DNA of 64,000 nt, from contig JAFGRO010000026.1 in NCBI GenBank assembly GCA_016935095.1, positions 18,248-82,247 on the forward strand, in the 5' to 3' direction. Origin of the DNA: Candidatus Woesearchaeota archaeon. GTDB taxonomy: Archaea > Nanobdellota > Nanobdellia > Woesearchaeales > GW2011-AR15. The notes under the pieces are model-generated. The model was not told the DNA's origin and ran no database searches. It saw nothing but the letters and a program-made list of their open reading frames with translations. Positions 1 through 64,000 of this stretch are shown piece by piece. Both the position numbers and the translations under genes were made by a program. Every line of letters starts with the position of its first letter. Positions within the stretch are counted from its first letter, which is position 1.

Positions 1-1
1 A

Positions 2-2923
2 GGCAGTTTTTCAAATCTCACTATCTGGGATTCAGCAGATGAAAACATGCCCTATGCAAATAAAACAACCTATTCCGGGAATATAACAACCCTATTTGCA
101 GATTATATCAATGCAAGCTCCGGTGAAAAAATCATCAGTAGCCAGACCTGTAAAATAAAGTTTGATCTTGATTATAAAAACATGAGCTTTAACCAGGACA
201 TAAATTATTACACCTATAACATTTCATTTAATGAATCAGGCAACCATACCTATACAATAAACTGCTATAAGGAAAACTTTGATAATCTGACACTTGTTGA
301 TGCAATTGCTGTTTCGGAAATTATTACTGATAATGATGGCGATGGCTATCCGCCTGGTACTGACTGCAATGACAATAACCCTGATATTAATCCGGGGATG
401 CAGGAAATCCTCTATAACGGGGCAGATGATGACTGCAACTCTGCAACACTGGATTATATACTTTTTGACATAACAGCAAATAAGCAGACTTATGCTCTTG
501 GGGAACTTGTTATATTGACCCTTTACTCTATTGATAACTCTGACACTTATGTAACAATTAACTCGCCTTCGAATGTTTCATATATCTATATCTTTATGAA
601 TGAAACCTATCCTTTGACACAGGAATTCATATACACGAATAATTCAGGCTTATATTCAGTTGAAGCAATAAACTACTACAAGAATTATACAAATTCAAAA
701 ATTATTGATTTTGATGTCCAGAATAACCTTCAATTGAATGTTCAGGCAAACGATACAACTATCTTCAAATCAGAATCAGTTAAATTTACCGCATCTGTAA
801 CAGGCGGAATACCTCCATATACTTATGAATGGAATTTTGATGACAGCACTACAAGCGGTGAACAGAATCCTGTGCATAAATTTACACAGCTGAAAGAGCA
901 CAATGTTATACTTAAGGTTACTGACTTCCAGTATAATCAAAAGATTCAGACTATAAAAATAAAAGTCATTCCTGAATATGTCCTTAAAATTAAAGTTGAG
1001 GACAATATAACCAGTGAAGAGATTGAGGATGCCAAAGTCAGGCTGGGTGATGATTATGAATATACAAACACTACAGGAGGAGTTGAATTCAGGGCAACCA
1101 ATACAACATATGACCTTAAAATAACAGCCTCCGGCTACAAAACTCACAGGGAAGACATTAAGCTCAACCAAAGCCACGAACTAATAATTAAACTTCAGCC
1201 GGATGAAGATGAGTTCCCGCCTTTGCTAAGTTTAACAGAGCCAATTAATAACTCAAATATCTCTTCTGAAAAAGTGGTATTCAGGTTTTATGTAATAGAT
1301 GATGATTCTGTGAATTGTACGCTTTACACTTCCCATGGAGATGGATGGTGGAGCTCTGAGAAGGAATTTACTAATATTAATTCAGATGATGACATAAGAT
1401 ATGAAAAATCAAACCTTAATAGTGGGGATTATTACTGGAGAATTGAATGCATTGATGAAGATAAAAATGAAGTGCAGAGCAATAACTATAAGTTTACAAT
1501 AATCCGGGAAGAATCAATTTTACAGAATGAACTGAATGAACAGGAAAACCAGGATGTAAATGAAACCTCTTCCTATGTCCAGGAAATTTATAACCTGCTT
1601 CCTGATTTTAACACATATTCTCCTGAGCAGAAGAAAATAGTTGAACTGCTGAATATAAATGAATTAATAAAAAGTAAAAAGTTTGAGCTGGACAAGGCAA
1701 ACAGTGATTTGTTTAATCTGCGATACAGGAATGATGTCATTAACATCATGGAAGAAAGGGACAAAATCCTGGATCGAATCAATGAAATAAAAAACACAAC
1801 ACCAAGGGCAATTAATGTATTGAAAAAAGCTGAATTTGTTAAATATGTTGATGACGAGGATGCAGCTTCTCTGTTAGAAGAGTACATTGGTTTAAAGCAC
1901 ATGGATTATTCCAACAGGGAAAAAAATAAGTTTATAGAATCAAATAAGCTCTTGCAGAAAAAGACAACAATAAACACAGGAGCATATAATGTAGAGATTG
2001 AATACATTACAGGGTGGAAAAAAGAGATTACCTTAATAACAAAGAAAGTTGACTATGATTCCTATGACAATATCAATTTTGTTGAATTTATTCCAAAAGA
2101 CATAGTTGAATCTTCTAATGAAGTTACTATTCTTAATAAAGAGGCAATCATCCTGAAAAACGACCCTGTGTTTGAGCTTGCTCTTGACAACATCAATGAT
2201 ATAACCTATTATTTCAATAAAAAGGTTTCACTTGATATTGTGCCCCAGATAAAATCCCTTGTAGTGTCAACAGACCTTGACAATGCAGAAAACGGCATGG
2301 GGTCTATTACAGGATTTGCATTATTTGATAAGATAGGTATGAGTTTTAAAAATAAAACAGTATTTATCATAGAAATCCTGGTCATAATAATATTAAGCGC
2401 AGTCTATATTAACTATCAATTCAGGTATTCTCAATCTGATAATGAAAAAAAAGGCGGTTCTGCAATGCCTGTTTCAGGACATGTTGCACAGCCAGTGCCT
2501 GTTACTCAGCCAGGACCTGCTGTTCAGCAGAAATATACCCAGCCAAAAAGACAAGTTCAGCAGAACTATGAATATGTCTCCTTATTAATCAATGAGATAA
2601 ATGAGCTAATCCATAAAAAGAATTTAGAAAGTGCAGCATTGAAATATTCTGAAATTAATTTATTGTTCAATAAGCTTTCAGACTATCATAAAAATATTCT
2701 TTTTAACAGGATTTTTGCCCTCGGAGAACAAATTAATATGAATTATACTTTAGAGTTAGTGGACAAATGCTATATTGCACTAGCAAATAATCCTGGTTCT
2801 TTTGAACTTGCATATAATGAACTGCAGGAAGAATATATTAAACTTTCACATGAGCAAAAGCAAAGGGTTTACCCTGAAATATGTAAACTGCTTTCAATAA
2901 TCAGCAGAAAAAATGAAGCATAA
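2..2923 (+). CDS. Surface/membrane protein, 5'-truncated by the window: MopE-like metal-binding motif, PKD domain, carboxypeptidase-regulatory-like domain, C-terminal TM and cytosolic helical tail
   Basis: Frame is open from base 2 (GSFSNLTIWDSADEN-MPYANK...). DNDGDGYPPGTDCNDNNPDINPG...YNGADDDCN; PKD-like PYTYEWNFDDSTTSGEQNPVHKF; TM TVFIIEILVIIILSAVYINY; helical tail after the TM. Confidence 0.85.
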   Translation, partial: GSFSNLTIWDSADENMPYANKTTYSGNITTLFADYINASSGEKIISSQTCKIKFDLDYKNMSFNQDINYYTYNISFNESGNHTYTINCYKENFDNLTLVDAIAVSEIITDNDGDGYPPGTDCNDNNPDINPGMQEILYNGADDDCNSATLDYILFDITANKQTYALGELVILTLYSIDNSDTYVTINSPSNVSYIYIFMNETYPLTQEFIYTNNSGLYSVEAINYYKNYTNSKIIDFDVQNNLQLNVQANDTTIFKSESVKFTASVTGGIPPYTYEWNFDDSTTSGEQNPVHKFTQLKEHNVILKVTDFQYNQKIQTIKIKVIPEYVLKIKVEDNITSEEIEDAKVRLGDDYEYTNTTGGVEFRATNTTYDLKITASGYKTHREDIKLNQSHELIIKLQPDEDEFPPLLSLTEPINNSNISSEKVVFRFYVIDDDSVNCTLYTSHGDGWWSSEKEFTNINSDDDIRYEKSNLNSGDYYWRIECIDEDKNEVQSNNYKFTIIREESILQNELNEQENQDVNETSSYVQEIYNLLPDFNTYSPEQKKIVELLNINELIKSKKFELDKANSDLFNLRYRNDVINIMEERDKILDRINEIKNTTPRAINVLKKAEFVKYVDDEDAASLLEEYIGLKHMDYSNREKNKFIESNKLLQKKTTINTGAYNVEIEYITGWKKEITLITKKVDYDSYDNINFVEFIPKDIVESSNEVTILNKEAIILKNDPVFELALDNINDITYYFNKKVSLDIVPQIKSLVVSTDLDNAENGMGSITGFALFDKIGMSFKNKTVFIIEILVIIILSAVYINYQFRYSQSDNEKKGGSAMPVSGHVAQPVPVTQPGPAVQQKYTQPKRQVQQNYEYVSLLINEINELIHKKNLESAALKYSEINLLFNKLSDYHKNILFNRIFALGEQINMNYTLELVDKCYIALANNPGSFELAYNELQEEYIKLSHEQKQRVYPEICKLLSIISRKNEA

Positions 2924-5900
2924 AAAAACAAGAAGAAAACATAGAATTGATTTAATATTGAATAAAATTCTATTAGTTTTAGTAGTAATCACAGCTGTCT
3001 TATCTATGCTGATGCTAAGAGAATTTATAGGATTTTTGTCATATCATGCAGCTGAAGGAGGCGTAATTACTGAGCTGAGAGTTGACCGTACACAGCCTCC
3101 TTGGGCATGGAACGGCATATATGGCCTGGTATTTGCCTTTTCAGGTTTGAATAATACATGGATAGTGGAAACTACAAATGCAGGTATGGATCCCCTTACT
3201 ATGATTGTTGACTGCCTTGAGCCTGAAATTGAGCATGAAGTCTATGCACTAAATGCCCCTCCTGCGCAGATAAACTGGGAAAATGTAACAGCAGCAGACC
3301 CGAGTCTTATTGATAATTTTACAGGTGTGGACCCTGGAAATGCAATGGCTGCAGTAAATACATTCATCTACAATATGAGTATAAGCCTTGGAAACACAAC
3401 TATTTCGGATATACCAATGGCATATACATATCAAAATGACGCATTTGGAACGGATTTCATGCATGGTCTGCTAACTGATGGGGAGCATATAATAATAGTG
3501 TCCAAGGTTACAGACGATTATCCGCAAGGATTTGACGGTAATAATTATAATTACCAGATGTTTGTTCCGGTACCTGCAAATTCTTCTGTTTTGTATTATC
3601 TTGTTACAGATCCTTTTGATGTATGCCCTGAAGGTGCAGAGGAAACATTCGGCAAAGGAACTGTCTATGGATGGGCATCAGACAATACTACTGGGCTTCC
3701 CCTTGAAAATGTCGATGTTTATATAGGAACAGAACACGCAGTCACTGATGCAGATGGCTATTATAATTTATCAGTTACAAGAGGAGATTATCTGGTTGTG
3801 GCACTGAAATACGGTTATAATAATTATATCAGCAATGTATCTGTGACAGAAAACAATGCTACACTGCATAATATTACAATGGAAATGTATGAAGAGCCGC
3901 AGGAGGGCACAGGCACAGGAGTGGGTACAGGAGTGGGCCCGGGAACAACAGACAAAACACGTACAGGCAAAGGTCCCGGCGTTGGTCCAGGCATAGGCCC
4001 CAGCATAGGTCCTTATATGGAAAGACCGGAAGAGCCTGGGATTGACCATTTTATAACCTTGGACAGGCTTTATAAAAGACTGAGAATAGGTAATTTCTTT
4101 GTAGAGAATATTGTCATCTATAGTTTCAGGACAGAAGCCGTAAAAGTCTATGTAAGCATTAAAGGCAACGCGTCAAAAGTAATTGAGATAGATAAGACTT
4201 CATTTACAATTGAGCCGAATTCTTATGAAAATGTGACTGTAACGGGATTTGGCCGTGAATTAGGAACTTATATTGGTTCTTTTGAAGTTTCAGGGGATCT
4301 TAATGATTCACTACCTATACAGATAATTGTGACTGATGAGGAAAAACTGCCTGTGGAAGCCCTTCTGATTCAGCTTGAATTATTAACCAAGAAGCCTTTT
4401 GCAGGTGACAGGTTTAAGTTCAGGCTTAATCTGCATAATATGCTTATTGAGGAACAGTATAATGTCTCTTTATACTATTCTGTGAGAGGCATTGAAGCAG
4501 ATACAGCCAATTATTCAATGGAAGCGGGCACAGATAATGTTGAATTGCTGACAGCACTTTCTTTGATAAAAGAATTTACAATCCCGAAAGAATGGCCGAA
4601 AGGTGAATACCTCCTTATTATTGATGCGGATTACCTTGACTTGTATTCACAGAGCTCAACTGTCTTTGAAATCTATGAGCCTATTTATATGTACAGGGTT
4701 TTTGGAAAAATAGAACTCTGGAAAATATTACTTGGTTTAATAATACTGTCTTTGATTATTTTTACAGTTATTATAATAAGAGCCAAAATTGAAGCCAAGA
4801 AGAGGTTCCATGCAAAAGTGGAGTATAATCTTCTTCCGAAAAAAGGTTCCCGTTCATTGTATGTAGGGAAGATTGCTGAAACTGAAAATGATACTTATTT
4901 TGATATGGATTCCTTAACAGTACACACGATTGTTGCAGGCTCAACCGGCGGCGGAAAAACTATTTCAGGCCAGGATATTGTTGAGGAATGCCTTATGAAA
5001 AATGTAGCAGTTGTAGTCTTTGATCCTACAGCACAATGGACAGGAATGCTGAGAAAATGCCAGGATGTGAAAATGATGTCTTTTTATCCGAGGTTTCATT
5101 TAACGAAAAAAAATGCACGTGCATTTAATGGAAATGTGCGCGCTATAAAAAATCCCAGGGAAAAAATTGACCTGATGAAATACTGGAAAGCCGGAGAAAT
5201 TAATATATTCACTTTAAGCACATTAGATCCTAAAGATATAGATGTTTTTGTTGCTAATACTGTCAGGGAAGTATTCCATTGCAATTTGCAGGAATATCGC
5301 GGACTTAGAATGCTCATGGTATATGATGAGGTCCACAGACTGTTGCCAAAGTTCGGCGGCTCTGGAGAAGGGTTTATCCAGATAGAGAGGGCATGTCGTG
5401 AATTCAGGAAATGGGGTATTGGCGTATTGCTGATTTCACAGGTCTTAGCAGATTTCGTCGGCCAGATTAAAGCTAATATCAATACAGAAGTCCAGATGAA
5501 AACCAGGGATGAAGGTGACCTTAAAAGGATTGAAACAAAATACGGTGCAAGCTATGTCCAGGAGCTTGTAAAAAGCCCGGTCGGTTCAGGGATGGTACAA
5601 AACTCAGCATGGAACCGCGGCAAGCCGTATTATATTACATTCAGACCAATCCTTCATAGTGTCAAAAGACTGACTGATGAAGAGCTTGCTCAGTATAATA
5701 AATATAATGAAATGGTTGATGACCTTACTTATCAGGTTGACCAGCTTGAAAAAGAAGGACAGGATGTGTTTGACCTGAGACTGGAACTGAAACTTTCTCT
5801 TGATAAAATTAAATCAGGGAATTTCAATATGGTTGATATTTATCTGGAAGGTCTAAAGCCAAGGCTTGAAAAAGTCTGGAAAGAGCTTGGCAAGACACCT

Positions 5901-6839
5901 AAGAAAAGAGAGGTTGAACTTATTTCCGAAGATGAGATTAAGGCTGATCTTGAAGCAGCCAAGAATGCCCGTGAAAAGTATGAAAAAGAAACTGGGGGAG
6001 GGGAAAAGAAAAAAGAAGAGAAAGGTCCTCTTGGATATAGTGATGATGTTCCTCCTAATAAATTACTCAAATTAGTGAATGGCATGCTTGTGATTAACAT
6101 GAAAAGCCTTTATGATGAGATTGCCGCAATGAAAGAAGCTGATTTTAAGCAACATGTAAATGAAGAAAAAAATGATTTTTCTGACTGGATAAGAAATGCA
6201 GTCGGCAATGCAAAATTAGCTGATGTTGCTGATAAGATTATTACAAAAGATGATTTCCTTGCATTTTTAGATGCCTGCGGAAAAAAGCAGGGAGAAAAAT
6301 TCAAGCCGACACAGCCCAGGGAGAATATCCCTAAAAAGGAAGGAGGAAAAGCGGGGGAACAGCAAAAAGAAGGGGAGAAAAAAGAAGAGCCTCCTAAACA
6401 GGACCAGAAATCGGCAGAAGGTGAACAGCAACCACAAAAACCGGAAGAAAATAAACAGGGAGAGCAGCAAAATAAAAATCCTCCTGAAAATAAAGAGGAG
6501 CCTAAACCTGATGAAACAAATAAACAGCCTGAAGCTCAAAAAGATAATGAAAAGACGCAACGACCAGCACAGAACACAACTCTCTCCCCTGATCAATACT
6601 TTAAATTATCAGACGGCAGGGTTATAAAAAGCCTTCAGGAATTGCATGATTCATTGGCAAATATGGATGATAATCTATTTAAAACTCATGTAACAGATCA
6701 GAAAAATGATTTTTCATCATGGATCAAATCTGTATTTCATGATCAGGAGCTTAGTGATAAGCTCGCAACTATAAAATCAAAAGAAGAGATAATGAAGATA
6801 TTAGATGAAAAACTGAAAACTGCAAAAGGAGTGAATTGA
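2913..6839 (+). CDS. Membrane-anchored HerA/VirB4-like ATPase fused to extracellular Ig-like/carboxypeptidase-regulatory domains and two C-terminal 'KNDF' (DUF5752-like) domains
   Basis: N-terminal TM; GxG-rich linker; second TM IELWKILLGLIILSLIIFTVIIIRA; Walker A AGSTGGGKT; Walker B LRMLMVYDE; GIGVLLISQ...NINTEVQMKTRD; HVNEEKNDFSDWI and HVTDQKNDFSSWI. Confidence 0.85.
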   Translation: MKHKKTRRKHRIDLILNKILLVLVVITAVLSMLMLREFIGFLSYHAAEGGVITELRVDRTQPPWAWNGIYGLVFAFSGLNNTWIVETTNAGMDPLTMIVDCLEPEIEHEVYALNAPPAQINWENVTAADPSLIDNFTGVDPGNAMAAVNTFIYNMSISLGNTTISDIPMAYTYQNDAFGTDFMHGLLTDGEHIIIVSKVTDDYPQGFDGNNYNYQMFVPVPANSSVLYYLVTDPFDVCPEGAEETFGKGTVYGWASDNTTGLPLENVDVYIGTEHAVTDADGYYNLSVTRGDYLVVALKYGYNNYISNVSVTENNATLHNITMEMYEEPQEGTGTGVGTGVGPGTTDKTRTGKGPGVGPGIGPSIGPYMERPEEPGIDHFITLDRLYKRLRIGNFFVENIVIYSFRTEAVKVYVSIKGNASKVIEIDKTSFTIEPNSYENVTVTGFGRELGTYIGSFEVSGDLNDSLPIQIIVTDEEKLPVEALLIQLELLTKKPFAGDRFKFRLNLHNMLIEEQYNVSLYYSVRGIEADTANYSMEAGTDNVELLTALSLIKEFTIPKEWPKGEYLLIIDADYLDLYSQSSTVFEIYEPIYMYRVFGKIELWKILLGLIILSLIIFTVIIIRAKIEAKKRFHAKVEYNLLPKKGSRSLYVGKIAETENDTYFDMDSLTVHTIVAGSTGGGKTISGQDIVEECLMKNVAVVVFDPTAQWTGMLRKCQDVKMMSFYPRFHLTKKNARAFNGNVRAIKNPREKIDLMKYWKAGEINIFTLSTLDPKDIDVFVANTVREVFHCNLQEYRGLRMLMVYDEVHRLLPKFGGSGEGFIQIERACREFRKWGIGVLLISQVLADFVGQIKANINTEVQMKTRDEGDLKRIETKYGASYVQELVKSPVGSGMVQNSAWNRGKPYYITFRPILHSVKRLTDEELAQYNKYNEMVDDLTYQVDQLEKEGQDVFDLRLELKLSLDKIKSGNFNMVDIYLEGLKPRLEKVWKELGKTPKKREVELISEDEIKADLEAAKNAREKYEKETGGGEKKKEEKGPLGYSDDVPPNKLLKLVNGMLVINMKSLYDEIAAMKEADFKQHVNEEKNDFSDWIRNAVGNAKLADVADKIITKDDFLAFLDACGKKQGEKFKPTQPRENIPKKEGGKAGEQQKEGEKKEEPPKQDQKSAEGEQQPQKPEENKQGEQQNKNPPENKEEPKPDETNKQPEAQKDNEKTQRPAQNTTLSPDQYFKLSDGRVIKSLQELHDSLANMDDNLFKTHVTDQKNDFSSWIKSVFHDQELSDKLATIKSKEEIMKILDEKLKTAKGVN

Positions 6840-7058
6840 ATGTTTAAAGAAGTAATAAAGCTATTTGAAAGAAGAAAAGATAATCTCATAAATTTACTCG
6901 AGACTAACTCAGCAGAGATAGATGCCGGAAAACAGCACCAGCTTTACGGTGCAATTTTAGAAATTGATTTTATGATTAAAACACTGCAGCACCATAATGA
7001 TAGGCTGGCAAAAGAAAATCTGACTATGAGAAAAGACAAACTCCTGAAATTTGATTAA
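6840..7058 (+). CDS. Small helical protein of unknown function
   Basis: ATG flush with upstream stop (TGAATG); overlaps or abuts the next gene; charged helical composition. Confidence 0.6.
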   Translation: MFKEVIKLFERRKDNLINLLETNSAEIDAGKQHQLYGAILEIDFMIKTLQHHNDRLAKENLTMRKDKLLKFD

Positions 7059-7059
7059 A

Positions 7060-7986
7060 ATGAAATTGATTAACTTATTTAAAAAACCACTGAAGGGTAA
7101 TATTAAATCCGAAATTAAAGATAATGCCCTGAAAAATAAGGAAACTGTTAAAACTAAAACTACAGAAAATATTAACAATAATATTAATACTAAAATAGAA
7201 GAATATAAAAAATTCACCTTGTCACCTGCAGAGTATTTCTATATGCATGACGGCCAGATCATAAAAAATCCTGTTGAGCTGCCTTCAATACTGGAAATTC
7301 TTGATGATGAAACTTTTAAATATCATGTAACAGATCAGAAAAATGATTTCTCTAACTGGATTAAAGGCGTGTTCAGGGATAAAGAACTTTCTGATAAGCT
7401 TGCAAATGTAAAAACAAAACAGGAGACGATTTCTGTAATTAATAATTATTTAAATAAAAACACACAGGATAACCTTCCGAATAATAATCAAAATAATACT
7501 CAAATTAAAATCCAGAATAAAATTAAGGAAGACAATATCCAAAAACCAGAACAAGCTGAGGCTCCTGTTAAAAAAGAACCTCCTAAAACAATGGACACAA
7601 AAGATTTTAATAATAAGGTTAAACAGGTCCAGGAAAGGATTAAACAAGTTCAGTTCAATGGAGAGGATTATCATCAGATTAACGATTCTTCGGAATTAGT
7701 AAAAAAATTCAATGAGGATTATCAGCAATTAAAAAATAAAGTCTCTGAAATCAGGAAAAAGGGTTATGATACAAAGATATGTGAATTGCATTTAATGAGA
7801 ATTCCTCCTAAAATAAAAATTTTTGAAATAACAAAAACAGATAAAGAGGCTGACAGGATAAAAAAATTATTCCAGGAGTTATGCCAGGAAACAAATTCGG
7901 TGATCAATTCAAATCCAATCCCTGAAAATGAAACTGCAAATTCAGAAAAAACAACAAAACAAGAGGATACAAATAATTCAAATTAA
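7060..7986 (+). CDS. Soluble protein with a 'KNDF' (DUF5752-like) domain
   Basis: YFYMHDGQIIKNP...YHVTDQKNDFSNWIKGVFRDKELSDKLANVKTKQE matches the C-terminal domain of 2913..6839; ATG at 7060 preferred over TTG at 7051. Confidence 0.8.
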   Translation: MKLINLFKKPLKGNIKSEIKDNALKNKETVKTKTTENINNNINTKIEEYKKFTLSPAEYFYMHDGQIIKNPVELPSILEILDDETFKYHVTDQKNDFSNWIKGVFRDKELSDKLANVKTKQETISVINNYLNKNTQDNLPNNNQNNTQIKIQNKIKEDNIQKPEQAEAPVKKEPPKTMDTKDFNNKVKQVQERIKQVQFNGEDYHQINDSSELVKKFNEDYQQLKNKVSEIRKKGYDTKICELHLMRIPPKIKIFEITKTDKEADRIKKLFQELCQETNSVINSNPIPENETANSEKTTKQEDTNNSN

Positions 7987-8096
7987 AAAAATAAAATGAT
8001 TATACTGATTAACATACTTAATGTTTCAACTGAGAAGCATACTTAAAAAAATATAAATAATCAATTGATTATATCAATGTAAAAAAGAGGTAAAAT

Positions 8097-9419
8097 ATGT
8101 GGCCATTTAAAGAGAAATTTAAACGTATTGAAGATGAGGAACAAAAAGATGTAGTTGAAAATGCTGCTCAGGAAGAAACCAGTCAGGATGCTCCAGCGGG
8201 GGTTTCAACTTCTAAATTATCAGCGGATCTTACAAAATTAAAAGCACAGTTTGACCAGTTTGTTGAGCTCAGGAATGTTTTTAACGAGAGATTTACAAGG
8301 CTGAATGAACAGGTTGGTGAACTCAGGGGCATGATAATGGATTCAAACAGGGCAATGCAGGATATAGAAGTTAAAACAGTCAAAGCAGTTGACCTTGTAG
8401 GTGCTGTACAGCCTGATAAACTTATGGTTGAGGTCAGGAAACAGGATGCAAAGGTTGAGGCCCTCAAGGCAAATCTGGAAAGTAATGAGGCAATGATGAA
8501 ATCTATCCTTGAGCAATTAAAGGAGATGAGACAGAATATTAATAAGTTCAGGGGAATAGAACAGATTGTAAAGCTTAGTGAAGATGTAAAAAAAGAACTG
8601 ATGGATGTAAAAAAAATGGGTGCCACAGTTGAAAGGCATTCTGATAAGGTCGAGGGCATATTTATTGAATCCCAGAAAAAATTCCAGGAGTTTGAGAAAT
8701 TGTCTGATAAATTTGTAGATATAGATAAACGTCTTAGCACGGTTACTCAGCAAAGTGACCAGACAAAAGTCAAGATTCCGACACTGGCAGCAAAAAAAGA
8801 AGTTGAGAATCTTATTTCAAAATTCAATGATTTTGAAAAACACGTAGGCAATGTAATTGACTTATTAACAAAGCGGGCAAATGAGCTGCCGAAAGATGTT
8901 AATGACAGGTTCAAAAAACTTGAAAAAAGCATTAATGATGCATTTAATAAGCAGCTTAAAAAAGCTGAAAAAACAAATAAAATATTGAGCATACTAGAAC
9001 AAAAGGCACCAAAAATAGCAGCAGAGTTAAAAATAGGGGAGGTTGTTGAAAAGCAGCAGCCACAGCAAACCCAGGAGCAACAAAAAGAAGGAGAAAAAAC
9101 AGCTGAACAGCCGAAAGAAGGACAAGGACAGGAAAAAAAACAAGAACAACAACCTCAACAGGCACAGCCTGTAATCACATCAGGCGAATCTGAGATAAAA
9201 GAGATAAAAACCGAACAAAAACCAAAAGATGCTGCCCAGGAAGGAGAAAAATCAGGAGAAGCTGGTGAGGGAGCTGGCGAAGAAACAAAAGAAGGAGAAG
9301 CCTCAAAAGAAGACGGCGAGAAAAAACCAGGCCTGTTCGGAAAATTTTTCGGAAAAAAGAAAGAAACAGGAGAAGAGCAAAAGCCAGAAGAAAATAAACA
9401 AGGAGAGGGACAAAAATAG
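8097..9419 (+). CDS. Coiled-coil protein with E/K/Q/P-rich C-terminal low-complexity tail
   Basis: Long helical heptad-like region; tail ...KKPGLFGKFFGKKKETGEEQKPEENKQGEGQK; leader AAAAAAGAGG at 8081-8090. Confidence 0.8.
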   Translation: MWPFKEKFKRIEDEEQKDVVENAAQEETSQDAPAGVSTSKLSADLTKLKAQFDQFVELRNVFNERFTRLNEQVGELRGMIMDSNRAMQDIEVKTVKAVDLVGAVQPDKLMVEVRKQDAKVEALKANLESNEAMMKSILEQLKEMRQNINKFRGIEQIVKLSEDVKKELMDVKKMGATVERHSDKVEGIFIESQKKFQEFEKLSDKFVDIDKRLSTVTQQSDQTKVKIPTLAAKKEVENLISKFNDFEKHVGNVIDLLTKRANELPKDVNDRFKKLEKSINDAFNKQLKKAEKTNKILSILEQKAPKIAAELKIGEVVEKQQPQQTQEQQKEGEKTAEQPKEGQGQEKKQEQQPQQAQPVITSGESEIKEIKTEQKPKDAAQEGEKSGEAGEGAGEETKEGEASKEDGEKKPGLFGKFFGKKKETGEEQKPEENKQGEGQK

Positions 9420-9523
9420 AATATTTTAATAAAAATCAAAAGAATTATAAATTTCAGGATAAAAATAATAATTATTTTAACCGAATATGAAAAAAGAGTA
9501 TAACACCCGGGAGGAAATTAAAA

Positions 9524-10519
9524 ATGAAAACCATAAACAGATATTTTATTGTAATCTGCATTTTAATTATTGTATTGACTGGCTGCAGTGAAAAAACACA
9601 AGAGCAAAAAGTTTATAGAGTAGGTGTCCTATCTGGATTGAATTTTTTTGCAGTCATAGGAGACAGCTTTAAGGAAGAGATGGCTGAGTTGGGCTATGTA
9701 GAAGGTGAAAATATTATTTATGATTTCCAGAAAACAAATTTTGAACCAGAAAAAGAGAAGCAAATACTAGAAAAATTTGTAGAAGATGATGTTGACCTGA
9801 TATTTGTTTTTCCCACAGAGGTAGCATTGGCTGCTAAAGAAGCCGCCAAGGGGACAGATATTTCCGTGCTTTTTGCCTCTGCCTTTGTAGAAGGAAATGA
9901 CCTTATTGATAGCATAAGCCAACCAGGCGGGCATATTACTGGGGTTCGCTATCCAGGTACTGATGTAGCTGTTAAGCGTCTTGAAGTATTACATGAAATA
10001 ATGCCAAATGCCAAAAGAGTTTGGCTACCATACCAAAAAGAATATCCAGCTGTCCCCTCTGAACTGGAGCTTGTAAGGCCAGCTGCTGAATCTTTAGGAA
10101 TAACCCTTATAGAGTTTCCTGTTACTGATTTTGCACAACTACAGGAAGAGCTACAAAACCGTGAGGATTTAGACAATTTTGACTTTGATGCTGTGTTCTA
10201 TATACCAGAATCTCTTTCCACTACCAAATCTGTTTTTGAATTAATTGCTAATTTCACAAGAAAGAGTAAGATACCTATTATGGGAACAATAATTCAGACA
10301 GAGGACTATGGAACAGTATTTGGTGTCACTACTAATAATCCTGATTTTGGTGAACTAGCTGCACCTATTGCTGACAAAATCTTAAGGGGAATTCCTGCCG
10401 GCACAATTCCTGTTGTTTCACCTGAGTCCAAGCTTATAATAAATTATAAAGTAGCACAAGAACTTGGAATTGAAATTCCAGAGGGATTGCTAGTCAGGGC
10501 TGATGATGTAATTCGCTGA
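9524..10519 (+). CDS. ABC transporter substrate-binding-type lipoprotein (ABC_sub_bind family)
   Basis: Lipobox LTGC; YRVGVLSGLNFF...ELGYVEGENIIYDFQ...DDVDLIFVFPTEVALAAKEA...GGHITGVRYPG. Confidence 0.88.
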   Translation: MKTINRYFIVICILIIVLTGCSEKTQEQKVYRVGVLSGLNFFAVIGDSFKEEMAELGYVEGENIIYDFQKTNFEPEKEKQILEKFVEDDVDLIFVFPTEVALAAKEAAKGTDISVLFASAFVEGNDLIDSISQPGGHITGVRYPGTDVAVKRLEVLHEIMPNAKRVWLPYQKEYPAVPSELELVRPAAESLGITLIEFPVTDFAQLQEELQNREDLDNFDFDAVFYIPESLSTTKSVFELIANFTRKSKIPIMGTIIQTEDYGTVFGVTTNNPDFGELAAPIADKILRGIPAGTIPVVSPESKLIINYKVAQELGIEIPEGLLVRADDVIR

Positions 10520-10533
10520 TTATTAAAAAAGAG

Positions 10534-11562
10534 GTGATTAGAATTAATCTAAGTAAACAAATTAAATCAAAGCAGATAATTCTTTTTACAACATTATTGA
10601 TTGTATTTTGTATACTTTTAAGTGGCTGTTATGAAAAAGCAGAGGAAAAGATAGTATATAAGGTAGGCATAATATCTGGCTTAAATGCTTTTATCACGTT
10701 AGCAGACGGATTTAAGGAAGGAATGACCGAGCTGGGATATATAGAGGGTGAAAATATTATTTATGATTTTCATAAATTAAACTGTGATCCAGAAGGAGAA
10801 AAACAAGTAATTAAAAAGTTTGTAGAAGATGATGTTGATTTGATTTTTGCATTTCCAACTGAGGCAGCGATAGTAGCAAAAGAAACCACATCTGGAACTG
10901 GTATTCCAGTGGTTTTTGCAGTGGCAGGCATAGAAAGTAGTAATCTAATAGAGAGCATAGTTAAACCCGGAGTGCATATAACTGGTGTCCGCTTTCCGGG
11001 ACCCGATTTAACAGTTAAGCGTTTTGAGTTTTTGCTTGAGATTGTACCCAATATTACAAGGCTTTATATACCTTATGATCCGACTTATCCTAATGCATTC
11101 CCAGCACTTGAAGCTTTAATACCGGTTGCATCATCTTCTGGAGTGACTTTGGTGGAAGAGCCAGTTACAAGTCTGGAAGAAGTTCAGGCCGCTTTGCAGG
11201 CAAGATCTGAATTGGATTATATTGGAATTGATGCTATTCAAATCCTTCCTGAGACTTTTACTCAATCACCAGAAGTTTGGTCATTAATAAGAAAATTCTC
11301 AGAAGACAATAATCTTCCGTTGGTTGGCAGTTCAGGTCCTTCAGTAGAAGACGGAGCTATTTTTAGTTATGCTGCTATTCCTTTTGAAATGGGAAAACTC
11401 GCTGCTCCGTTGGCTGACCAAATATTTAAAGGCACACCTGCAGGAGAAATTATGGTTGTAACACCTCCTTCATATTTAAGGATTAATTACAAAAAAGCAC
11501 AAGAGCTTAATCTGACAGTACCTGAAAGCTTATTAAATCTGGCACAGGAGGTAATACACTAA
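10534..11562 (+). CDS. ABC transporter substrate-binding-type lipoprotein, paralogue 2
   Basis: GTG start after AAAAAAGAGG; lipobox LLSGC; colinear with 9524..10519. Confidence 0.88.
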   Translation: MIRINLSKQIKSKQIILFTTLLIVFCILLSGCYEKAEEKIVYKVGIISGLNAFITLADGFKEGMTELGYIEGENIIYDFHKLNCDPEGEKQVIKKFVEDDVDLIFAFPTEAAIVAKETTSGTGIPVVFAVAGIESSNLIESIVKPGVHITGVRFPGPDLTVKRFEFLLEIVPNITRLYIPYDPTYPNAFPALEALIPVASSSGVTLVEEPVTSLEEVQAALQARSELDYIGIDAIQILPETFTQSPEVWSLIRKFSEDNNLPLVGSSGPSVEDGAIFSYAAIPFEMGKLAAPLADQIFKGTPAGEIMVVTPPSYLRINYKKAQELNLTVPESLLNLAQEVIH

Positions 11563-11598
11563 TTTTAAAATTTTAAAAATGAAAAGAGGTAATGAAAA

Positions 11599-12588
11599 AT
11601 GAAAACAATAACTAAATATTTTGTTTTAATTTGCTTTTTAATAGCCTCATTGAGTGGCTGTGCTGAAAAGCCACAAGAAAAGATTTACCGGGTCGGTGTT
11701 CTTGTTAGTGTTAATGAACTTATAAGTATATTTGATGGCTTCAAAGAGAAAATGACGGAATTGGGTTATATAGAAGGGGAGAATATAGTCTACGAATTAT
11801 ACATAGCACCTAACCCTGTGGGGAATGAGCAAATCATTCAAAAATACGTGGACGAAAAGGTTGATTTGATATTCTCGTTCGCAACCGAAGCAGCCATAGA
11901 GGCTAAGGCAGTCGCAGAAGGAACAGGAGTCCCGGTTGTCTTTACATGTACCTTCATAGAAGGGACTGGTCTGGTAAATAGTGTCAGCAGTCCTGGTGGT
12001 GATATTACTGGTGTGCGTTATCCCACAACTGAAAGCGCGACCGGACGCTTGGAGTATTTGCACGAGATAGCACCAAATGCAAAGCGAATCTTTGTACCTT
12101 ATCTTAATGGTTATCCAACGACTTCTCCCCAGATTGAAGTTTTGCGGACTTTAGCGTCAGACCTGAACCTGAATTTAATAGAGGGGCCCTTTGCCACCCC
12201 ACAAGAGGTCAAGGCTTATCTTGATGAGCGCGCTGCCTCCTCTGATATAGGAATGGATGCAATTTTAATGATGGCTGAACCTTTCTCTGTAATACCCGAA
12301 GTCTTTAATGAAGTGTACAAGTTTGCTGATGAGCATAACTTACCTGTAAGTAGCTTCATGGTTTTTAAAGAAGCCTACGGGCCCATAATCGGGTTTCATC
12401 CTACCAATACCAACATGGGAAGTATGGCTGCAATTCAAGCCGATAAAGTCCTCAAAGGCATACCTGCCGGAACTCTTCCTGTCTTTACATCTGACAATGA
12501 TCTGAACATAAATTATAAACTTATTCAGAAAATGGGACTGAACGTGAGCGAGGGCCTGCTGGCGAGAGCCTATGAGATTGTAAGATAA
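11599..12588 (+). CDS. ABC transporter substrate-binding-type lipoprotein, paralogue 3
   Basis: Lipobox LSGC; YRVGVLVSVNELI...ELGYIEGENIVYEL...VDLIFSFATEAAIEAKA. Confidence 0.88.
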   Translation: MKTITKYFVLICFLIASLSGCAEKPQEKIYRVGVLVSVNELISIFDGFKEKMTELGYIEGENIVYELYIAPNPVGNEQIIQKYVDEKVDLIFSFATEAAIEAKAVAEGTGVPVVFTCTFIEGTGLVNSVSSPGGDITGVRYPTTESATGRLEYLHEIAPNAKRIFVPYLNGYPTTSPQIEVLRTLASDLNLNLIEGPFATPQEVKAYLDERAASSDIGMDAILMMAEPFSVIPEVFNEVYKFADEHNLPVSSFMVFKEAYGPIIGFHPTNTNMGSMAAIQADKVLKGIPAGTLPVFTSDNDLNINYKLIQKMGLNVSEGLLARAYEIVR

Positions 12589-12606
12589 ATAAGATAATTC
12601 GTCGAA

Positions 12607-14511
12607 ATGCATGAGAAAAGTGAAGTAAAAAAAACAGAGAAATTCAAAAGTCTTACATTTACTTTAGCAGTTGCTTTTTTGGCTTTGAGTGCAGTAGTGC
12701 TTTTTATTTCTGGTGCTTTAAATATATATTTTAGTATGCAAACCCAGCAAAGAGTGATTGACAGCCAGCAAAGAATGATTGCTCATGATGCTGCAGATTC
12801 TGTCAATAGTTTTATTCTTGGAAAATTCAATGAGCTGAAAAACGGGGCAAGGTTATCTAATATTGCAGTTGCCAATCAAGAAGAGCAGAAAATACTTCTG
12901 GAAAGGTTAATTGGCTTTGATCCTGCATTTCGCCAAGTAGCACTTTTAAATACACAGGGAGAAGAATTAATAAAAGTTTCCCGTCTGTCAAGTTTTGCTA
13001 CTGGTAAAGTAACAGATCTTATTGAAGATCCCTTGTTTGCTGAGTCAATTAAACAGAATGATTATATCAGTTCCATATATATTGATGAAATAACCAGTGA
13101 ACCTCTGGTTGTAATATCAATTCCGCTTAATGATATCTTTGGTGATTTGAAGGGAATCTTAATGGCTGAGGTTAATTTAAAATTTATGTGGGATTTAGTG
13201 GGCAGCATAAAAGTTGGGGATAAGGGTGTGGCGTATGTAGTTGATAATACTGGAAAATTAATAGCTTTTGAAGATGTCAGCCGAGTTTTAAAGAGAGAAA
13301 ATCAGGTACATCTAGAAGAGATTAGAAAATTTGTGGAAAGTAGTTCTCACATTCAAATGGCTAATGCTGAAATAACAAAAGGAATATATGGTAATTATGT
13401 TGTAACAACTCATGAGCATCTTGGCAGCCCAGACTGGGTTGTTGTAGTTGAAATGCCGGTTATGGAAGCATATGAAAACGTAATTACACAGATTAAGCTA
13501 TCACTGTTATTTATGATATTGAGTTTTATTTTTGCTATCATTGTAGGTATTTTTCTCTCAAGAAGGATCACAAAACCAATAATAAAATTAAGAGATACTG
13601 CTGTTGAAATAGGCAAAGGCAAATTGGACACACAGATAGATATCAAAACAAGGAACGAAATTGAAGATCTCGCATCTTCATTCAACCAGATGACAAAGAA
13701 CTTAAAAAATTCAAGGAAAAAGATTGAAGATTACAGCAGAAACCTTGAACAAAAAGTAAAAGAAAGAACAAAAAAACTTGCAGAAGCAAACGCGAAATTA
13801 AAAGAGCTGGATAAAGAAAAAGACGAGTTTATTTCAGTAGCGGCGCATGAATTAAAGACGCCTCTTACTTCAATAAAGGGCTTTGCCCAGCTAATGGACA
13901 CAGACACAGTAATGAAAAACAGGAAAAAACTGAAGCATTATCTTGAATTAGTCAATCAGAACACGATAAGGTTATATAATCTCATCCTGGATATAGTGGA
14001 TTCTTCAAGAATGAGTCTGGGTAAGCTGAAGCTTGAGTGTAAGGAAGTTGATGTAAATGAGATATTTAAAGAAGTCAGGGAGACACTGACAATAGTAATA
14101 AAAGAGAAAGGCATAACCCCTGTGTTTTTTATAGATAAGAACATGCCGAAGATAAAAGCTGATCCGCAAAGGCTTCTGCAGGTCATAAGGAACCTGATAG
14201 TCAATGCGACGCATTTTACACATGAAAAAGGTATAATAACATTTAAAGTATACAGGAAAGGGAAATTTGTCCAGTTTGAAGTAAAAGACACAGGGGAAGG
14301 AATCCCGAAAGACAAGCAGAAAAATATTTTTTCAAGGTTTTACCAGGCAGATGCATCGTTGACAAGGAAAGTAAAAGGCTCAGGCCTCGGCCTGTCAATA
14401 TGCAAGGGATTTGTTGAGCTGATGAAAGGCAGGATATGGTTTGAATCTGAAGAAAAGAAAGGCACGACATTTTATTTTACAGTGCCGCTCGCAAAAAATA
14501 AAAAAATATAA
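12607..14511 (+). CDS. Sensor histidine kinase: Cache-type extracytoplasmic sensor, HAMP, HisKA, HATPase_c
   Basis: Two TMs flanking a sensor domain; RRITKPIIKLRDTAVEIGKGKLD; H-box SVAAHELKTPLTSIKG; N-box NLIVNATHF; G-boxes DTGEGIP and GSGLGLSICKG. Confidence 0.92.
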   Translation: MHEKSEVKKTEKFKSLTFTLAVAFLALSAVVLFISGALNIYFSMQTQQRVIDSQQRMIAHDAADSVNSFILGKFNELKNGARLSNIAVANQEEQKILLERLIGFDPAFRQVALLNTQGEELIKVSRLSSFATGKVTDLIEDPLFAESIKQNDYISSIYIDEITSEPLVVISIPLNDIFGDLKGILMAEVNLKFMWDLVGSIKVGDKGVAYVVDNTGKLIAFEDVSRVLKRENQVHLEEIRKFVESSSHIQMANAEITKGIYGNYVVTTHEHLGSPDWVVVVEMPVMEAYENVITQIKLSLLFMILSFIFAIIVGIFLSRRITKPIIKLRDTAVEIGKGKLDTQIDIKTRNEIEDLASSFNQMTKNLKNSRKKIEDYSRNLEQKVKERTKKLAEANAKLKELDKEKDEFISVAAHELKTPLTSIKGFAQLMDTDTVMKNRKKLKHYLELVNQNTIRLYNLILDIVDSSRMSLGKLKLECKEVDVNEIFKEVRETLTIVIKEKGITPVFFIDKNMPKIKADPQRLLQVIRNLIVNATHFTHEKGIITFKVYRKGKFVQFEVKDTGEGIPKDKQKNIFSRFYQADASLTRKVKGSGLGLSICKGFVELMKGRIWFESEEKKGTTFYFTVPLAKNKKI

Positions 14512-14522
14512 AAGCTTTATTA

Positions 14523-14602
14523 CAATTATTTAATAAATCAATTATTTAATAAATCAATTATTTAATAAATCAATTATTTAATAAATCAATTATTTAATAA
14601 AT
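14523..14602. repeat. Five perfect tandem copies of a 16-bp unit (CAATTATTTAATAAAT)
   Basis: Direct reading, copies at 14523, 14539, 14555, 14571 and 14587. Confidence 0.95.
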
Positions 14603-14648
14603 ATATAAGACTAAATATTCACAAAATAAGGGGATGAGGTGGTAGATA

Positions 14649-15020
14649 ATGGCAAAAAAAACAATTATGGTTGTTGATGATGAGCCGGATACACTTGAGC
14701 TGGCTAAAGCGATACTTACAATGAATGGGTTTAATGTTCAGGTATTTGACACAGCAAAAGGGGCATTGGATGCATTAAAGGCAGGAAAAGCTCCTGATTT
14801 GATTATACTTGATATGAGGATGCCTCAGATAAGCGGCCCGGATTTCTGCGAAAAAGTCAGGACTGAGCTAAAATTAACAAAACAGAAAATTGTCTTTTTC
14901 ACAGCCTCAAGCTTCAAGGATAATGCTCTAGTTAAAAAATACAAGGTGCTTGGCTACATATTCAAGCCGTTTGATAATGACAAATTGGTAGAGGATATTA
15001 AGAAATTTTTAAGCAAGTAA
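14649..15020 (+). CDS. Stand-alone response-regulator receiver domain (CheY-like)
   Basis: MVVDDEPDTLEL; phosphoacceptor LIILDMRMP; T/S in FFTASS; K in GYIFKPF. Confidence 0.92.
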   Translation: MAKKTIMVVDDEPDTLELAKAILTMNGFNVQVFDTAKGALDALKAGKAPDLIILDMRMPQISGPDFCEKVRTELKLTKQKIVFFTASSFKDNALVKKYKVLGYIFKPFDNDKLVEDIKKFLSK

Positions 15021-15133
15021 TCACTTTTAATGCTTATTAAAAAATCCTATTAGTTTACTATTTAATAGTTCCGGAAAATTTTAGTTCTCTTGTTTTTATT
15101 GTTATCCCTCTATTTTTTTATGATTATGATTCC

Positions 15134-15182
15134 TTCCATATTCAATCTTCCATATTCAATCTTCCATATTCAATCTTCCATA
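15134..15182. repeat. Short tandem repeat, three 14-bp copies (TTCCATATTCAATC) plus a partial copy
   Basis: Direct reading of 15134-15175 followed by TTCCATA. Confidence 0.92.
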
Positions 15183-15283
15183 ATATATTCTTCAATTCCG
15201 TAAAATTTATAAAGTGCAAAATATCAATATATTAATTAAATTTTGATAAAAATTGTAAAATTGCACAGTTGTGTAAATCTGAA

Positions 15284-15478
15284 ATGAAAAAACCCAAACC
15301 CAAAAAAAAGAGAATCTGGCTTTATGTAGATGAAAATATCCTGGAATGGGTTTACAGGAAAATGCAGGAAAAGGAATATTCAGATGAGTCTCATTGTTTT
15401 GAGAGATTGGTCATGGAAAAAATTCTTGAAGATTCCAAGACCGGAAACAACCACAAAAAAAAGGATAAAAACGGATAA
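15284..15478 (+). CDS. Small basic protein, possibly ribbon-helix-helix type
   Basis: KKRIWLYVDENILEWVYRKMQEKEYSDESHCFERLVMEKILE resembles beta-helix-helix layout; ATG at 15284 inside a TTG-start ORF from 15269. Confidence 0.5.
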   Translation: MKKPKPKKKRIWLYVDENILEWVYRKMQEKEYSDESHCFERLVMEKILEDSKTGNNHKKKDKNG

Positions 15479-15504
15479 TCTCAGTTTTATAGGAGGTAAT
15501 TAAA

Positions 15505-16692
15505 ATGCAAAACTCAATAAGTCAAATTGAAATCATGAAAAAAGAACAGCCTGAAGAAGATGACATAACTCTTCCTGAGGATAAGATTTTTGGCGAGGAG
15601 CAGGATTTGGATGAAATTAATCCGGTTGTTCAGAATCCAATTGTTCAGGACCAGGTTGTCCAAGAGCCTGTTGTCCAGAAGCCGGCTGAGCCTGAAACAA
15701 CAAAGCATGAAGTGGCTGCAGGAGAGATAACTGAATCATCTCCGCTTGCACAAAAAACAACTGGAAAAGAATCAATTGCAGAAATGCAAAAAAGCCTGCA
15801 CTTGTCAAAAAACAGAGCTGTTGAACAAGAGCCATTTAAGCCCGGATTAATGGAAAAACCGACTGTGAAACCGGACATTGGACAAATGAATGATATTGGA
15901 AAACCAGCTGCAGCTTCAACAGCCAGTTCTTCAAATGTGTCTGTTATGGAATTCATAAAAACAGGAGTTACCGGGTTTGATGAGCTGATTGTTTCAGGAA
16001 TACCTAAAGGGTCCCAGGTTTTGATTTCAGGAGGCCCAGGCACAGCAAAGACAACATTCTGCCTGCAAACTTTGGCTTACGGCGCAAAAAACAATGAAAA
16101 GAGCCTTTACCTGTCTTTTGAAGAAGAAAAACACAGGTTGCTTCATTACATGAGAACATATGGATGGAATCCTGATGAACTAATAAAAAAAGGTTATCTG
16201 AGAATAGAGAAGCTTGACCCGTTTAAGATTTCAAGGTCAGTAGAGACATTATTGGCTCAGGCTCGAGGGGAATTATTGATTGAAACCAATCAGGTGAAGG
16301 ACCTGATACCTGAAGACTTTAAGCCTGATAGGATAGTACTTGATTCACTGTCAGCAGTTGCAGCGGGATTTTACGGTAAGATTGAGGGCTACAGGGCATA
16401 TATCAGCCAGATATTTGATACCTTCAGGAAAATTGGAGCAACATCTTTTTTAATTTCAGAAATCGAGCACTCAACTGTAAAATACAGCCAGTCAGGCGTT
16501 GAGGAATTTTTAGCTGATGCAGTATTTGTTTTTTATAACCTGCCCCAGGGCAATGAAAGAATACACGCTACTGAAATAATCAAAGTCAGGGGCACCCAGC
16601 ATAAAAAGAGAATCGTGCCCTTTAAGATTTATTCAAATAAAGGCATTAATGTATATCCAATGGAGGAATTGTTTGTTGATAAGAAAGAATAA
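15505..16692 (+). CDS. KaiC/RadA-like RecA-superfamily ATPase with long N-terminal V/Q/P-rich extension
   Basis: TGVTGFDELIVSGIPKGSQVLISGGPGTAKTTFCLQTLAYGA; RIVLDSLSAVAAGF; RGTQHKKRIVPFKI. Confidence 0.9.
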   Translation: MQNSISQIEIMKKEQPEEDDITLPEDKIFGEEQDLDEINPVVQNPIVQDQVVQEPVVQKPAEPETTKHEVAAGEITESSPLAQKTTGKESIAEMQKSLHLSKNRAVEQEPFKPGLMEKPTVKPDIGQMNDIGKPAAASTASSSNVSVMEFIKTGVTGFDELIVSGIPKGSQVLISGGPGTAKTTFCLQTLAYGAKNNEKSLYLSFEEEKHRLLHYMRTYGWNPDELIKKGYLRIEKLDPFKISRSVETLLAQARGELLIETNQVKDLIPEDFKPDRIVLDSLSAVAAGFYGKIEGYRAYISQIFDTFRKIGATSFLISEIEHSTVKYSQSGVEEFLADAVFVFYNLPQGNERIHATEIIKVRGTQHKKRIVPFKIYSNKGINVYPMEELFVDKKE

Positions 16693-16718
16693 TTAACAGC
16701 TTAAAAAAGAGGTGAACC

Positions 16719-19700
16719 TTGTTAAAAGCTAATCTATTAAAAAAGTCTGGATTTATTATTGGTTTGTTTATTGTATTTGTAATAGTTTTAAATTTACCAG
16801 TAGTTTATGCTCCTGCAGGCAATGTATGCAACTGGACTTCACCGTGCCAGTGCGGCTCAAACTGCTATTTTGGAAATACTTACTTAAATGAGTATAATAC
16901 AATTAATGATTGCCAGGACGGCTATAATGATAATTATGAATGGGTTCATGACATTACTGTGACTAATCTGAATGACTCTGTTTTTAATGGAGGTGATGTA
17001 ATTGAGATTGATGCATATTTCAGGTTTGATTTAGATACAGAAGAGATTTCATTTGTTTACCATAACGGCAGTGCATGGAAACATCTGGCTGATATGACAG
17101 ATTCTGGCTATGAGGGGTATAAACACAAATACCTTAATCTAACCCTGGATAATGTGAAAGCTTATCATACTGTCAGGGCGATAGTCTGCTGGTCAGGAGC
17201 AGCAGGTATGACCTGCGGTTATGATTATGATATAAAATACTCAGATACAGATGACCTGAGCTTCTATGTACTTGAGGAAGGAGCAACTCCGGATACAACA
17301 AACCCTGCTGTTAAAGACCTTTCTCCGGATGGCACTACTTATACATATAGCTCTGACCTTGTGGTAAATATTTCAGCTAATGTAACAGATGATGTCAATG
17401 TATCCTCAGTAAGGGCAAATATTACATGGACAGGAAATTCACAGACAGTTGAGTTGACTGAACTCTCAGGGAATATTTACCAGGGCAATATTTCTGGTTT
17501 CATTAATCTTGGGAGGTATGATTTCACAATAATTGCAAATGATACTCTTAATAATATCAATAACACTGAGACAGGATATTTCTATGTAAATATGACAGGG
17601 AATATTACTGTTTCCTCTCCGGAAGAAGACGGGCTTTATAAATACGGCGATGCATATCTCTTTTATGAGCTTCCTGAAAATTATACTCTTGCACAGACCT
17701 GGTATTCTTTAAATGGAGACTCTCCTGTTTATGTAAATTCCAATTTTAAGATATCTGAAGAGAATACTGACCAGCAGCTTGCCCAATATGAACTGGATTA
17801 TGCTTACGGCAATTTGAGCCAGTCTTTTTATACTATTGCAGAGATGGATATTGAAAAAATTTCCGTTAAATTAAAAAAGAACAGTTCAGGCACATCAAAT
17901 TCAATGGTTGAAATAAGGTCAGATAATAATGGCCTGCCATCAGATTCAATACTTGCTTACGGCAATATCTCAGATGCAGATGTTTCTGGCTCGGATTTTT
18001 CATGGGTAAATATAACTTTGAACCAGACTCTTAATTTAAATGCTGATATGGGTTACTGGCTGTTTTTAACGCCAAACGGTTCTTCCGCTGATTTTTTCAT
18101 GTGGGAATCAAATGATGATAATTCCTATACATTAGGAAATTACAGCAATAATGCTTCAAAAGACTTGTTGTTTATAGTGTATGACAGGTATAAATATAAT
18201 ATAAGCTTAAGCAGCATTGATAAAAATGACCATACAATACAGGTATTTGCCAATTCCACTACTCTGCTGGATATTGAATCTCCTTTGATTTCATTTGCTG
18301 TTGACCATGAAGAGCCTGAAATAGTTTCTGTTGACTATTCTCCTGATGATTCTGAATCACTCGACCCTGAGGTATTAATCAATGTATCAGCGGAAATAAT
18401 AGAAGACCTGGAAACTGAAATTGTATCATTATATTACAAATTAAGTTCCCAGTCTATATGGGAAAATACCACAATGATAAATTTTTCAGACATGTATTAT
18501 GGAAATTTTACTCCTGATTCAGAAGGTACATGGGAGTTTTATGTCTTTGCAATAGACACTTCAGAAAACAAATTTGAAGGAGAGTTATTTGAACCGGAAA
18601 TTTATTATGAAAAAAGCTGGAATATCACTCCGGAGCAATTTAACAGTACTGGCAGCCTGATTAATTCTAATGTAAGCATTGGGAATCTTACAATAAACAA
18701 CAGTGCTGATTTTGCATATGAGTTTAATATATCAACAATCCAGAGCAGCCCTGTAATATACTATAATGATTCTGTATCAAAACAAATAATCCTGCAGCCT
18801 CATAGCACTGCTGTAATTGAGGTGAGAGGCTCAACAAAAAGCATACCTTCTGAAGATGAGATTAATATAGTTGTAGATGCACTGAACTCTTCAGCAAGTC
18901 CCTCACTATTATATAATAATTTTACCTTTATCTCTGCTTTGAGCGGGTCATATCTTCATGTTGATATTGTATCTTATGATCCTTCTGTTACACAGGGAGA
19001 CAATATATTTTCATTAAAAGCCAGAATCACAAATATCGGAAATGAGACTGCTTATAATGTAACTGCATTGTGGACACTTCCTTCCGGATGGAGCAGCAGG
19101 GATGAATTGAATAACACTTATGATAATCTCACTTCAGGCGGCTATGAGGCGATTGAGTTTGAAATATCAGCAGATGTTAATGAGAGCGCTCCAACTGGAG
19201 AAAAAACACTTTTAATTGAGGTGAACTGCTCTGCAGGGAGATATGATTCGGATTCAAGGACTGTTACTGTAAATTCAGCATCACAGGAACAGCAGCAGCA
19301 ACAGGACGATTCCTCCGGAGGGACTTCCACTACCACATTAAGATCAGGAGGAGGCACTTTTATAATTAAGGATCAGGAAATCTATTTTAATATTACGGAT
19401 ATAGAAATAGGGAGAGGCAGGACAAAAAATATTTCATTCTTTATATTGAATAATGCTTCAGGAACAATTATAAATAATATTTTAATAAAACTGGAAGGGC
19501 TTTACCAGAACTATTACCGGATAATTCCTGATTATATAGAAAAATTAAATTACAGCTCTGAACAAATCATAGATTTAAGAATAGAAGTCCCGACATATAT
19601 GCAGATAGGCAAGCATAAATTAAAATTAATTGCCTCAACTGCAGAAAAAGAATTTTCAAAGGAATTTAATTTAATAGTTATTGATTCAAAATTGATTATA

Positions 19701-21152
19701 GAGAGATGCTTAAATGACTCTTTTAAAATGATTGAAGAGTTCAGGAGCCGGGGCTTTAATATTCATGTTCTTGAGAATTCCTATAATAATGCAATCCGGG
19801 AATTCGAGCAGAAAAATTATGATCTTGCAGAGCAGGGATGTGAATATATAAGTGAGCAATATAATAATGCATTAACTGTAGATAAAGAACTTGCCGCTCT
19901 TGAAGAGCAGGTTAATTACTTTATTAAGCAGGGCTATGATGTCTCGGATTTAAAAGCATCATTAGATCTTGTCAGGAATGCTTTTGATGAAGGTGACTTT
20001 GAAAAAGCATCCGATAATCTTGAACAGGCAAAAATAATATTTAGTCTTGTCCCTAAAATCCAGAAATCATTTTTACAGAGACTTTCTGACTTTATTAGAT
20101 TCAATTATAAGAAGATCTTATTCAGCATACCTTTCATAATCATTATCACTTATCTCTTGAAACAATATGTTTATGTTAATTACAGGAAAACAAGACTGCA
20201 GAACCTGAAACAGGAGGAAAAGCAGATTCTGGAATTAATTAAGCAGACCCAGATAGAGCATTTTGAGGAAAAAATAATGGGCAAAAGGCTTTACCGGACA
20301 TATATGAATGAATATGGCAAAAGAATGGCCAGGATTAAAAAAAGCATTATTAAACTTGAAATAATGAAAACAAAACACACCAAAGGTGTAAAAGACCTTA
20401 ATATGGAAAAGGAAAAGCTCATCTTGGTAATAAAAGAATTGCAGAAATCGTTTTATGAGGACAAAGTGCTGGACAGGGAGTCCTATCAGAAATTAATAGC
20501 AGAATATCAGACAGAATTATCTGAAGTTGAAGAGCAGATATCTTTAAAAGACCCTTATGGAAAAGTGCATGAAGACAGAAAACAGGAGAACAAGGAGCAG
20601 CAAAACAAAAACCAGGAAAAAAAGGATGAAAAAAAAGAGAAACAGTTAAAAGAAAACCAGACAAAGGACAATCAGTCAACATCAAATCAGGAGAACAAAG
20701 AGCAGGAAAAAAATAAGCAGGAGGACATTGTAACTCAACAAAAAAAACCAGCAGAGTTCATTTCAGAAAAACCATCGGAAAAACCATTAACAAAGCAAAT
20801 AACCGTTAATGAAAAAAATCAGGATGAAACATTACATAGAACAAAAAACAGGAATAAAAGGCCAAAAATCAACCCAAAAACCAGAAAAAAACCTACTGAA
20901 AAAATCCCTGAAGAAAAATATTTTGTTTTAAAAAACAGCAAAATGTTAGGGTCAATTCACGACTTGTTTGATGAGCTGGATACTATGCCCGGGGATGTTT
21001 TTGAGCATCATGTCACAACTGACAGGAATGATTTTGCTACATGGATTAATGATGTATTCAGGGAAACAGAATTATCTTCTGCTATTAGAAAAATAAAAAC
21101 AAAAAACGAATTAAAAATTGAAATAAAAAAGTTTATTGAAAATGAAATATAA
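16719..21152 (+). CDS. Large surface protein: signal peptide, Ig-like/CARDB-like ectodomain, TM, cytosolic coiled coil, C-terminal 'KNDF' (DUF5752-like) domain
   Basis: TTG start after AAAAAAGAGGTGA; dense N-glycosylation sequons; TM KILFSIPFIIIITYLLKQYVYV; C-term HHVTTDRNDFATWINDVFRETEL. Confidence 0.85.
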   Translation: MLKANLLKKSGFIIGLFIVFVIVLNLPVVYAPAGNVCNWTSPCQCGSNCYFGNTYLNEYNTINDCQDGYNDNYEWVHDITVTNLNDSVFNGGDVIEIDAYFRFDLDTEEISFVYHNGSAWKHLADMTDSGYEGYKHKYLNLTLDNVKAYHTVRAIVCWSGAAGMTCGYDYDIKYSDTDDLSFYVLEEGATPDTTNPAVKDLSPDGTTYTYSSDLVVNISANVTDDVNVSSVRANITWTGNSQTVELTELSGNIYQGNISGFINLGRYDFTIIANDTLNNINNTETGYFYVNMTGNITVSSPEEDGLYKYGDAYLFYELPENYTLAQTWYSLNGDSPVYVNSNFKISEENTDQQLAQYELDYAYGNLSQSFYTIAEMDIEKISVKLKKNSSGTSNSMVEIRSDNNGLPSDSILAYGNISDADVSGSDFSWVNITLNQTLNLNADMGYWLFLTPNGSSADFFMWESNDDNSYTLGNYSNNASKDLLFIVYDRYKYNISLSSIDKNDHTIQVFANSTTLLDIESPLISFAVDHEEPEIVSVDYSPDDSESLDPEVLINVSAEIIEDLETEIVSLYYKLSSQSIWENTTMINFSDMYYGNFTPDSEGTWEFYVFAIDTSENKFEGELFEPEIYYEKSWNITPEQFNSTGSLINSNVSIGNLTINNSADFAYEFNISTIQSSPVIYYNDSVSKQIILQPHSTAVIEVRGSTKSIPSEDEINIVVDALNSSASPSLLYNNFTFISALSGSYLHVDIVSYDPSVTQGDNIFSLKARITNIGNETAYNVTALWTLPSGWSSRDELNNTYDNLTSGGYEAIEFEISADVNESAPTGEKTLLIEVNCSAGRYDSDSRTVTVNSASQEQQQQQDDSSGGTSTTTLRSGGGTFIIKDQEIYFNITDIEIGRGRTKNISFFILNNASGTIINNILIKLEGLYQNYYRIIPDYIEKLNYSSEQIIDLRIEVPTYMQIGKHKLKLIASTAEKEFSKEFNLIVIDSKLIIERCLNDSFKMIEEFRSRGFNIHVLENSYNNAIREFEQKNYDLAEQGCEYISEQYNNALTVDKELAALEEQVNYFIKQGYDVSDLKASLDLVRNAFDEGDFEKASDNLEQAKIIFSLVPKIQKSFLQRLSDFIRFNYKKILFSIPFIIIITYLLKQYVYVNYRKTRLQNLKQEEKQILELIKQTQIEHFEEKIMGKRLYRTYMNEYGKRMARIKKSIIKLEIMKTKHTKGVKDLNMEKEKLILVIKELQKSFYEDKVLDRESYQKLIAEYQTELSEVEEQISLKDPYGKVHEDRKQENKEQQNKNQEKKDEKKEKQLKENQTKDNQSTSNQENKEQEKNKQEDIVTQQKKPAEFISEKPSEKPLTKQITVNEKNQDETLHRTKNRNKRPKINPKTRKKPTEKIPEEKYFVLKNSKMLGSIHDLFDELDTMPGDVFEHHVTTDRNDFATWINDVFRETELSSAIRKIKTKNELKIEIKKFIENEI

Positions 21153-22500
21153 ATTATTGTTCATAATTATGATTGTAATATTGGCTGAGCTATGTTCAGC
21201 GGTTTCTATAGACAAGACCCAACCAACTGAAAAAATAATAAAAAGAATGAATGAGCTTATGAATGACCTGTCTAATCAGGGATATAATATCAACAGGATA
21301 AATGATGCAATTCTTGAAGCAGAAACTGCACTTGATAAGAAAAATTCCACATTGTTTTATGAAAAAGTGGATGAAGTGCAGAATTTAATTAACCTGGTTT
21401 ACCAGCTCAATGCAAGATTAAAAGAAATCAGATCCGAGTTAGATTATTATGAAAAGCTCAATTTCAGCACTAATGAACTTAATTCTTTATATTCTTTACT
21501 TAAACAGGCTGAATTTGAATTTGACCTGGGCAATTATGAACAGGCAGAACTTTACTTGGAAGATATCAGCGGAAAATTTAAGAAGAATTCAGAGCATATA
21601 CTCAATAGTTTAATTAATGAATTAACTGAAATCGGGACTTTGGCTGAACTTAATGACCTTAAAATTAATAAAATAATTGAATTCAGAGATAAACTCAATT
21701 CAGCAAAAGAGGATTTTGACTTTTCCCAGTTCTATGCCCTGAAGAATGAATTTATGCTCTTTACTGAGTCTTTTTATTATATTATTAATATTAATAATCA
21801 CAGCCTGGAAGCTAAAAAACTGGAAATTCCGGACAAAAGATTCCAGGATATGCTTTTTGAATCTGTATTTTATTTTGAGCAATCCCAGTACTCAAAAGTA
21901 AAAGACATATCTGAAAATTCTGGAGAGATATTTGAAACAGCTTTGAAGTTAAAACAGGATTTTCCATTAATTGAAAATGAAATAATTGATTTAAAGTCCC
22001 AAAAAGAAGACATGAGCGAAATTGAATATAAATATAGCCAGTCAAAGGATGAATTTGAAAAGGCTAATTTTGAAAAATCAGATGAACTGCTGGATTCAGT
22101 AAAAAATTCTATAGATGAAATCAAGGCTAAATCATTATTGTTTGGTGCAATCAACAGGGAGAAACTAAGTTTTAATATAAAAGAATTTATTAAAAAAAAC
22201 TGGATTGCAATTGGCTTGCTTATGGTTTTTATATATATATTTTTCAGATTCTTTTACACAAGAGTCATGGTAATAATATTAAAAAACAAACTCAATGAAT
22301 TAACGATAAAAAAGTCCAACCTGATTGAACTCATTAAAAAATTACAGGAAAGATATTATGTTAAAAAAACAATTTCAAAAAACAGTTATGAAATCAGTTT
22401 AGATGCCTACCAGAAAAAATTAATTAGAATCACAAGAGAAATACCTTTGATTAAAAATAGATTAAGCAAACTAATCAGGGATAAAAAGAAAAAAAATTAG
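21142..22500 (+). CDS. Membrane protein: signal peptide, helical ectodomain, TM, short cytosolic helical tail
   Basis: MKYKLLFIIMIVILAELCSAVS; TM WIAIGLLMVFIYIFFRFF; tail LIKKLQERYYVKKTISKNSYEISLDAYQKKL; overlaps the upstream stop. Confidence 0.8.
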   Translation: MKYKLLFIIMIVILAELCSAVSIDKTQPTEKIIKRMNELMNDLSNQGYNINRINDAILEAETALDKKNSTLFYEKVDEVQNLINLVYQLNARLKEIRSELDYYEKLNFSTNELNSLYSLLKQAEFEFDLGNYEQAELYLEDISGKFKKNSEHILNSLINELTEIGTLAELNDLKINKIIEFRDKLNSAKEDFDFSQFYALKNEFMLFTESFYYIININNHSLEAKKLEIPDKRFQDMLFESVFYFEQSQYSKVKDISENSGEIFETALKLKQDFPLIENEIIDLKSQKEDMSEIEYKYSQSKDEFEKANFEKSDELLDSVKNSIDEIKAKSLLFGAINREKLSFNIKEFIKKNWIAIGLLMVFIYIFFRFFYTRVMVIILKNKLNELTIKKSNLIELIKKLQERYYVKKTISKNSYEISLDAYQKKLIRITREIPLIKNRLSKLIRDKKKKN

Positions 22501-22550
22501 GATAAAAAATAAATACTTCAATTGATTTAATGTTAAAAAAGAGGCGGAAA

Positions 22551-24566
22551 ATGCAGGATATTCTTGGTCTAATAAAAAAGATTGCATCTAATCTTGAAGT
22601 TTCTATTTTAATAGACCATGACCTGAACATTATCTGGTTCAACAAGGAAGTTGAAAAAAAGGGATTTAAGCTAACAAAAATCAGAGGCAAATCCGGTCAT
22701 AGTATCTTTAAAAATTATCCTGAACTATGCGATGAGTTCTCTGTTGCAGAGGCATTTAACAGGCATAAGTCAATTAATGAGAAAATCAAAGAAAGGAATA
22801 TTGATTATATCTATCTTAATCTTGGCAGGGAAAAATACGTTCTGGTTATAAGCAAAAAAACAAAAGATGAAAAACAAGGAATTATCGAGTGGAAAGAAAC
22901 AGAAGAAGCATTGAGAGAAAGCTTTGGAAAATACCATGCTCTGTTCACCCAGGCGATGGACGGCATAGTTCTAATTGATGCCAAGACAGGATATATTTCA
23001 GATTGCAATCCCCATTTTGAGACATTATCAGGGAGGAAATTCTCACAATTGAAAAAAATGAGGATATGGGATCTTAGGCCTTCTGATAAAATACGGGCTG
23101 CTAAGAATAAATTTTTAGAAGTCAGCAAAAAAGGAAAAGGCAGCTCATCCTACCTGGAATTTGAAAAACCAAACAAGGAGATTGTCCCGGTTGAGTTTGT
23201 CAGCAGGGTTATAAAACTGAAAAACAAAAAATATATCCAGAGCATAGTGAGAGATATATCAGAACGCAGGAAAATAGAGACACAATTGAAAGAATCTGAG
23301 GAAAAATATAGAAAACAGTTTGAAGGAGCATTGGATGCTATTTTTATTGCCGAAGCAGACACTGGAATATTAATTGATTGTAATGATGTAGCATGTAAAC
23401 TAGTTGAAAGAACTAAATCAGAGATAGTTGGCAAACATCAGCGAATATTACACCCTAATGATGAAATAGAAAAAAAAGTCAGCAAAACTTTTAAACAGCA
23501 TATTACAGAAAAAGAAGGACAGGTTCTGGAAGCACAGGTCATTACCAAAAAAGGAATGAGAAAAAATGTTGTAATAAAGGCCAATGTTTTTACATTTAAA
23601 GGAAAAAAACTGATTCAGGGCATATTCCATGATATTAGTGAACAAAAAAAAGCTAACCTTGCCCTGAAGGAAAACCGGGAGAAATATAAGTTTCTTGTTG
23701 ATAGTGCAGAAGAACTGATACTTATCATCAGCAGAACTGGGAAAATCCTATTTGCGAATAATAGTGTTTTTGAAGTAACCGGGTATTCCAGCCAGGAGGT
23801 TATTGGGAAATCGATTGTATCTTTTCTATGCAGGGATTCAGTAAAAAAAGTATTATCCTCAATAGAAAAAGAGTTTTTAGGAAGAATTCAGCCTGGTTTT
23901 GAAGTCAGAATAAAGGCAAAATCCGGTGAAATAAAAATATTGCTTCTTGCTGACAAGACAAAGTACGTGAAAGAGGATGGCAAGATTAAGGGCTTATTAA
24001 TAAATGCCATTGATATTACTGAGAAAAAAAGAATAGAAGAAAAGTTAAAAGAATCAGAGAAAAGATTCCTGGATATTGCATTAAGTTCAGGAGATTTTAT
24101 ATGGGAAGTTGACAAAAACGGAAAATACAAGTTTGCTTCAGGAAGTGTTGATGAAATTTTAGGTTATACTCCTAATGAGATTATAGGTAAAACTCCTTTT
24201 GACTTTATGCCAAAAGAAGAGGCAAAGCGAATTGCCAGGATTTTTAAGGAGATTATATCTGAAAAAAGGCCAGTTATTGATCTGCAAAACTGGAATTTGA
24301 CTAAGAGAGGCGTTGAAGTATGTCTTTTGACAAACGGTAAGCCAATACTGGACAAACAGGGCAATGTTATGGGATACAGAGGTATTGATAAAGATATTAC
24401 AGAGCAGAAAAAAGCAGAAGAAGAGAGACAAAAACTGGAAAATAAACTAAAAGAAAGAATTTCCGAGCTGGAAAAATTCCAGAGATTATCTGTAGGCAGG
24501 GAATTGAAAATGATTGAATTAAAAAAAAGAATCAGGGAACTGGAAAAAAAATCAAAAAAGAGGTGA
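22551..24566 (+). CDS. Multi-PAS domain protein without a recognisable kinase or other output domain
   Basis: About five PAS-like segments (e.g. LFTQAMDGIVLIDAKTGYISDCN; FEGALDAIFIAEADTGILIDCND; VDSAEELILIISRTGKILFANNSVFEVTGYSSQEVIGKSI; FDFMPKEEAKRI); ends in coiled coil; no H-box or N/G boxes. ATG at 22551 has a proper SD. Confidence 0.88.
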   Translation: MQDILGLIKKIASNLEVSILIDHDLNIIWFNKEVEKKGFKLTKIRGKSGHSIFKNYPELCDEFSVAEAFNRHKSINEKIKERNIDYIYLNLGREKYVLVISKKTKDEKQGIIEWKETEEALRESFGKYHALFTQAMDGIVLIDAKTGYISDCNPHFETLSGRKFSQLKKMRIWDLRPSDKIRAAKNKFLEVSKKGKGSSSYLEFEKPNKEIVPVEFVSRVIKLKNKKYIQSIVRDISERRKIETQLKESEEKYRKQFEGALDAIFIAEADTGILIDCNDVACKLVERTKSEIVGKHQRILHPNDEIEKKVSKTFKQHITEKEGQVLEAQVITKKGMRKNVVIKANVFTFKGKKLIQGIFHDISEQKKANLALKENREKYKFLVDSAEELILIISRTGKILFANNSVFEVTGYSSQEVIGKSIVSFLCRDSVKKVLSSIEKEFLGRIQPGFEVRIKAKSGEIKILLLADKTKYVKEDGKIKGLLINAIDITEKKRIEEKLKESEKRFLDIALSSGDFIWEVDKNGKYKFASGSVDEILGYTPNEIIGKTPFDFMPKEEAKRIARIFKEIISEKRPVIDLQNWNLTKRGVEVCLLTNGKPILDKQGNVMGYRGIDKDITEQKKAEEERQKLENKLKERISELEKFQRLSVGRELKMIELKKRIRELEKKSKKR

Positions 24567-24570
24567 AAAT

Positions 24571-25956
24571 ATGAAAAAAGACAGGAAGACTGTTATATAC
24601 CTGAGTTTGTTGTTGCTAATCTTTTTAGCAGGATGTGTTGCGCAAAAGACAAGCATAGATCTGGTTGCGAATGAGAAAAAAGAGTCATTACAAGAAGTCT
24701 CAAAATCAGCTGTTGGATGTAGCTCCAAAAGCGATTTTAAAGAGGCAATTGCCGAAGCAGTTAATAAAGCCAAAGGTAAACTTGGTACAAACCAACCTAA
24801 TTTTGCTTATGTGGTCTATGTAAGTGAGGACAATCATGAGGAAATCATAGATGAAGTCAGAAACCAGATTGGCCCCGGTGTCAAAATATTCGGCCTTACA
24901 TCTAATATGATTATTACAAATGACTGTATTATTGAAGCTGAAGATTTTGCAGTAGGTGTTTTGTTAGTGGCCTCCGAGGATATAAATATAGGCATAGGCA
25001 CTATTGATCTTGAGACAGCTTTAACACCTGAAGATGCTGGAAAGACAGCAATAACTGAGGCTATCAAAGATGCAGGAAAAGATGCAAGCATAAAACCAAA
25101 AATGATTCTATACATGGGAACCACAAAAAGGGGAGAAGAGAACCAGATAATGGATGGGATTGCAGATATTGTTGGCAAAGATGTCCCTGTTGTTGGAGGA
25201 AATTCAAAAGATTTTAGTGCAAAATTTCATAATAACTGGAGACAGTTTACCCATGAAGAAAACTTTAACAACGGGTTGATTGTTGCAGCAATATATACAG
25301 AAAATAAAGTTGGGTGGGGATTTGAGTCAACATTTAAAATTACTGATAAGAAAGGTGTTGTGACAAAATCAGACGGGTTCCGTATAGTTGAAATTGACAA
25401 CAGGCCTGCTCTGGATGTTTATGATGAATGGGTTGACGGCGAATTCTATGAAAAACTAAACGCAGGCGAGTTTAATAGTGATGAGGAAGAGGTTGATTTT
25501 ACTTTGGTTAAGGGATTTACTTTGCTGAACCCTATTGCTAAAATAGTAAGAGGCGATGCCGGCCAGATAGGACATTTTGCTACCTCGCCAATCCCTGATG
25601 CAAAGGATATTGAGGACAAGAGTATCTCAGTATATGCCCAGGTAGTTACAGGAGATGAAATTTCACTGTACAGGGGAACATGGGAAATAGCAATGAACAG
25701 GGTTGAAACAATTCCCAGGGATGCATTGCTGCGGTCAGGATTAAAAAAAGGAGAAGGCACTTTTGCAGTAATGGCATTTTGCAATGGTCTTAAAACAATT
25801 CTCCCAAAGGAAGAATTAGCAAAAGTTTCAATTATAACTGATGATATTTTAGGTGTGCCTTTTATCGGTGCTATAACAGCAGGCGAGCAGGGACCAATTC
25901 CCGGAATAAGAAATGTGAATGCAAATCTTATTGAGTCAGTTGTACTGGTAGGTTAA
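24571..25956 (+). CDS. FIST-domain (FIST_N/FIST_C) lipoprotein
   Basis: Lipobox LIFLAGC; FAYVVYVSEDNHEEIIDEVRNQIGPGVKIFGLTSN; NRPALDVYDEWV; RGTWEIAMNRVETIPRDALLRSGLKKGEGTFAVMAFCNG. Confidence 0.82.
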   Translation: MKKDRKTVIYLSLLLLIFLAGCVAQKTSIDLVANEKKESLQEVSKSAVGCSSKSDFKEAIAEAVNKAKGKLGTNQPNFAYVVYVSEDNHEEIIDEVRNQIGPGVKIFGLTSNMIITNDCIIEAEDFAVGVLLVASEDINIGIGTIDLETALTPEDAGKTAITEAIKDAGKDASIKPKMILYMGTTKRGEENQIMDGIADIVGKDVPVVGGNSKDFSAKFHNNWRQFTHEENFNNGLIVAAIYTENKVGWGFESTFKITDKKGVVTKSDGFRIVEIDNRPALDVYDEWVDGEFYEKLNAGEFNSDEEEVDFTLVKGFTLLNPIAKIVRGDAGQIGHFATSPIPDAKDIEDKSISVYAQVVTGDEISLYRGTWEIAMNRVETIPRDALLRSGLKKGEGTFAVMAFCNGLKTILPKEELAKVSIITDDILGVPFIGAITAGEQGPIPGIRNVNANLIESVVLVG

Positions 25957-25962
25957 GTTGAA

Positions 25963-27648
25963 ATGAAGCTATTTCAAAAAGCATTTATTATTTTTTTTTG
26001 TTTTATGCTTTTAGTAATTTTATCTTTGTCATTTATTCTGACAAAGGCATATCTATCAGATACCGAACAGGCACTGATAGAGCAAAACAGGGTTTACGGG
26101 GATATAATATCAAGGCAGATTGAGGTAGGGTATCTCCAGTCAAACTGGCCGTTTGAGAATCTCAACAAGCTGGCCAAGAGGGATGATTTCCTGTTTTGGT
26201 GGGTTGTAAAACAGGACGGCAACATATACCGTGCAAACAATGTGAGTTTTATAGGTACATCAGCGCAGAACTATTTCCCTGAAATTAACTATGAATTGAA
26301 TATTGACAATACAGTTTACTTAAACAGGAACCATGGGTATGGAATATACTTTAAAAATTTTAAATTTGGCCAGGAAACATTGACATTCTGGCTGGGGTTT
26401 TCTCTTGGTTCTATAGCAGAAAAAACAAACAGCATAATGATAAGAGTTACTCTTGTTTCAACATCTGTTTTAATGGTTTTGACAGTGCTGCTGTACTTTG
26501 CAGTCAATTATTTGACAAATCCTATAAAGATTCTTAGAGATAATACAGTTGAAATATCAAAGGGCAATCTTAACATTAAGACCAACATAAAATCAACAGA
26601 TGAAATAGGAGACCTTGCCTCTGCTTTTAACAGGATGACTACTGATTTAAAAAAGTTCAGAAGTCAGTTAGAAAATTATAATAAAAACCTTGAAAAAAGC
26701 ATTGAAGCACGCACTAAAGAGCTGGACAGGAAAATCAAAGAGGCAGAAGAAAGCCAAATCGCTACACTGAATATCTTAGACGATGTTGATGAGAGTAATA
26801 AAGAGCTTATCGGAGCAAGGAAAGAATTACAGGAAAAAATTAAAGAATTAAAATTGATGGATAAAAAGAAAGATGAATTTTTAAGTGTAACAGCACATGA
26901 GCTTAAAACACCCCTGACAAGCATTCGCGGCTTCATCCAGATTCTTAAAAATGAAAAGATTATGCGAAACAGGGCAGTAAGGACAAAGTATTTTAATATA
27001 ATTATAAGTGACACGCACAGGCTGGAGAAACTAATTACAGATATACTGGACCTTTCCAGGCTTGACCTGGGCACAATGAAATTTAATTTTGAGCTAACTG
27101 AAATTGCAGACATATTTAAGGAATTAACTAATCTTTCAAGTGTATCTATTAAGGAAAAGGGTCTTAAATCGATATTTAAATTTGAAAAAGACATTCCTGA
27201 ACTCATTACAGATAAATCAAGATTACTGCAGGTATTATCAAATCTGATTAATAATTCAGTGAAATACACTGAAAAAGGGTATATTAAAATTGAGGCTGTA
27301 AAAAAGAATTCATTTGTTTATTTCAGTGTTACAGATACAGGAATAGGAATACCAAAAGAAGAACACACCAGAATTTTCGACAGGTTTTACCAGATAGATT
27401 CATCTTATACCAGAAAAGTCGGAGGCTCTGGCCTTGGCTTAGCTATCTGTAAAGGAATAGTTGAGGCGCTGGGAGGAAAAATATGGACTGAGAGCAATCC
27501 CGGAAAAGGCGCTAAATTTATTTTTACCCTCCCTTTAAGAATAAAGAGAAGAGGAAAGCAACTTTTGGATTTATTCAGGGAACAAAATAAAAAAATAAAC
27601 GATTCAAAAAAAAAACCTGGCAAAACCGAAAATTTTAATAAACAGTAA
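25963..27648 (+). CDS. Sensor histidine kinase: extracytoplasmic sensor, HAMP, HisKA, HATPase_c
   Basis: Two TMs; LTNPIKILRDNTVEISKGNL; H-box SVTAHELKTPLTSIRG; NLINNSVKYT; DTGIGIP; GSGLGLAICKG. Confidence 0.92.
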   Translation: MKLFQKAFIIFFCFMLLVILSLSFILTKAYLSDTEQALIEQNRVYGDIISRQIEVGYLQSNWPFENLNKLAKRDDFLFWWVVKQDGNIYRANNVSFIGTSAQNYFPEINYELNIDNTVYLNRNHGYGIYFKNFKFGQETLTFWLGFSLGSIAEKTNSIMIRVTLVSTSVLMVLTVLLYFAVNYLTNPIKILRDNTVEISKGNLNIKTNIKSTDEIGDLASAFNRMTTDLKKFRSQLENYNKNLEKSIEARTKELDRKIKEAEESQIATLNILDDVDESNKELIGARKELQEKIKELKLMDKKKDEFLSVTAHELKTPLTSIRGFIQILKNEKIMRNRAVRTKYFNIIISDTHRLEKLITDILDLSRLDLGTMKFNFELTEIADIFKELTNLSSVSIKEKGLKSIFKFEKDIPELITDKSRLLQVLSNLINNSVKYTEKGYIKIEAVKKNSFVYFSVTDTGIGIPKEEHTRIFDRFYQIDSSYTRKVGGSGLGLAICKGIVEALGGKIWTESNPGKGAKFIFTLPLRIKRRGKQLLDLFREQNKKINDSKKKPGKTENFNKQ

Positions 27649-27707
27649 ATATACAATTTATACAATTAATAAAAAAAGAGGCATTTATAAAATTTGAGGT
27701 AATTGAA

Positions 27708-28079
27708 ATGGCAAAAAAGAAGATTATGATTGTTGATGATGAACCGCATTTAATTGAATTAGTCAGGGCAATATTAGAAGCTGAGAGCTTTGAAGTTGTT
27801 ACTGCATCTAATGGTCAGGAAGCACTGGACTTATTAAAAACAGTCAAGCCTGACTTGATTTTACTGGATATGATGATGCCCAGTATGTCAGGGAGAGAAG
27901 TCTGCGAAAAAATCAGGGCTAATTCAAAAACAAAGAATCTCAAAGTCATATTCTTAACTGTAGCAAGGTTCTCGGAAATAGGCAAAAAAGCATTGAAAGA
28001 TATGAAAGTAGTGGATTATATTACAAAACCGTTTGAAAATGAGGATCTCTTAGCCAGAGTTAAAAAAGCTCTGAAATAG
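27708..28079 (+). CDS. Stand-alone response-regulator receiver domain (CheY-like)
   Basis: MIVDDEPHLIEL; LILLDMMMPSMSG; IFLTVARF; DYITKPFEN. Confidence 0.92.
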   Translation: MAKKKIMIVDDEPHLIELVRAILEAESFEVVTASNGQEALDLLKTVKPDLILLDMMMPSMSGREVCEKIRANSKTKNLKVIFLTVARFSEIGKKALKDMKVVDYITKPFENEDLLARVKKALK

Positions 28080-28094
28080 AATCAACGAATTTTA

Positions 28095-28637
28095 TTAATT
28101 TAGTTCAACAATTTTGTCTGCAAACAATCTCAGATCACAGATAAATTTGTCTATCTCTTTCTGAATTACCTTGTCTTTCTTTTGCATTAGATATAGTTTT
28201 TTGGTTTTATTATATCCTTTGTTTGTTTTTAAGGTATTTGTAAAGTTCTCAATGTCGGCGCTTGAGTGATATGAAAGCAAAGTGCTTATATTGTCAAATA
28301 AGACAATTTCACATTTCTCCTTTTTAATTGCATTTGCAATGCCAATTAATAAATCAGGAATGCTCGGGCCATCAAGGAAAGTACAGTTCTTTGTCTTTTT
28401 AGGATTTTCATAATGCTTTGACAGAATATCAATAAAATGAATCTTAACTAACGGAATATTGTTTTTTGAGAATTCTTCTTTTATTTCAGCATAAGAAGAC
28501 TGCAGCAGAATATAACAAATCTTTTTGTACTTTTTTAGCAGATCTTTTATAAAATTGAATGTGTTTTCCTCATATTCTTTTTCTTCTAACAAAGCTACTA
28601 CAAAATTGTGTTTAAGGCTTTGGATTACCAGTTCCAT
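28095..28637 (-). CDS. Degenerate KaiC/RecA-fold-like protein lacking a Walker A motif
   Basis: Paralogous to 33364..33894: NCTFLDGPSIPDLLIGIANAIKKEKCEIVLFDNISTLLSYHSSADIENFTNTL; no P-loop. Confidence 0.65.
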   Translation of the reverse strand: MELVIQSLKHNFVVALLEEKEYEENTFNFIKDLLKKYKKICYILLQSSYAEIKEEFSKNNIPLVKIHFIDILSKHYENPKKTKNCTFLDGPSIPDLLIGIANAIKKEKCEIVLFDNISTLLSYHSSADIENFTNTLKTNKGYNKTKKLYLMQKKDKVIQKEIDKFICDLRLFADKIVELN

Positions 28638-28741
28638 TTTGAATTTTTTCCTCTTTTTTGAATTTTAACTTTTTTTTAAATCTTAAATAACATCACTTTT
28701 AATAATAACTTAAAAAGTTATAACTTAATTCATTTTATTTA

Positions 28742-28754
28742 ACTATATAAATTT
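28742..28754 (-). promoter_or_regulatory. Putative TATA element, AAATTTATATAGT on the minus strand
   Basis: ACTATATAAATTT on + strand, about 105 bp upstream of the 28637 start; identical 13-mer at 34016-34028 and (+) 34227-34239. Confidence 0.5.
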
Positions 28755-28839
28755 TTCTAATAATTTATCCTTGTAATATTCTAATTTATCCTGACTCTAT
28801 CATAATGTATTTAAATAATTTTTTTTGATATATCTTTTG

Positions 28840-29832
28840 ATGAAAAAAGAGGAGATTCTTAACTTAGTTAAAGCTACGAGGATTGACAGAACTCTCTTTG
28901 GGTTAAGCGCCTTGCTTATTCCTATTGCATATAATCCTATCTATAAGTTGGATTTAATCTTATTCTGTATCTGCTGTGTATTATTGTATTCTTTTTTTGG
29001 GATTCATAATGCAAAACAGGACAAAGATCATAACCTGCCGGGATATACAAACCTTGTTTTAATATTCTTTGTCATCTTGTCTTTTTTAATTGCACTATTT
29101 AATAAATCAATTTTAACAGCGGTGATTTTATACCTGTTTCTTGGTTTTTTCTACAATACTGTGTCAAGGAAAATTCTGCTCTTGGACAGTACTATTTTAA
29201 GCATGACCCATTACCTGCTTCCGATTTTGTTTTGTTGTTATTTTCTTGATATAGAATTTATGTTTTCAATGAAAATTGCAATTTATTTTTTCATAGTTTC
29301 CCTTTTCTATATGCCTTTAAAAAACATACGCGGATCTGCTGAAGATAAAAAGAGGGGCTATAAATCATTAACCACCTTGTATCCTAATGGGGCACAAATC
29401 ACCTTTTTTTTAATGGATATCTCCTTTGTTTTAATGACAATAAGTTACTTTATTTTTGATTTGGAGATAATTTACTTATTCTGTTTATTGATAATCTATT
29501 TATTCGAGAGAATAATGAAATATCTGGAATTTAAGGGAGAAAAAATCCTGCTGGCTAAAATATTCAGGGCAGTGGATATCTTCTTTTGTTCTGCATTTGT
29601 ACTTTCAAAAACAACAAATTTTGTTGTTGGCGTCCTGTCATTTCTGTTTTCATTCACTACTTTTTATTTTGTGGCAAGATATATGCGCATCAAGGGATAT
29701 ATCACAATTTCCTATTTATTAAGTTCAATTAAGGAGTTTCTTATGTGGGAAATTGATTATTTCAATACAGCATTATTATTTTTTTTATCAAATAAACAAA
29801 TGGCCAAGAAGTGGCACAATGGAAAAATATGA
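28840..29832 (+). CDS. UbiA-superfamily prenyltransferase-like integral membrane protein
   Basis: KATRIDRTLFGLSALLIPIAY...FGIHNAKQDKDHNLPGY...GFFYNTVSRK...LKNIRGSAEDKKRGYKSLTTLYP; multi-TM. Confidence 0.7.
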   Translation: MKKEEILNLVKATRIDRTLFGLSALLIPIAYNPIYKLDLILFCICCVLLYSFFGIHNAKQDKDHNLPGYTNLVLIFFVILSFLIALFNKSILTAVILYLFLGFFYNTVSRKILLLDSTILSMTHYLLPILFCCYFLDIEFMFSMKIAIYFFIVSLFYMPLKNIRGSAEDKKRGYKSLTTLYPNGAQITFFLMDISFVLMTISYFIFDLEIIYLFCLLIIYLFERIMKYLEFKGEKILLAKIFRAVDIFFCSAFVLSKTTNFVVGVLSFLFSFTTFYFVARYMRIKGYITISYLLSSIKEFLMWEIDYFNTALLFFLSNKQMAKKWHNGKI

Positions 29833-30982
29833 TGTAATTATTGTCGGGGCAGGAATAGCAGGCTGTGGATTAGCTTATAATCTGGGAAGGAGGGGTTATA
29901 AAAAAAAAATACTTGTTATTGATGAAAAAGAAATAGCTGCAAACAGGGCACATCGTATAAAAACAGTATTTAAAAAAATCATTAAAGAATATAATCTTCC
30001 TTATTATCATAAATACAAAACTCTTGTGTTTGCGAGCTATGAAGACCAGTTTAAAATTGAGTGCGAGCCATATTCAGTAGACTATGAAGATGCCTGCCAT
30101 CATCTCTTAAAAAACTCACAGGCTGAATTTAAAATAGAAAAGGCAATAGACCTTAATTCGGATTCGTTGATAACAAATAAAAATAAATATCGTTTTAATC
30201 TTTTGGTAGACTGTTCTGGAAGAGCTTTTTTTGTAAGAAAAAAATTCAATCTTCCTACTTCAAACAGATTCTGGCTTGCCAAACTAATGATAGCCGAGAA
30301 TAACAATAATATTAAAACAGATTGCATGTACTGGCTTACTGATGTAAAAGGATATTTTGAAGAATTCTGCCCGTATAAGGATCATATAGCTATAGGAGAT
30401 TACCAATATACTAATAAGATTGATTTTAATCTGATAAAGCCAGCTCAAAAATTATTAAGGCATAAATTTCTAAAAAAGTTGAAAATTATCAAACAATCAA
30501 GAGGCATTATTCCCAACAGCCCCCATTTCCCTTTATTTTTTAAAAAAAAATTCCTCTTTCTGGGAGACAGTTTTGGGAATTCCCCTACATCAAGTGCTTA
30601 TGGCAGCGATGCAATCCTAGAAACATCCAAAATGCTTTCTTATTGCATTGTTAATAACTGCCTGCATAAATACGAAAAAATGTGGAAAACCCGTTATCTG
30701 GAATCATATATTAGATATCTGGCTTTAAAATATGATTTACATCATAACTCTGCAATAATAAAAAAGATTAAAAACTACCCTGAAAAACATTCTCTTATGA
30801 AATTCTTTATGGAATATCCGGAAATGACTCTGAAATACTTAAAGGATCCAGGTTATGTCATAAAAGTCCCGAAAGAGTTCTTAAAAAAACACAAAAGCCC
30901 CTTTATCCAGAAAGTTTTCCGATTGTATTATTACCTGTTATTGCATACCAGGGCGTATCTTGAAAGCTTAAGAAGATTTTAA
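29819..30982 (+). CDS. FAD-dependent oxidoreductase, geranylgeranyl-reductase-like
   Basis: MEKYDVIIVGAGIAGCGLAYNLGRRGYKKKILVIDEKE; FLFLGDSFGNSPTSSAYGSDAILETSKML; overlaps the UbiA-like stop; ATG at 29819 chosen over the longer ORF. Confidence 0.8.
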   Translation: MEKYDVIIVGAGIAGCGLAYNLGRRGYKKKILVIDEKEIAANRAHRIKTVFKKIIKEYNLPYYHKYKTLVFASYEDQFKIECEPYSVDYEDACHHLLKNSQAEFKIEKAIDLNSDSLITNKNKYRFNLLVDCSGRAFFVRKKFNLPTSNRFWLAKLMIAENNNNIKTDCMYWLTDVKGYFEEFCPYKDHIAIGDYQYTNKIDFNLIKPAQKLLRHKFLKKLKIIKQSRGIIPNSPHFPLFFKKKFLFLGDSFGNSPTSSAYGSDAILETSKMLSYCIVNNCLHKYEKMWKTRYLESYIRYLALKYDLHHNSAIIKKIKNYPEKHSLMKFFMEYPEMTLKYLKDPGYVIKVPKEFLKKHKSPFIQKVFRLYYYLLLHTRAYLESLRRF

Positions 30983-30986
30983 AGGC

Positions 30987-32102
30987 TTATTCAAACTCAA
31001 CTATTGTTTTGAATTGGTTGCTTTCATCAATTTTAGATAAATTAAAATCCCTGCCGTAGACCGCATTAACAAAACCATTGAGAGAATAGGCAAAATAGTG
31101 AAATCTGTATTTACTTCTGGGGGGATATATAAAAGTGCATTTTAATTTCTTTGATTTTTCAAAGAATGGAGTGCCCCATCCAAGGGCACTTAAAAAATTC
31201 TTTAGAAAATTTATTTTCTCATCTTGTTTTTTAAAATTAGGCATAACCTTTAAAAAGACTCTTTCTGATGATGATTTCAGACTTTTTTCAACTGTATGTT
31301 TTAGATTAAAATAAATAAGTCTGTTTGCGATTATTGAAGGGAAATTAATATCTGTTGCAATAATTGATTTATTGACAAAATAATACTTGCCATAATTATC
31401 AATAAAAGCTTTTTTGAACTTCACAAGATCATAAAATGAAGAAAATTTTTCAGTATAATTTACATCTTCAGGGAAGTTTGTTTTTTCATATTCTTTAGTC
31501 TCACCATAATACATCTCTTTTTCAGGGAAGTATTCTTTACTGAAATTTTTATCTATAACAATTTCACAATAATCTGAATTAAAACAACATTTGGTTTTTT
31601 TAGCCTCAATATTTTCCTTAAGCAGGCTGCTTAATATTCCGGAGAGAAGACCCGAGTAGATATGGCCAATGCCGCATTTTCTGCAAATTATATTATCTTT
31701 TCCTCTTAAAACAATATGAAGATTTTTTTTGTCAAATTTTACTATATCTGTAATAGAGTATCCCAAAAAACTGAATTTTTCCAAAACTCTTTCAAAAAAA
31801 GTAAAACATATAGCTTTTGGCATTTTTCTGTTGAACATCTGTGATATAAATTTTACGCCAATATCTTTGCCGATTTTATAAAAGATTTCTTCTGTTTTTT
31901 TTTTTCCGAGTTTCTTTTCAACATTAATATGAATATCAACAAGAGGGTCTTCAAAAAAATATGCCATTCTCCTCTTGATTTCAAATAATCCAAAACCAAC
32001 ATAGAACTTATGTATGAGAATGCCCGGCTTGTCAATTACTACTGTGTTTGTATAAAAAAGTTTGTTTATTATTTTTTCTTTTAAACTAATGTGTTTTTTC
32101 AT
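30987..32102 (-). CDS. V4R-like (4-vinyl-reductase / small-molecule-binding) domain protein
   Basis: VGFGLFEIKRRMAYFF; GILSSLLKENIEAKKTKCCFNSDYCEIVID resembles the C-terminal Cys motif of V4R domains; sits in an operon with KaiC. Confidence 0.55.
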   Translation of the reverse strand: MKKHISLKEKIINKLFYTNTVVIDKPGILIHKFYVGFGLFEIKRRMAYFFEDPLVDIHINVEKKLGKKKTEEIFYKIGKDIGVKFISQMFNRKMPKAICFTFFERVLEKFSFLGYSITDIVKFDKKNLHIVLRGKDNIICRKCGIGHIYSGLLSGILSSLLKENIEAKKTKCCFNSDYCEIVIDKNFSKEYFPEKEMYYGETKEYEKTNFPEDVNYTEKFSSFYDLVKFKKAFIDNYGKYYFVNKSIIATDINFPSIIANRLIYFNLKHTVEKSLKSSSERVFLKVMPNFKKQDEKINFLKNFLSALGWGTPFFEKSKKLKCTFIYPPRSKYRFHYFAYSLNGFVNAVYGRDFNLSKIDESNQFKTIVEFE

Positions 32103-32125
32103 TGTTAGGTAAAAATAAAAAAAGC

Positions 32126-32833
32126 TTATTTTTTAAGTGTTATTCCCCTATCACTTATCTTAAAAGGCAGCGAAGAATCATATTGGTTGGTCCATCTCAT
32201 CTTAGGAATAAAAATTCGCCTTTCAATACTTCCAAAAGCGATATAATCCAGACTGATTTTTCCGTCAACCATGAATGATATTATGTGGTTGAATTCATTA
32301 GGGAATTTAGAATCTTTTTCCAGAATCAATAAAGTGGTTAAATCAGGTTTCCTGAATAATGAAAAAGATTCATTAACCACTTTTCTCATCAGGATCTTCT
32401 GGTGGATATGAGAGGTTGATATGCCAAAAGAATAAGTAAAGAACCCGTTGTAGCTGTCAATTACAAGGCGTTTCACATTGTTGTCTGATTCTATCTTATT
32501 AAATAAATCCTTGTAAATTTTTTCATAATCAGTATAATTAAAACACAGGATCTTAATTTTATTTTTTTTCTCGAATTCAATAATCTCCTTGCCAAAGCTT
32601 AAATTCATAATATTTCTGTCAATATTTTCTCTTGGTTCTTCAAGATTAATGTAAACTGATTTTTCACCTTTTTTTGCACCATCCAAAATAAAGTGTAATG
32701 CAAAAATTGATTTACCGACACCTGCAGGACCAGAGACCCCTATAATGCTGTTACGGGGAACACCTCCCTGAATCATTTTATCAATACCTGCTATTCCGGT
32801 ACTTATTCTTAAGATTTGGTTATTCTGTTTCAT
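32126..32833 (-). CDS. KaiC-like RecA-superfamily ATPase
   Basis: STGIAGIDKMIQGGVPRNSIIGVSGPAGVGKSIFALHFI; VKRLVIDSYNGFF; start moved to Met13 of the supplied ORF (SD GGGGAG). Confidence 0.88.
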   Translation of the reverse strand: MKQNNQILRISTGIAGIDKMIQGGVPRNSIIGVSGPAGVGKSIFALHFILDGAKKGEKSVYINLEEPRENIDRNIMNLSFGKEIIEFEKKNKIKILCFNYTDYEKIYKDLFNKIESDNNVKRLVIDSYNGFFTYSFGISTSHIHQKILMRKVVNESFSLFRKPDLTTLLILEKDSKFPNEFNHIISFMVDGKISLDYIAFGSIERRIFIPKMRWTNQYDSSLPFKISDRGITLKK

Positions 32834-32846
32834 ATTTCTCCCCTGT

Positions 32847-33149
32847 TTATATTTTAATTTTGTCGACAATATAAATGAAAATATCCTTGTATTTAGTCTT
32901 GATTTTTTGGCATGAGACTTCTTTTTTAGTGGTAATCTCTTTTCTTAATTCTCTTGGAATCAGGAAATATTTTGTGGCTTCATTTTTGCCCCTTAATGAA
33001 ATTCTTGATTTAATCATTGAAGCATCTTCTGCAAAAAGATGAATATGCTCCATGTTTCCTTTTAGTCTGAGAGCCTCGTCTTTATCAACACAAATCTCAT
33101 AAACCACTTTCCCGTCTTCCTGAAGCCTTGCGTTTAAAATCGTTCCCAT
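32847..33149 (-). CDS. Small conserved-looking protein in the KaiC operon
   Basis: SD AAAAGAGGTG upstream of ATG; ATKYFLIPRELRKE; directly upstream of the KaiC gene. Confidence 0.65.
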   Translation of the reverse strand: MGTILNARLQEDGKVVYEICVDKDEALRLKGNMEHIHLFAEDASMIKSRISLRGKNEATKYFLIPRELRKEITTKKEVSCQKIKTKYKDIFIYIVDKIKI

Positions 33150-33287
33150 TTGATTCCACCTCTTTTAGAGACTTTTTAATTTAATTCAAATTATATATTA
33201 CTGATTTATTGTCTTAACACAGTCACCCCTGATTAAAAAGAATATGAGGATAATATTTAAATCTTTTGGATAAATATTTTAAAAAAA

Positions 33288-33303
33288 TTAAAAAATTTTT
33301 TAA
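33288..33303. terminator. Perfect 16-bp A/T palindrome (TTAAAAAATTTTTTAA), possible U-tract terminator or promoter-proximal element
   Basis: Direct reading; lies in the gap downstream of 33364..33894 (-). Confidence 0.35.
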
Positions 33304-33363
33304 AAAAGTAGATTCCAGCTTCAGAATTATCCTATATCAAATTTTAATAATTATTTTGGCTAT

Positions 33364-33894
33364 TCAAGAATTCATCTCAACTACATTATCCACAAACATA
33401 TTAAGGTCTTTGATCAGTTCTTCACTGTCTTCTTTCAACGCAACAAAAATTGATTTTTTGTTCAATACCCTGATCTTGGTAATCAGGTTATGCACAAATT
33501 TTATCACAGAATTAATATCCTGGTAAACGACCAGGGTTGAGATTGTATCAAAAACAGCATTGTCACATTCCTTATTAGAAAGGGCTTCTGAGAATGCCAG
33601 ACTCAAGTCAGTTAAAACTGTAGGCGAGGACACAAATGAACAATTATCTACACCTTCAGGTGTTTGCACAGTAGCTGAAATAGCGTCCACAAAAAAAAAT
33701 TTATTTGCATCAATATTCAATGATTTAATATTCATTAATATTGTATTATACGGTTTGTTTAACGTTACATAACATATTTTATTGGAGATTTTGTCAATTT
33801 CAGTCAAAATCTGCTGTAAATTTTGAATATATTTATTTTTATTAGACACAACCAGAATTATCTGATGATTTGTCAACTCTTCACTTAAACTCAT
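33364..33894 (-). CDS. Degenerate KaiC/RecA-fold-like protein lacking a Walker A motif
   Basis: FVDAISATVQTPEGVDNCSFVSSPTVLTDLSLAFSEALSNKECDNAVFDTISTLVVYQDINSVIKFVHNL; paralogue of 28095..28637. Confidence 0.7.
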   Translation of the reverse strand: MSLSEELTNHQIILVVSNKNKYIQNLQQILTEIDKISNKICYVTLNKPYNTILMNIKSLNIDANKFFFVDAISATVQTPEGVDNCSFVSSPTVLTDLSLAFSEALSNKECDNAVFDTISTLVVYQDINSVIKFVHNLITKIRVLNKKSIFVALKEDSEELIKDLNMFVDNVVEMNS

Positions 33895-34015
33895 TTTTTC
33901 TCTTTTTTAATTATATTTATTTTTTCTCTGTATTTAATTCTTTCGCTATGAAAAAGACTATACCCCGGCTGCATAATTTGTCTAATTTTTTTGATTATTT
34001 TTCTTAAATTACCAA

Positions 34016-34028
34016 ACTATATAAATTT
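34016..34028 (-). promoter_or_regulatory. Putative TATA element for the minus-strand KaiC/V4R operon
   Basis: ACTATATAAATTT on + strand, about 120 bp upstream of the 33894 start. Confidence 0.5.
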
Positions 34029-34226
34029 TATTATATTTTATCCCTTTTTTATAATCCAGGGATAATTTTTATAATAGTTGTTAATAAAAAAGGTTAAAAA
34101 AACAACAATTTTAGCTATTGACTCTAAATTAGAAATATATGTCCTGAATAAATAAATTTGCCATGTTCTTTAAGAGCCGTGTTCTTAATAATTAGAGTTT
34201 TTATTTTTACTCTCTAGTAACTGGAA

Positions 34227-34239
34227 AAATTTATATAGT
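34227..34239 (+). promoter_or_regulatory. Putative TATA element for the plus-strand unit; further TTTATATA boxes near 34340 and 34420
   Basis: AAATTTATATAGT preceded by a purine-rich stretch (GGAAAA) in the largest noncoding gap of the window. Confidence 0.45.
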
Positions 34240-34585
34240 ATTTATTTTTGATTTTAATGCAGGGGAGTGATTTTATTACATGATTAAATTTAACTAGAAG
34301 GGAGAATATTTTTTTGCTTTGTTTTCTATACAAAAAATTTATATATTAAATGTTTATAGATATAAAATTATATCTTTTTTGATATAATTGATTGTTGTTT
34401 TCGTTGAAATAAAAGAAAATTTTATATATGATTTAATTCAATTAATTTGAATATAATATTATACTTAAAAAAATATAATAATCTGGAAGGATAGTTGTGT
34501 GTAAAGAGGGCAGGAAATTACAGTAGTCAGAAAAGACCTGGAACAGGAAATAATATCGCTTTTTAATAGAGACGTCACTATTCAA

Positions 34586-35116
34586 TTGAGCATTAACCAG
34601 ATTTCTAAAAAATTAAAAAAAGCATATCCCTATATAAATAAAAAGGTGATGGAATTTGTTAAACAGGGCATTCTTAAAAAGATAGCTGTCGGAAGGTCTT
34701 ATCTATGTTCTCTGAACTTAAAAAATGAGAAAGCAATTGTTTTATTGGCACTGAATGAGATAAATAAAAGAAATGTCTATCTGAAACAGGAGAATAATCT
34801 TAATATTGAAAAAATCTATGAAATAAAAAAAAGATTTAAGATATATACAATTCTTTTTTCACTGAATAAACTAATTTTTGTCCTTGACTATATTAATGAT
34901 AAGGATGCAATAATTAACCAGTTTCCTTCTGTAAAAAAATTTGATCCTATTTTTTTTGATAAAACGGCCTTTCACAGGGAATTAATCTCAAATAAGACTA
35001 TTTTAGAAAAACATGTCATAATTTATGCTTTTGAAAAATATTATGAAATAATACAGGAGATTGAGGAGGAGCTGTTCATTAAATACAGCCCCCTTTACAC
35101 ACAAAAATCCACGTAG
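34586..35116 (+). CDS. Helix-turn-helix protein, probable transcriptional regulator; start uncertain
   Basis: INQISKKLKKAYPYINKKVMEFVKQGILKKIAVGRSYLCSLNL; TTG start; the same frame stays open further upstream (VVRKDLEQEIISLFNRDVTIQ) with no ATG. Confidence 0.65.
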   Translation: MSINQISKKLKKAYPYINKKVMEFVKQGILKKIAVGRSYLCSLNLKNEKAIVLLALNEINKRNVYLKQENNLNIEKIYEIKKRFKIYTILFSLNKLIFVLDYINDKDAIINQFPSVKKFDPIFFDKTAFHRELISNKTILEKHVIIYAFEKYYEIIQEIEEELFIKYSPLYTQKST

Positions 35117-35154
35117 AATCAGATAAACTGTATTAGCCACGTAAACACAACACA

Positions 35155-38100
35155 ATGAAGAGGAAAAAAGTAGTTTTAGTACTAGAACTTATTTTATTAG
35201 TGTTTTTAATAGGATTAAGTGTATCTTCAGAATCAGGTTTAGTCCATACAGATAAATCAGAATACTTTATAGGGGAAAAAGTAAATATTAAAATTAGTCT
35301 GCATAATCTGACAGATACAAGATTAAGGATAGTTAACAGGGAAAAAACATACCAGTACTTTAATCCAGGAGAAAGTACCTTTTATATTCCTAAAATCAAA
35401 GGGACTCATGTAATTGAACTTTATAGACTCTCTTCTATGCTGGACAGCACTAATTTTTTTGTAATATCTAATGAACCTGACAGCAAAAACGCATCGAGCC
35501 AGAATAATTCCTCTCTTTCTGCTGAAACTTATGAAAATGAAACTGTTGGGGAGACTGAAGAATATCTAGAAGAAAACATAACTAAAGAATTACCACTACA
35601 TGAGGAAAACGGGACAGAAGAAAAAGCTCCTGTTATAACACTGGACAGGCAGGATTATGAGTTCGGAGAAACAGTCTTAATTAAGTTGGATTTAACACAT
35701 TTTGAAGATACGGGAAAACTAAAATTACGCATAATCTCTGCTCACTCTATTTACAACTTTTTTAGTACTCTGACCAATGAAATAAAATTCACACCGAAAA
35801 ATCCTGGCGAGTATGAGCTACAATTATTTTATGAAACTAAGTTATTTGAAAGTGAATCCTTCAGAATTTTGGGAGAAAAAGTTTTATGGGAAAATGAAAC
35901 AATTGATGAACCAGAAGATACTGAAATTGTTGATGCTGGTACTAAGGAAGATGATGTTTATGCTGTAGTTGAAACAGGGGAAAATATTTCTACAGGAGTT
36001 CCTGAAGAAAGAGAGGACATTGTGCTTGCGCAAGACAATAAAACAGAGGTGATTATCACCTCAAGGTCACAGATAAAAATCAGGGAGCCTGTTAAATGGA
36101 AAAAATCAGTAAAAACCAGAGAATTAAAAAGCTTTAACCTTGAGCTGCATAAAGATTCTCAGGAGATTACTGTTAAAAAAATTATCAACAATGAGGAAGA
36201 GAGCATACAGCCAGTTATTATTAAACATGGCCCACAATTATCAATTAAGAATTTAAGATCCATTGAAGATATAAACAACCTTGTCTTAAGCTTGTTATTC
36301 CCTGAAGAGGAGAAGGAAAGCATAAGCGTTGTGTTAGCAGAAAATGCAACGGAATATCTGGTTGAATATTACACAGAATCTCCTGTAGTTATAGAAGAGG
36401 ATGTGGGCTATGCTAAACGCGTTAGTATATCTGCTCCTGATGAACTTAATTATACAAATGTTATTTCTTACACAAATATTCCTGAAATTTTAACCATTGA
36501 ACAAAGCGAGGGTATTAAAATATACTGGGTAGAAAATAATACTTATATTGAGTATAAAGCATCAGATTTAGATAAAGATGGTATGCTTGATTATGTTGAA
36601 TGGATAACACCTCATTTATCAGAGCAGACATTTGAAATTTCTTTATTAATATTAAATGTGCAAAGCTATCCCAATGTGGGTGGCAACTGGACAGTAATGT
36701 TTGAGACAGTTGGCAGGGCAAATTTAACAATAACTGCAATAGACGGGACTAAATGGAGTAATATTAATATAAGTGAAGATAAGGATTTGAAATTTTTAGA
36801 AGTTAAGTGCGGCAACCAGGTATTAGATTATGAATGGATAAATAACTCTGTTCATGTACAGGATTATGAATGTGATGAGACAGGATATGAAATCAGTAAA
36901 GTATTGACAGGAGGAAATCACCATCTTATGTTTGAATTCGGCTCAGAAGTTGAGTTTGCGCATAATGATGCTGTCTTCGGAGTGATGTTATTTTGGAACG
37001 AGACAAGTGATGCGCCATCAGGCTGGAGTTGTGTGTCATGCAACCCGGGAGATCCATTCTACCAGAGATTTCCAAGAGGAAGTGATAATTATGGAGGAAC
37101 AGGCGGTGCAACTAATCACACTCACACAATAAGCTTAGTTAGTCATACACAGGGAGCTACTCAGAATGTAGGAGGTAGTGATAGCCAAAAATCATCTAAT
37201 ACCCATATACATCCAACAATAAGTTCAACGACAGTTACCCCAGGTACAAATATTCCTGTATTCAGAAATTTAAAAATTATCAGATATGACGGAGGCACTC
37301 CGGATGTAATTCCGGCAGGAGCTATTGCAATATTTAATGATACAATTCCCTCAGGATGGACAAGGTTTGCAGACCAGGATAATTATTTTGTAAGAGGTGA
37401 AGGTAATTTTAGCACAGGCGGCTCAAATACACACACACACGATGTTTCATATACTTTGGATGCATCTTCAGATACAGCTCTTGGTGCAGCTACTGGTCCT
37501 TCGATTGCTAATGCCTATCACACGCATTCTGTATCTGATAATAGTGCCAGCGCTTCTAATGTTCCTCCTTTTATTGAAGTAGTTTTTGCCAGGGCAGATT
37601 CAGATACAAGTGTTCCATTTGGGATGATTGCAATGTTAAATGCAACACCTGATGCAGATTGGATAGTAATTTCTGAAAACGGCGATGAATATTATGAAAG
37701 ATTTATAATTGGCAATTCGACTTATGGTGATAAAGGGGGCAGTTCAACAAATACCCATCCTAATCTGTCATCCATAACAAGTGGTCCAAGCTCAACAACT
37801 GATGATCAGACTGGAAGCACAGGTATGGCAGATGACGCTCATACACACAATGTAACTATTTCATTTTCAGCAGATACAAGCCTGCCACCTTATATTGATG
37901 TTTTATTTGGATATCTTGCAGATACAACAGGCCCTACTACAATTCTTGACAAACCCTCGGATGGACAGGCAGTCGGTAATACTACTTTTGTGGTTAATGC
38001 AAGTGTTACTGATGCTTATTCAGATGTTGATACTGTTATTTTTGAATACAGGGAAAATCCAAGCTATTCATGGACATTTGCGTGCTCTGATGCTGGTGAT

Positions 38101-41100
38101 AGGCCACCATACGAATGCACATGGGATTTATCTGGTCTGCCTGATGGAGATCAATACCAGTTAAGGGCATATGCAAATGATACTTTAGGAAATATAGGAA
38201 ATACAGATACTCACATAAATATTAAAGTTGGTAATACCCCTACTGTTGGAATAACAAGCTGTTTTGTAGAAGGTTCTGGCTGGGTTAACTGTACTACAAT
38301 TGTTTATGCGGATGTCATTGATAGTGTCAGGACATCCTGCTCACCTTCAATAGGCGTTATAAAAAATGTTTCCTTTATACTGAAGAATATTGATGATAAT
38401 AAAATATTGTTTAATGTTACAACTACAGACAATAGTACAGGGTATTGGGAATATAATCTGACAGATGTAGCTATATATGATTCCGGGTCTTTTAATTTGA
38501 ATGTTATTTGTAGAGAAAATTCAGAGGGAACAGATAATATTGGTTGGGTAATTCCTTTTGGGACATTGTCTGTGCAATTAATTAACCCTTCTTCTGATAG
38601 AAGTGTGGTTCAGAATTCAACATTTAATTTTTCATCTCTTGTTAGCTGTACAGGCGGTGAGTGCGCTGATGAAAATGCAACAATTATGCTGCAAGAGCCT
38701 AGTTTTGATGGAATATTTTTCCTTTTCTGGAGCGGGGCATCAGATGCACCTTCAGGCTGGACATGCGCCTCATGCGACCCAGGTGATCCTTTTTATAATA
38801 ATTTTCCAAGAGGAAGTGAAACTTATGGAGGAACAGGCGGCAGCTCATATCACACTCACTCAATAAGTTATGTAAGCGAAACATCAGGTGCAACAGCAAC
38901 TGCTGGAACAGGCGCAACAGCAGTAGCTACAGGAGCTCATGATCACAGCAGTATAACTTCTGAAATAGTGTCTAATGAATCAAATTTACCTTCATACAGG
39001 AATTTAAAAATAATCCAATACAACGGTATGCCGTCTGTTATTCCTGAAGGTGCAATTGCAGTATTTAACACAAGCACGCTTCCAGGCGGCTGGACAAGGT
39101 ATTCAGCACAGGATGATTATTTTATAAGAGGAGGGGGAGATACAACTACAGGGGGATCTAACACACATGACCATGATGTATCTTATACTCTTCCTGATGC
39201 AGGAGATGATATTTCAAGAGGAGGTGCAGACGGTGCGGTTGCGGATGATGCACATACACATACTGTAAGTGATACTAGTGCCAGCGCGGAAAATGTTCCT
39301 CCTTATATTGAAGTAGTATTAGCAAGAGCTGATTCAAGCACATTAAAGCCAGAGGGGATGATTGCAATGTTTAGTGCTTCTCCTTCAAATTCATCATGGA
39401 CAGTAATATCTGCAAATGGGCAGGAATTTTACCAGAGGTTTTTAGTAGGCAATTCAACTTATGGGGATACAGGCGGCAACTCTTCTCATACACATCCAAA
39501 TTTAGGGTCAACAACAACTGTTTCAAGTTCTACTGCTGAAGCAACAGGTGCAGGTTCTTCAGTTGCATCTCCTGCACACACTCATGATGTGACAGTTTCA
39601 TTTTCAACAGATACAAACCTTCCGCCGTATATTGATGTAATATTTGCTTATTACGATGCTGGAATAGGTGTTATTCCAATGAGCTTTGCTGTTCCTTTTT
39701 GGACGCCTTCAGATAATCCCCAGGATCCAGGATATAATTATTGCCTTGCTAATATGAGCTCTGGAGACTCCTGCCCGGTTTCATGGCTGGTTAATGCAAC
39801 AGGTGAAATAAATTCAACCTGGGGATTCTATGTATCAGCTATTCCGCTTAATTATTCAGGCAATATTTCCGTTGCTGAGTCTTCCAGAGTAAATATTACT
39901 ATAGTTGATATGCTGAGACCAACAATACATGAAATTCAATGCCAGGAGGATGGTGCTACCTGGGGTGAGTGCAGCAATGTTTTATATTCAGATAATTTGA
40001 CAAGAGTCAGAGTAAATTGTACTGTTGATGAAGGAACTATTAATTCTGCAAACTTTACGCTGGAAAATCTGGATGATTCTTATACTTTTTTCAGTAATGC
40101 AACAACATATAATAGCGGGGACTGGTGGATATTTAATAATTCTGATTTAACAATAACCGATTCAGGAACATTTAGACTTACAGTTATTTGCAGTGATGAT
40201 AATTCGATAACTGAAACAGATAATGTTGAATGGATAGTTCCCTGGGGAACTTTAACAGCACAATTAATCAGTCCAAATTCAAATACAAATGTAACAAGAA
40301 ACCAGTTCTTTAATTTCACATCCAGAGTTACATGTACAGGAGGGGAATGCGGTTATGTTAATGCTACACTGGACCCTTATGTTGGTGATTGGTGGAATAG
40401 TTCTTATACGTCCAGAAAAGAAATAAACATAACAAATTCCGGCTCTGTTTTAACAGATTTTCCTGCATACCTTAATGTCGCTTACGACGATGATATGCAG
40501 GCTGATTATGATGATTTAAGATTCATAAATGAAAGTTGCGGGACTAATGGATCATTATTAAGTTATGAAATTGAATATTATAACAGTACAAAAGCAGATA
40601 TCTGGATTAAAATCCCGAATCTAGCAGTAGGAACAACCTCTATATGCATGTACTATGGAAACTCAACTGTCAGTTCAGGACAGAATGTTGTAAATGTCTG
40701 GGATGCCAACTATGCAAGCATATATCACTTAAACCATACGTCTGGAGATGCTATTGATACTAAAGGTTTCATGGATGCAACAAATAATCTTGGTGGAAGT
40801 TCTGATCCAGATGTAATGGGTATTGTTGGAAGGGGAGATTATTTTGGAGGAGATGGTATTCTTACAGTGACTGACTGGATGTTAAGTGCCACAAACGGCA
40901 CTGATCATACTTATTGTGCTTGGGTGAGATACACTAGTACTGGTGACATGACGATAATAGAGGATGGGGGACTGTCATATGGAGATGGGATAGGTGCAAC
41001 AGGCGGTAATTTAAGATATGCAGAAAGCAATGCTCCAACTCAAGTAGACAGTCCTAGTACATATAATGATGATAATTGGCATTATATATGTGGTGTGGAA

Positions 41101-44100
41101 GCTGTGGGTGGAGCCACTATGATCCTTTATGTAGATGGAGAAGAAGTTAACACAGGTAGCGATGATGCTCAGTATGGAAATGATGATGGTGCAATAGGCG
41201 GTACAAATAATGATGATCCTGTGTTTGATGAAGGATCACCTGCCACTAACCACTTCATTGGTTACCTTGATGAAATCAGGTTGTCTTATGATGAAAGAAG
41301 TGCTGATTGGATTAACATGAGTTATCAGGTTGTTGTAAATCAGGCAAGCTTTGTTTTATTTGGTAGTGAAGAGGATTATACAGGGGCAGGAGGAGGGAAG
41401 AATATAATTCCAATGAATTCAGGTAGTCCTTTCTACACTATATCAGATAATCCCATGCTGTCAAACTTTACAGCATGCCTGGGGAATATGACAGACGGCA
41501 AAACATGCGATACTACATGGGAGGTTAATGCAACAGGAGCAGCAGATACAACCTATGAGTTTTATGTAACATATGCATCAATGAACTACTCATCAAATGT
41601 AAGTGCAGTTAATACCACTATAATAAACATTACAATTATAGATAACATAGCGCCTGTTGTTGATTCAGTTTCAATTACACCTGAAATGCCAGGTGTAAAC
41701 CAGGATTTAAACTGTACATTTACAATAACAGATGCTTCTCCATTAGATGTATTAACAGCCAATATGAGCTGGTATAAAGCTGGTGTTTTATCATATTCAG
41801 AAATTGTAAGTTCAAGTAGCGGAGTTGAAACTTATGCTGTTCTTGGTTCAGGAAACACATCAAACAATGATGTATGGCACTGCGGAGTAACACCCTATGA
41901 CCAGATGGCATATGGAACGCAGGTAAATTCCTCAACAGTTACAGTGTTGGCATCCCAGCCGCCGGTAATTAACCAGGTCCAGTGCCAGGAGAACTGGACA
42001 ACATGGGTAGATTGCTCAAATATAATTTATTCAGATATACTGACAGCAGTACAGGTAGACTGTACAGATCCAGATGGCTATATTATAAATGCGACATTTA
42101 ATCTGACAAATCTGGATGATTCTTATACTTTTTTCAGTAATGCAACAACATATAATAGCGGGAACTGGTGGATATTTAATAATTCTGATTTAACAATAAC
42201 TGATTCAGGAACATTTATCCTTAATGTTGCTTGTAGTGATAATACTTCTGTAACAGCAACAGATACTGTGGAATGGACACTTCCCTGGGGAACTTTAACA
42301 GCACAATTAATCAGCCCAAACACAAATACAAATGTAACAAGAAATCGTTTTTTTAATTTCACATCCAGAGTCATATGTACAGGAGGGGAATGCGGTTATG
42401 CAAATGCAATATTAGATCCGCATTCTGCAGATTCAGAAGACAATAATCACGAGAAAGTAATAATAGAAAATAATGCAGGATTAATTTCAATAAACACAAA
42501 TAAGAGTCTATATCATAGAGGTGAGCCGGCATTAATCTATATAGTTGTGCTTGATAAGCTTGGCCAGTTAATAACAGATGCTGACCTGGTAATAGAAATA
42601 ACCAAACCAGATGGCGAGCTCTATAATTTAGATGAAATAAAGCAGGATAATTCTGTGTACAATTTAGAGTATTCTGATACATCCCAGGAAGGAAATTATA
42701 TAATTAATGTCCAGGCTGGTTTTGAAGATGGAATAATTTCAGAATCAGCTTATTTTGTTGTAAAAGAAGATTATGAATTTGATATAATAAGGAATACACC
42801 GGTAACAACAGACCCATGGCAGGGTCCGTTTAAATCCTCAATCAACGTAATTTCATATACTGAATCAGGGCAATTTTCATTTAATGAGGTACTGCCTGAT
42901 AATTTTACAGTAACAGACAGAGGCGATGCTGATGAATCATTAAAAGATAATAAAATAATTCTGACATGGACAGGCCTTGAAAATAATTCAATTATCAGTT
43001 ATTCAGCATTACCTCCTTTACTTACTCCAATGAAATATGAGCTTGGTCCTTCATTCATACAATATGGCAATGAAATATTTTACGAAGCTAATCCTTGGAA
43101 TTTAGCAGTTGATCCGACACCATATGCACAGGATTGTGACGGACAGTTTAGGGAAACAACTCAGGATAGTTTTCCTGATGCTTGTGACGGAACTTATCCT
43201 TCTGCCTGTGGAGCAAGCGGTGACAGATTAACATGTAATGACGGGCAGACAGAAACACATGATGCATATTGGGATAATGAATGGGCTGGCGTGCGTATTT
43301 CAGCATATAATGATACCTGGACAAATTGTATTGAAGTTACCCAGGTTGAGCTTTGCTATGAATGGTGGCGAACAGCAGGTTTTGATGTTTGCCGTATAAG
43401 AGTTGATAATGATGGATGGTCAAGCCCGTCCAATGCAGTTACAAGTTGCCCGGGAACCAGTGCGAATCCAGGAGTTACATGTATAGATATTACTGCACTT
43501 GATGATTGGGACTGTGATAATTTTAATGGGGAAGGGACAGCAGCGCAGGTAGCAGCACAGGCACAGACCAATGATTACTCGTATAGGACACTTACAATAG
43601 ATGTATTGTATTTTGATGTGACATACACATCTGACGATCCGCCTGTTATTAGTTCACAATCTCCTGCAGCAAATTACTGGAATGATACGTTTGATCCATA
43701 TCCAATGACATTTACCTGCAACATAACAGATGATATTAATGTAACAGACATTTACTTATATATAACTAATAAATATAATCAGAGTTTTGGCTTAAGTGAC
43801 AGCTGCAGTGTTTCAGGCACAGAAGTTTCATGCAACTGGACAAAAGAATTGGCAAACGGGAATTATACATGGAACTGTCTGGCTTATGATTCTTTTGGTT
43901 ATTCAACCTGGGGTGAAAACAGGACTATACTGATTAATAACAGTTTAAGTAAGGGGATAATCCCAATGAACTCTGGTAGTCCTTTTTACACTATTTCTGA
44001 TAATCCAATGTTGTCTAATTTTACAGCTTGTCTAGCAAACATGACAGGCGGCAAGACATGCGATACAACATGGCAGGTAAATGCAACTGGTATTGCAAAT

Positions 44101-47100
44101 ACTACATGGGAGTTTTATGTAACTTATGCTTCTTTAAATTACTCAATAAATGTGAGTGATGCTCTCAGCTCAGTAATTAATATTACCATATTAGAGAACA
44201 TAGCGCCAGGTGTTGAATCTGTTTTATTAACTCCGCTGATTCCTGTATCATCAGATAATTTAAATTGTACATTCACTGTATCAGATGCTTCTCAATTGGA
44301 TGTTTTGACAGCTAATATTAGCTGGTATAAAAACGGTGTTTTAGATTATTCGGAGATTATCGGTGTGACAAACGGGGTTGAGAGCAGTCATTTTCTTGGC
44401 AGCGGAAATACGAGCATAGGTGATGTATGGCATTGCGGGGTAACACCTTATGACCAGGTGGAATATGGAGCACAGGTAAATTCCTCAACTGTATCCATCC
44501 TTGCAAGCAGGCCCCCTGAGATTAATCAAATCCTTTGTTTAAGAAACTACTCTACCTGGATAGATTGCTCAGATTTTGAATTTGGTGAAATATTTTCAGG
44601 GGTGCAGGCAAACTGCACCAGTGAAGAGCATTTTATAACAAATGTCACCTTTAATTTGACAAATATACCTGATTCATTTACTTATTTTAAAAACACTACA
44701 ACAAACAATAGTACTAACTGGTGGAGATATTATCAAAACATTACATTAAACAATTCAGGTGAATATCAGCTTTATGCAACATGCTTTGATTCCAATGGTT
44801 CAAATACAACCTCTTATGTTAATTGGAATTTGCCCTGGGGAACATTGGTTGCGAGCCTGGTTGATCCGGATGATGATATATCAGTACAATATAATGCTTT
44901 TTTCCCGTTTACAGCTCAAATAGCCTGCATAGGAGGAGAATGTGGCAATGTTGAAGCAGAACTTGACCCTGTAATTAATTGGTGGAATTGTAGTTTTGAT
45001 GCAAGAAAGGAAATTAATATAACTAATGTCGGTTCAATAGTATTGTCAGATTTCCCGCTTTATATAAATGTTACCTATGATTCAGATATGCAGGCGGACT
45101 ATGATGATTTAAGGTTTATTAATGGCAGTTGTAATGATGGACAGAGTCTATTATTAGACCATGAGATTGAAGATTATGATTCATCTCATGCTGATGTCTG
45201 GGTAAGAATACCCTCTCTTCCTGTAACAGGTGCAACAATCTGCATGTATTATAAAAATTCAGATGTGGGTTCAGGAGAGGATATGACCGGAGTCTGGGAT
45301 GGTAGTTATGATGCTGTCCACCACTTGCAGGAAACATCAGGGAACCATCAGGATAGCACTTCTGTGAACAATGATGCTACTGCAACAAGTGTAAGCACAG
45401 AGGGGGGCAATATTGGAATGATTGATGGAGCAGATGATTTTGATGACAGTAATACTGATTATGTGACTTTCACAACAACGGGGATGCGGGTTGCTGCTGG
45501 TACTATAAGCTTATGGGTGAACATGGATCATTCCTCTGTTTCAGACGACAGAAGTTATTTCTTTTCACACAGGACAGGCAGCGATAATAACAGGATTTAT
45601 ATATTTGAAGAAAGCGGAGTACTCTTCGTTGGTTTTGCCAATGTTTTCCAGAACAATATAGGTTACACAATAGATCCTGATGAATGGCATTATTATACTC
45701 TTAAATGGACAGGGGGAGCATGGGAGGTATTTGTGGATGGTGTATCAGAAGGAAGCGGATCAAACGCTGCACTTACAAGTATTGATACTAATTCACATTT
45801 GGGTGCATATTTATCATCTGATGAATGGCTCGACGGTATGATAGATGAATTCAGAATGTCAAATGTATCAAGAAGCGATGACTGGATAAACCAAAGCTAT
45901 CAGATGGTAGTTAACCAGGACAGTTTTATTATTTTTGGAAGTGAAGAACCCTATTCAAAAGGAACAATATCAACTCAGGAAGGAGCTACTCCTTTTTACA
46001 CAACTGATGCTAATCCACAGAATTACTCGCATGAAAGCTGTTTAGAGAACTTAATTAGTGGACAGACCTGTCAGGTAAGCTGGCAGGTCAATGCCACAGG
46101 AGAGGTTGGCTCAACACATGAATTTTTTGTTATATTTAATTTAACATCAAACCAGGCATATCTAGCAGATACTGAAACAGCCCATATTTACATTACAATT
46201 GAAGATGCTTCTGATGTTCCTCCTGTTGTTAGTCTTGTCTCTCCTGAGAATAATAATGTTACCAATAATCTAGTCGTGGTATTTAACTGCTCAGCAACTG
46301 ATAATTTGGGGTTGCAGAACATGACATTATATGCAAATTTTTCAGGAACATTTGAATCAAATGGCACAAATAGTATCAGCGGTACATCAAACTCAACTAC
46401 ATTTTCAAGAACACTGAATGATGGTGTTTATTCTTGGACCTGCCTTGGCTATGATACAGACGGGAATTATGACTGGGCAACTTCAAATTGGACATTAACT
46501 GTTGATACTACTAAACCTGCAATTAATTTAAGTGCGCCTCCTAATGGAGACAATTCTTATGAAGGCACCCAGTACTTTAATTTTACAGTTGCTGATAACT
46601 TAGATCCGGTTTTAGTCTGTAATATTACATTGGATTCAGGTGTTGCAGATGAGAATTTTGATGTGGATAGGGGTATCTTAACCTCAAGAACTATTGTTGG
46701 AATACCTCAGGGAACACATTACTGGAATATAAGCTGTATTGATAATGCAGGAAACTTAAATACAAGCGAGACATGGAATTTTTCTATAGTTGATATTGCA
46801 CCGAATGTAACTCTCATTACTCAGGACAATATTTCTCAAAGCAGCTCTTTAATCAATCTTCAATATAATGCAACAGACAATAATAATGTAACAGAAGCCA
46901 GGTTAATAATAAATGGAGAATTAAATGATACAGATACTCAGGTAGAGGATGGAACAGTTGAGACATTTACTGTAACAGGACTTGCTGAAGGCAGATATAA
47001 CTGGACAGTCAATGTTTCGGATATTAGTAATTTGACAGCACAGGCTCCTGTAAGATGGTTTATAATTGATAAAACCGCTCCGGCTATAAACTTAACCAAC

Positions 47101-50100
47101 CCTGAGAATAATGCCAGTTTTAATTCAAGCTCAATAGAATTTAATTTTACAGTTATTGATAATTTTGACACACAAATGCAGTGCAATATAACTATTAATA
47201 ATACAGTAATGGATTTTAATTTCACAGCAAACAATAATTCAAATATCTCAAGAACTATCTCTGATCTTATTGATGGCATTCATTTCTGGAATGTAAGTTG
47301 TGTAGATGATGCAGGAAATGTAAACACAAGCGAAACAAGGAACTTCAGTATAAGTGCTCCTCCTGCAGTTGAATTAAATTCACCTCCTGAAAATTATTCT
47401 CAAAATACTCCGGATATAACATTTTATTATACTCCGACAGATAATACTAATTTAAGCCAGTGTGATCTTATATTAAACAATGCTGTTAATCTTACAAACA
47501 CAACAATTTATAACGGTGTCCAGAACAACTTTACCTTGTCAGGATTAAGCTCAGGATACTACAACTGGACAGTTAACTGTACAGATATAACAGGATTGAG
47601 TATGGTTGCTTCACCTGTCAGAACTTTTACAATAGATTTTGTCCAGCCTTCTATCACATTATATAATCCTTCAAAAGGTGGATCACTTTATGCCCTGAGC
47701 GTTACTTTCAATTATTCAGTTGTTGATGATTTTGATTATGTATTATTATGTAATATAACATTGGACGGGAATGATAATTTTACAGATGTAATCTCCCCTA
47801 ATAATACTTTTGTTAACAGAAGCCTGGCAATGAGCACAGAAGGAACACATTATTGGAATGTAACCTGTTCTGATGATGCTGGAAATGCAAATACAAGCGA
47901 AACATGGAATTTTACAATTTATATACCTCCGGATATAACACTTATCAGTCCTGATAATAATGCAGTTTTTGGTAATGGCACAAACATTGAATTTGAATAT
48001 ACTGTAACAGATTCTGAAGGTGTGGCTAATGCAAGTTTAATTATAAATAATGAAATTAACCAGACAGATGAAGACCCAAGTGAAATAAGCTCTAATTATT
48101 TTTATGTGAATTTTTCACAGGACGGGGTTTATACATGGACAGTCAGGGCATTTGACAGTAATGGTCTCGGCATAAATGCAACTCCCCGGACATTAATTGT
48201 AGATACAACACCTCCAATTGTCATTATTAATCATCCTTATGAAAATGAAACCTTCTCATGGAATAATGTGACATTTAATTTTTCTGTAACAGATAATCTT
48301 GACGACGAATTAATTTGCAATATTACAATTGATGAAGTAGTAGAATATGAAAATATCACAGTAAATAACGGAAGCACTGAACTGAGAACTAAATCAATGA
48401 ATGACGGGAATTATAACTGGAGTGTTACATGCATAGACCATGCAAACAATACTAATATTTATTTTTTAACAAACTTTACAGTTGATGCTCCTCCTAATGT
48501 AACCCTTATTTTTCCAATAGACTATTACAGGACAAATGATGTGGATTTTACATTCAATTATACTCCTGAAGATGCAATCGGGCTGGAGATATGTATTTTG
48601 TATTTTGACGGACAGCAGAATGATACAGATAATGAAATAGAGGAAAATACACAGAATTTCTTTTCTCTTGATAATCTTCCTGCCGGGATTCACAACTGGA
48701 CCATACAATGCTATGACAGCGCTCCTGATCTGAATAACTATACTGCTGATTATGAATATTTTTTCATTGATCATTATGGTCCTGCAATAAATTTAGTTTA
48801 TCCGGGGTCAGCTCAGACAATGAACCAGGATTACATAGACTTTAACTGGACAGCTACTGACTGGCCCGGAACAACAATAAACTGTAATATTACTGTTTCA
48901 GATCCGCTTGGAGAGAGGAATGCAACTGATGTATCCGGAATCAGCGGGGAGTATTTCAATACAACATTACTTAATTTAAGTGACGGCATACATTACTGGA
49001 ATATAACTTGTGTTGATGACCTCGGCAATATGAATTCAAGTGAAACCTGGAATTTTACAATAAATCAGCCGGACCTGTTTTTGAATAATTCAATGCTTTG
49101 GTTTAATAATTCGAACCCTGATTTGAATGAGAATATAACAATTTTTGCAAATGTGACAAACATTGGAGGTAATCCTGTCACTAACCTGTTTGTAGAGTTC
49201 TGGGACGGCTTGCCTGGCATAGGCAATTATATCGGAAATGATACAAAGAATGTTGATGTCAATGCAACAGAAACCTTTACAGTAACCTGGTTAATATCAT
49301 CAGGATATCATAATATATGGGTAATTGCAGATCCAGATGATGCTATTGAAGAATTAAATGAAACCAATAACAATGCAACAATTAACATATCTGTTTTAGG
49401 AGCTGTTATTACCTCTCCTGAAAATAATTCATGGACTAATTCTTTAGTGAATGAATTTAATTTTACGCTTTATGATTATACTTCCGGCATAATAAATTAT
49501 AGTATTTATATAGACGGCACTCCGAACAGCCAGAACGGCACAGTAACTGATGGTGATTCTAATTTATTGAATATTACTTTGACAGAGGGCACTCATTATG
49601 TCCAGGTCCGGGCAACAGATGCTCTCAGCCGGACAAAAATGTCTTCCAGAGTTTATATAAACGTTGATGTAACAGATCCAACTCCTGCGATTGAAACATT
49701 AAATAATACCTTCTTTAATGACACAACCCCTGAAATCCGGTTCAATATTACTGATAACATGGATAATGAAATTAACTACACTTTATATGTGGATGGAGTT
49801 GCAAAAAATTCAAGCACAGCACCTGACGGAGTATCCACTTCTGTAAACTTGTCCACTCTTGATGAAGGGAAATATGAATTGATTTTAGAAGCCCTGGATG
49901 AAGCGGGAAACAGAGTCAATTCTACGCCTGTTTTTATCTATGTTGATATAACTGAGCCAACAATATCATTATTATATCCGCAGGATACAGAGACATTTAA
50001 TGTTAGAAATACTGAATTGAATTTCACAGTTATAGACAATCTTGATGAAGTCCTTACATGCAATCTTACACTTGACTCAAGTGTGGTTAGGACTAATTTT

Positions 50101-52581
50101 GATGTGAATAATAACACTGTATCTAATTATTCAGTTTCTGATTTGTCAGAGGGCAAGCATTACTGGAATGTTACCTGCTGGGACGGCCGTGATTTAAATA
50201 ATGTAAATAATATTAACATAAGCGAAACAAGATCATTTAATATTTATATTGCCCCTGAAATTGAGCTTATCGCGCCTTTAAATAACACCTGGAATAATTC
50301 CCAGGATATAGTGTTTTTGTTTAATGTGACTGATGACTCTTCAATTAACAACTGTTCCTTGATACTGAATAACGAGATTAACCAGACAAGAAACACCTCT
50401 CAAATAATTAACGGGGGCATAAGCAACTTTACTGTTACAGACATCACTTCTAAGTTTTATAACTGGTCTGTAATATGTTTTGACCAGTATGATGTGCAGG
50501 GAAACAGCACAACATGGCTGTTAAAAGCAGATAAAATCAAGCCTGCAATCACACTTAATGCACCTGAAAACGGGTATAATACAACCTCAGCCTCAGTTAC
50601 ATTTAATTTTTCGGTCATAGATAATCTTGATGACCAGTTAATATGCAATCTAACCTTGGATGGTGAGATAAATATTTCAGGAATAACAGCCTATAATAAT
50701 TCAGAGAATATAAGCTCAATCAGTAATCTTACAGAAGGAACACATTATTGGAATATAACATGTATTGATGAAGCCACTAATATAAATACATCTGAAACCA
50801 GGAGTTTTAGTATTTATATTGCCCCTGAGATTACCTTGATTGCTCCTGATGCTAATAACTGGACAAATCAGCAAAATGTCACATTTTACTTCAATGTGAG
50901 TGATGATACAGGAATAGAGAACTGCTCAATTTTAATAAATAACCAGGTTAACGATACAAAAGATTCTTCTGAAATTATTAACAATGCTATGAATAATTTT
51001 ACAGTCAATTATCTGGATGGAATCTACAACTGGAGCATAGAATGCTATGACAATACCTCTCTGCATATGTATACAATGTCTGAAAACAGGACACTCTATG
51101 TAGATCTATATGAACCGGAGCCGTATATAGAAACAGAAAACAAGACATGGTTTTATACTGCGACACCTCTGATTTACTTTAATATAACTGATAATATGGA
51201 TTCATTGCTTAATTATACTTTCTATGTTGATGATAGTTTAAATGTCATAGGAACAGCGGATAATGCAACTTCAACATCTGTAAATCTTGCAACTTTAACA
51301 AACGGTTCCCATACAGTTGTTTTAGAGGCAGTTGATAATGCAGGCAACAGGAAAAACTCAACACCTATTGTGATTTATATTGATACTGGTGACCCATGGA
51401 TTGTATTGAATTATCCTGGAAACGGCAATGAAACCTATTCAAATATGGTCACATTTAATTTTACAGCTTACGATGACATATCCTTGAATTTAACATGCAA
51501 CCTGACTCTTGACGCGCAGGTTATAGCTGAAAATATTAATGTTACAAACGGTACACCTTACGCCTATACACACCAGATACTGACAACAGGCATACATTAC
51601 TGGAATGTAACCTGTGTTGACATGGCTTCAAATTTCAATACCAGCGAAACTTGGAATTTTTCCGTGCCCCTGCCAGATTTGACATTAAATTCCTCGCATA
51701 TCATGTTTAATAATTCCCAGCCGGAACAGGGCGAAAATATTACAATAAACGCAACAATATTTAATTTAGGAGAGAGCAATGCAGAAAATGTAACTGTGCA
51801 GTTCTTTATCGGAAACTGGACACTCGATAACCAGATAAACGGTAACAGGACTATTTCAATAAATGCAGGCGAAAATATTACTGTAAATGTTTCATGGATA
51901 ACATCTATACCTAACAGTTATGATATCTATGTTGTTGTTGATCCGCCAATTGAGACCAATGGTGATATTAATGAAATCAATGAATCAAACAACTATGCTT
52001 ACAGGACACTGGTTATAGGAAGCTATAATACATTTTACGGGAATTTTTCAGGAGTTTTGAATATTAAGCAGAATCAGACAAACATGACTGTATTTGAATG
52101 GTCTCTCCTGAATTTTACCGGAAGCAATATCTATGCAGCGGATTATGATTCTATAGTAGACTGGACAAATCTCCAGGCAATAAGCAGGGATATCTCGGAT
52201 TTATATGTCCAGGATGATTTTAATGAAATAGATATTGCCCTGCAAATGGAAAATAATACAGATTCAATTAATCTTACATACACTGAAAACCTGCAGCCAA
52301 AAGCAACAGCCACTTTCACAGTATATACTTATAATATTGATAATGTGCCTGTTGTGAATTCAACAAACATCTCGAATTTTATAACAGGCATCCTCTGGGA
52401 TACATCTGACGGCAATACAGAATTTGATGCTTCACAGGATTTGGTTTTTATTACTCAAGTTAATGAAGATGCCCAGGGCATGTTCGGCGTATATGATTTT
52501 GAATTTAAAGTGCCTTCAAATTTAAAGCTTTATAGGACACCTGATGCAATTACTGTTGCACTTTACACTGAGATTAAATAA
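35155..52581 (+). CDS. Giant secreted surface protein (5808 aa): N-terminal tandem module, six tail-collar-like modules, two DUF2341+LamG-like units, Ig-like array, two CARDB domains
   Basis: Uninterrupted 17.4-kb frame; signal peptide [20 protein letters not shown]; collar-like [19 protein letters not shown]; DUF2341 [49 protein letters not shown]; no C-terminal TM. Confidence 0.92.
   Translation: [5808 protein letters not shown]
46225..51660 (+). repeat. Tandem array of about 18 Ig-like repeats (about 285 bp each), interrupted by one CARDB domain
   Basis: Recurrent APxVxLxxPxNN...FNFTVxDNLD...[22 protein letters not shown] / YNWTVxCxD...TFxID. Confidence 0.85.
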
Positions 52582-52610
52582 AAATAACTTAAAAAAAAGA
52601 GGCGATCTAA

Positions 52611-54767
52611 ATGAAAAAAAGAAAGGGCAAGTATATTTGGTTTGTAAAAAGATTGTTAATTATAGCCTTGTTATTGTCATTTTTATGTATTGTCAGGGCC
52701 CAGGAATGTACTCAGGAAACCCAGCCTAAATTAACAATGCCCTTATCATTAAAATTATATGAAGGACAAAATTATTATTATAAGATTCCGGTTAAATCTC
52801 AGAATAATTTAATATTTTCATGGGCGCCTGTCAACTCATCTTTAAAGAATTTTAAATTAAATTCCTCAACAGGTGAAATTAATTTTACACCAAAAAAATC
52901 TGATGTAGGATTTCATAAACTTATAATTTTAGCTGTGGATGAATCAGAGTGTTTCGACACTAAATTGGTTACCTTAATTGTTTATGACAAGCCGCTAATA
53001 ACAAGTTATTCCCCTTTATCAGGGGAACCTTCAGTAGATGAGGGTTCTTACATTAAATTTAATATAAATTCATCAACTGAAATTGAAACAGCTAACTCGT
53101 ACAGATATGAGTGGCATGTTGACGGGAAACTAATCGGGATTGAAAAGGAATTTCTTTACTCACCTACATTTAATGATGCAGGAATGCATAACATTACAGT
53201 TATTATCACAGATATCAATAGTATGAGAATATCTCATTATTGGAATGTAAATGTGAAAAATGTTAACAGGCCGCCTTATTTAAAAACACAGTTGCCTGAT
53301 TTGATAATATCACCAAAAAAAGAAATAACCCTTTATAATTTAAATGACTATTTTAATGACCTTGACAATGACCTGCTGAAATTTGATTATAATTTTATTG
53401 TAGATGAAAATACAACAAAGTATTCTGAATTATATGATATTGAAATAGATGAACAGGGTGATGTTACATTTACTTCCAGGATGAATGTTTCATATACAGA
53501 TTATGTTAGATTTTATGCAACGGACCCTTATGGAAAAACCGGTCCCTCAAATATTTTTAAATTGAGAATTATAACAACAAAGGATAAGTTCGAATTTTTT
53601 CAGCCGGTAAATAAAATCTGTGAAGTCCAGGTTGTTTGTTCTGAATGGTCCGAATGTTTGCCTACCGGAGTCAGAATTCGTGAATGTCATGATAAAAATA
53701 ATTGTAATGAAAAAAATGAAACTACACTGGATATTGAGGAATGTGATTTTAATGCTACATGCTTTGATGGTATTAAGAACCAGGCTGAAACAGGAGTGGA
53801 TTGCGGCGGTCCGTGTTTACCCTGCCCTACGTGTGAAGATGGCATTAAGAACCAGGGAGAAACTGATGTAGACTGCGGCGGTCCATGTACAGCATGCCCG
53901 AGTTGTAATGATTCTATAAAAAACCAGGATGAAACTGATATAGACTGCGGCGGTTCTTTTTGTAGAGTTTGTGAAGATGGAAGATTTTGTAAGTTGCACA
54001 GTGATTGTCTGAGTTTCAATTGCATTAATAATACATGCATGAATCCTACTTGCCATGATTTCAGGAAAAACCAGAATGAATCAGGAATAGACTGCGGCGG
54101 TCCATGCGAGGCATGCCCTACATGTACAGACGGGATCCTGAACCAGGCTGAATCAGGAATAGACTGCGGCGGCCCTTGTAAAGCCTGTGCAACATGTGAT
54201 GACGGCATAAAAAACCAGAATGAATTTCTTGCAGATTGCGGCGGTCCGTGCAGGGCATGCACTCTTCAGGTAATTCTTACAAACTGGTATATTGTCTTTT
54301 TGGCATTGCTCTTTGTTGCACTTTCCGGTGTGATTTTTTTATACCTGAGAAAAAAATACCTGAATAATGAGGTTGATTATCTGTTTAAGGCAAACCAAAA
54401 ACTGATGTTTGTTTTCAGGTCACATAATGATGAAAAAAGGCAGATTTCAGACAATGCATTGAATTCATTGCAGAATTTAAAGTCAAGAATCCATACAACC
54501 GAAAATGATGAGCAGCTTTCCAATGAATTTCATGATATAATTAAAAATTATTTCAAACAATTGCTTTTATTAGATGATGCATTCACAATTGGAGTGTTAA
54601 AAAGAACACTGGATTCAACTATTAAAAACCCCTTCCTGAGAAAAATTATATTGATACTTTATGAAAGGACTTTAACACTGGGGCATTCTGTCTTATTTAA
54701 ATTAGAGCTGAATGAAAAGACAGATGAGGCAATCTCAATAATTGAAAAACTTAAATTATCATTATGA
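52611..54767 (+). CDS. Membrane protein: signal peptide, cadherin/PKD-like Ig domains, Cys-rich DCGGPC repeats, TM, cytosolic helical domain
   Basis: SD AAAAAAGAGG at 52593; (C-x-DGIKNQxExxxDCGGPCxAC)n; TM WYIVFLALLFVALSGVIFLYL; helical tail. Confidence 0.88.
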   Translation: MKKRKGKYIWFVKRLLIIALLLSFLCIVRAQECTQETQPKLTMPLSLKLYEGQNYYYKIPVKSQNNLIFSWAPVNSSLKNFKLNSSTGEINFTPKKSDVGFHKLIILAVDESECFDTKLVTLIVYDKPLITSYSPLSGEPSVDEGSYIKFNINSSTEIETANSYRYEWHVDGKLIGIEKEFLYSPTFNDAGMHNITVIITDINSMRISHYWNVNVKNVNRPPYLKTQLPDLIISPKKEITLYNLNDYFNDLDNDLLKFDYNFIVDENTTKYSELYDIEIDEQGDVTFTSRMNVSYTDYVRFYATDPYGKTGPSNIFKLRIITTKDKFEFFQPVNKICEVQVVCSEWSECLPTGVRIRECHDKNNCNEKNETTLDIEECDFNATCFDGIKNQAETGVDCGGPCLPCPTCEDGIKNQGETDVDCGGPCTACPSCNDSIKNQDETDIDCGGSFCRVCEDGRFCKLHSDCLSFNCINNTCMNPTCHDFRKNQNESGIDCGGPCEACPTCTDGILNQAESGIDCGGPCKACATCDDGIKNQNEFLADCGGPCRACTLQVILTNWYIVFLALLFVALSGVIFLYLRKKYLNNEVDYLFKANQKLMFVFRSHNDEKRQISDNALNSLQNLKSRIHTTENDEQLSNEFHDIIKNYFKQLLLLDDAFTIGVLKRTLDSTIKNPFLRKIILILYERTLTLGHSVLFKLELNEKTDEAISIIEKLKLSL
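53758..54270 (+). repeat. Six Cys-rich repeats (mostly 72-bp spacing, one enlarged interval)
   Basis: GACTGCGGCGGTCC-like core at about 53800, 53872, 53944, 54092, 54164 and 54235. Confidence 0.88.
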
Positions 54768-57700
54768 AAAGCATAACCAAATCAATTATATTATGTACTT
54801 TGATATTATTTGTCTTACCAATAATAAAGCCAAGTGAAAACAATCTTGTTTTGTTAGATAAATCAGAATATCATTTAGGAGATACAGTAAATATTAATTT
54901 GGAAGATAATAGTTTTGAAGAGTTACAATTGTCTATAATAAATAATAATAATATTTACAAATATCTTGGCATTCCCGAGCCATACCTGATTTTCACGCCA
55001 AAAGATGCAGGCGATTACAGAATTGAATTAACGGACATTGCAAAAAACGAGGTTGTTTATGGAATTAATTTCAGTGTTTATGAAAAAACAGATGAGCCGA
55101 AAACTAATGAAAACTATTATTACTTAGAAATAGGAAATGCTCCTGATGATACTTTGGTTTATACTGATAAAGAAATTTATCAGAAAAATGAAATTGTAAA
55201 TATATATATCAATAATATAACTTCCGATTATAATCTGGTTATTAAGTCTGAAAACAACATATATACCTTTTTAGGAGAGCTTGTATCTCCGATGAAATTT
55301 ATTCCAAAGGATCCTGGGAAGCATGAAATCCAGCTCTTGAACTCGTTAAATGAAATTGTTTATGAGACTGAATTTTACTTGGGTTTTCCAGATGAAGAAG
55401 ATTTAACTGGTTATAAGAAATATGATGAGATAAAGCTCATTAATAATTCTGATGCTGATTCTCCTTTTTCAGGAGTATATAATCAAAGCTATTTCAATAT
55501 AAAAGAGGATCTTGCTGACAGAAAATTATGCACTTATTGTGATAATAACACTTTTGAGAGATTAAACGGCCTGAATAAATTTTTTGCATCTAATATTACC
55601 AAAAAAACAAGGTTAAAACATGGTGATGTAAGAATAAAGGACAGCAAAGGCAACAATATTAACTCAAGGATTAAATTTGAATCTGAATTCTTTGATGAGC
55701 CTTTTGGCTTTGATGATGAACTATATCTTGGAACATATGATATTGAAATAATTCCTGAAAATATCCGCATTAAAAAAATGGAAATCTTAGCATTGAATTT
55801 CACAGGTGAGCTTAATCTCAGCATAGAAGATGTCAATAAATCATTCAGGGTTAATAATGAGAATACTGTTTCCTGTTTTGCAATTGATCCAAGCAGTCTT
55901 GATTTTGAATCAGGTGAATTTACTTTTACAGCTTCTGGAACAGAATTGTGGAAATGTGCAGAGTGGAATTTCTCAACTCAAACCTGTTATGGAGATTGGA
56001 TAAAGGTAATGGAGTTAACACCTGGAGAAGAATACAACATACCCTTAACAGTTGATGATCCGGGCTTTGCTGAAATATACATTACAGCAGCAATGCACCT
56101 GGATGAAAACAGGAGCTTTATTTCTGACATATATGAAGAGATTAAAGAACTTGATGGTATTTGGTCAGAACCGATCTATGAAGATGAATATGTAAGAGTT
56201 ACTTTTGAGCAGGAGCTGGATAATTCAAGAGACATAACACTATATCCGAGAATTGTTTCAGGAAATCCAAAAGTGGAAATATATGAGATTGACGGGACTG
56301 AAAAAATTGCTGAATTCTCATCAATAATTTCAAATGGATATAACAAAGTGTTTTTAACAAATCTCGTTGGACAACAGGATGTTTTTGATTTAAGGGTTTC
56401 AGATGGAGCAATTGAAATTGACCATATCATTGACCCTTCGCCTTCGACAGTTCAGACAACAACAGCAACTGCCGATACAGGGACGCAACTTGCTTTTACC
56501 TTTGGTTCACAACCCTCTGTCGGAAACCTGTTGGTCGCTTTTCTAGGAACTTCGGATTATCTGGAAGACAGGGAACCTTCTGCTCCTGACGGAACATGGA
56601 CTCAAATTGAAATACAGGAAAATGGGAATGCAGAATTGACTGTCTGGTGGAAGATAGTTCAGAGCGGAGACGGAACCTCATACACTTTTACTATAAGCGG
56701 CTCTGCTGAAAGGGGTTCAGGAATATTATATGAAATTCAGGATGTAGATTCTGCTGACCCAATACATAAAAGTGATTCTGCACAAGGATCAACAACAACA
56801 CCCTCTTTAACTCCTGATGTTCTTGGAACTTTAGCGTTAGCTACTCTAGCAACAGATGATACAGAAAGCGTTTCAAGTGTGAGTTCAGGATGGACACTTG
56901 ATGAATCTGTCCTGCCGACTTATCACGGAACTTATTCAGCTTCAAGAGATGATCCAACAAATGATACAACAACTGCTATTTCAAATACTTTTACTATGGG
57001 TGGAACTGTTAATAATCCTTCTACTGCACTTGTTTTGATTCAGGGAATAACCAATACCGCACCTTCGGCACCTACAAACATCCAATGCGATGGTTCAGAT
57101 AACTGTAATATTACAGTATATACTTCAGTCATACTTAATGCATCAGGTTCAACTGATAATGAGAATGACACTATTACTTATTTTATTGAGGCTACTTTCG
57201 AAGGTGTGATAAACTCAGATGATTTAGAAAGCAGCATAATACAGATGACAGCTGAGCCAGGTCCAGCTAGTAATACAACCCTGTTTTCAGACGGAGGCGA
57301 AAGACCACCATGGCTAAGTTCAACAGACTGTGACCACGGAGGAGCATGGACAGGCTGCTCTGCATCTAGTTCTGATGTTTGGTCAAGCAATGCCAATCCC
57401 CGGCCAGGAGGGAGTTATGCCATTGAATTTGAGGAAGTGGATGCAGGTGAAAATAATTATTTATATAAAGATATTGACGGGACAGGCTATAATGAGGTTT
57501 ATATTGAATGGTGGTGGGCTGAAGACAATCTTGTTTCAACTGAATGGTGCCGCATGCACATTGACGGGACACAGGCGGCTCAGCATACCGGAGCAGTATA
57601 TTCTGATAACCAGTATGTTTTTTACTCTGCAAAGGTCTCGGATTATTCTGTAATCAGCAGCAGCATAGAGTTCAGGTTTACTGCGCTTGCAGCAGGCACC

Positions 57701-60700
57701 AGTGATGAGTGTTTTTTAGATGATGTTGTTATAAAAGGAGCTACAGCAGGTTCAGCCAGCGAGACAAATACAACTCCTGAAACATACGAGAATGCAGGTT
57801 CAGATGCCCCGTCAATAAATAATATAACCATTACAATAGAAGTTGATTCTTATAATCCTAGCGCGTCTGTTCAGCAGTCTACAAATGATCCTGATCTTTA
57901 TCTTGAATTGTATGACGGCTCTTCATGGAGAAATGTGGGTGAATTTGACCTTGACAGCACTTATACAGATCCGGGTCTTGATACCTCAAACCATAATTTC
58001 AGCCTGTTAATAACAGATCCTGTAATACTTTCAGCATGGAAAAATGTATCAAACCAGGATCTGAGAATAACAGGCATTTACATGGATTATTATGATTCAG
58101 CGACAATTGATGAGATTAATTATACAGGTGTGTGGGTTAGCATTAATGGAAAGGTATGGGTAGAAATAGGAAACCATTCTGATACAGAAACATTTGAATG
58201 GGATATTACAGATGTAGGGGAGCAGACTTGTGTTGATTTAAGGGCAAGGGCAATTGATCTTGACGGCACAAATACTTATTCAGGATATTTCACAAAAGGC
58301 TGCTGCCTTAATATTATCCCTATGCCTGTTGTTACAATAAATTCTGTGGGAGGAGATGAAACAGAGATTTATTCCTTTACAGATGAAACACCAATTGTAA
58401 ATGCAACACTTAATATAAATTCAATTTGTTATTTAAGCGAGGCAGATGAAACCTTTGCCCAGATGGTCGCAAACGGAAGGGTTAATTGCGGTCTTTTTTA
58501 TAGAAAGGTTCCTAATACCTGCGAATATACAAATACATTGCCAATGGGTGCTGGATATCTTTATATGGCATGTAATTCCACTTCAGGAGTTGAGAATAAT
58601 GATACAAATAATAAAGATATTCAGATAGATGTTCTTTGCGATGCACATACTGACTGTCTGGCAACACAGTACTGTGACCAGAATCAGGATTGTGTTTCTG
58701 ATGTAATAACAGGTTATTCCTGTTATAATAAGGCTTATGGCAGTGATAATGATGACGAGATTTGCCAGAGCGGTTTTGACGGCTCTCATCCAACTGCAAA
58801 ATGCATAAATGATTCTACTTATATTGCGACATATCCTGGCTGGTACTGCAGTGCAGATGCTGATGATTGCGTTTACAATGATAATGGAAATTCTTATGAT
58901 TTAAACTACAGATTATGCAATGCAACCACAAATGATTATAAGCAGTGCTCAGCAGGCAATGAATGGGGTTCTTGGGTAAACTGTGCTGAGCAATATGACC
59001 CTGCTAACCAGACAGCAACTGCTTCAACTCATACCGGATGGAACTGCAGTTATTATGCAACAGCTCAGACATGCTCTAGCGGAGATATTGACCTGGGCAG
59101 TTACGGCTGCCAGGGTGCATCTACCAGCTGTAATGATTATGTTTACAATGTTTCAGACAATTCATGTGTTAATAATGTATGGGGATGTGATGTTGGCTGT
59201 GGTGCAGAATGTGATACTGATAATTCAACCTCTCCTGGAATTATAAATAATGTATGTTATTATGACAAATCCTGCTCAAGCGCATGTGCATGGTCACAAA
59301 ATACAGAAGAAGCTCCAGAATTCTGTATAGATGACTATGACGGTGGAGCATGTTCACAGACTGAAAGAACAAGACCTGAATATAATGAAACATGCTACTG
59401 GAGCCCTGAATGCCAGAACTCGTATGGAGCAAATATGACCCTCTCAGGACTTTTGCTTGAAGATTATTGCGATACATGCGATGCTGCCGGCAATCATAGC
59501 GGAGATTATTCACCAGCGCCTACTGAGCCATGCGCACTGAATTGCTCAGATTCAGGTATAATGTATTATGATACAGGAGGCACATGGGATGACAGGAGGG
59601 ATGATTGTGCAGACGGTACAACAACTATACTTTCTGATACTCTTGCAATGGGAGATGTATGGAACGGCAGCTCTCCTGCTGTCTGCAATGATACGGAATG
59701 TGATAATGACTGCGGGGCCTATTTGGATGGTGCCTGCTTATATGGTGAATGCATATGCACAGATAATAATTTACCTATAATTGAATTAATTTCTCCTGTG
59801 AATAATGCCTGGCTTAATAATCCAGAAGTTGCATTTAAATTTAATGTAACAGATCTTGGCTCCGGAATTGAAAATTGTTCCCTTATTTTAAATGGAATAA
59901 TAGTCAATACCTCTTTAAACACAATTGAAACTGTAATATTAAACTTTTCAAGAATTTTACAAAACGGGACATACAACTGGAGCATAGAATGTTATGATAA
60001 TTCCTCTAATTATAATTACAACAGAAGTGAAAACAGGACTGTTGGTGTTGATACAACTTCACCACAATTAAGCAATCCCGGAATCAGCGGAACAAGCTTT
60101 GGGATTAGTGATATAATCTGCCTGAATGTAACTGTTACAGATACTTATTCAGGAATAGATCAAGTGCTTGCAAATATTAATAGACCTGGTTTAAATCCGA
60201 TTAACCTAACACTTACAGATGATGCTTCATCCTGTGATCCTGGAACAGGTAATAACATATATTCACTTGAATATACACTTCAATTTTCAGGGATATTTAA
60301 CTGGACTTTTGCATTTGCGTTCGATAATGCCACTAATGAAAATAGTCTGGAAGTAGGGTATGATTGGTATGTTGAAGCAGGGGGGGAACTTGATTTATCA
60401 ATGAATCAGCCTACTGAAAACATTGAAATTAATGAATCTGAAGGGACATTTAATTATTCATACCTCCAGAATTGTACAGTTATATGTACAAGTTCTGAAA
60501 TTGATTGCGAGAATGTTACATTATATTCAGAGTATAATCCCGGTTCAGAATACGAAGAGATTATGTCTTCAACAACTGATTTAATAAACCCTGATAACGG
60601 TTATTCATGCGGCAACTTGTCTGCATCAGGAACGATTGTTTCTACAAATCTCCAGGCAGAGAGCCATGAAGTCACAATTGCTAGCGGCACTTCCCAGACA

Positions 60701-63700
60701 CAGAGCTTAACTAACACGTACAATATATCAAAAGCCTTTATTACAACCCAGGGAACACAGTATACAGGGGCAAGTGCAGCAGGTAATAATCCCAGCATCA
60801 AGTACACAACTGTTGAATGGTCAAACTGTAATAACGGGTTATGTAACCAGGTTATAATTCAGCGTGGCGGAAGCTCTACAACAGAAGCAGTTGCCGGTGT
60901 TAATATTATCCAGTCAGACCTCATTGATGTTTATAATTTTTCAGTTTCAATCGGCGCAACTTCAACAAGCAATACAGTCGATATAAGCGGATGGGCAGCA
61001 AAACCTGATGGGGTTGATGACAAGTGTTTTATCCAGGCTTCAGGCAGCGTCAGGACAACTGCAACTTCAGGAGACTGCAATAATCCTGTAAAAATTGAAT
61101 ATTATTTTAGCGATGATAATACAGTTACTGCTGCAAGGCCTGATTATGACGGTGACGGGGGCTGTTCTGCAGGGGCAGCATTGACAGCAACAGGGTTTGT
61201 GGTTTGTTTTAATGATGATACAACTATATATCCTGTTGATGGAGATGATGTTAATCTGGGTTCAGGAGAATCAGCTGTAAATATTGGCTCTACAATTGAC
61301 ACAACCCAAAGCTTTGTTACCTGTACATGGGCATCTGAGGCATCAGACGGTATTGAAGCAGCTAACCTTTTTTACAGAATATATAATTCAAACCAGATAG
61401 GATTGTCAAGATCACAGACAACCACCACAGAAGGCACAATAGATTATACATGTTATATAGCTGATTTTAGTACAGGAAACAACTATAATGCAAAAGTAGA
61501 CCAGGATAAGATCCCGGATGGAACTATAGGGGATCAGATATCTTTTACTCATGATCTTTCAGATGCAGTAGACCTTAACCAGACTCAGTTAATCTGCTCT
61601 GTGGGATTTAGAGATGGAGATGCTACAGCACACGGCAGGGGAGAATGGGCTTATAGTTTCCTTGATTCAGATACAATCCAAATGAAAAGAAGCCAAACAG
61701 GGAATACTGATCCCTCACATGATATTGTGTGCCAGGCAATTACTTTCCCAAATGAAACAGTGATATTAAGTGAAGATTTAACAGACAGTACCTGCTCATA
61801 TATGTTTAATATTACTAGTGGTGTTAACTCGGGAAACAATACATGGCCAATCAGATGCAAGTCAACAAGCGAAAACAGTGCAACAGTATTTTCAGATGCA
61901 GTCAACCTTACAATAAATGACCATCCGACAGCGTTATTTTATTACCCATTAAACAGTACATGGCTTGGAAAAACTGTAATAATAAATGCCTCTTCATCAT
62001 ATGATTCAGACGGCACTCTTGTGAATTATTTATTTGAATTAGATGACAGGTTGGCTTTTGATGAGCCGCAGCTTTTATGCGATTCAGCTGATGATTACTG
62101 CAGTTTTGATACAACAACCCAGAACCAGTGTAATAACAATTCAATGGAGTGCAATATAAGGGTTACTGTAACAGATGATAACGGCCTGGAAAACAGCACA
62201 CTTGTTCTTGTCGGGTTTGACACCCAGGGCCCTGATGTAACTCTGTATAACCCTTATAATTTTACAAATATTACTTCAGATTATTCAGTTAATGCTTCTG
62301 CAACAGATTATCAGACAAATGTTAATACTGTAATTTTTGAATACAGGGAAAATGATACAGATACCTGGAAATTAATTAATTCCGATACCAGTTCGCCATA
62401 TAAAGTAACATGGCTGATTTCCTCTCTGGCAGACGGAAATTCATATGAAGTAAGGGCTTATGCAAATGACACCTTTGGTAATATAGGAAATTATGATGTG
62501 CATTACAATATCACAATTGACAGAAACGGCCCGGCAATTGTACTGGGAGAGCCTGAAAATGATACATGGACTAAAGATTATAACATTACCTTTTACTATA
62601 ATGTGTCTGATTTATATTCAGGAGTTGCAAATTGTTCTTTAATACTAAACGGAAAGATTAATTTAACGAATTATACTATTTCTGAAGAAGATGAAAATAA
62701 TTTCACTTTAATTAATATCCAGGAGAAGATTTATAACTGGAGCATTAACTGCACAGATTTTCTTGGAAATGTAAACAGCTCAATCATAAAAATCTTAAAC
62801 ATTGACAGGACAGGCCCTGTCTCAACTCTAGACAGGCCTCCAAACTATGGGAATATTTCCGGGACAACCTATTCAGTGAATGCAACTATTGTTGATTCAG
62901 GCATTGGCGAGGATACTGCAGTTTTCGAATACAGGGAAAATGCAAATGAAACATGGAAGCCTGTTTGTGAAGATGACAGGATTGATGATAATATTGCACT
63001 ATGCAACTGGAATACTTCATCTCTTGAAGACGGTGATACTTATCAAGTGAGGGTATTGGCAAATGACAGCCTGGGAAATAACGGCACACCAAGCATACAT
63101 ACAAATATAAGAGTGGATAATAATGGTCCTTCAATAACTTTAATTTCCCCTCCAAACGGAAATAAAGATGGAGATGGCAATGTGTTTTTCAAATTTTCTG
63201 TTTCAGATACTGTTTCTGGAATTGCAAATTGCTCTCTTTACATTAATAATGAAATTAACCAGTCAATGTATGCTTATATTCCAAAATCTCAGACACTGCA
63301 GTTCAATTTAACAAATATGTCTAATGGTAATTATTACTGGAATATAACCTGCTGGGATGATTTTGAATACCCAACTCAAAGCTGGTCTAAGACAAGGCTG
63401 GTTATTGTAGATATAAGATATACTATGAATGTTAATATCTCCTCATCTAAGCAGCAATATGAAATAGGAAATCAACTTGCTGATACTGCAAACTTTACAA
63501 CCAATACAACTGATTATTATAATAATTCAATTGATACATTTGTTACTCTGGATATTATTAAAGGGAATAGTACATATCCCTGGTGGGATCTTTCCTGGCA
63601 AAGGAGAAAAATGATTACTATAACAAATATAGGCAATGAAAATTTAACAGATTTTCCTGCATATCTTAATATTAGTTATGATCCCAATATGCAATCTGAT

Positions 63701-64000
63701 TATGATGATTTAAGATTCATTGATTTTTCTACTGGAGAATTCATAGAGTTGGATTATGAGCTAGAGTATTATGATACAGGTCATGCGGATGTCTGGGTAA
63801 GGATTCCGACATTATATACAGGAGCAAACTCTATATATATGTATTACAATAATACAGGAGCCGCTTCAGGAGAGAATCCGACAGGAGTATGGGATGATAA
63901 TTATGTAGGAGTATGGCACATATCAGAGGGAGGAACAGGAACAAGATTTGATTCAACAACAGGGAATGATGGCACACCGCAGAGCTATGAAGGCAATGAA
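54764..64000 (+). CDS. Giant surface protein (at least 3079 codons), 3'-truncated by the window: N-terminal tandem module, Cys-rich region, Ig-like domains, DUF2341 near the right edge
   Basis: ATGA overlap with the upstream stop; MKSITKSIILCTLILFVLPIIKPSENNLVLLDKSEYHLGDTVNIN...; ...HIIDPSPSTVQTTTATADTG...; DUF2341 WWDLSWQRRKMITITNIGNENLTDFPAYLNISYD in the same frame (ATG at 63611 is +8847 = 2949 codons). Absent from the supplied track because no stop falls in the window. Confidence 0.88.
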   Translation, partial: MKSITKSIILCTLILFVLPIIKPSENNLVLLDKSEYHLGDTVNINLEDNSFEELQLSIINNNNIYKYLGIPEPYLIFTPKDAGDYRIELTDIAKNEVVYGINFSVYEKTDEPKTNENYYYLEIGNAPDDTLVYTDKEIYQKNEIVNIYINNITSDYNLVIKSENNIYTFLGELVSPMKFIPKDPGKHEIQLLNSLNEIVYETEFYLGFPDEEDLTGYKKYDEIKLINNSDADSPFSGVYNQSYFNIKEDLADRKLCTYCDNNTFERLNGLNKFFASNITKKTRLKHGDVRIKDSKGNNINSRIKFESEFFDEPFGFDDELYLGTYDIEIIPENIRIKKMEILALNFTGELNLSIEDVNKSFRVNNENTVSCFAIDPSSLDFESGEFTFTASGTELWKCAEWNFSTQTCYGDWIKVMELTPGEEYNIPLTVDDPGFAEIYITAAMHLDENRSFISDIYEEIKELDGIWSEPIYEDEYVRVTFEQELDNSRDITLYPRIVSGNPKVEIYEIDGTEKIAEFSSIISNGYNKVFLTNLVGQQDVFDLRVSDGAIEIDHIIDPSPSTVQTTTATADTGTQLAFTFGSQPSVGNLLVAFLGTSDYLEDREPSAPDGTWTQIEIQENGNAELTVWWKIVQSGDGTSYTFTISGSAERGSGILYEIQDVDSADPIHKSDSAQGSTTTPSLTPDVLGTLALATLATDDTESVSSVSSGWTLDESVLPTYHGTYSASRDDPTNDTTTAISNTFTMGGTVNNPSTALVLIQGITNTAPSAPTNIQCDGSDNCNITVYTSVILNASGSTDNENDTITYFIEATFEGVINSDDLESSIIQMTAEPGPASNTTLFSDGGERPPWLSSTDCDHGGAWTGCSASSSDVWSSNANPRPGGSYAIEFEEVDAGENNYLYKDIDGTGYNEVYIEWWWAEDNLVSTEWCRMHIDGTQAAQHTGAVYSDNQYVFYSAKVSDYSVISSSIEFRFTALAAGTSDECFLDDVVIKGATAGSASETNTTPETYENAGSDAPSINNITITIEVDSYNPSASVQQSTNDPDLYLELYDGSSWRNVGEFDLDSTYTDPGLDTSNHNFSLLITDPVILSAWKNVSNQDLRITGIYMDYYDSATIDEINYTGVWVSINGKVWVEIGNHSDTETFEWDITDVGEQTCVDLRARAIDLDGTNTYSGYFTKGCCLNIIPMPVVTINSVGGDETEIYSFTDETPIVNATLNINSICYLSEADETFAQMVANGRVNCGLFYRKVPNTCEYTNTLPMGAGYLYMACNSTSGVENNDTNNKDIQIDVLCDAHTDCLATQYCDQNQDCVSDVITGYSCYNKAYGSDNDDEICQSGFDGSHPTAKCINDSTYIATYPGWYCSADADDCVYNDNGNSYDLNYRLCNATTNDYKQCSAGNEWGSWVNCAEQYDPANQTATASTHTGWNCSYYATAQTCSSGDIDLGSYGCQGASTSCNDYVYNVSDNSCVNNVWGCDVGCGAECDTDNSTSPGIINNVCYYDKSCSSACAWSQNTEEAPEFCIDDYDGGACSQTERTRPEYNETCYWSPECQNSYGANMTLSGLLLEDYCDTCDAAGNHSGDYSPAPTEPCALNCSDSGIMYYDTGGTWDDRRDDCADGTTTILSDTLAMGDVWNGSSPAVCNDTECDNDCGAYLDGACLYGECICTDNNLPIIELISPVNNAWLNNPEVAFKFNVTDLGSGIENCSLILNGIIVNTSLNTIETVILNFSRILQNGTYNWSIECYDNSSNYNYNRSENRTVGVDTTSPQLSNPGISGTSFGISDIICLNVTVTDTYSGIDQVLANINRPGLNPINLTLTDDASSCDPGTGNNIYSLEYTLQFSGIFNWTFAFAFDNATNENSLEVGYDWYVEAGGELDLSMNQPTENIEINESEGTFNYSYLQNCTVICTSSEIDCENVTLYSEYNPGSEYEEIMSSTTDLINPDNGYSCGNLSASGTIVSTNLQAESHEVTIASGTSQTQSLTNTYNISKAFITTQGTQYTGASAAGNNPSIKYTTVEWSNCNNGLCNQVIIQRGGSSTTEAVAGVNIIQSDLIDVYNFSVSIGATSTSNTVDISGWAAKPDGVDDKCFIQASGSVRTTATSGDCNNPVKIEYYFSDDNTVTAARPDYDGDGGCSAGAALTATGFVVCFNDDTTIYPVDGDDVNLGSGESAVNIGSTIDTTQSFVTCTWASEASDGIEAANLFYRIYNSNQIGLSRSQTTTTEGTIDYTCYIADFSTGNNYNAKVDQDKIPDGTIGDQISFTHDLSDAVDLNQTQLICSVGFRDGDATAHGRGEWAYSFLDSDTIQMKRSQTGNTDPSHDIVCQAITFPNETVILSEDLTDSTCSYMFNITSGVNSGNNTWPIRCKSTSENSATVFSDAVNLTINDHPTALFYYPLNSTWLGKTVIINASSSYDSDGTLVNYLFELDDRLAFDEPQLLCDSADDYCSFDTTTQNQCNNNSMECNIRVTVTDDNGLENSTLVLVGFDTQGPDVTLYNPYNFTNITSDYSVNASATDYQTNVNTVIFEYRENDTDTWKLINSDTSSPYKVTWLISSLADGNSYEVRAYANDTFGNIGNYDVHYNITIDRNGPAIVLGEPENDTWTKDYNITFYYNVSDLYSGVANCSLILNGKINLTNYTISEEDENNFTLINIQEKIYNWSINCTDFLGNVNSSIIKILNIDRTGPVSTLDRPPNYGNISGTTYSVNATIVDSGIGEDTAVFEYRENANETWKPVCEDDRIDDNIALCNWNTSSLEDGDTYQVRVLANDSLGNNGTPSIHTNIRVDNNGPSITLISPPNGNKDGDGNVFFKFSVSDTVSGIANCSLYINNEINQSMYAYIPKSQTLQFNLTNMSNGNYYWNITCWDDFEYPTQSWSKTRLVIVDIRYTMNVNISSSKQQYEIGNQLADTANFTTNTTDYYNNSIDTFVTLDIIKGNSTYPWWDLSWQRRKMITITNIGNENLTDFPAYLNISYDPNMQSDYDDLRFIDFSTGEFIELDYELEYYDTGHADVWVRIPTLYTGANSIYMYYNNTGAASGENPTGVWDDNYVGVWHISEGGTGTRFDSTTGNDGTPQSYEGNE

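Follow-up and report, generated by a model that had tools for sequence, protein, structure and literature searches.

Gene B (positions 2913-6839) of the Woesearchaeota DNA analysed here, a stretch of 64 000 nucleotides referred to as the window, encodes a 1308 amino acid protein which, as judged by sequence comparison, is a short, split relative of the giant SPEARE proteins of nanohaloarchaea with an ATPase of the same family. We read it, with a probability of roughly 0.5, as the motor that, in the membrane of Woesearchaeota and their relatives, serves an apparatus for host contact or surface adhesion. This is the best explanation supported by the profile and fold matches of the ATPase, the invariance of its motifs, the operon counts, the giant genes that follow gene D, the shared WQ domain and the co-occurrence of ATPase and WQ domain. 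Features lie on the forward strand unless marked (-), and domains are given as residues followed by window positions.

Gene B has an ATG start and a single uninterrupted frame, with the order from N- to C-terminus being TM segment, ectodomain, TM segment, HerA-type ATPase and two DUF5752-like domains, here termed KNDF domains, an anatomy that is well supported. A hydropathy scan placed the two TM segments at residues 14-32 (2952-3008; N-in) and 604-622 (4722-4778), the second also being present in the structure model. Between them lie 16 N-glycosylation sequons versus a mean of 4.7 in shuffled sequences, with 2 versus a shuffled mean of 3.3 after TM2, and basic residues occupy the expected cytosolic side of both segments (MKHKKTRRKHR before TM1, RAKIEAKKRFHAK after TM2). 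Hydropathy, sequons and basic flanks together show a predicted topology with both termini inside the cell and the ectodomain outside, where this head is probably decorated with sugars. Pfam matches over their cut-offs comprised the DUF87/HerA central domain (residues 650-742, 37.1 bits, cut-off 23.2), CarboxypepD_reg, a transthyretin-like beta-sandwich (residues 253-324; 3669-3884), and DUF5752 twice in the C-terminus, where KNDF domains 1 (residues 1047-1120; 6051-6272) and 2 (residues 1225-1298; 6585-6806) are found. The sequence-only reading had seen a glycosylatable exposed ectodomain, a TM segment, a P-loop ATPase and two C-terminal domains on one chain, all of which the single frame, TM scan, sequon counts and Pfam bear out. 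Its description of the ectodomain as Ig-like holds only in part: the ectodomain consists of an N-terminal WQ domain (residues 47-242; 3051-3638), the CarboxypepD/transthyretin-like domain and a conserved region preceding TM2 (residues 379-614; 4047-4754), on which no Pfam Ig model scored; the latter region also occurs before the TM segment of some giant ATPase proteins. Laminin-G and other recognised adhesion domains were not found in B, the Pfam matches in its ectodomain being of the CarboxypepD_reg type only.

The ATPase domain (residues 641-1008; 4833-5936) carries a Walker A motif, AGSTGGGKT (residues 675-683; 4935-4961), in which G and K are invariant in 27 of 27 aligned relatives, giants included, and a Walker B motif, MVYDE (residues 802-806; 5316-5330), with D805 invariant and E806 kept in at least 90% of the same 27. 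The gene coordinates and the motifs given in the sequence-only reading, LLISQ (residues 839-843) among them, proved correct. A further motif, REFRKWG (residues 829-835; 5397-5417), is invariant in all 27 relatives and aligns with REGRKFG of HerA. When a profile of these relatives was compared with solved structures, HerA (4d2i) came first (E 3e-13), FtsK and DotL were far weaker and VirB4 was not matched. Likewise, when residues 600-1142 were modelled with AlphaFold (pLDDT 90), the best fold match was HerA 4d2i (E 4.6e-11), with the pCW3 coupling protein TcpA 26th and FtsK 31st. Neither the curated HerA equivalog profile (25.5 bits, cut-off 800) nor that of CedD (24.6 bits, cut-off 600) reached its threshold on B, and Pfam TrwB_AAD_bind also fell below its cut-off (14.6 bits, cut-off 20.5), although it exceeded it in several of the relatives of B examined by Pfam. 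Pfam listed the VirB4 N-terminal domain PF03135 neither for B nor for any of four partner ATPases, and the HAS-barrel was not seen in B, the ATPase starting some 20 residues past the TM segment and the structure model showing none. By sequence profile and predicted fold HerA is therefore the nearest relative of the ATPase, whereas the published assignment is to VirB4/TraG; of the earlier label 'HerA/VirB4-like', the first half stands and the second is not supported. A VirB4/TraG assignment was rejected, Pfam, NCBIfam, the PDB profile search and the fold search all being unsupportive.

B lies in an operon whose order, A-B-C-D, is kept in relatives. Gene A (positions 1-2923, its start cut by the window; 1003 amino acids in the contig) overlaps B by 11 bases and encodes a surface protein that has a signal peptide, ectodomains including PKD, a single TM segment near the C-terminus and then a conserved cytosolic helical tail. 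Gene C (7051-7986, start codon uncertain) encodes a small cytosolic KNDF protein, and gene D (8097-9419) a cytosolic coiled coil lacking cysteine and TM segments. A homologue of A is found upstream of B at 36 of 46 testable loci, whilst a C-type gene follows B at 32 of 38 and gene D at 31 of 38; D homologues also adjoin giant ATPase genes. The KNDF domain is common to B and to a 1477 amino acid surface protein (16719-21152) with a Sec signal, a TM segment at residues 1133-1151 and a cytosolic C-terminal KNDF domain at residues 1397-1470. It is likewise C-terminal in membrane surface proteins at two further loci of this genome (L210, L214), and KNDF genes adjoin genes for small WQ proteins (L211, L210; genome G064), so that these sequence contexts give it the appearance of a cytosolic adaptor common to several proteins.

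Elsewhere in the window, a KaiC-type ATPase gene lies directly upstream of the KNDF-bearing surface protein gene (the pair spanning 15505-21152), and in genome G024 (L041) the B and D genes have as neighbours KaiC and genes homologous to the one for this surface protein. Three tandem ABC_sub_bind lipoprotein-like genes (9524-12588), with no transporter gene recognised alongside, are perhaps sensory binding proteins; downstream of them are a dCache histidine kinase (12607-14511) and then a response regulator. A KaiC-type gene (32126-32869, (-)), a small KaiC/DUF7504-like gene (33364-33894, (-)) and a small gene of similar appearance (28095-28637, (-)) lie near signalling genes encoding PAS, FIST and histidine kinase proteins (22530-27648).

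The WQ domain, with its conserved W-x-G-x-Y-G pattern, is not confined to B. Standalone secreted WQ proteins of about 240-270 amino acids number six in this genome, and G064 has six within one stretch. A distant version ends five giants: giant secreted protein 1 of the window, a pair in G081 and single ones in G064 and G032. The match is weak (24-26 bits), always at the extreme C-terminus, consistent in place and reciprocal: a profile built from the giant C-termini recovers small WQ proteins, down to E 9e-9, and otherwise matches only five proteins of 615-632 amino acids. These five end in the giant-type C-terminal domain and are encoded at Pacearchaeota-type loci (L120, L123, L124, L114 and L132), some of them just upstream of a B-family ATPase gene. 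The predicted structure spanning the WQ and CarboxypepD-like halves of the B ectodomain (pLDDT 92) gave top PDB fold matches due mainly to the CarboxypepD-like half, and no solved relative of the WQ half was among the top 50. In the nanohaloarchaeal phylum the WQ domain was not found, only the CarboxypepD part of the B ectodomain matching there, and since it is absent from this SPEARE lineage it is not needed for the core activity of the family. A WQ-type domain of docking character seems, from sequence profiles, to be common to a separate giant adhesin and to motor protein B, and from its distribution alone we infer a pilin-like or docking role.

Giant secreted protein 1 (5808 amino acids; 35155-52581), which has 288 sequons, a signal peptide and no C-terminal TM segment, carries the WQ-like domain at residues 5617-5795 (52003-52539) and is a probable partner of B. 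A possible second giant, secreted protein 2 (54764-64000), is cut by the contig end before its C-terminus and has at least 3079 amino acids. In the window these giants lie some 26 kb from D and do not adjoin it; homologues of giant 1 follow D in G081, G064 and G032. Counting proteins of at least 1200 amino acids, or cut frames of at least 700, a giant-size gene starts no more than 2.5 kb past D at 15 of 29 loci, and on the upstream side at none of 28.

Among 100 related genomes searched, full-length or near full-length B homologues occur in about 20 Woesearchaeota-type genomes at 44-67% identity. The fusion is thus conserved across many genera, along with the order A-B-C-D, and since such homologues occur in genomes obtained independently, an assembly artefact is excluded. 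In a wider sample of the phylum the B-type ATPase is patchy (43 of 238 genomes). As raw counts, uncorrected for shared ancestry and taking in the WQ domain of B itself, 32 of these 238 genomes had both ATPase and WQ domain, 11 the ATPase only, 25 the WQ domain only and 170 neither. At least four of the 25 'WQ only' genomes reflect B genes cut at contig ends, and G006, a genome of the same family assembled as a single contig, had neither. Five ATPase-less B genes (G073, G115, G283, G184 and G014) were considered as a natural split of B, and this was rejected since each of them breaks off at a contig end, where the ATPase begins or close by. At one locus (L099, G051:C36) B is present as two adjacent frames of 587 amino acids (ectodomain) and 729 amino acids (ATPase), which is either natural fission or a sequence error. 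In the ATPase tree, drawn open, the WQ and KNDF forms fall in one group (76 rows, SH-aLRT 87), with the giants outside.

The layout of ectodomain, TM segment and ATPase is already described for SPEARE proteins. Nanohaloarchaeal giants have an ectodomain, TM segment and ATPase with an adjacent second ATPase (PMC10266531), and sequences like the intracellular part of SPEARE were noted in Woesearchaeota by Hamm 2019 (PMC6642349). The idea that B belongs to an undescribed system therefore holds only in part, and the B locus is a short, split variant. Hamm 2019 read the ATPase part as 'type III restriction' (PMC6642349), a label explained by the ResIII matches that Pfam gives in giant-type ATPases, and PF03135 has been reported in SVXNc_0299 (Front Microbiol 2023, PMC10266531). 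Genomes of the nanohaloarchaeal phylum carry the B-type ATPase in 24 of 34 cases (best E 7e-185), the kinship with SPEARE being shown via these genomes and not by direct comparison with the named SPEARE sequences; the ATPase sits mostly within frames of about 2,000-12,000 amino acids, with D adjoining at L134-L137. In other genomes frames reaching some 16,000 amino acids terminate in the same ATPase, often beside a second ATPase gene of about 700 amino acids and D. At four loci (L033, L034, L036 and L040; genomes G033, G059 and G031) the giant's ATPase and its counterpart in the neighbouring protein of about 700 amino acids are mutual nearest relatives within the genome, which suggests recent duplication or gene conversion, and the paired ATPases may form mixed rings; several loci related to these break at contig ends within the ATPase.

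Like B, SPEARE proteins (NAR1_1133; SVXNc_0300; BNXNv_0298) have a signal or TM segment, an ectodomain, a TM segment and a cytosolic HerA/VirB4-superfamily ATPase, the ATPase domains being homologous by way of the giant frames of the phylum, and at loci of either type the coiled-coil gene D adjoins the ATPase gene. Unlike B, they reach about 3,000-9,400 amino acids with the giant ectodomain on the same chain, whereas B has the WQ ectodomain and C-terminal KNDF domains, with giant adhesins in separate genes, and no adjacent second homologous ATPase gene, the genome having a single B-type ATPase gene where some relatives have pairs. HerA of Sulfolobus solfataricus and anti-phage HerA share the ATPase class; B differs in being membrane-anchored, in its large ectodomain and in having neither a HAS-barrel nor a NurA/Mre11 partner alongside. 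With the type IV secretion ATPases VirB4, TraG and TrwB it shares the broader superfamily and similarity to TrwB, DotL and TcpA at the level of Walker A, but it falls below all family cut-offs, no VirB4 N-terminal domain is listed and no other type IV secretion genes were recognised nearby. CedB/CedD are also archaeal membrane-associated HerA-class ATPases, the CedD match being weak, whereas B has no CedA-like channel gene and has a large ectodomain and giant adhesins. No prior description of the split form, the C and D operon, the WQ link or the HerA assignment was found in the literature searched, most subscription papers and all preprints lying outside it.

In the mechanism that we propose, B would form a hexameric ring on the inner membrane face through its ATPase, with six B ectodomains and A arranged as a collar on the outer side. 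Sec would export the giant adhesins and the small WQ proteins, which would then dock on this collar via like-with-like WQ contacts, and ATP hydrolysis would drive assembly, retraction or substrate passage at the collar site, with C, D and the KNDF domains as the cytosolic coupling part. Adhesin and motor form one chain in SPEARE, and in Woesearchaeota the two would be joined non-covalently. The machine coupling cytosolic ATP hydrolysis to the cell surface that the sequence-only reading envisaged is upheld as regards the joining of ATPase to ectodomain and the adhesin neighbourhood and co-occurrence; what the motor moves is inferred. More tentatively, the locus may represent a system of surface assembly in DPANN archaea, whose HerA-type membrane motor would put together or run an adhesion organelle made of WQ parts, with small secreted WQ proteins as subunits, giants ending in WQ domains as tip or arm adhesins and the WQ domain of B as the base, SPEARE being the fused form.

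Membrane-anchored members of the superfamily such as T4CP and EccC move proteins, which favours a type IV secretion-like injector in which the ATPase pumps symbiont proteins into the host via a channel around the ectodomain. Effector injection of this kind has been proposed for the nanohaloarchaeal SPEARE proteins (PMC10266531), and paired ATPase genes occur in many lineages. We consider it doubtful here, given that the ATPase is nearer to HerA than to VirB4 or TraG, that PF03135 is missing from the Pfam listings of B and the partner ATPases, that nothing resembling VirB6, VirB8, VirB9 or VirB10 was recognised among the operon genes and that a candidate effector was not found.

Somewhat less probable again is import of DNA, in which a Ced-like pump of the HerA type would bring DNA, whether free or of the host, into the symbiont, with the ectodomain as a DNA or host receptor. 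HerA and CedD, to which the ATPase is most closely related, translocate DNA, and DPANN archaea often lack nucleotide synthesis, but the scores of 24-26 bits against HerA and CedD lie far below the cut-offs of 600-800, the operon has no CedA-like polytopic channel protein (A and B having two TM segments each), and the neighbourhood is one of surface adhesins, not nucleases. A motor for envelope remodelling or cell division, holding the chromosome to the surface in FtsK-like fashion and having no role with other cells, would agree with the HerA/FtsK superfamily, the membrane anchor and the coiled-coil partner; the patchy distribution, including absence from the single-contig genome of the same family, and the tie to variable giant surface proteins make it improbable. 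Despite its DUF87 core, an accidentally fused housekeeping HerA repair helicase is scarcely credible and was rejected, the genome having its own separate HerA-type genes, one adjoining Mre11, and B showing a fusion kept across many genera, no HAS-barrel and only the short spacer between TM segment and ATPase.

The locus bears on the question of how DPANN archaea gain hold of other cells and exploit them: it gives the Woesearchaeota a defined four-gene module with an ATPase, linked to SPEARE of cultivated nanohaloarchaea, and with the class of the motor corrected from VirB4-like to HerA-like. With motor and adhesin encoded separately, each can be expressed on its own and, should the WQ contacts prove real, small soluble domains would allow binding to be assayed.
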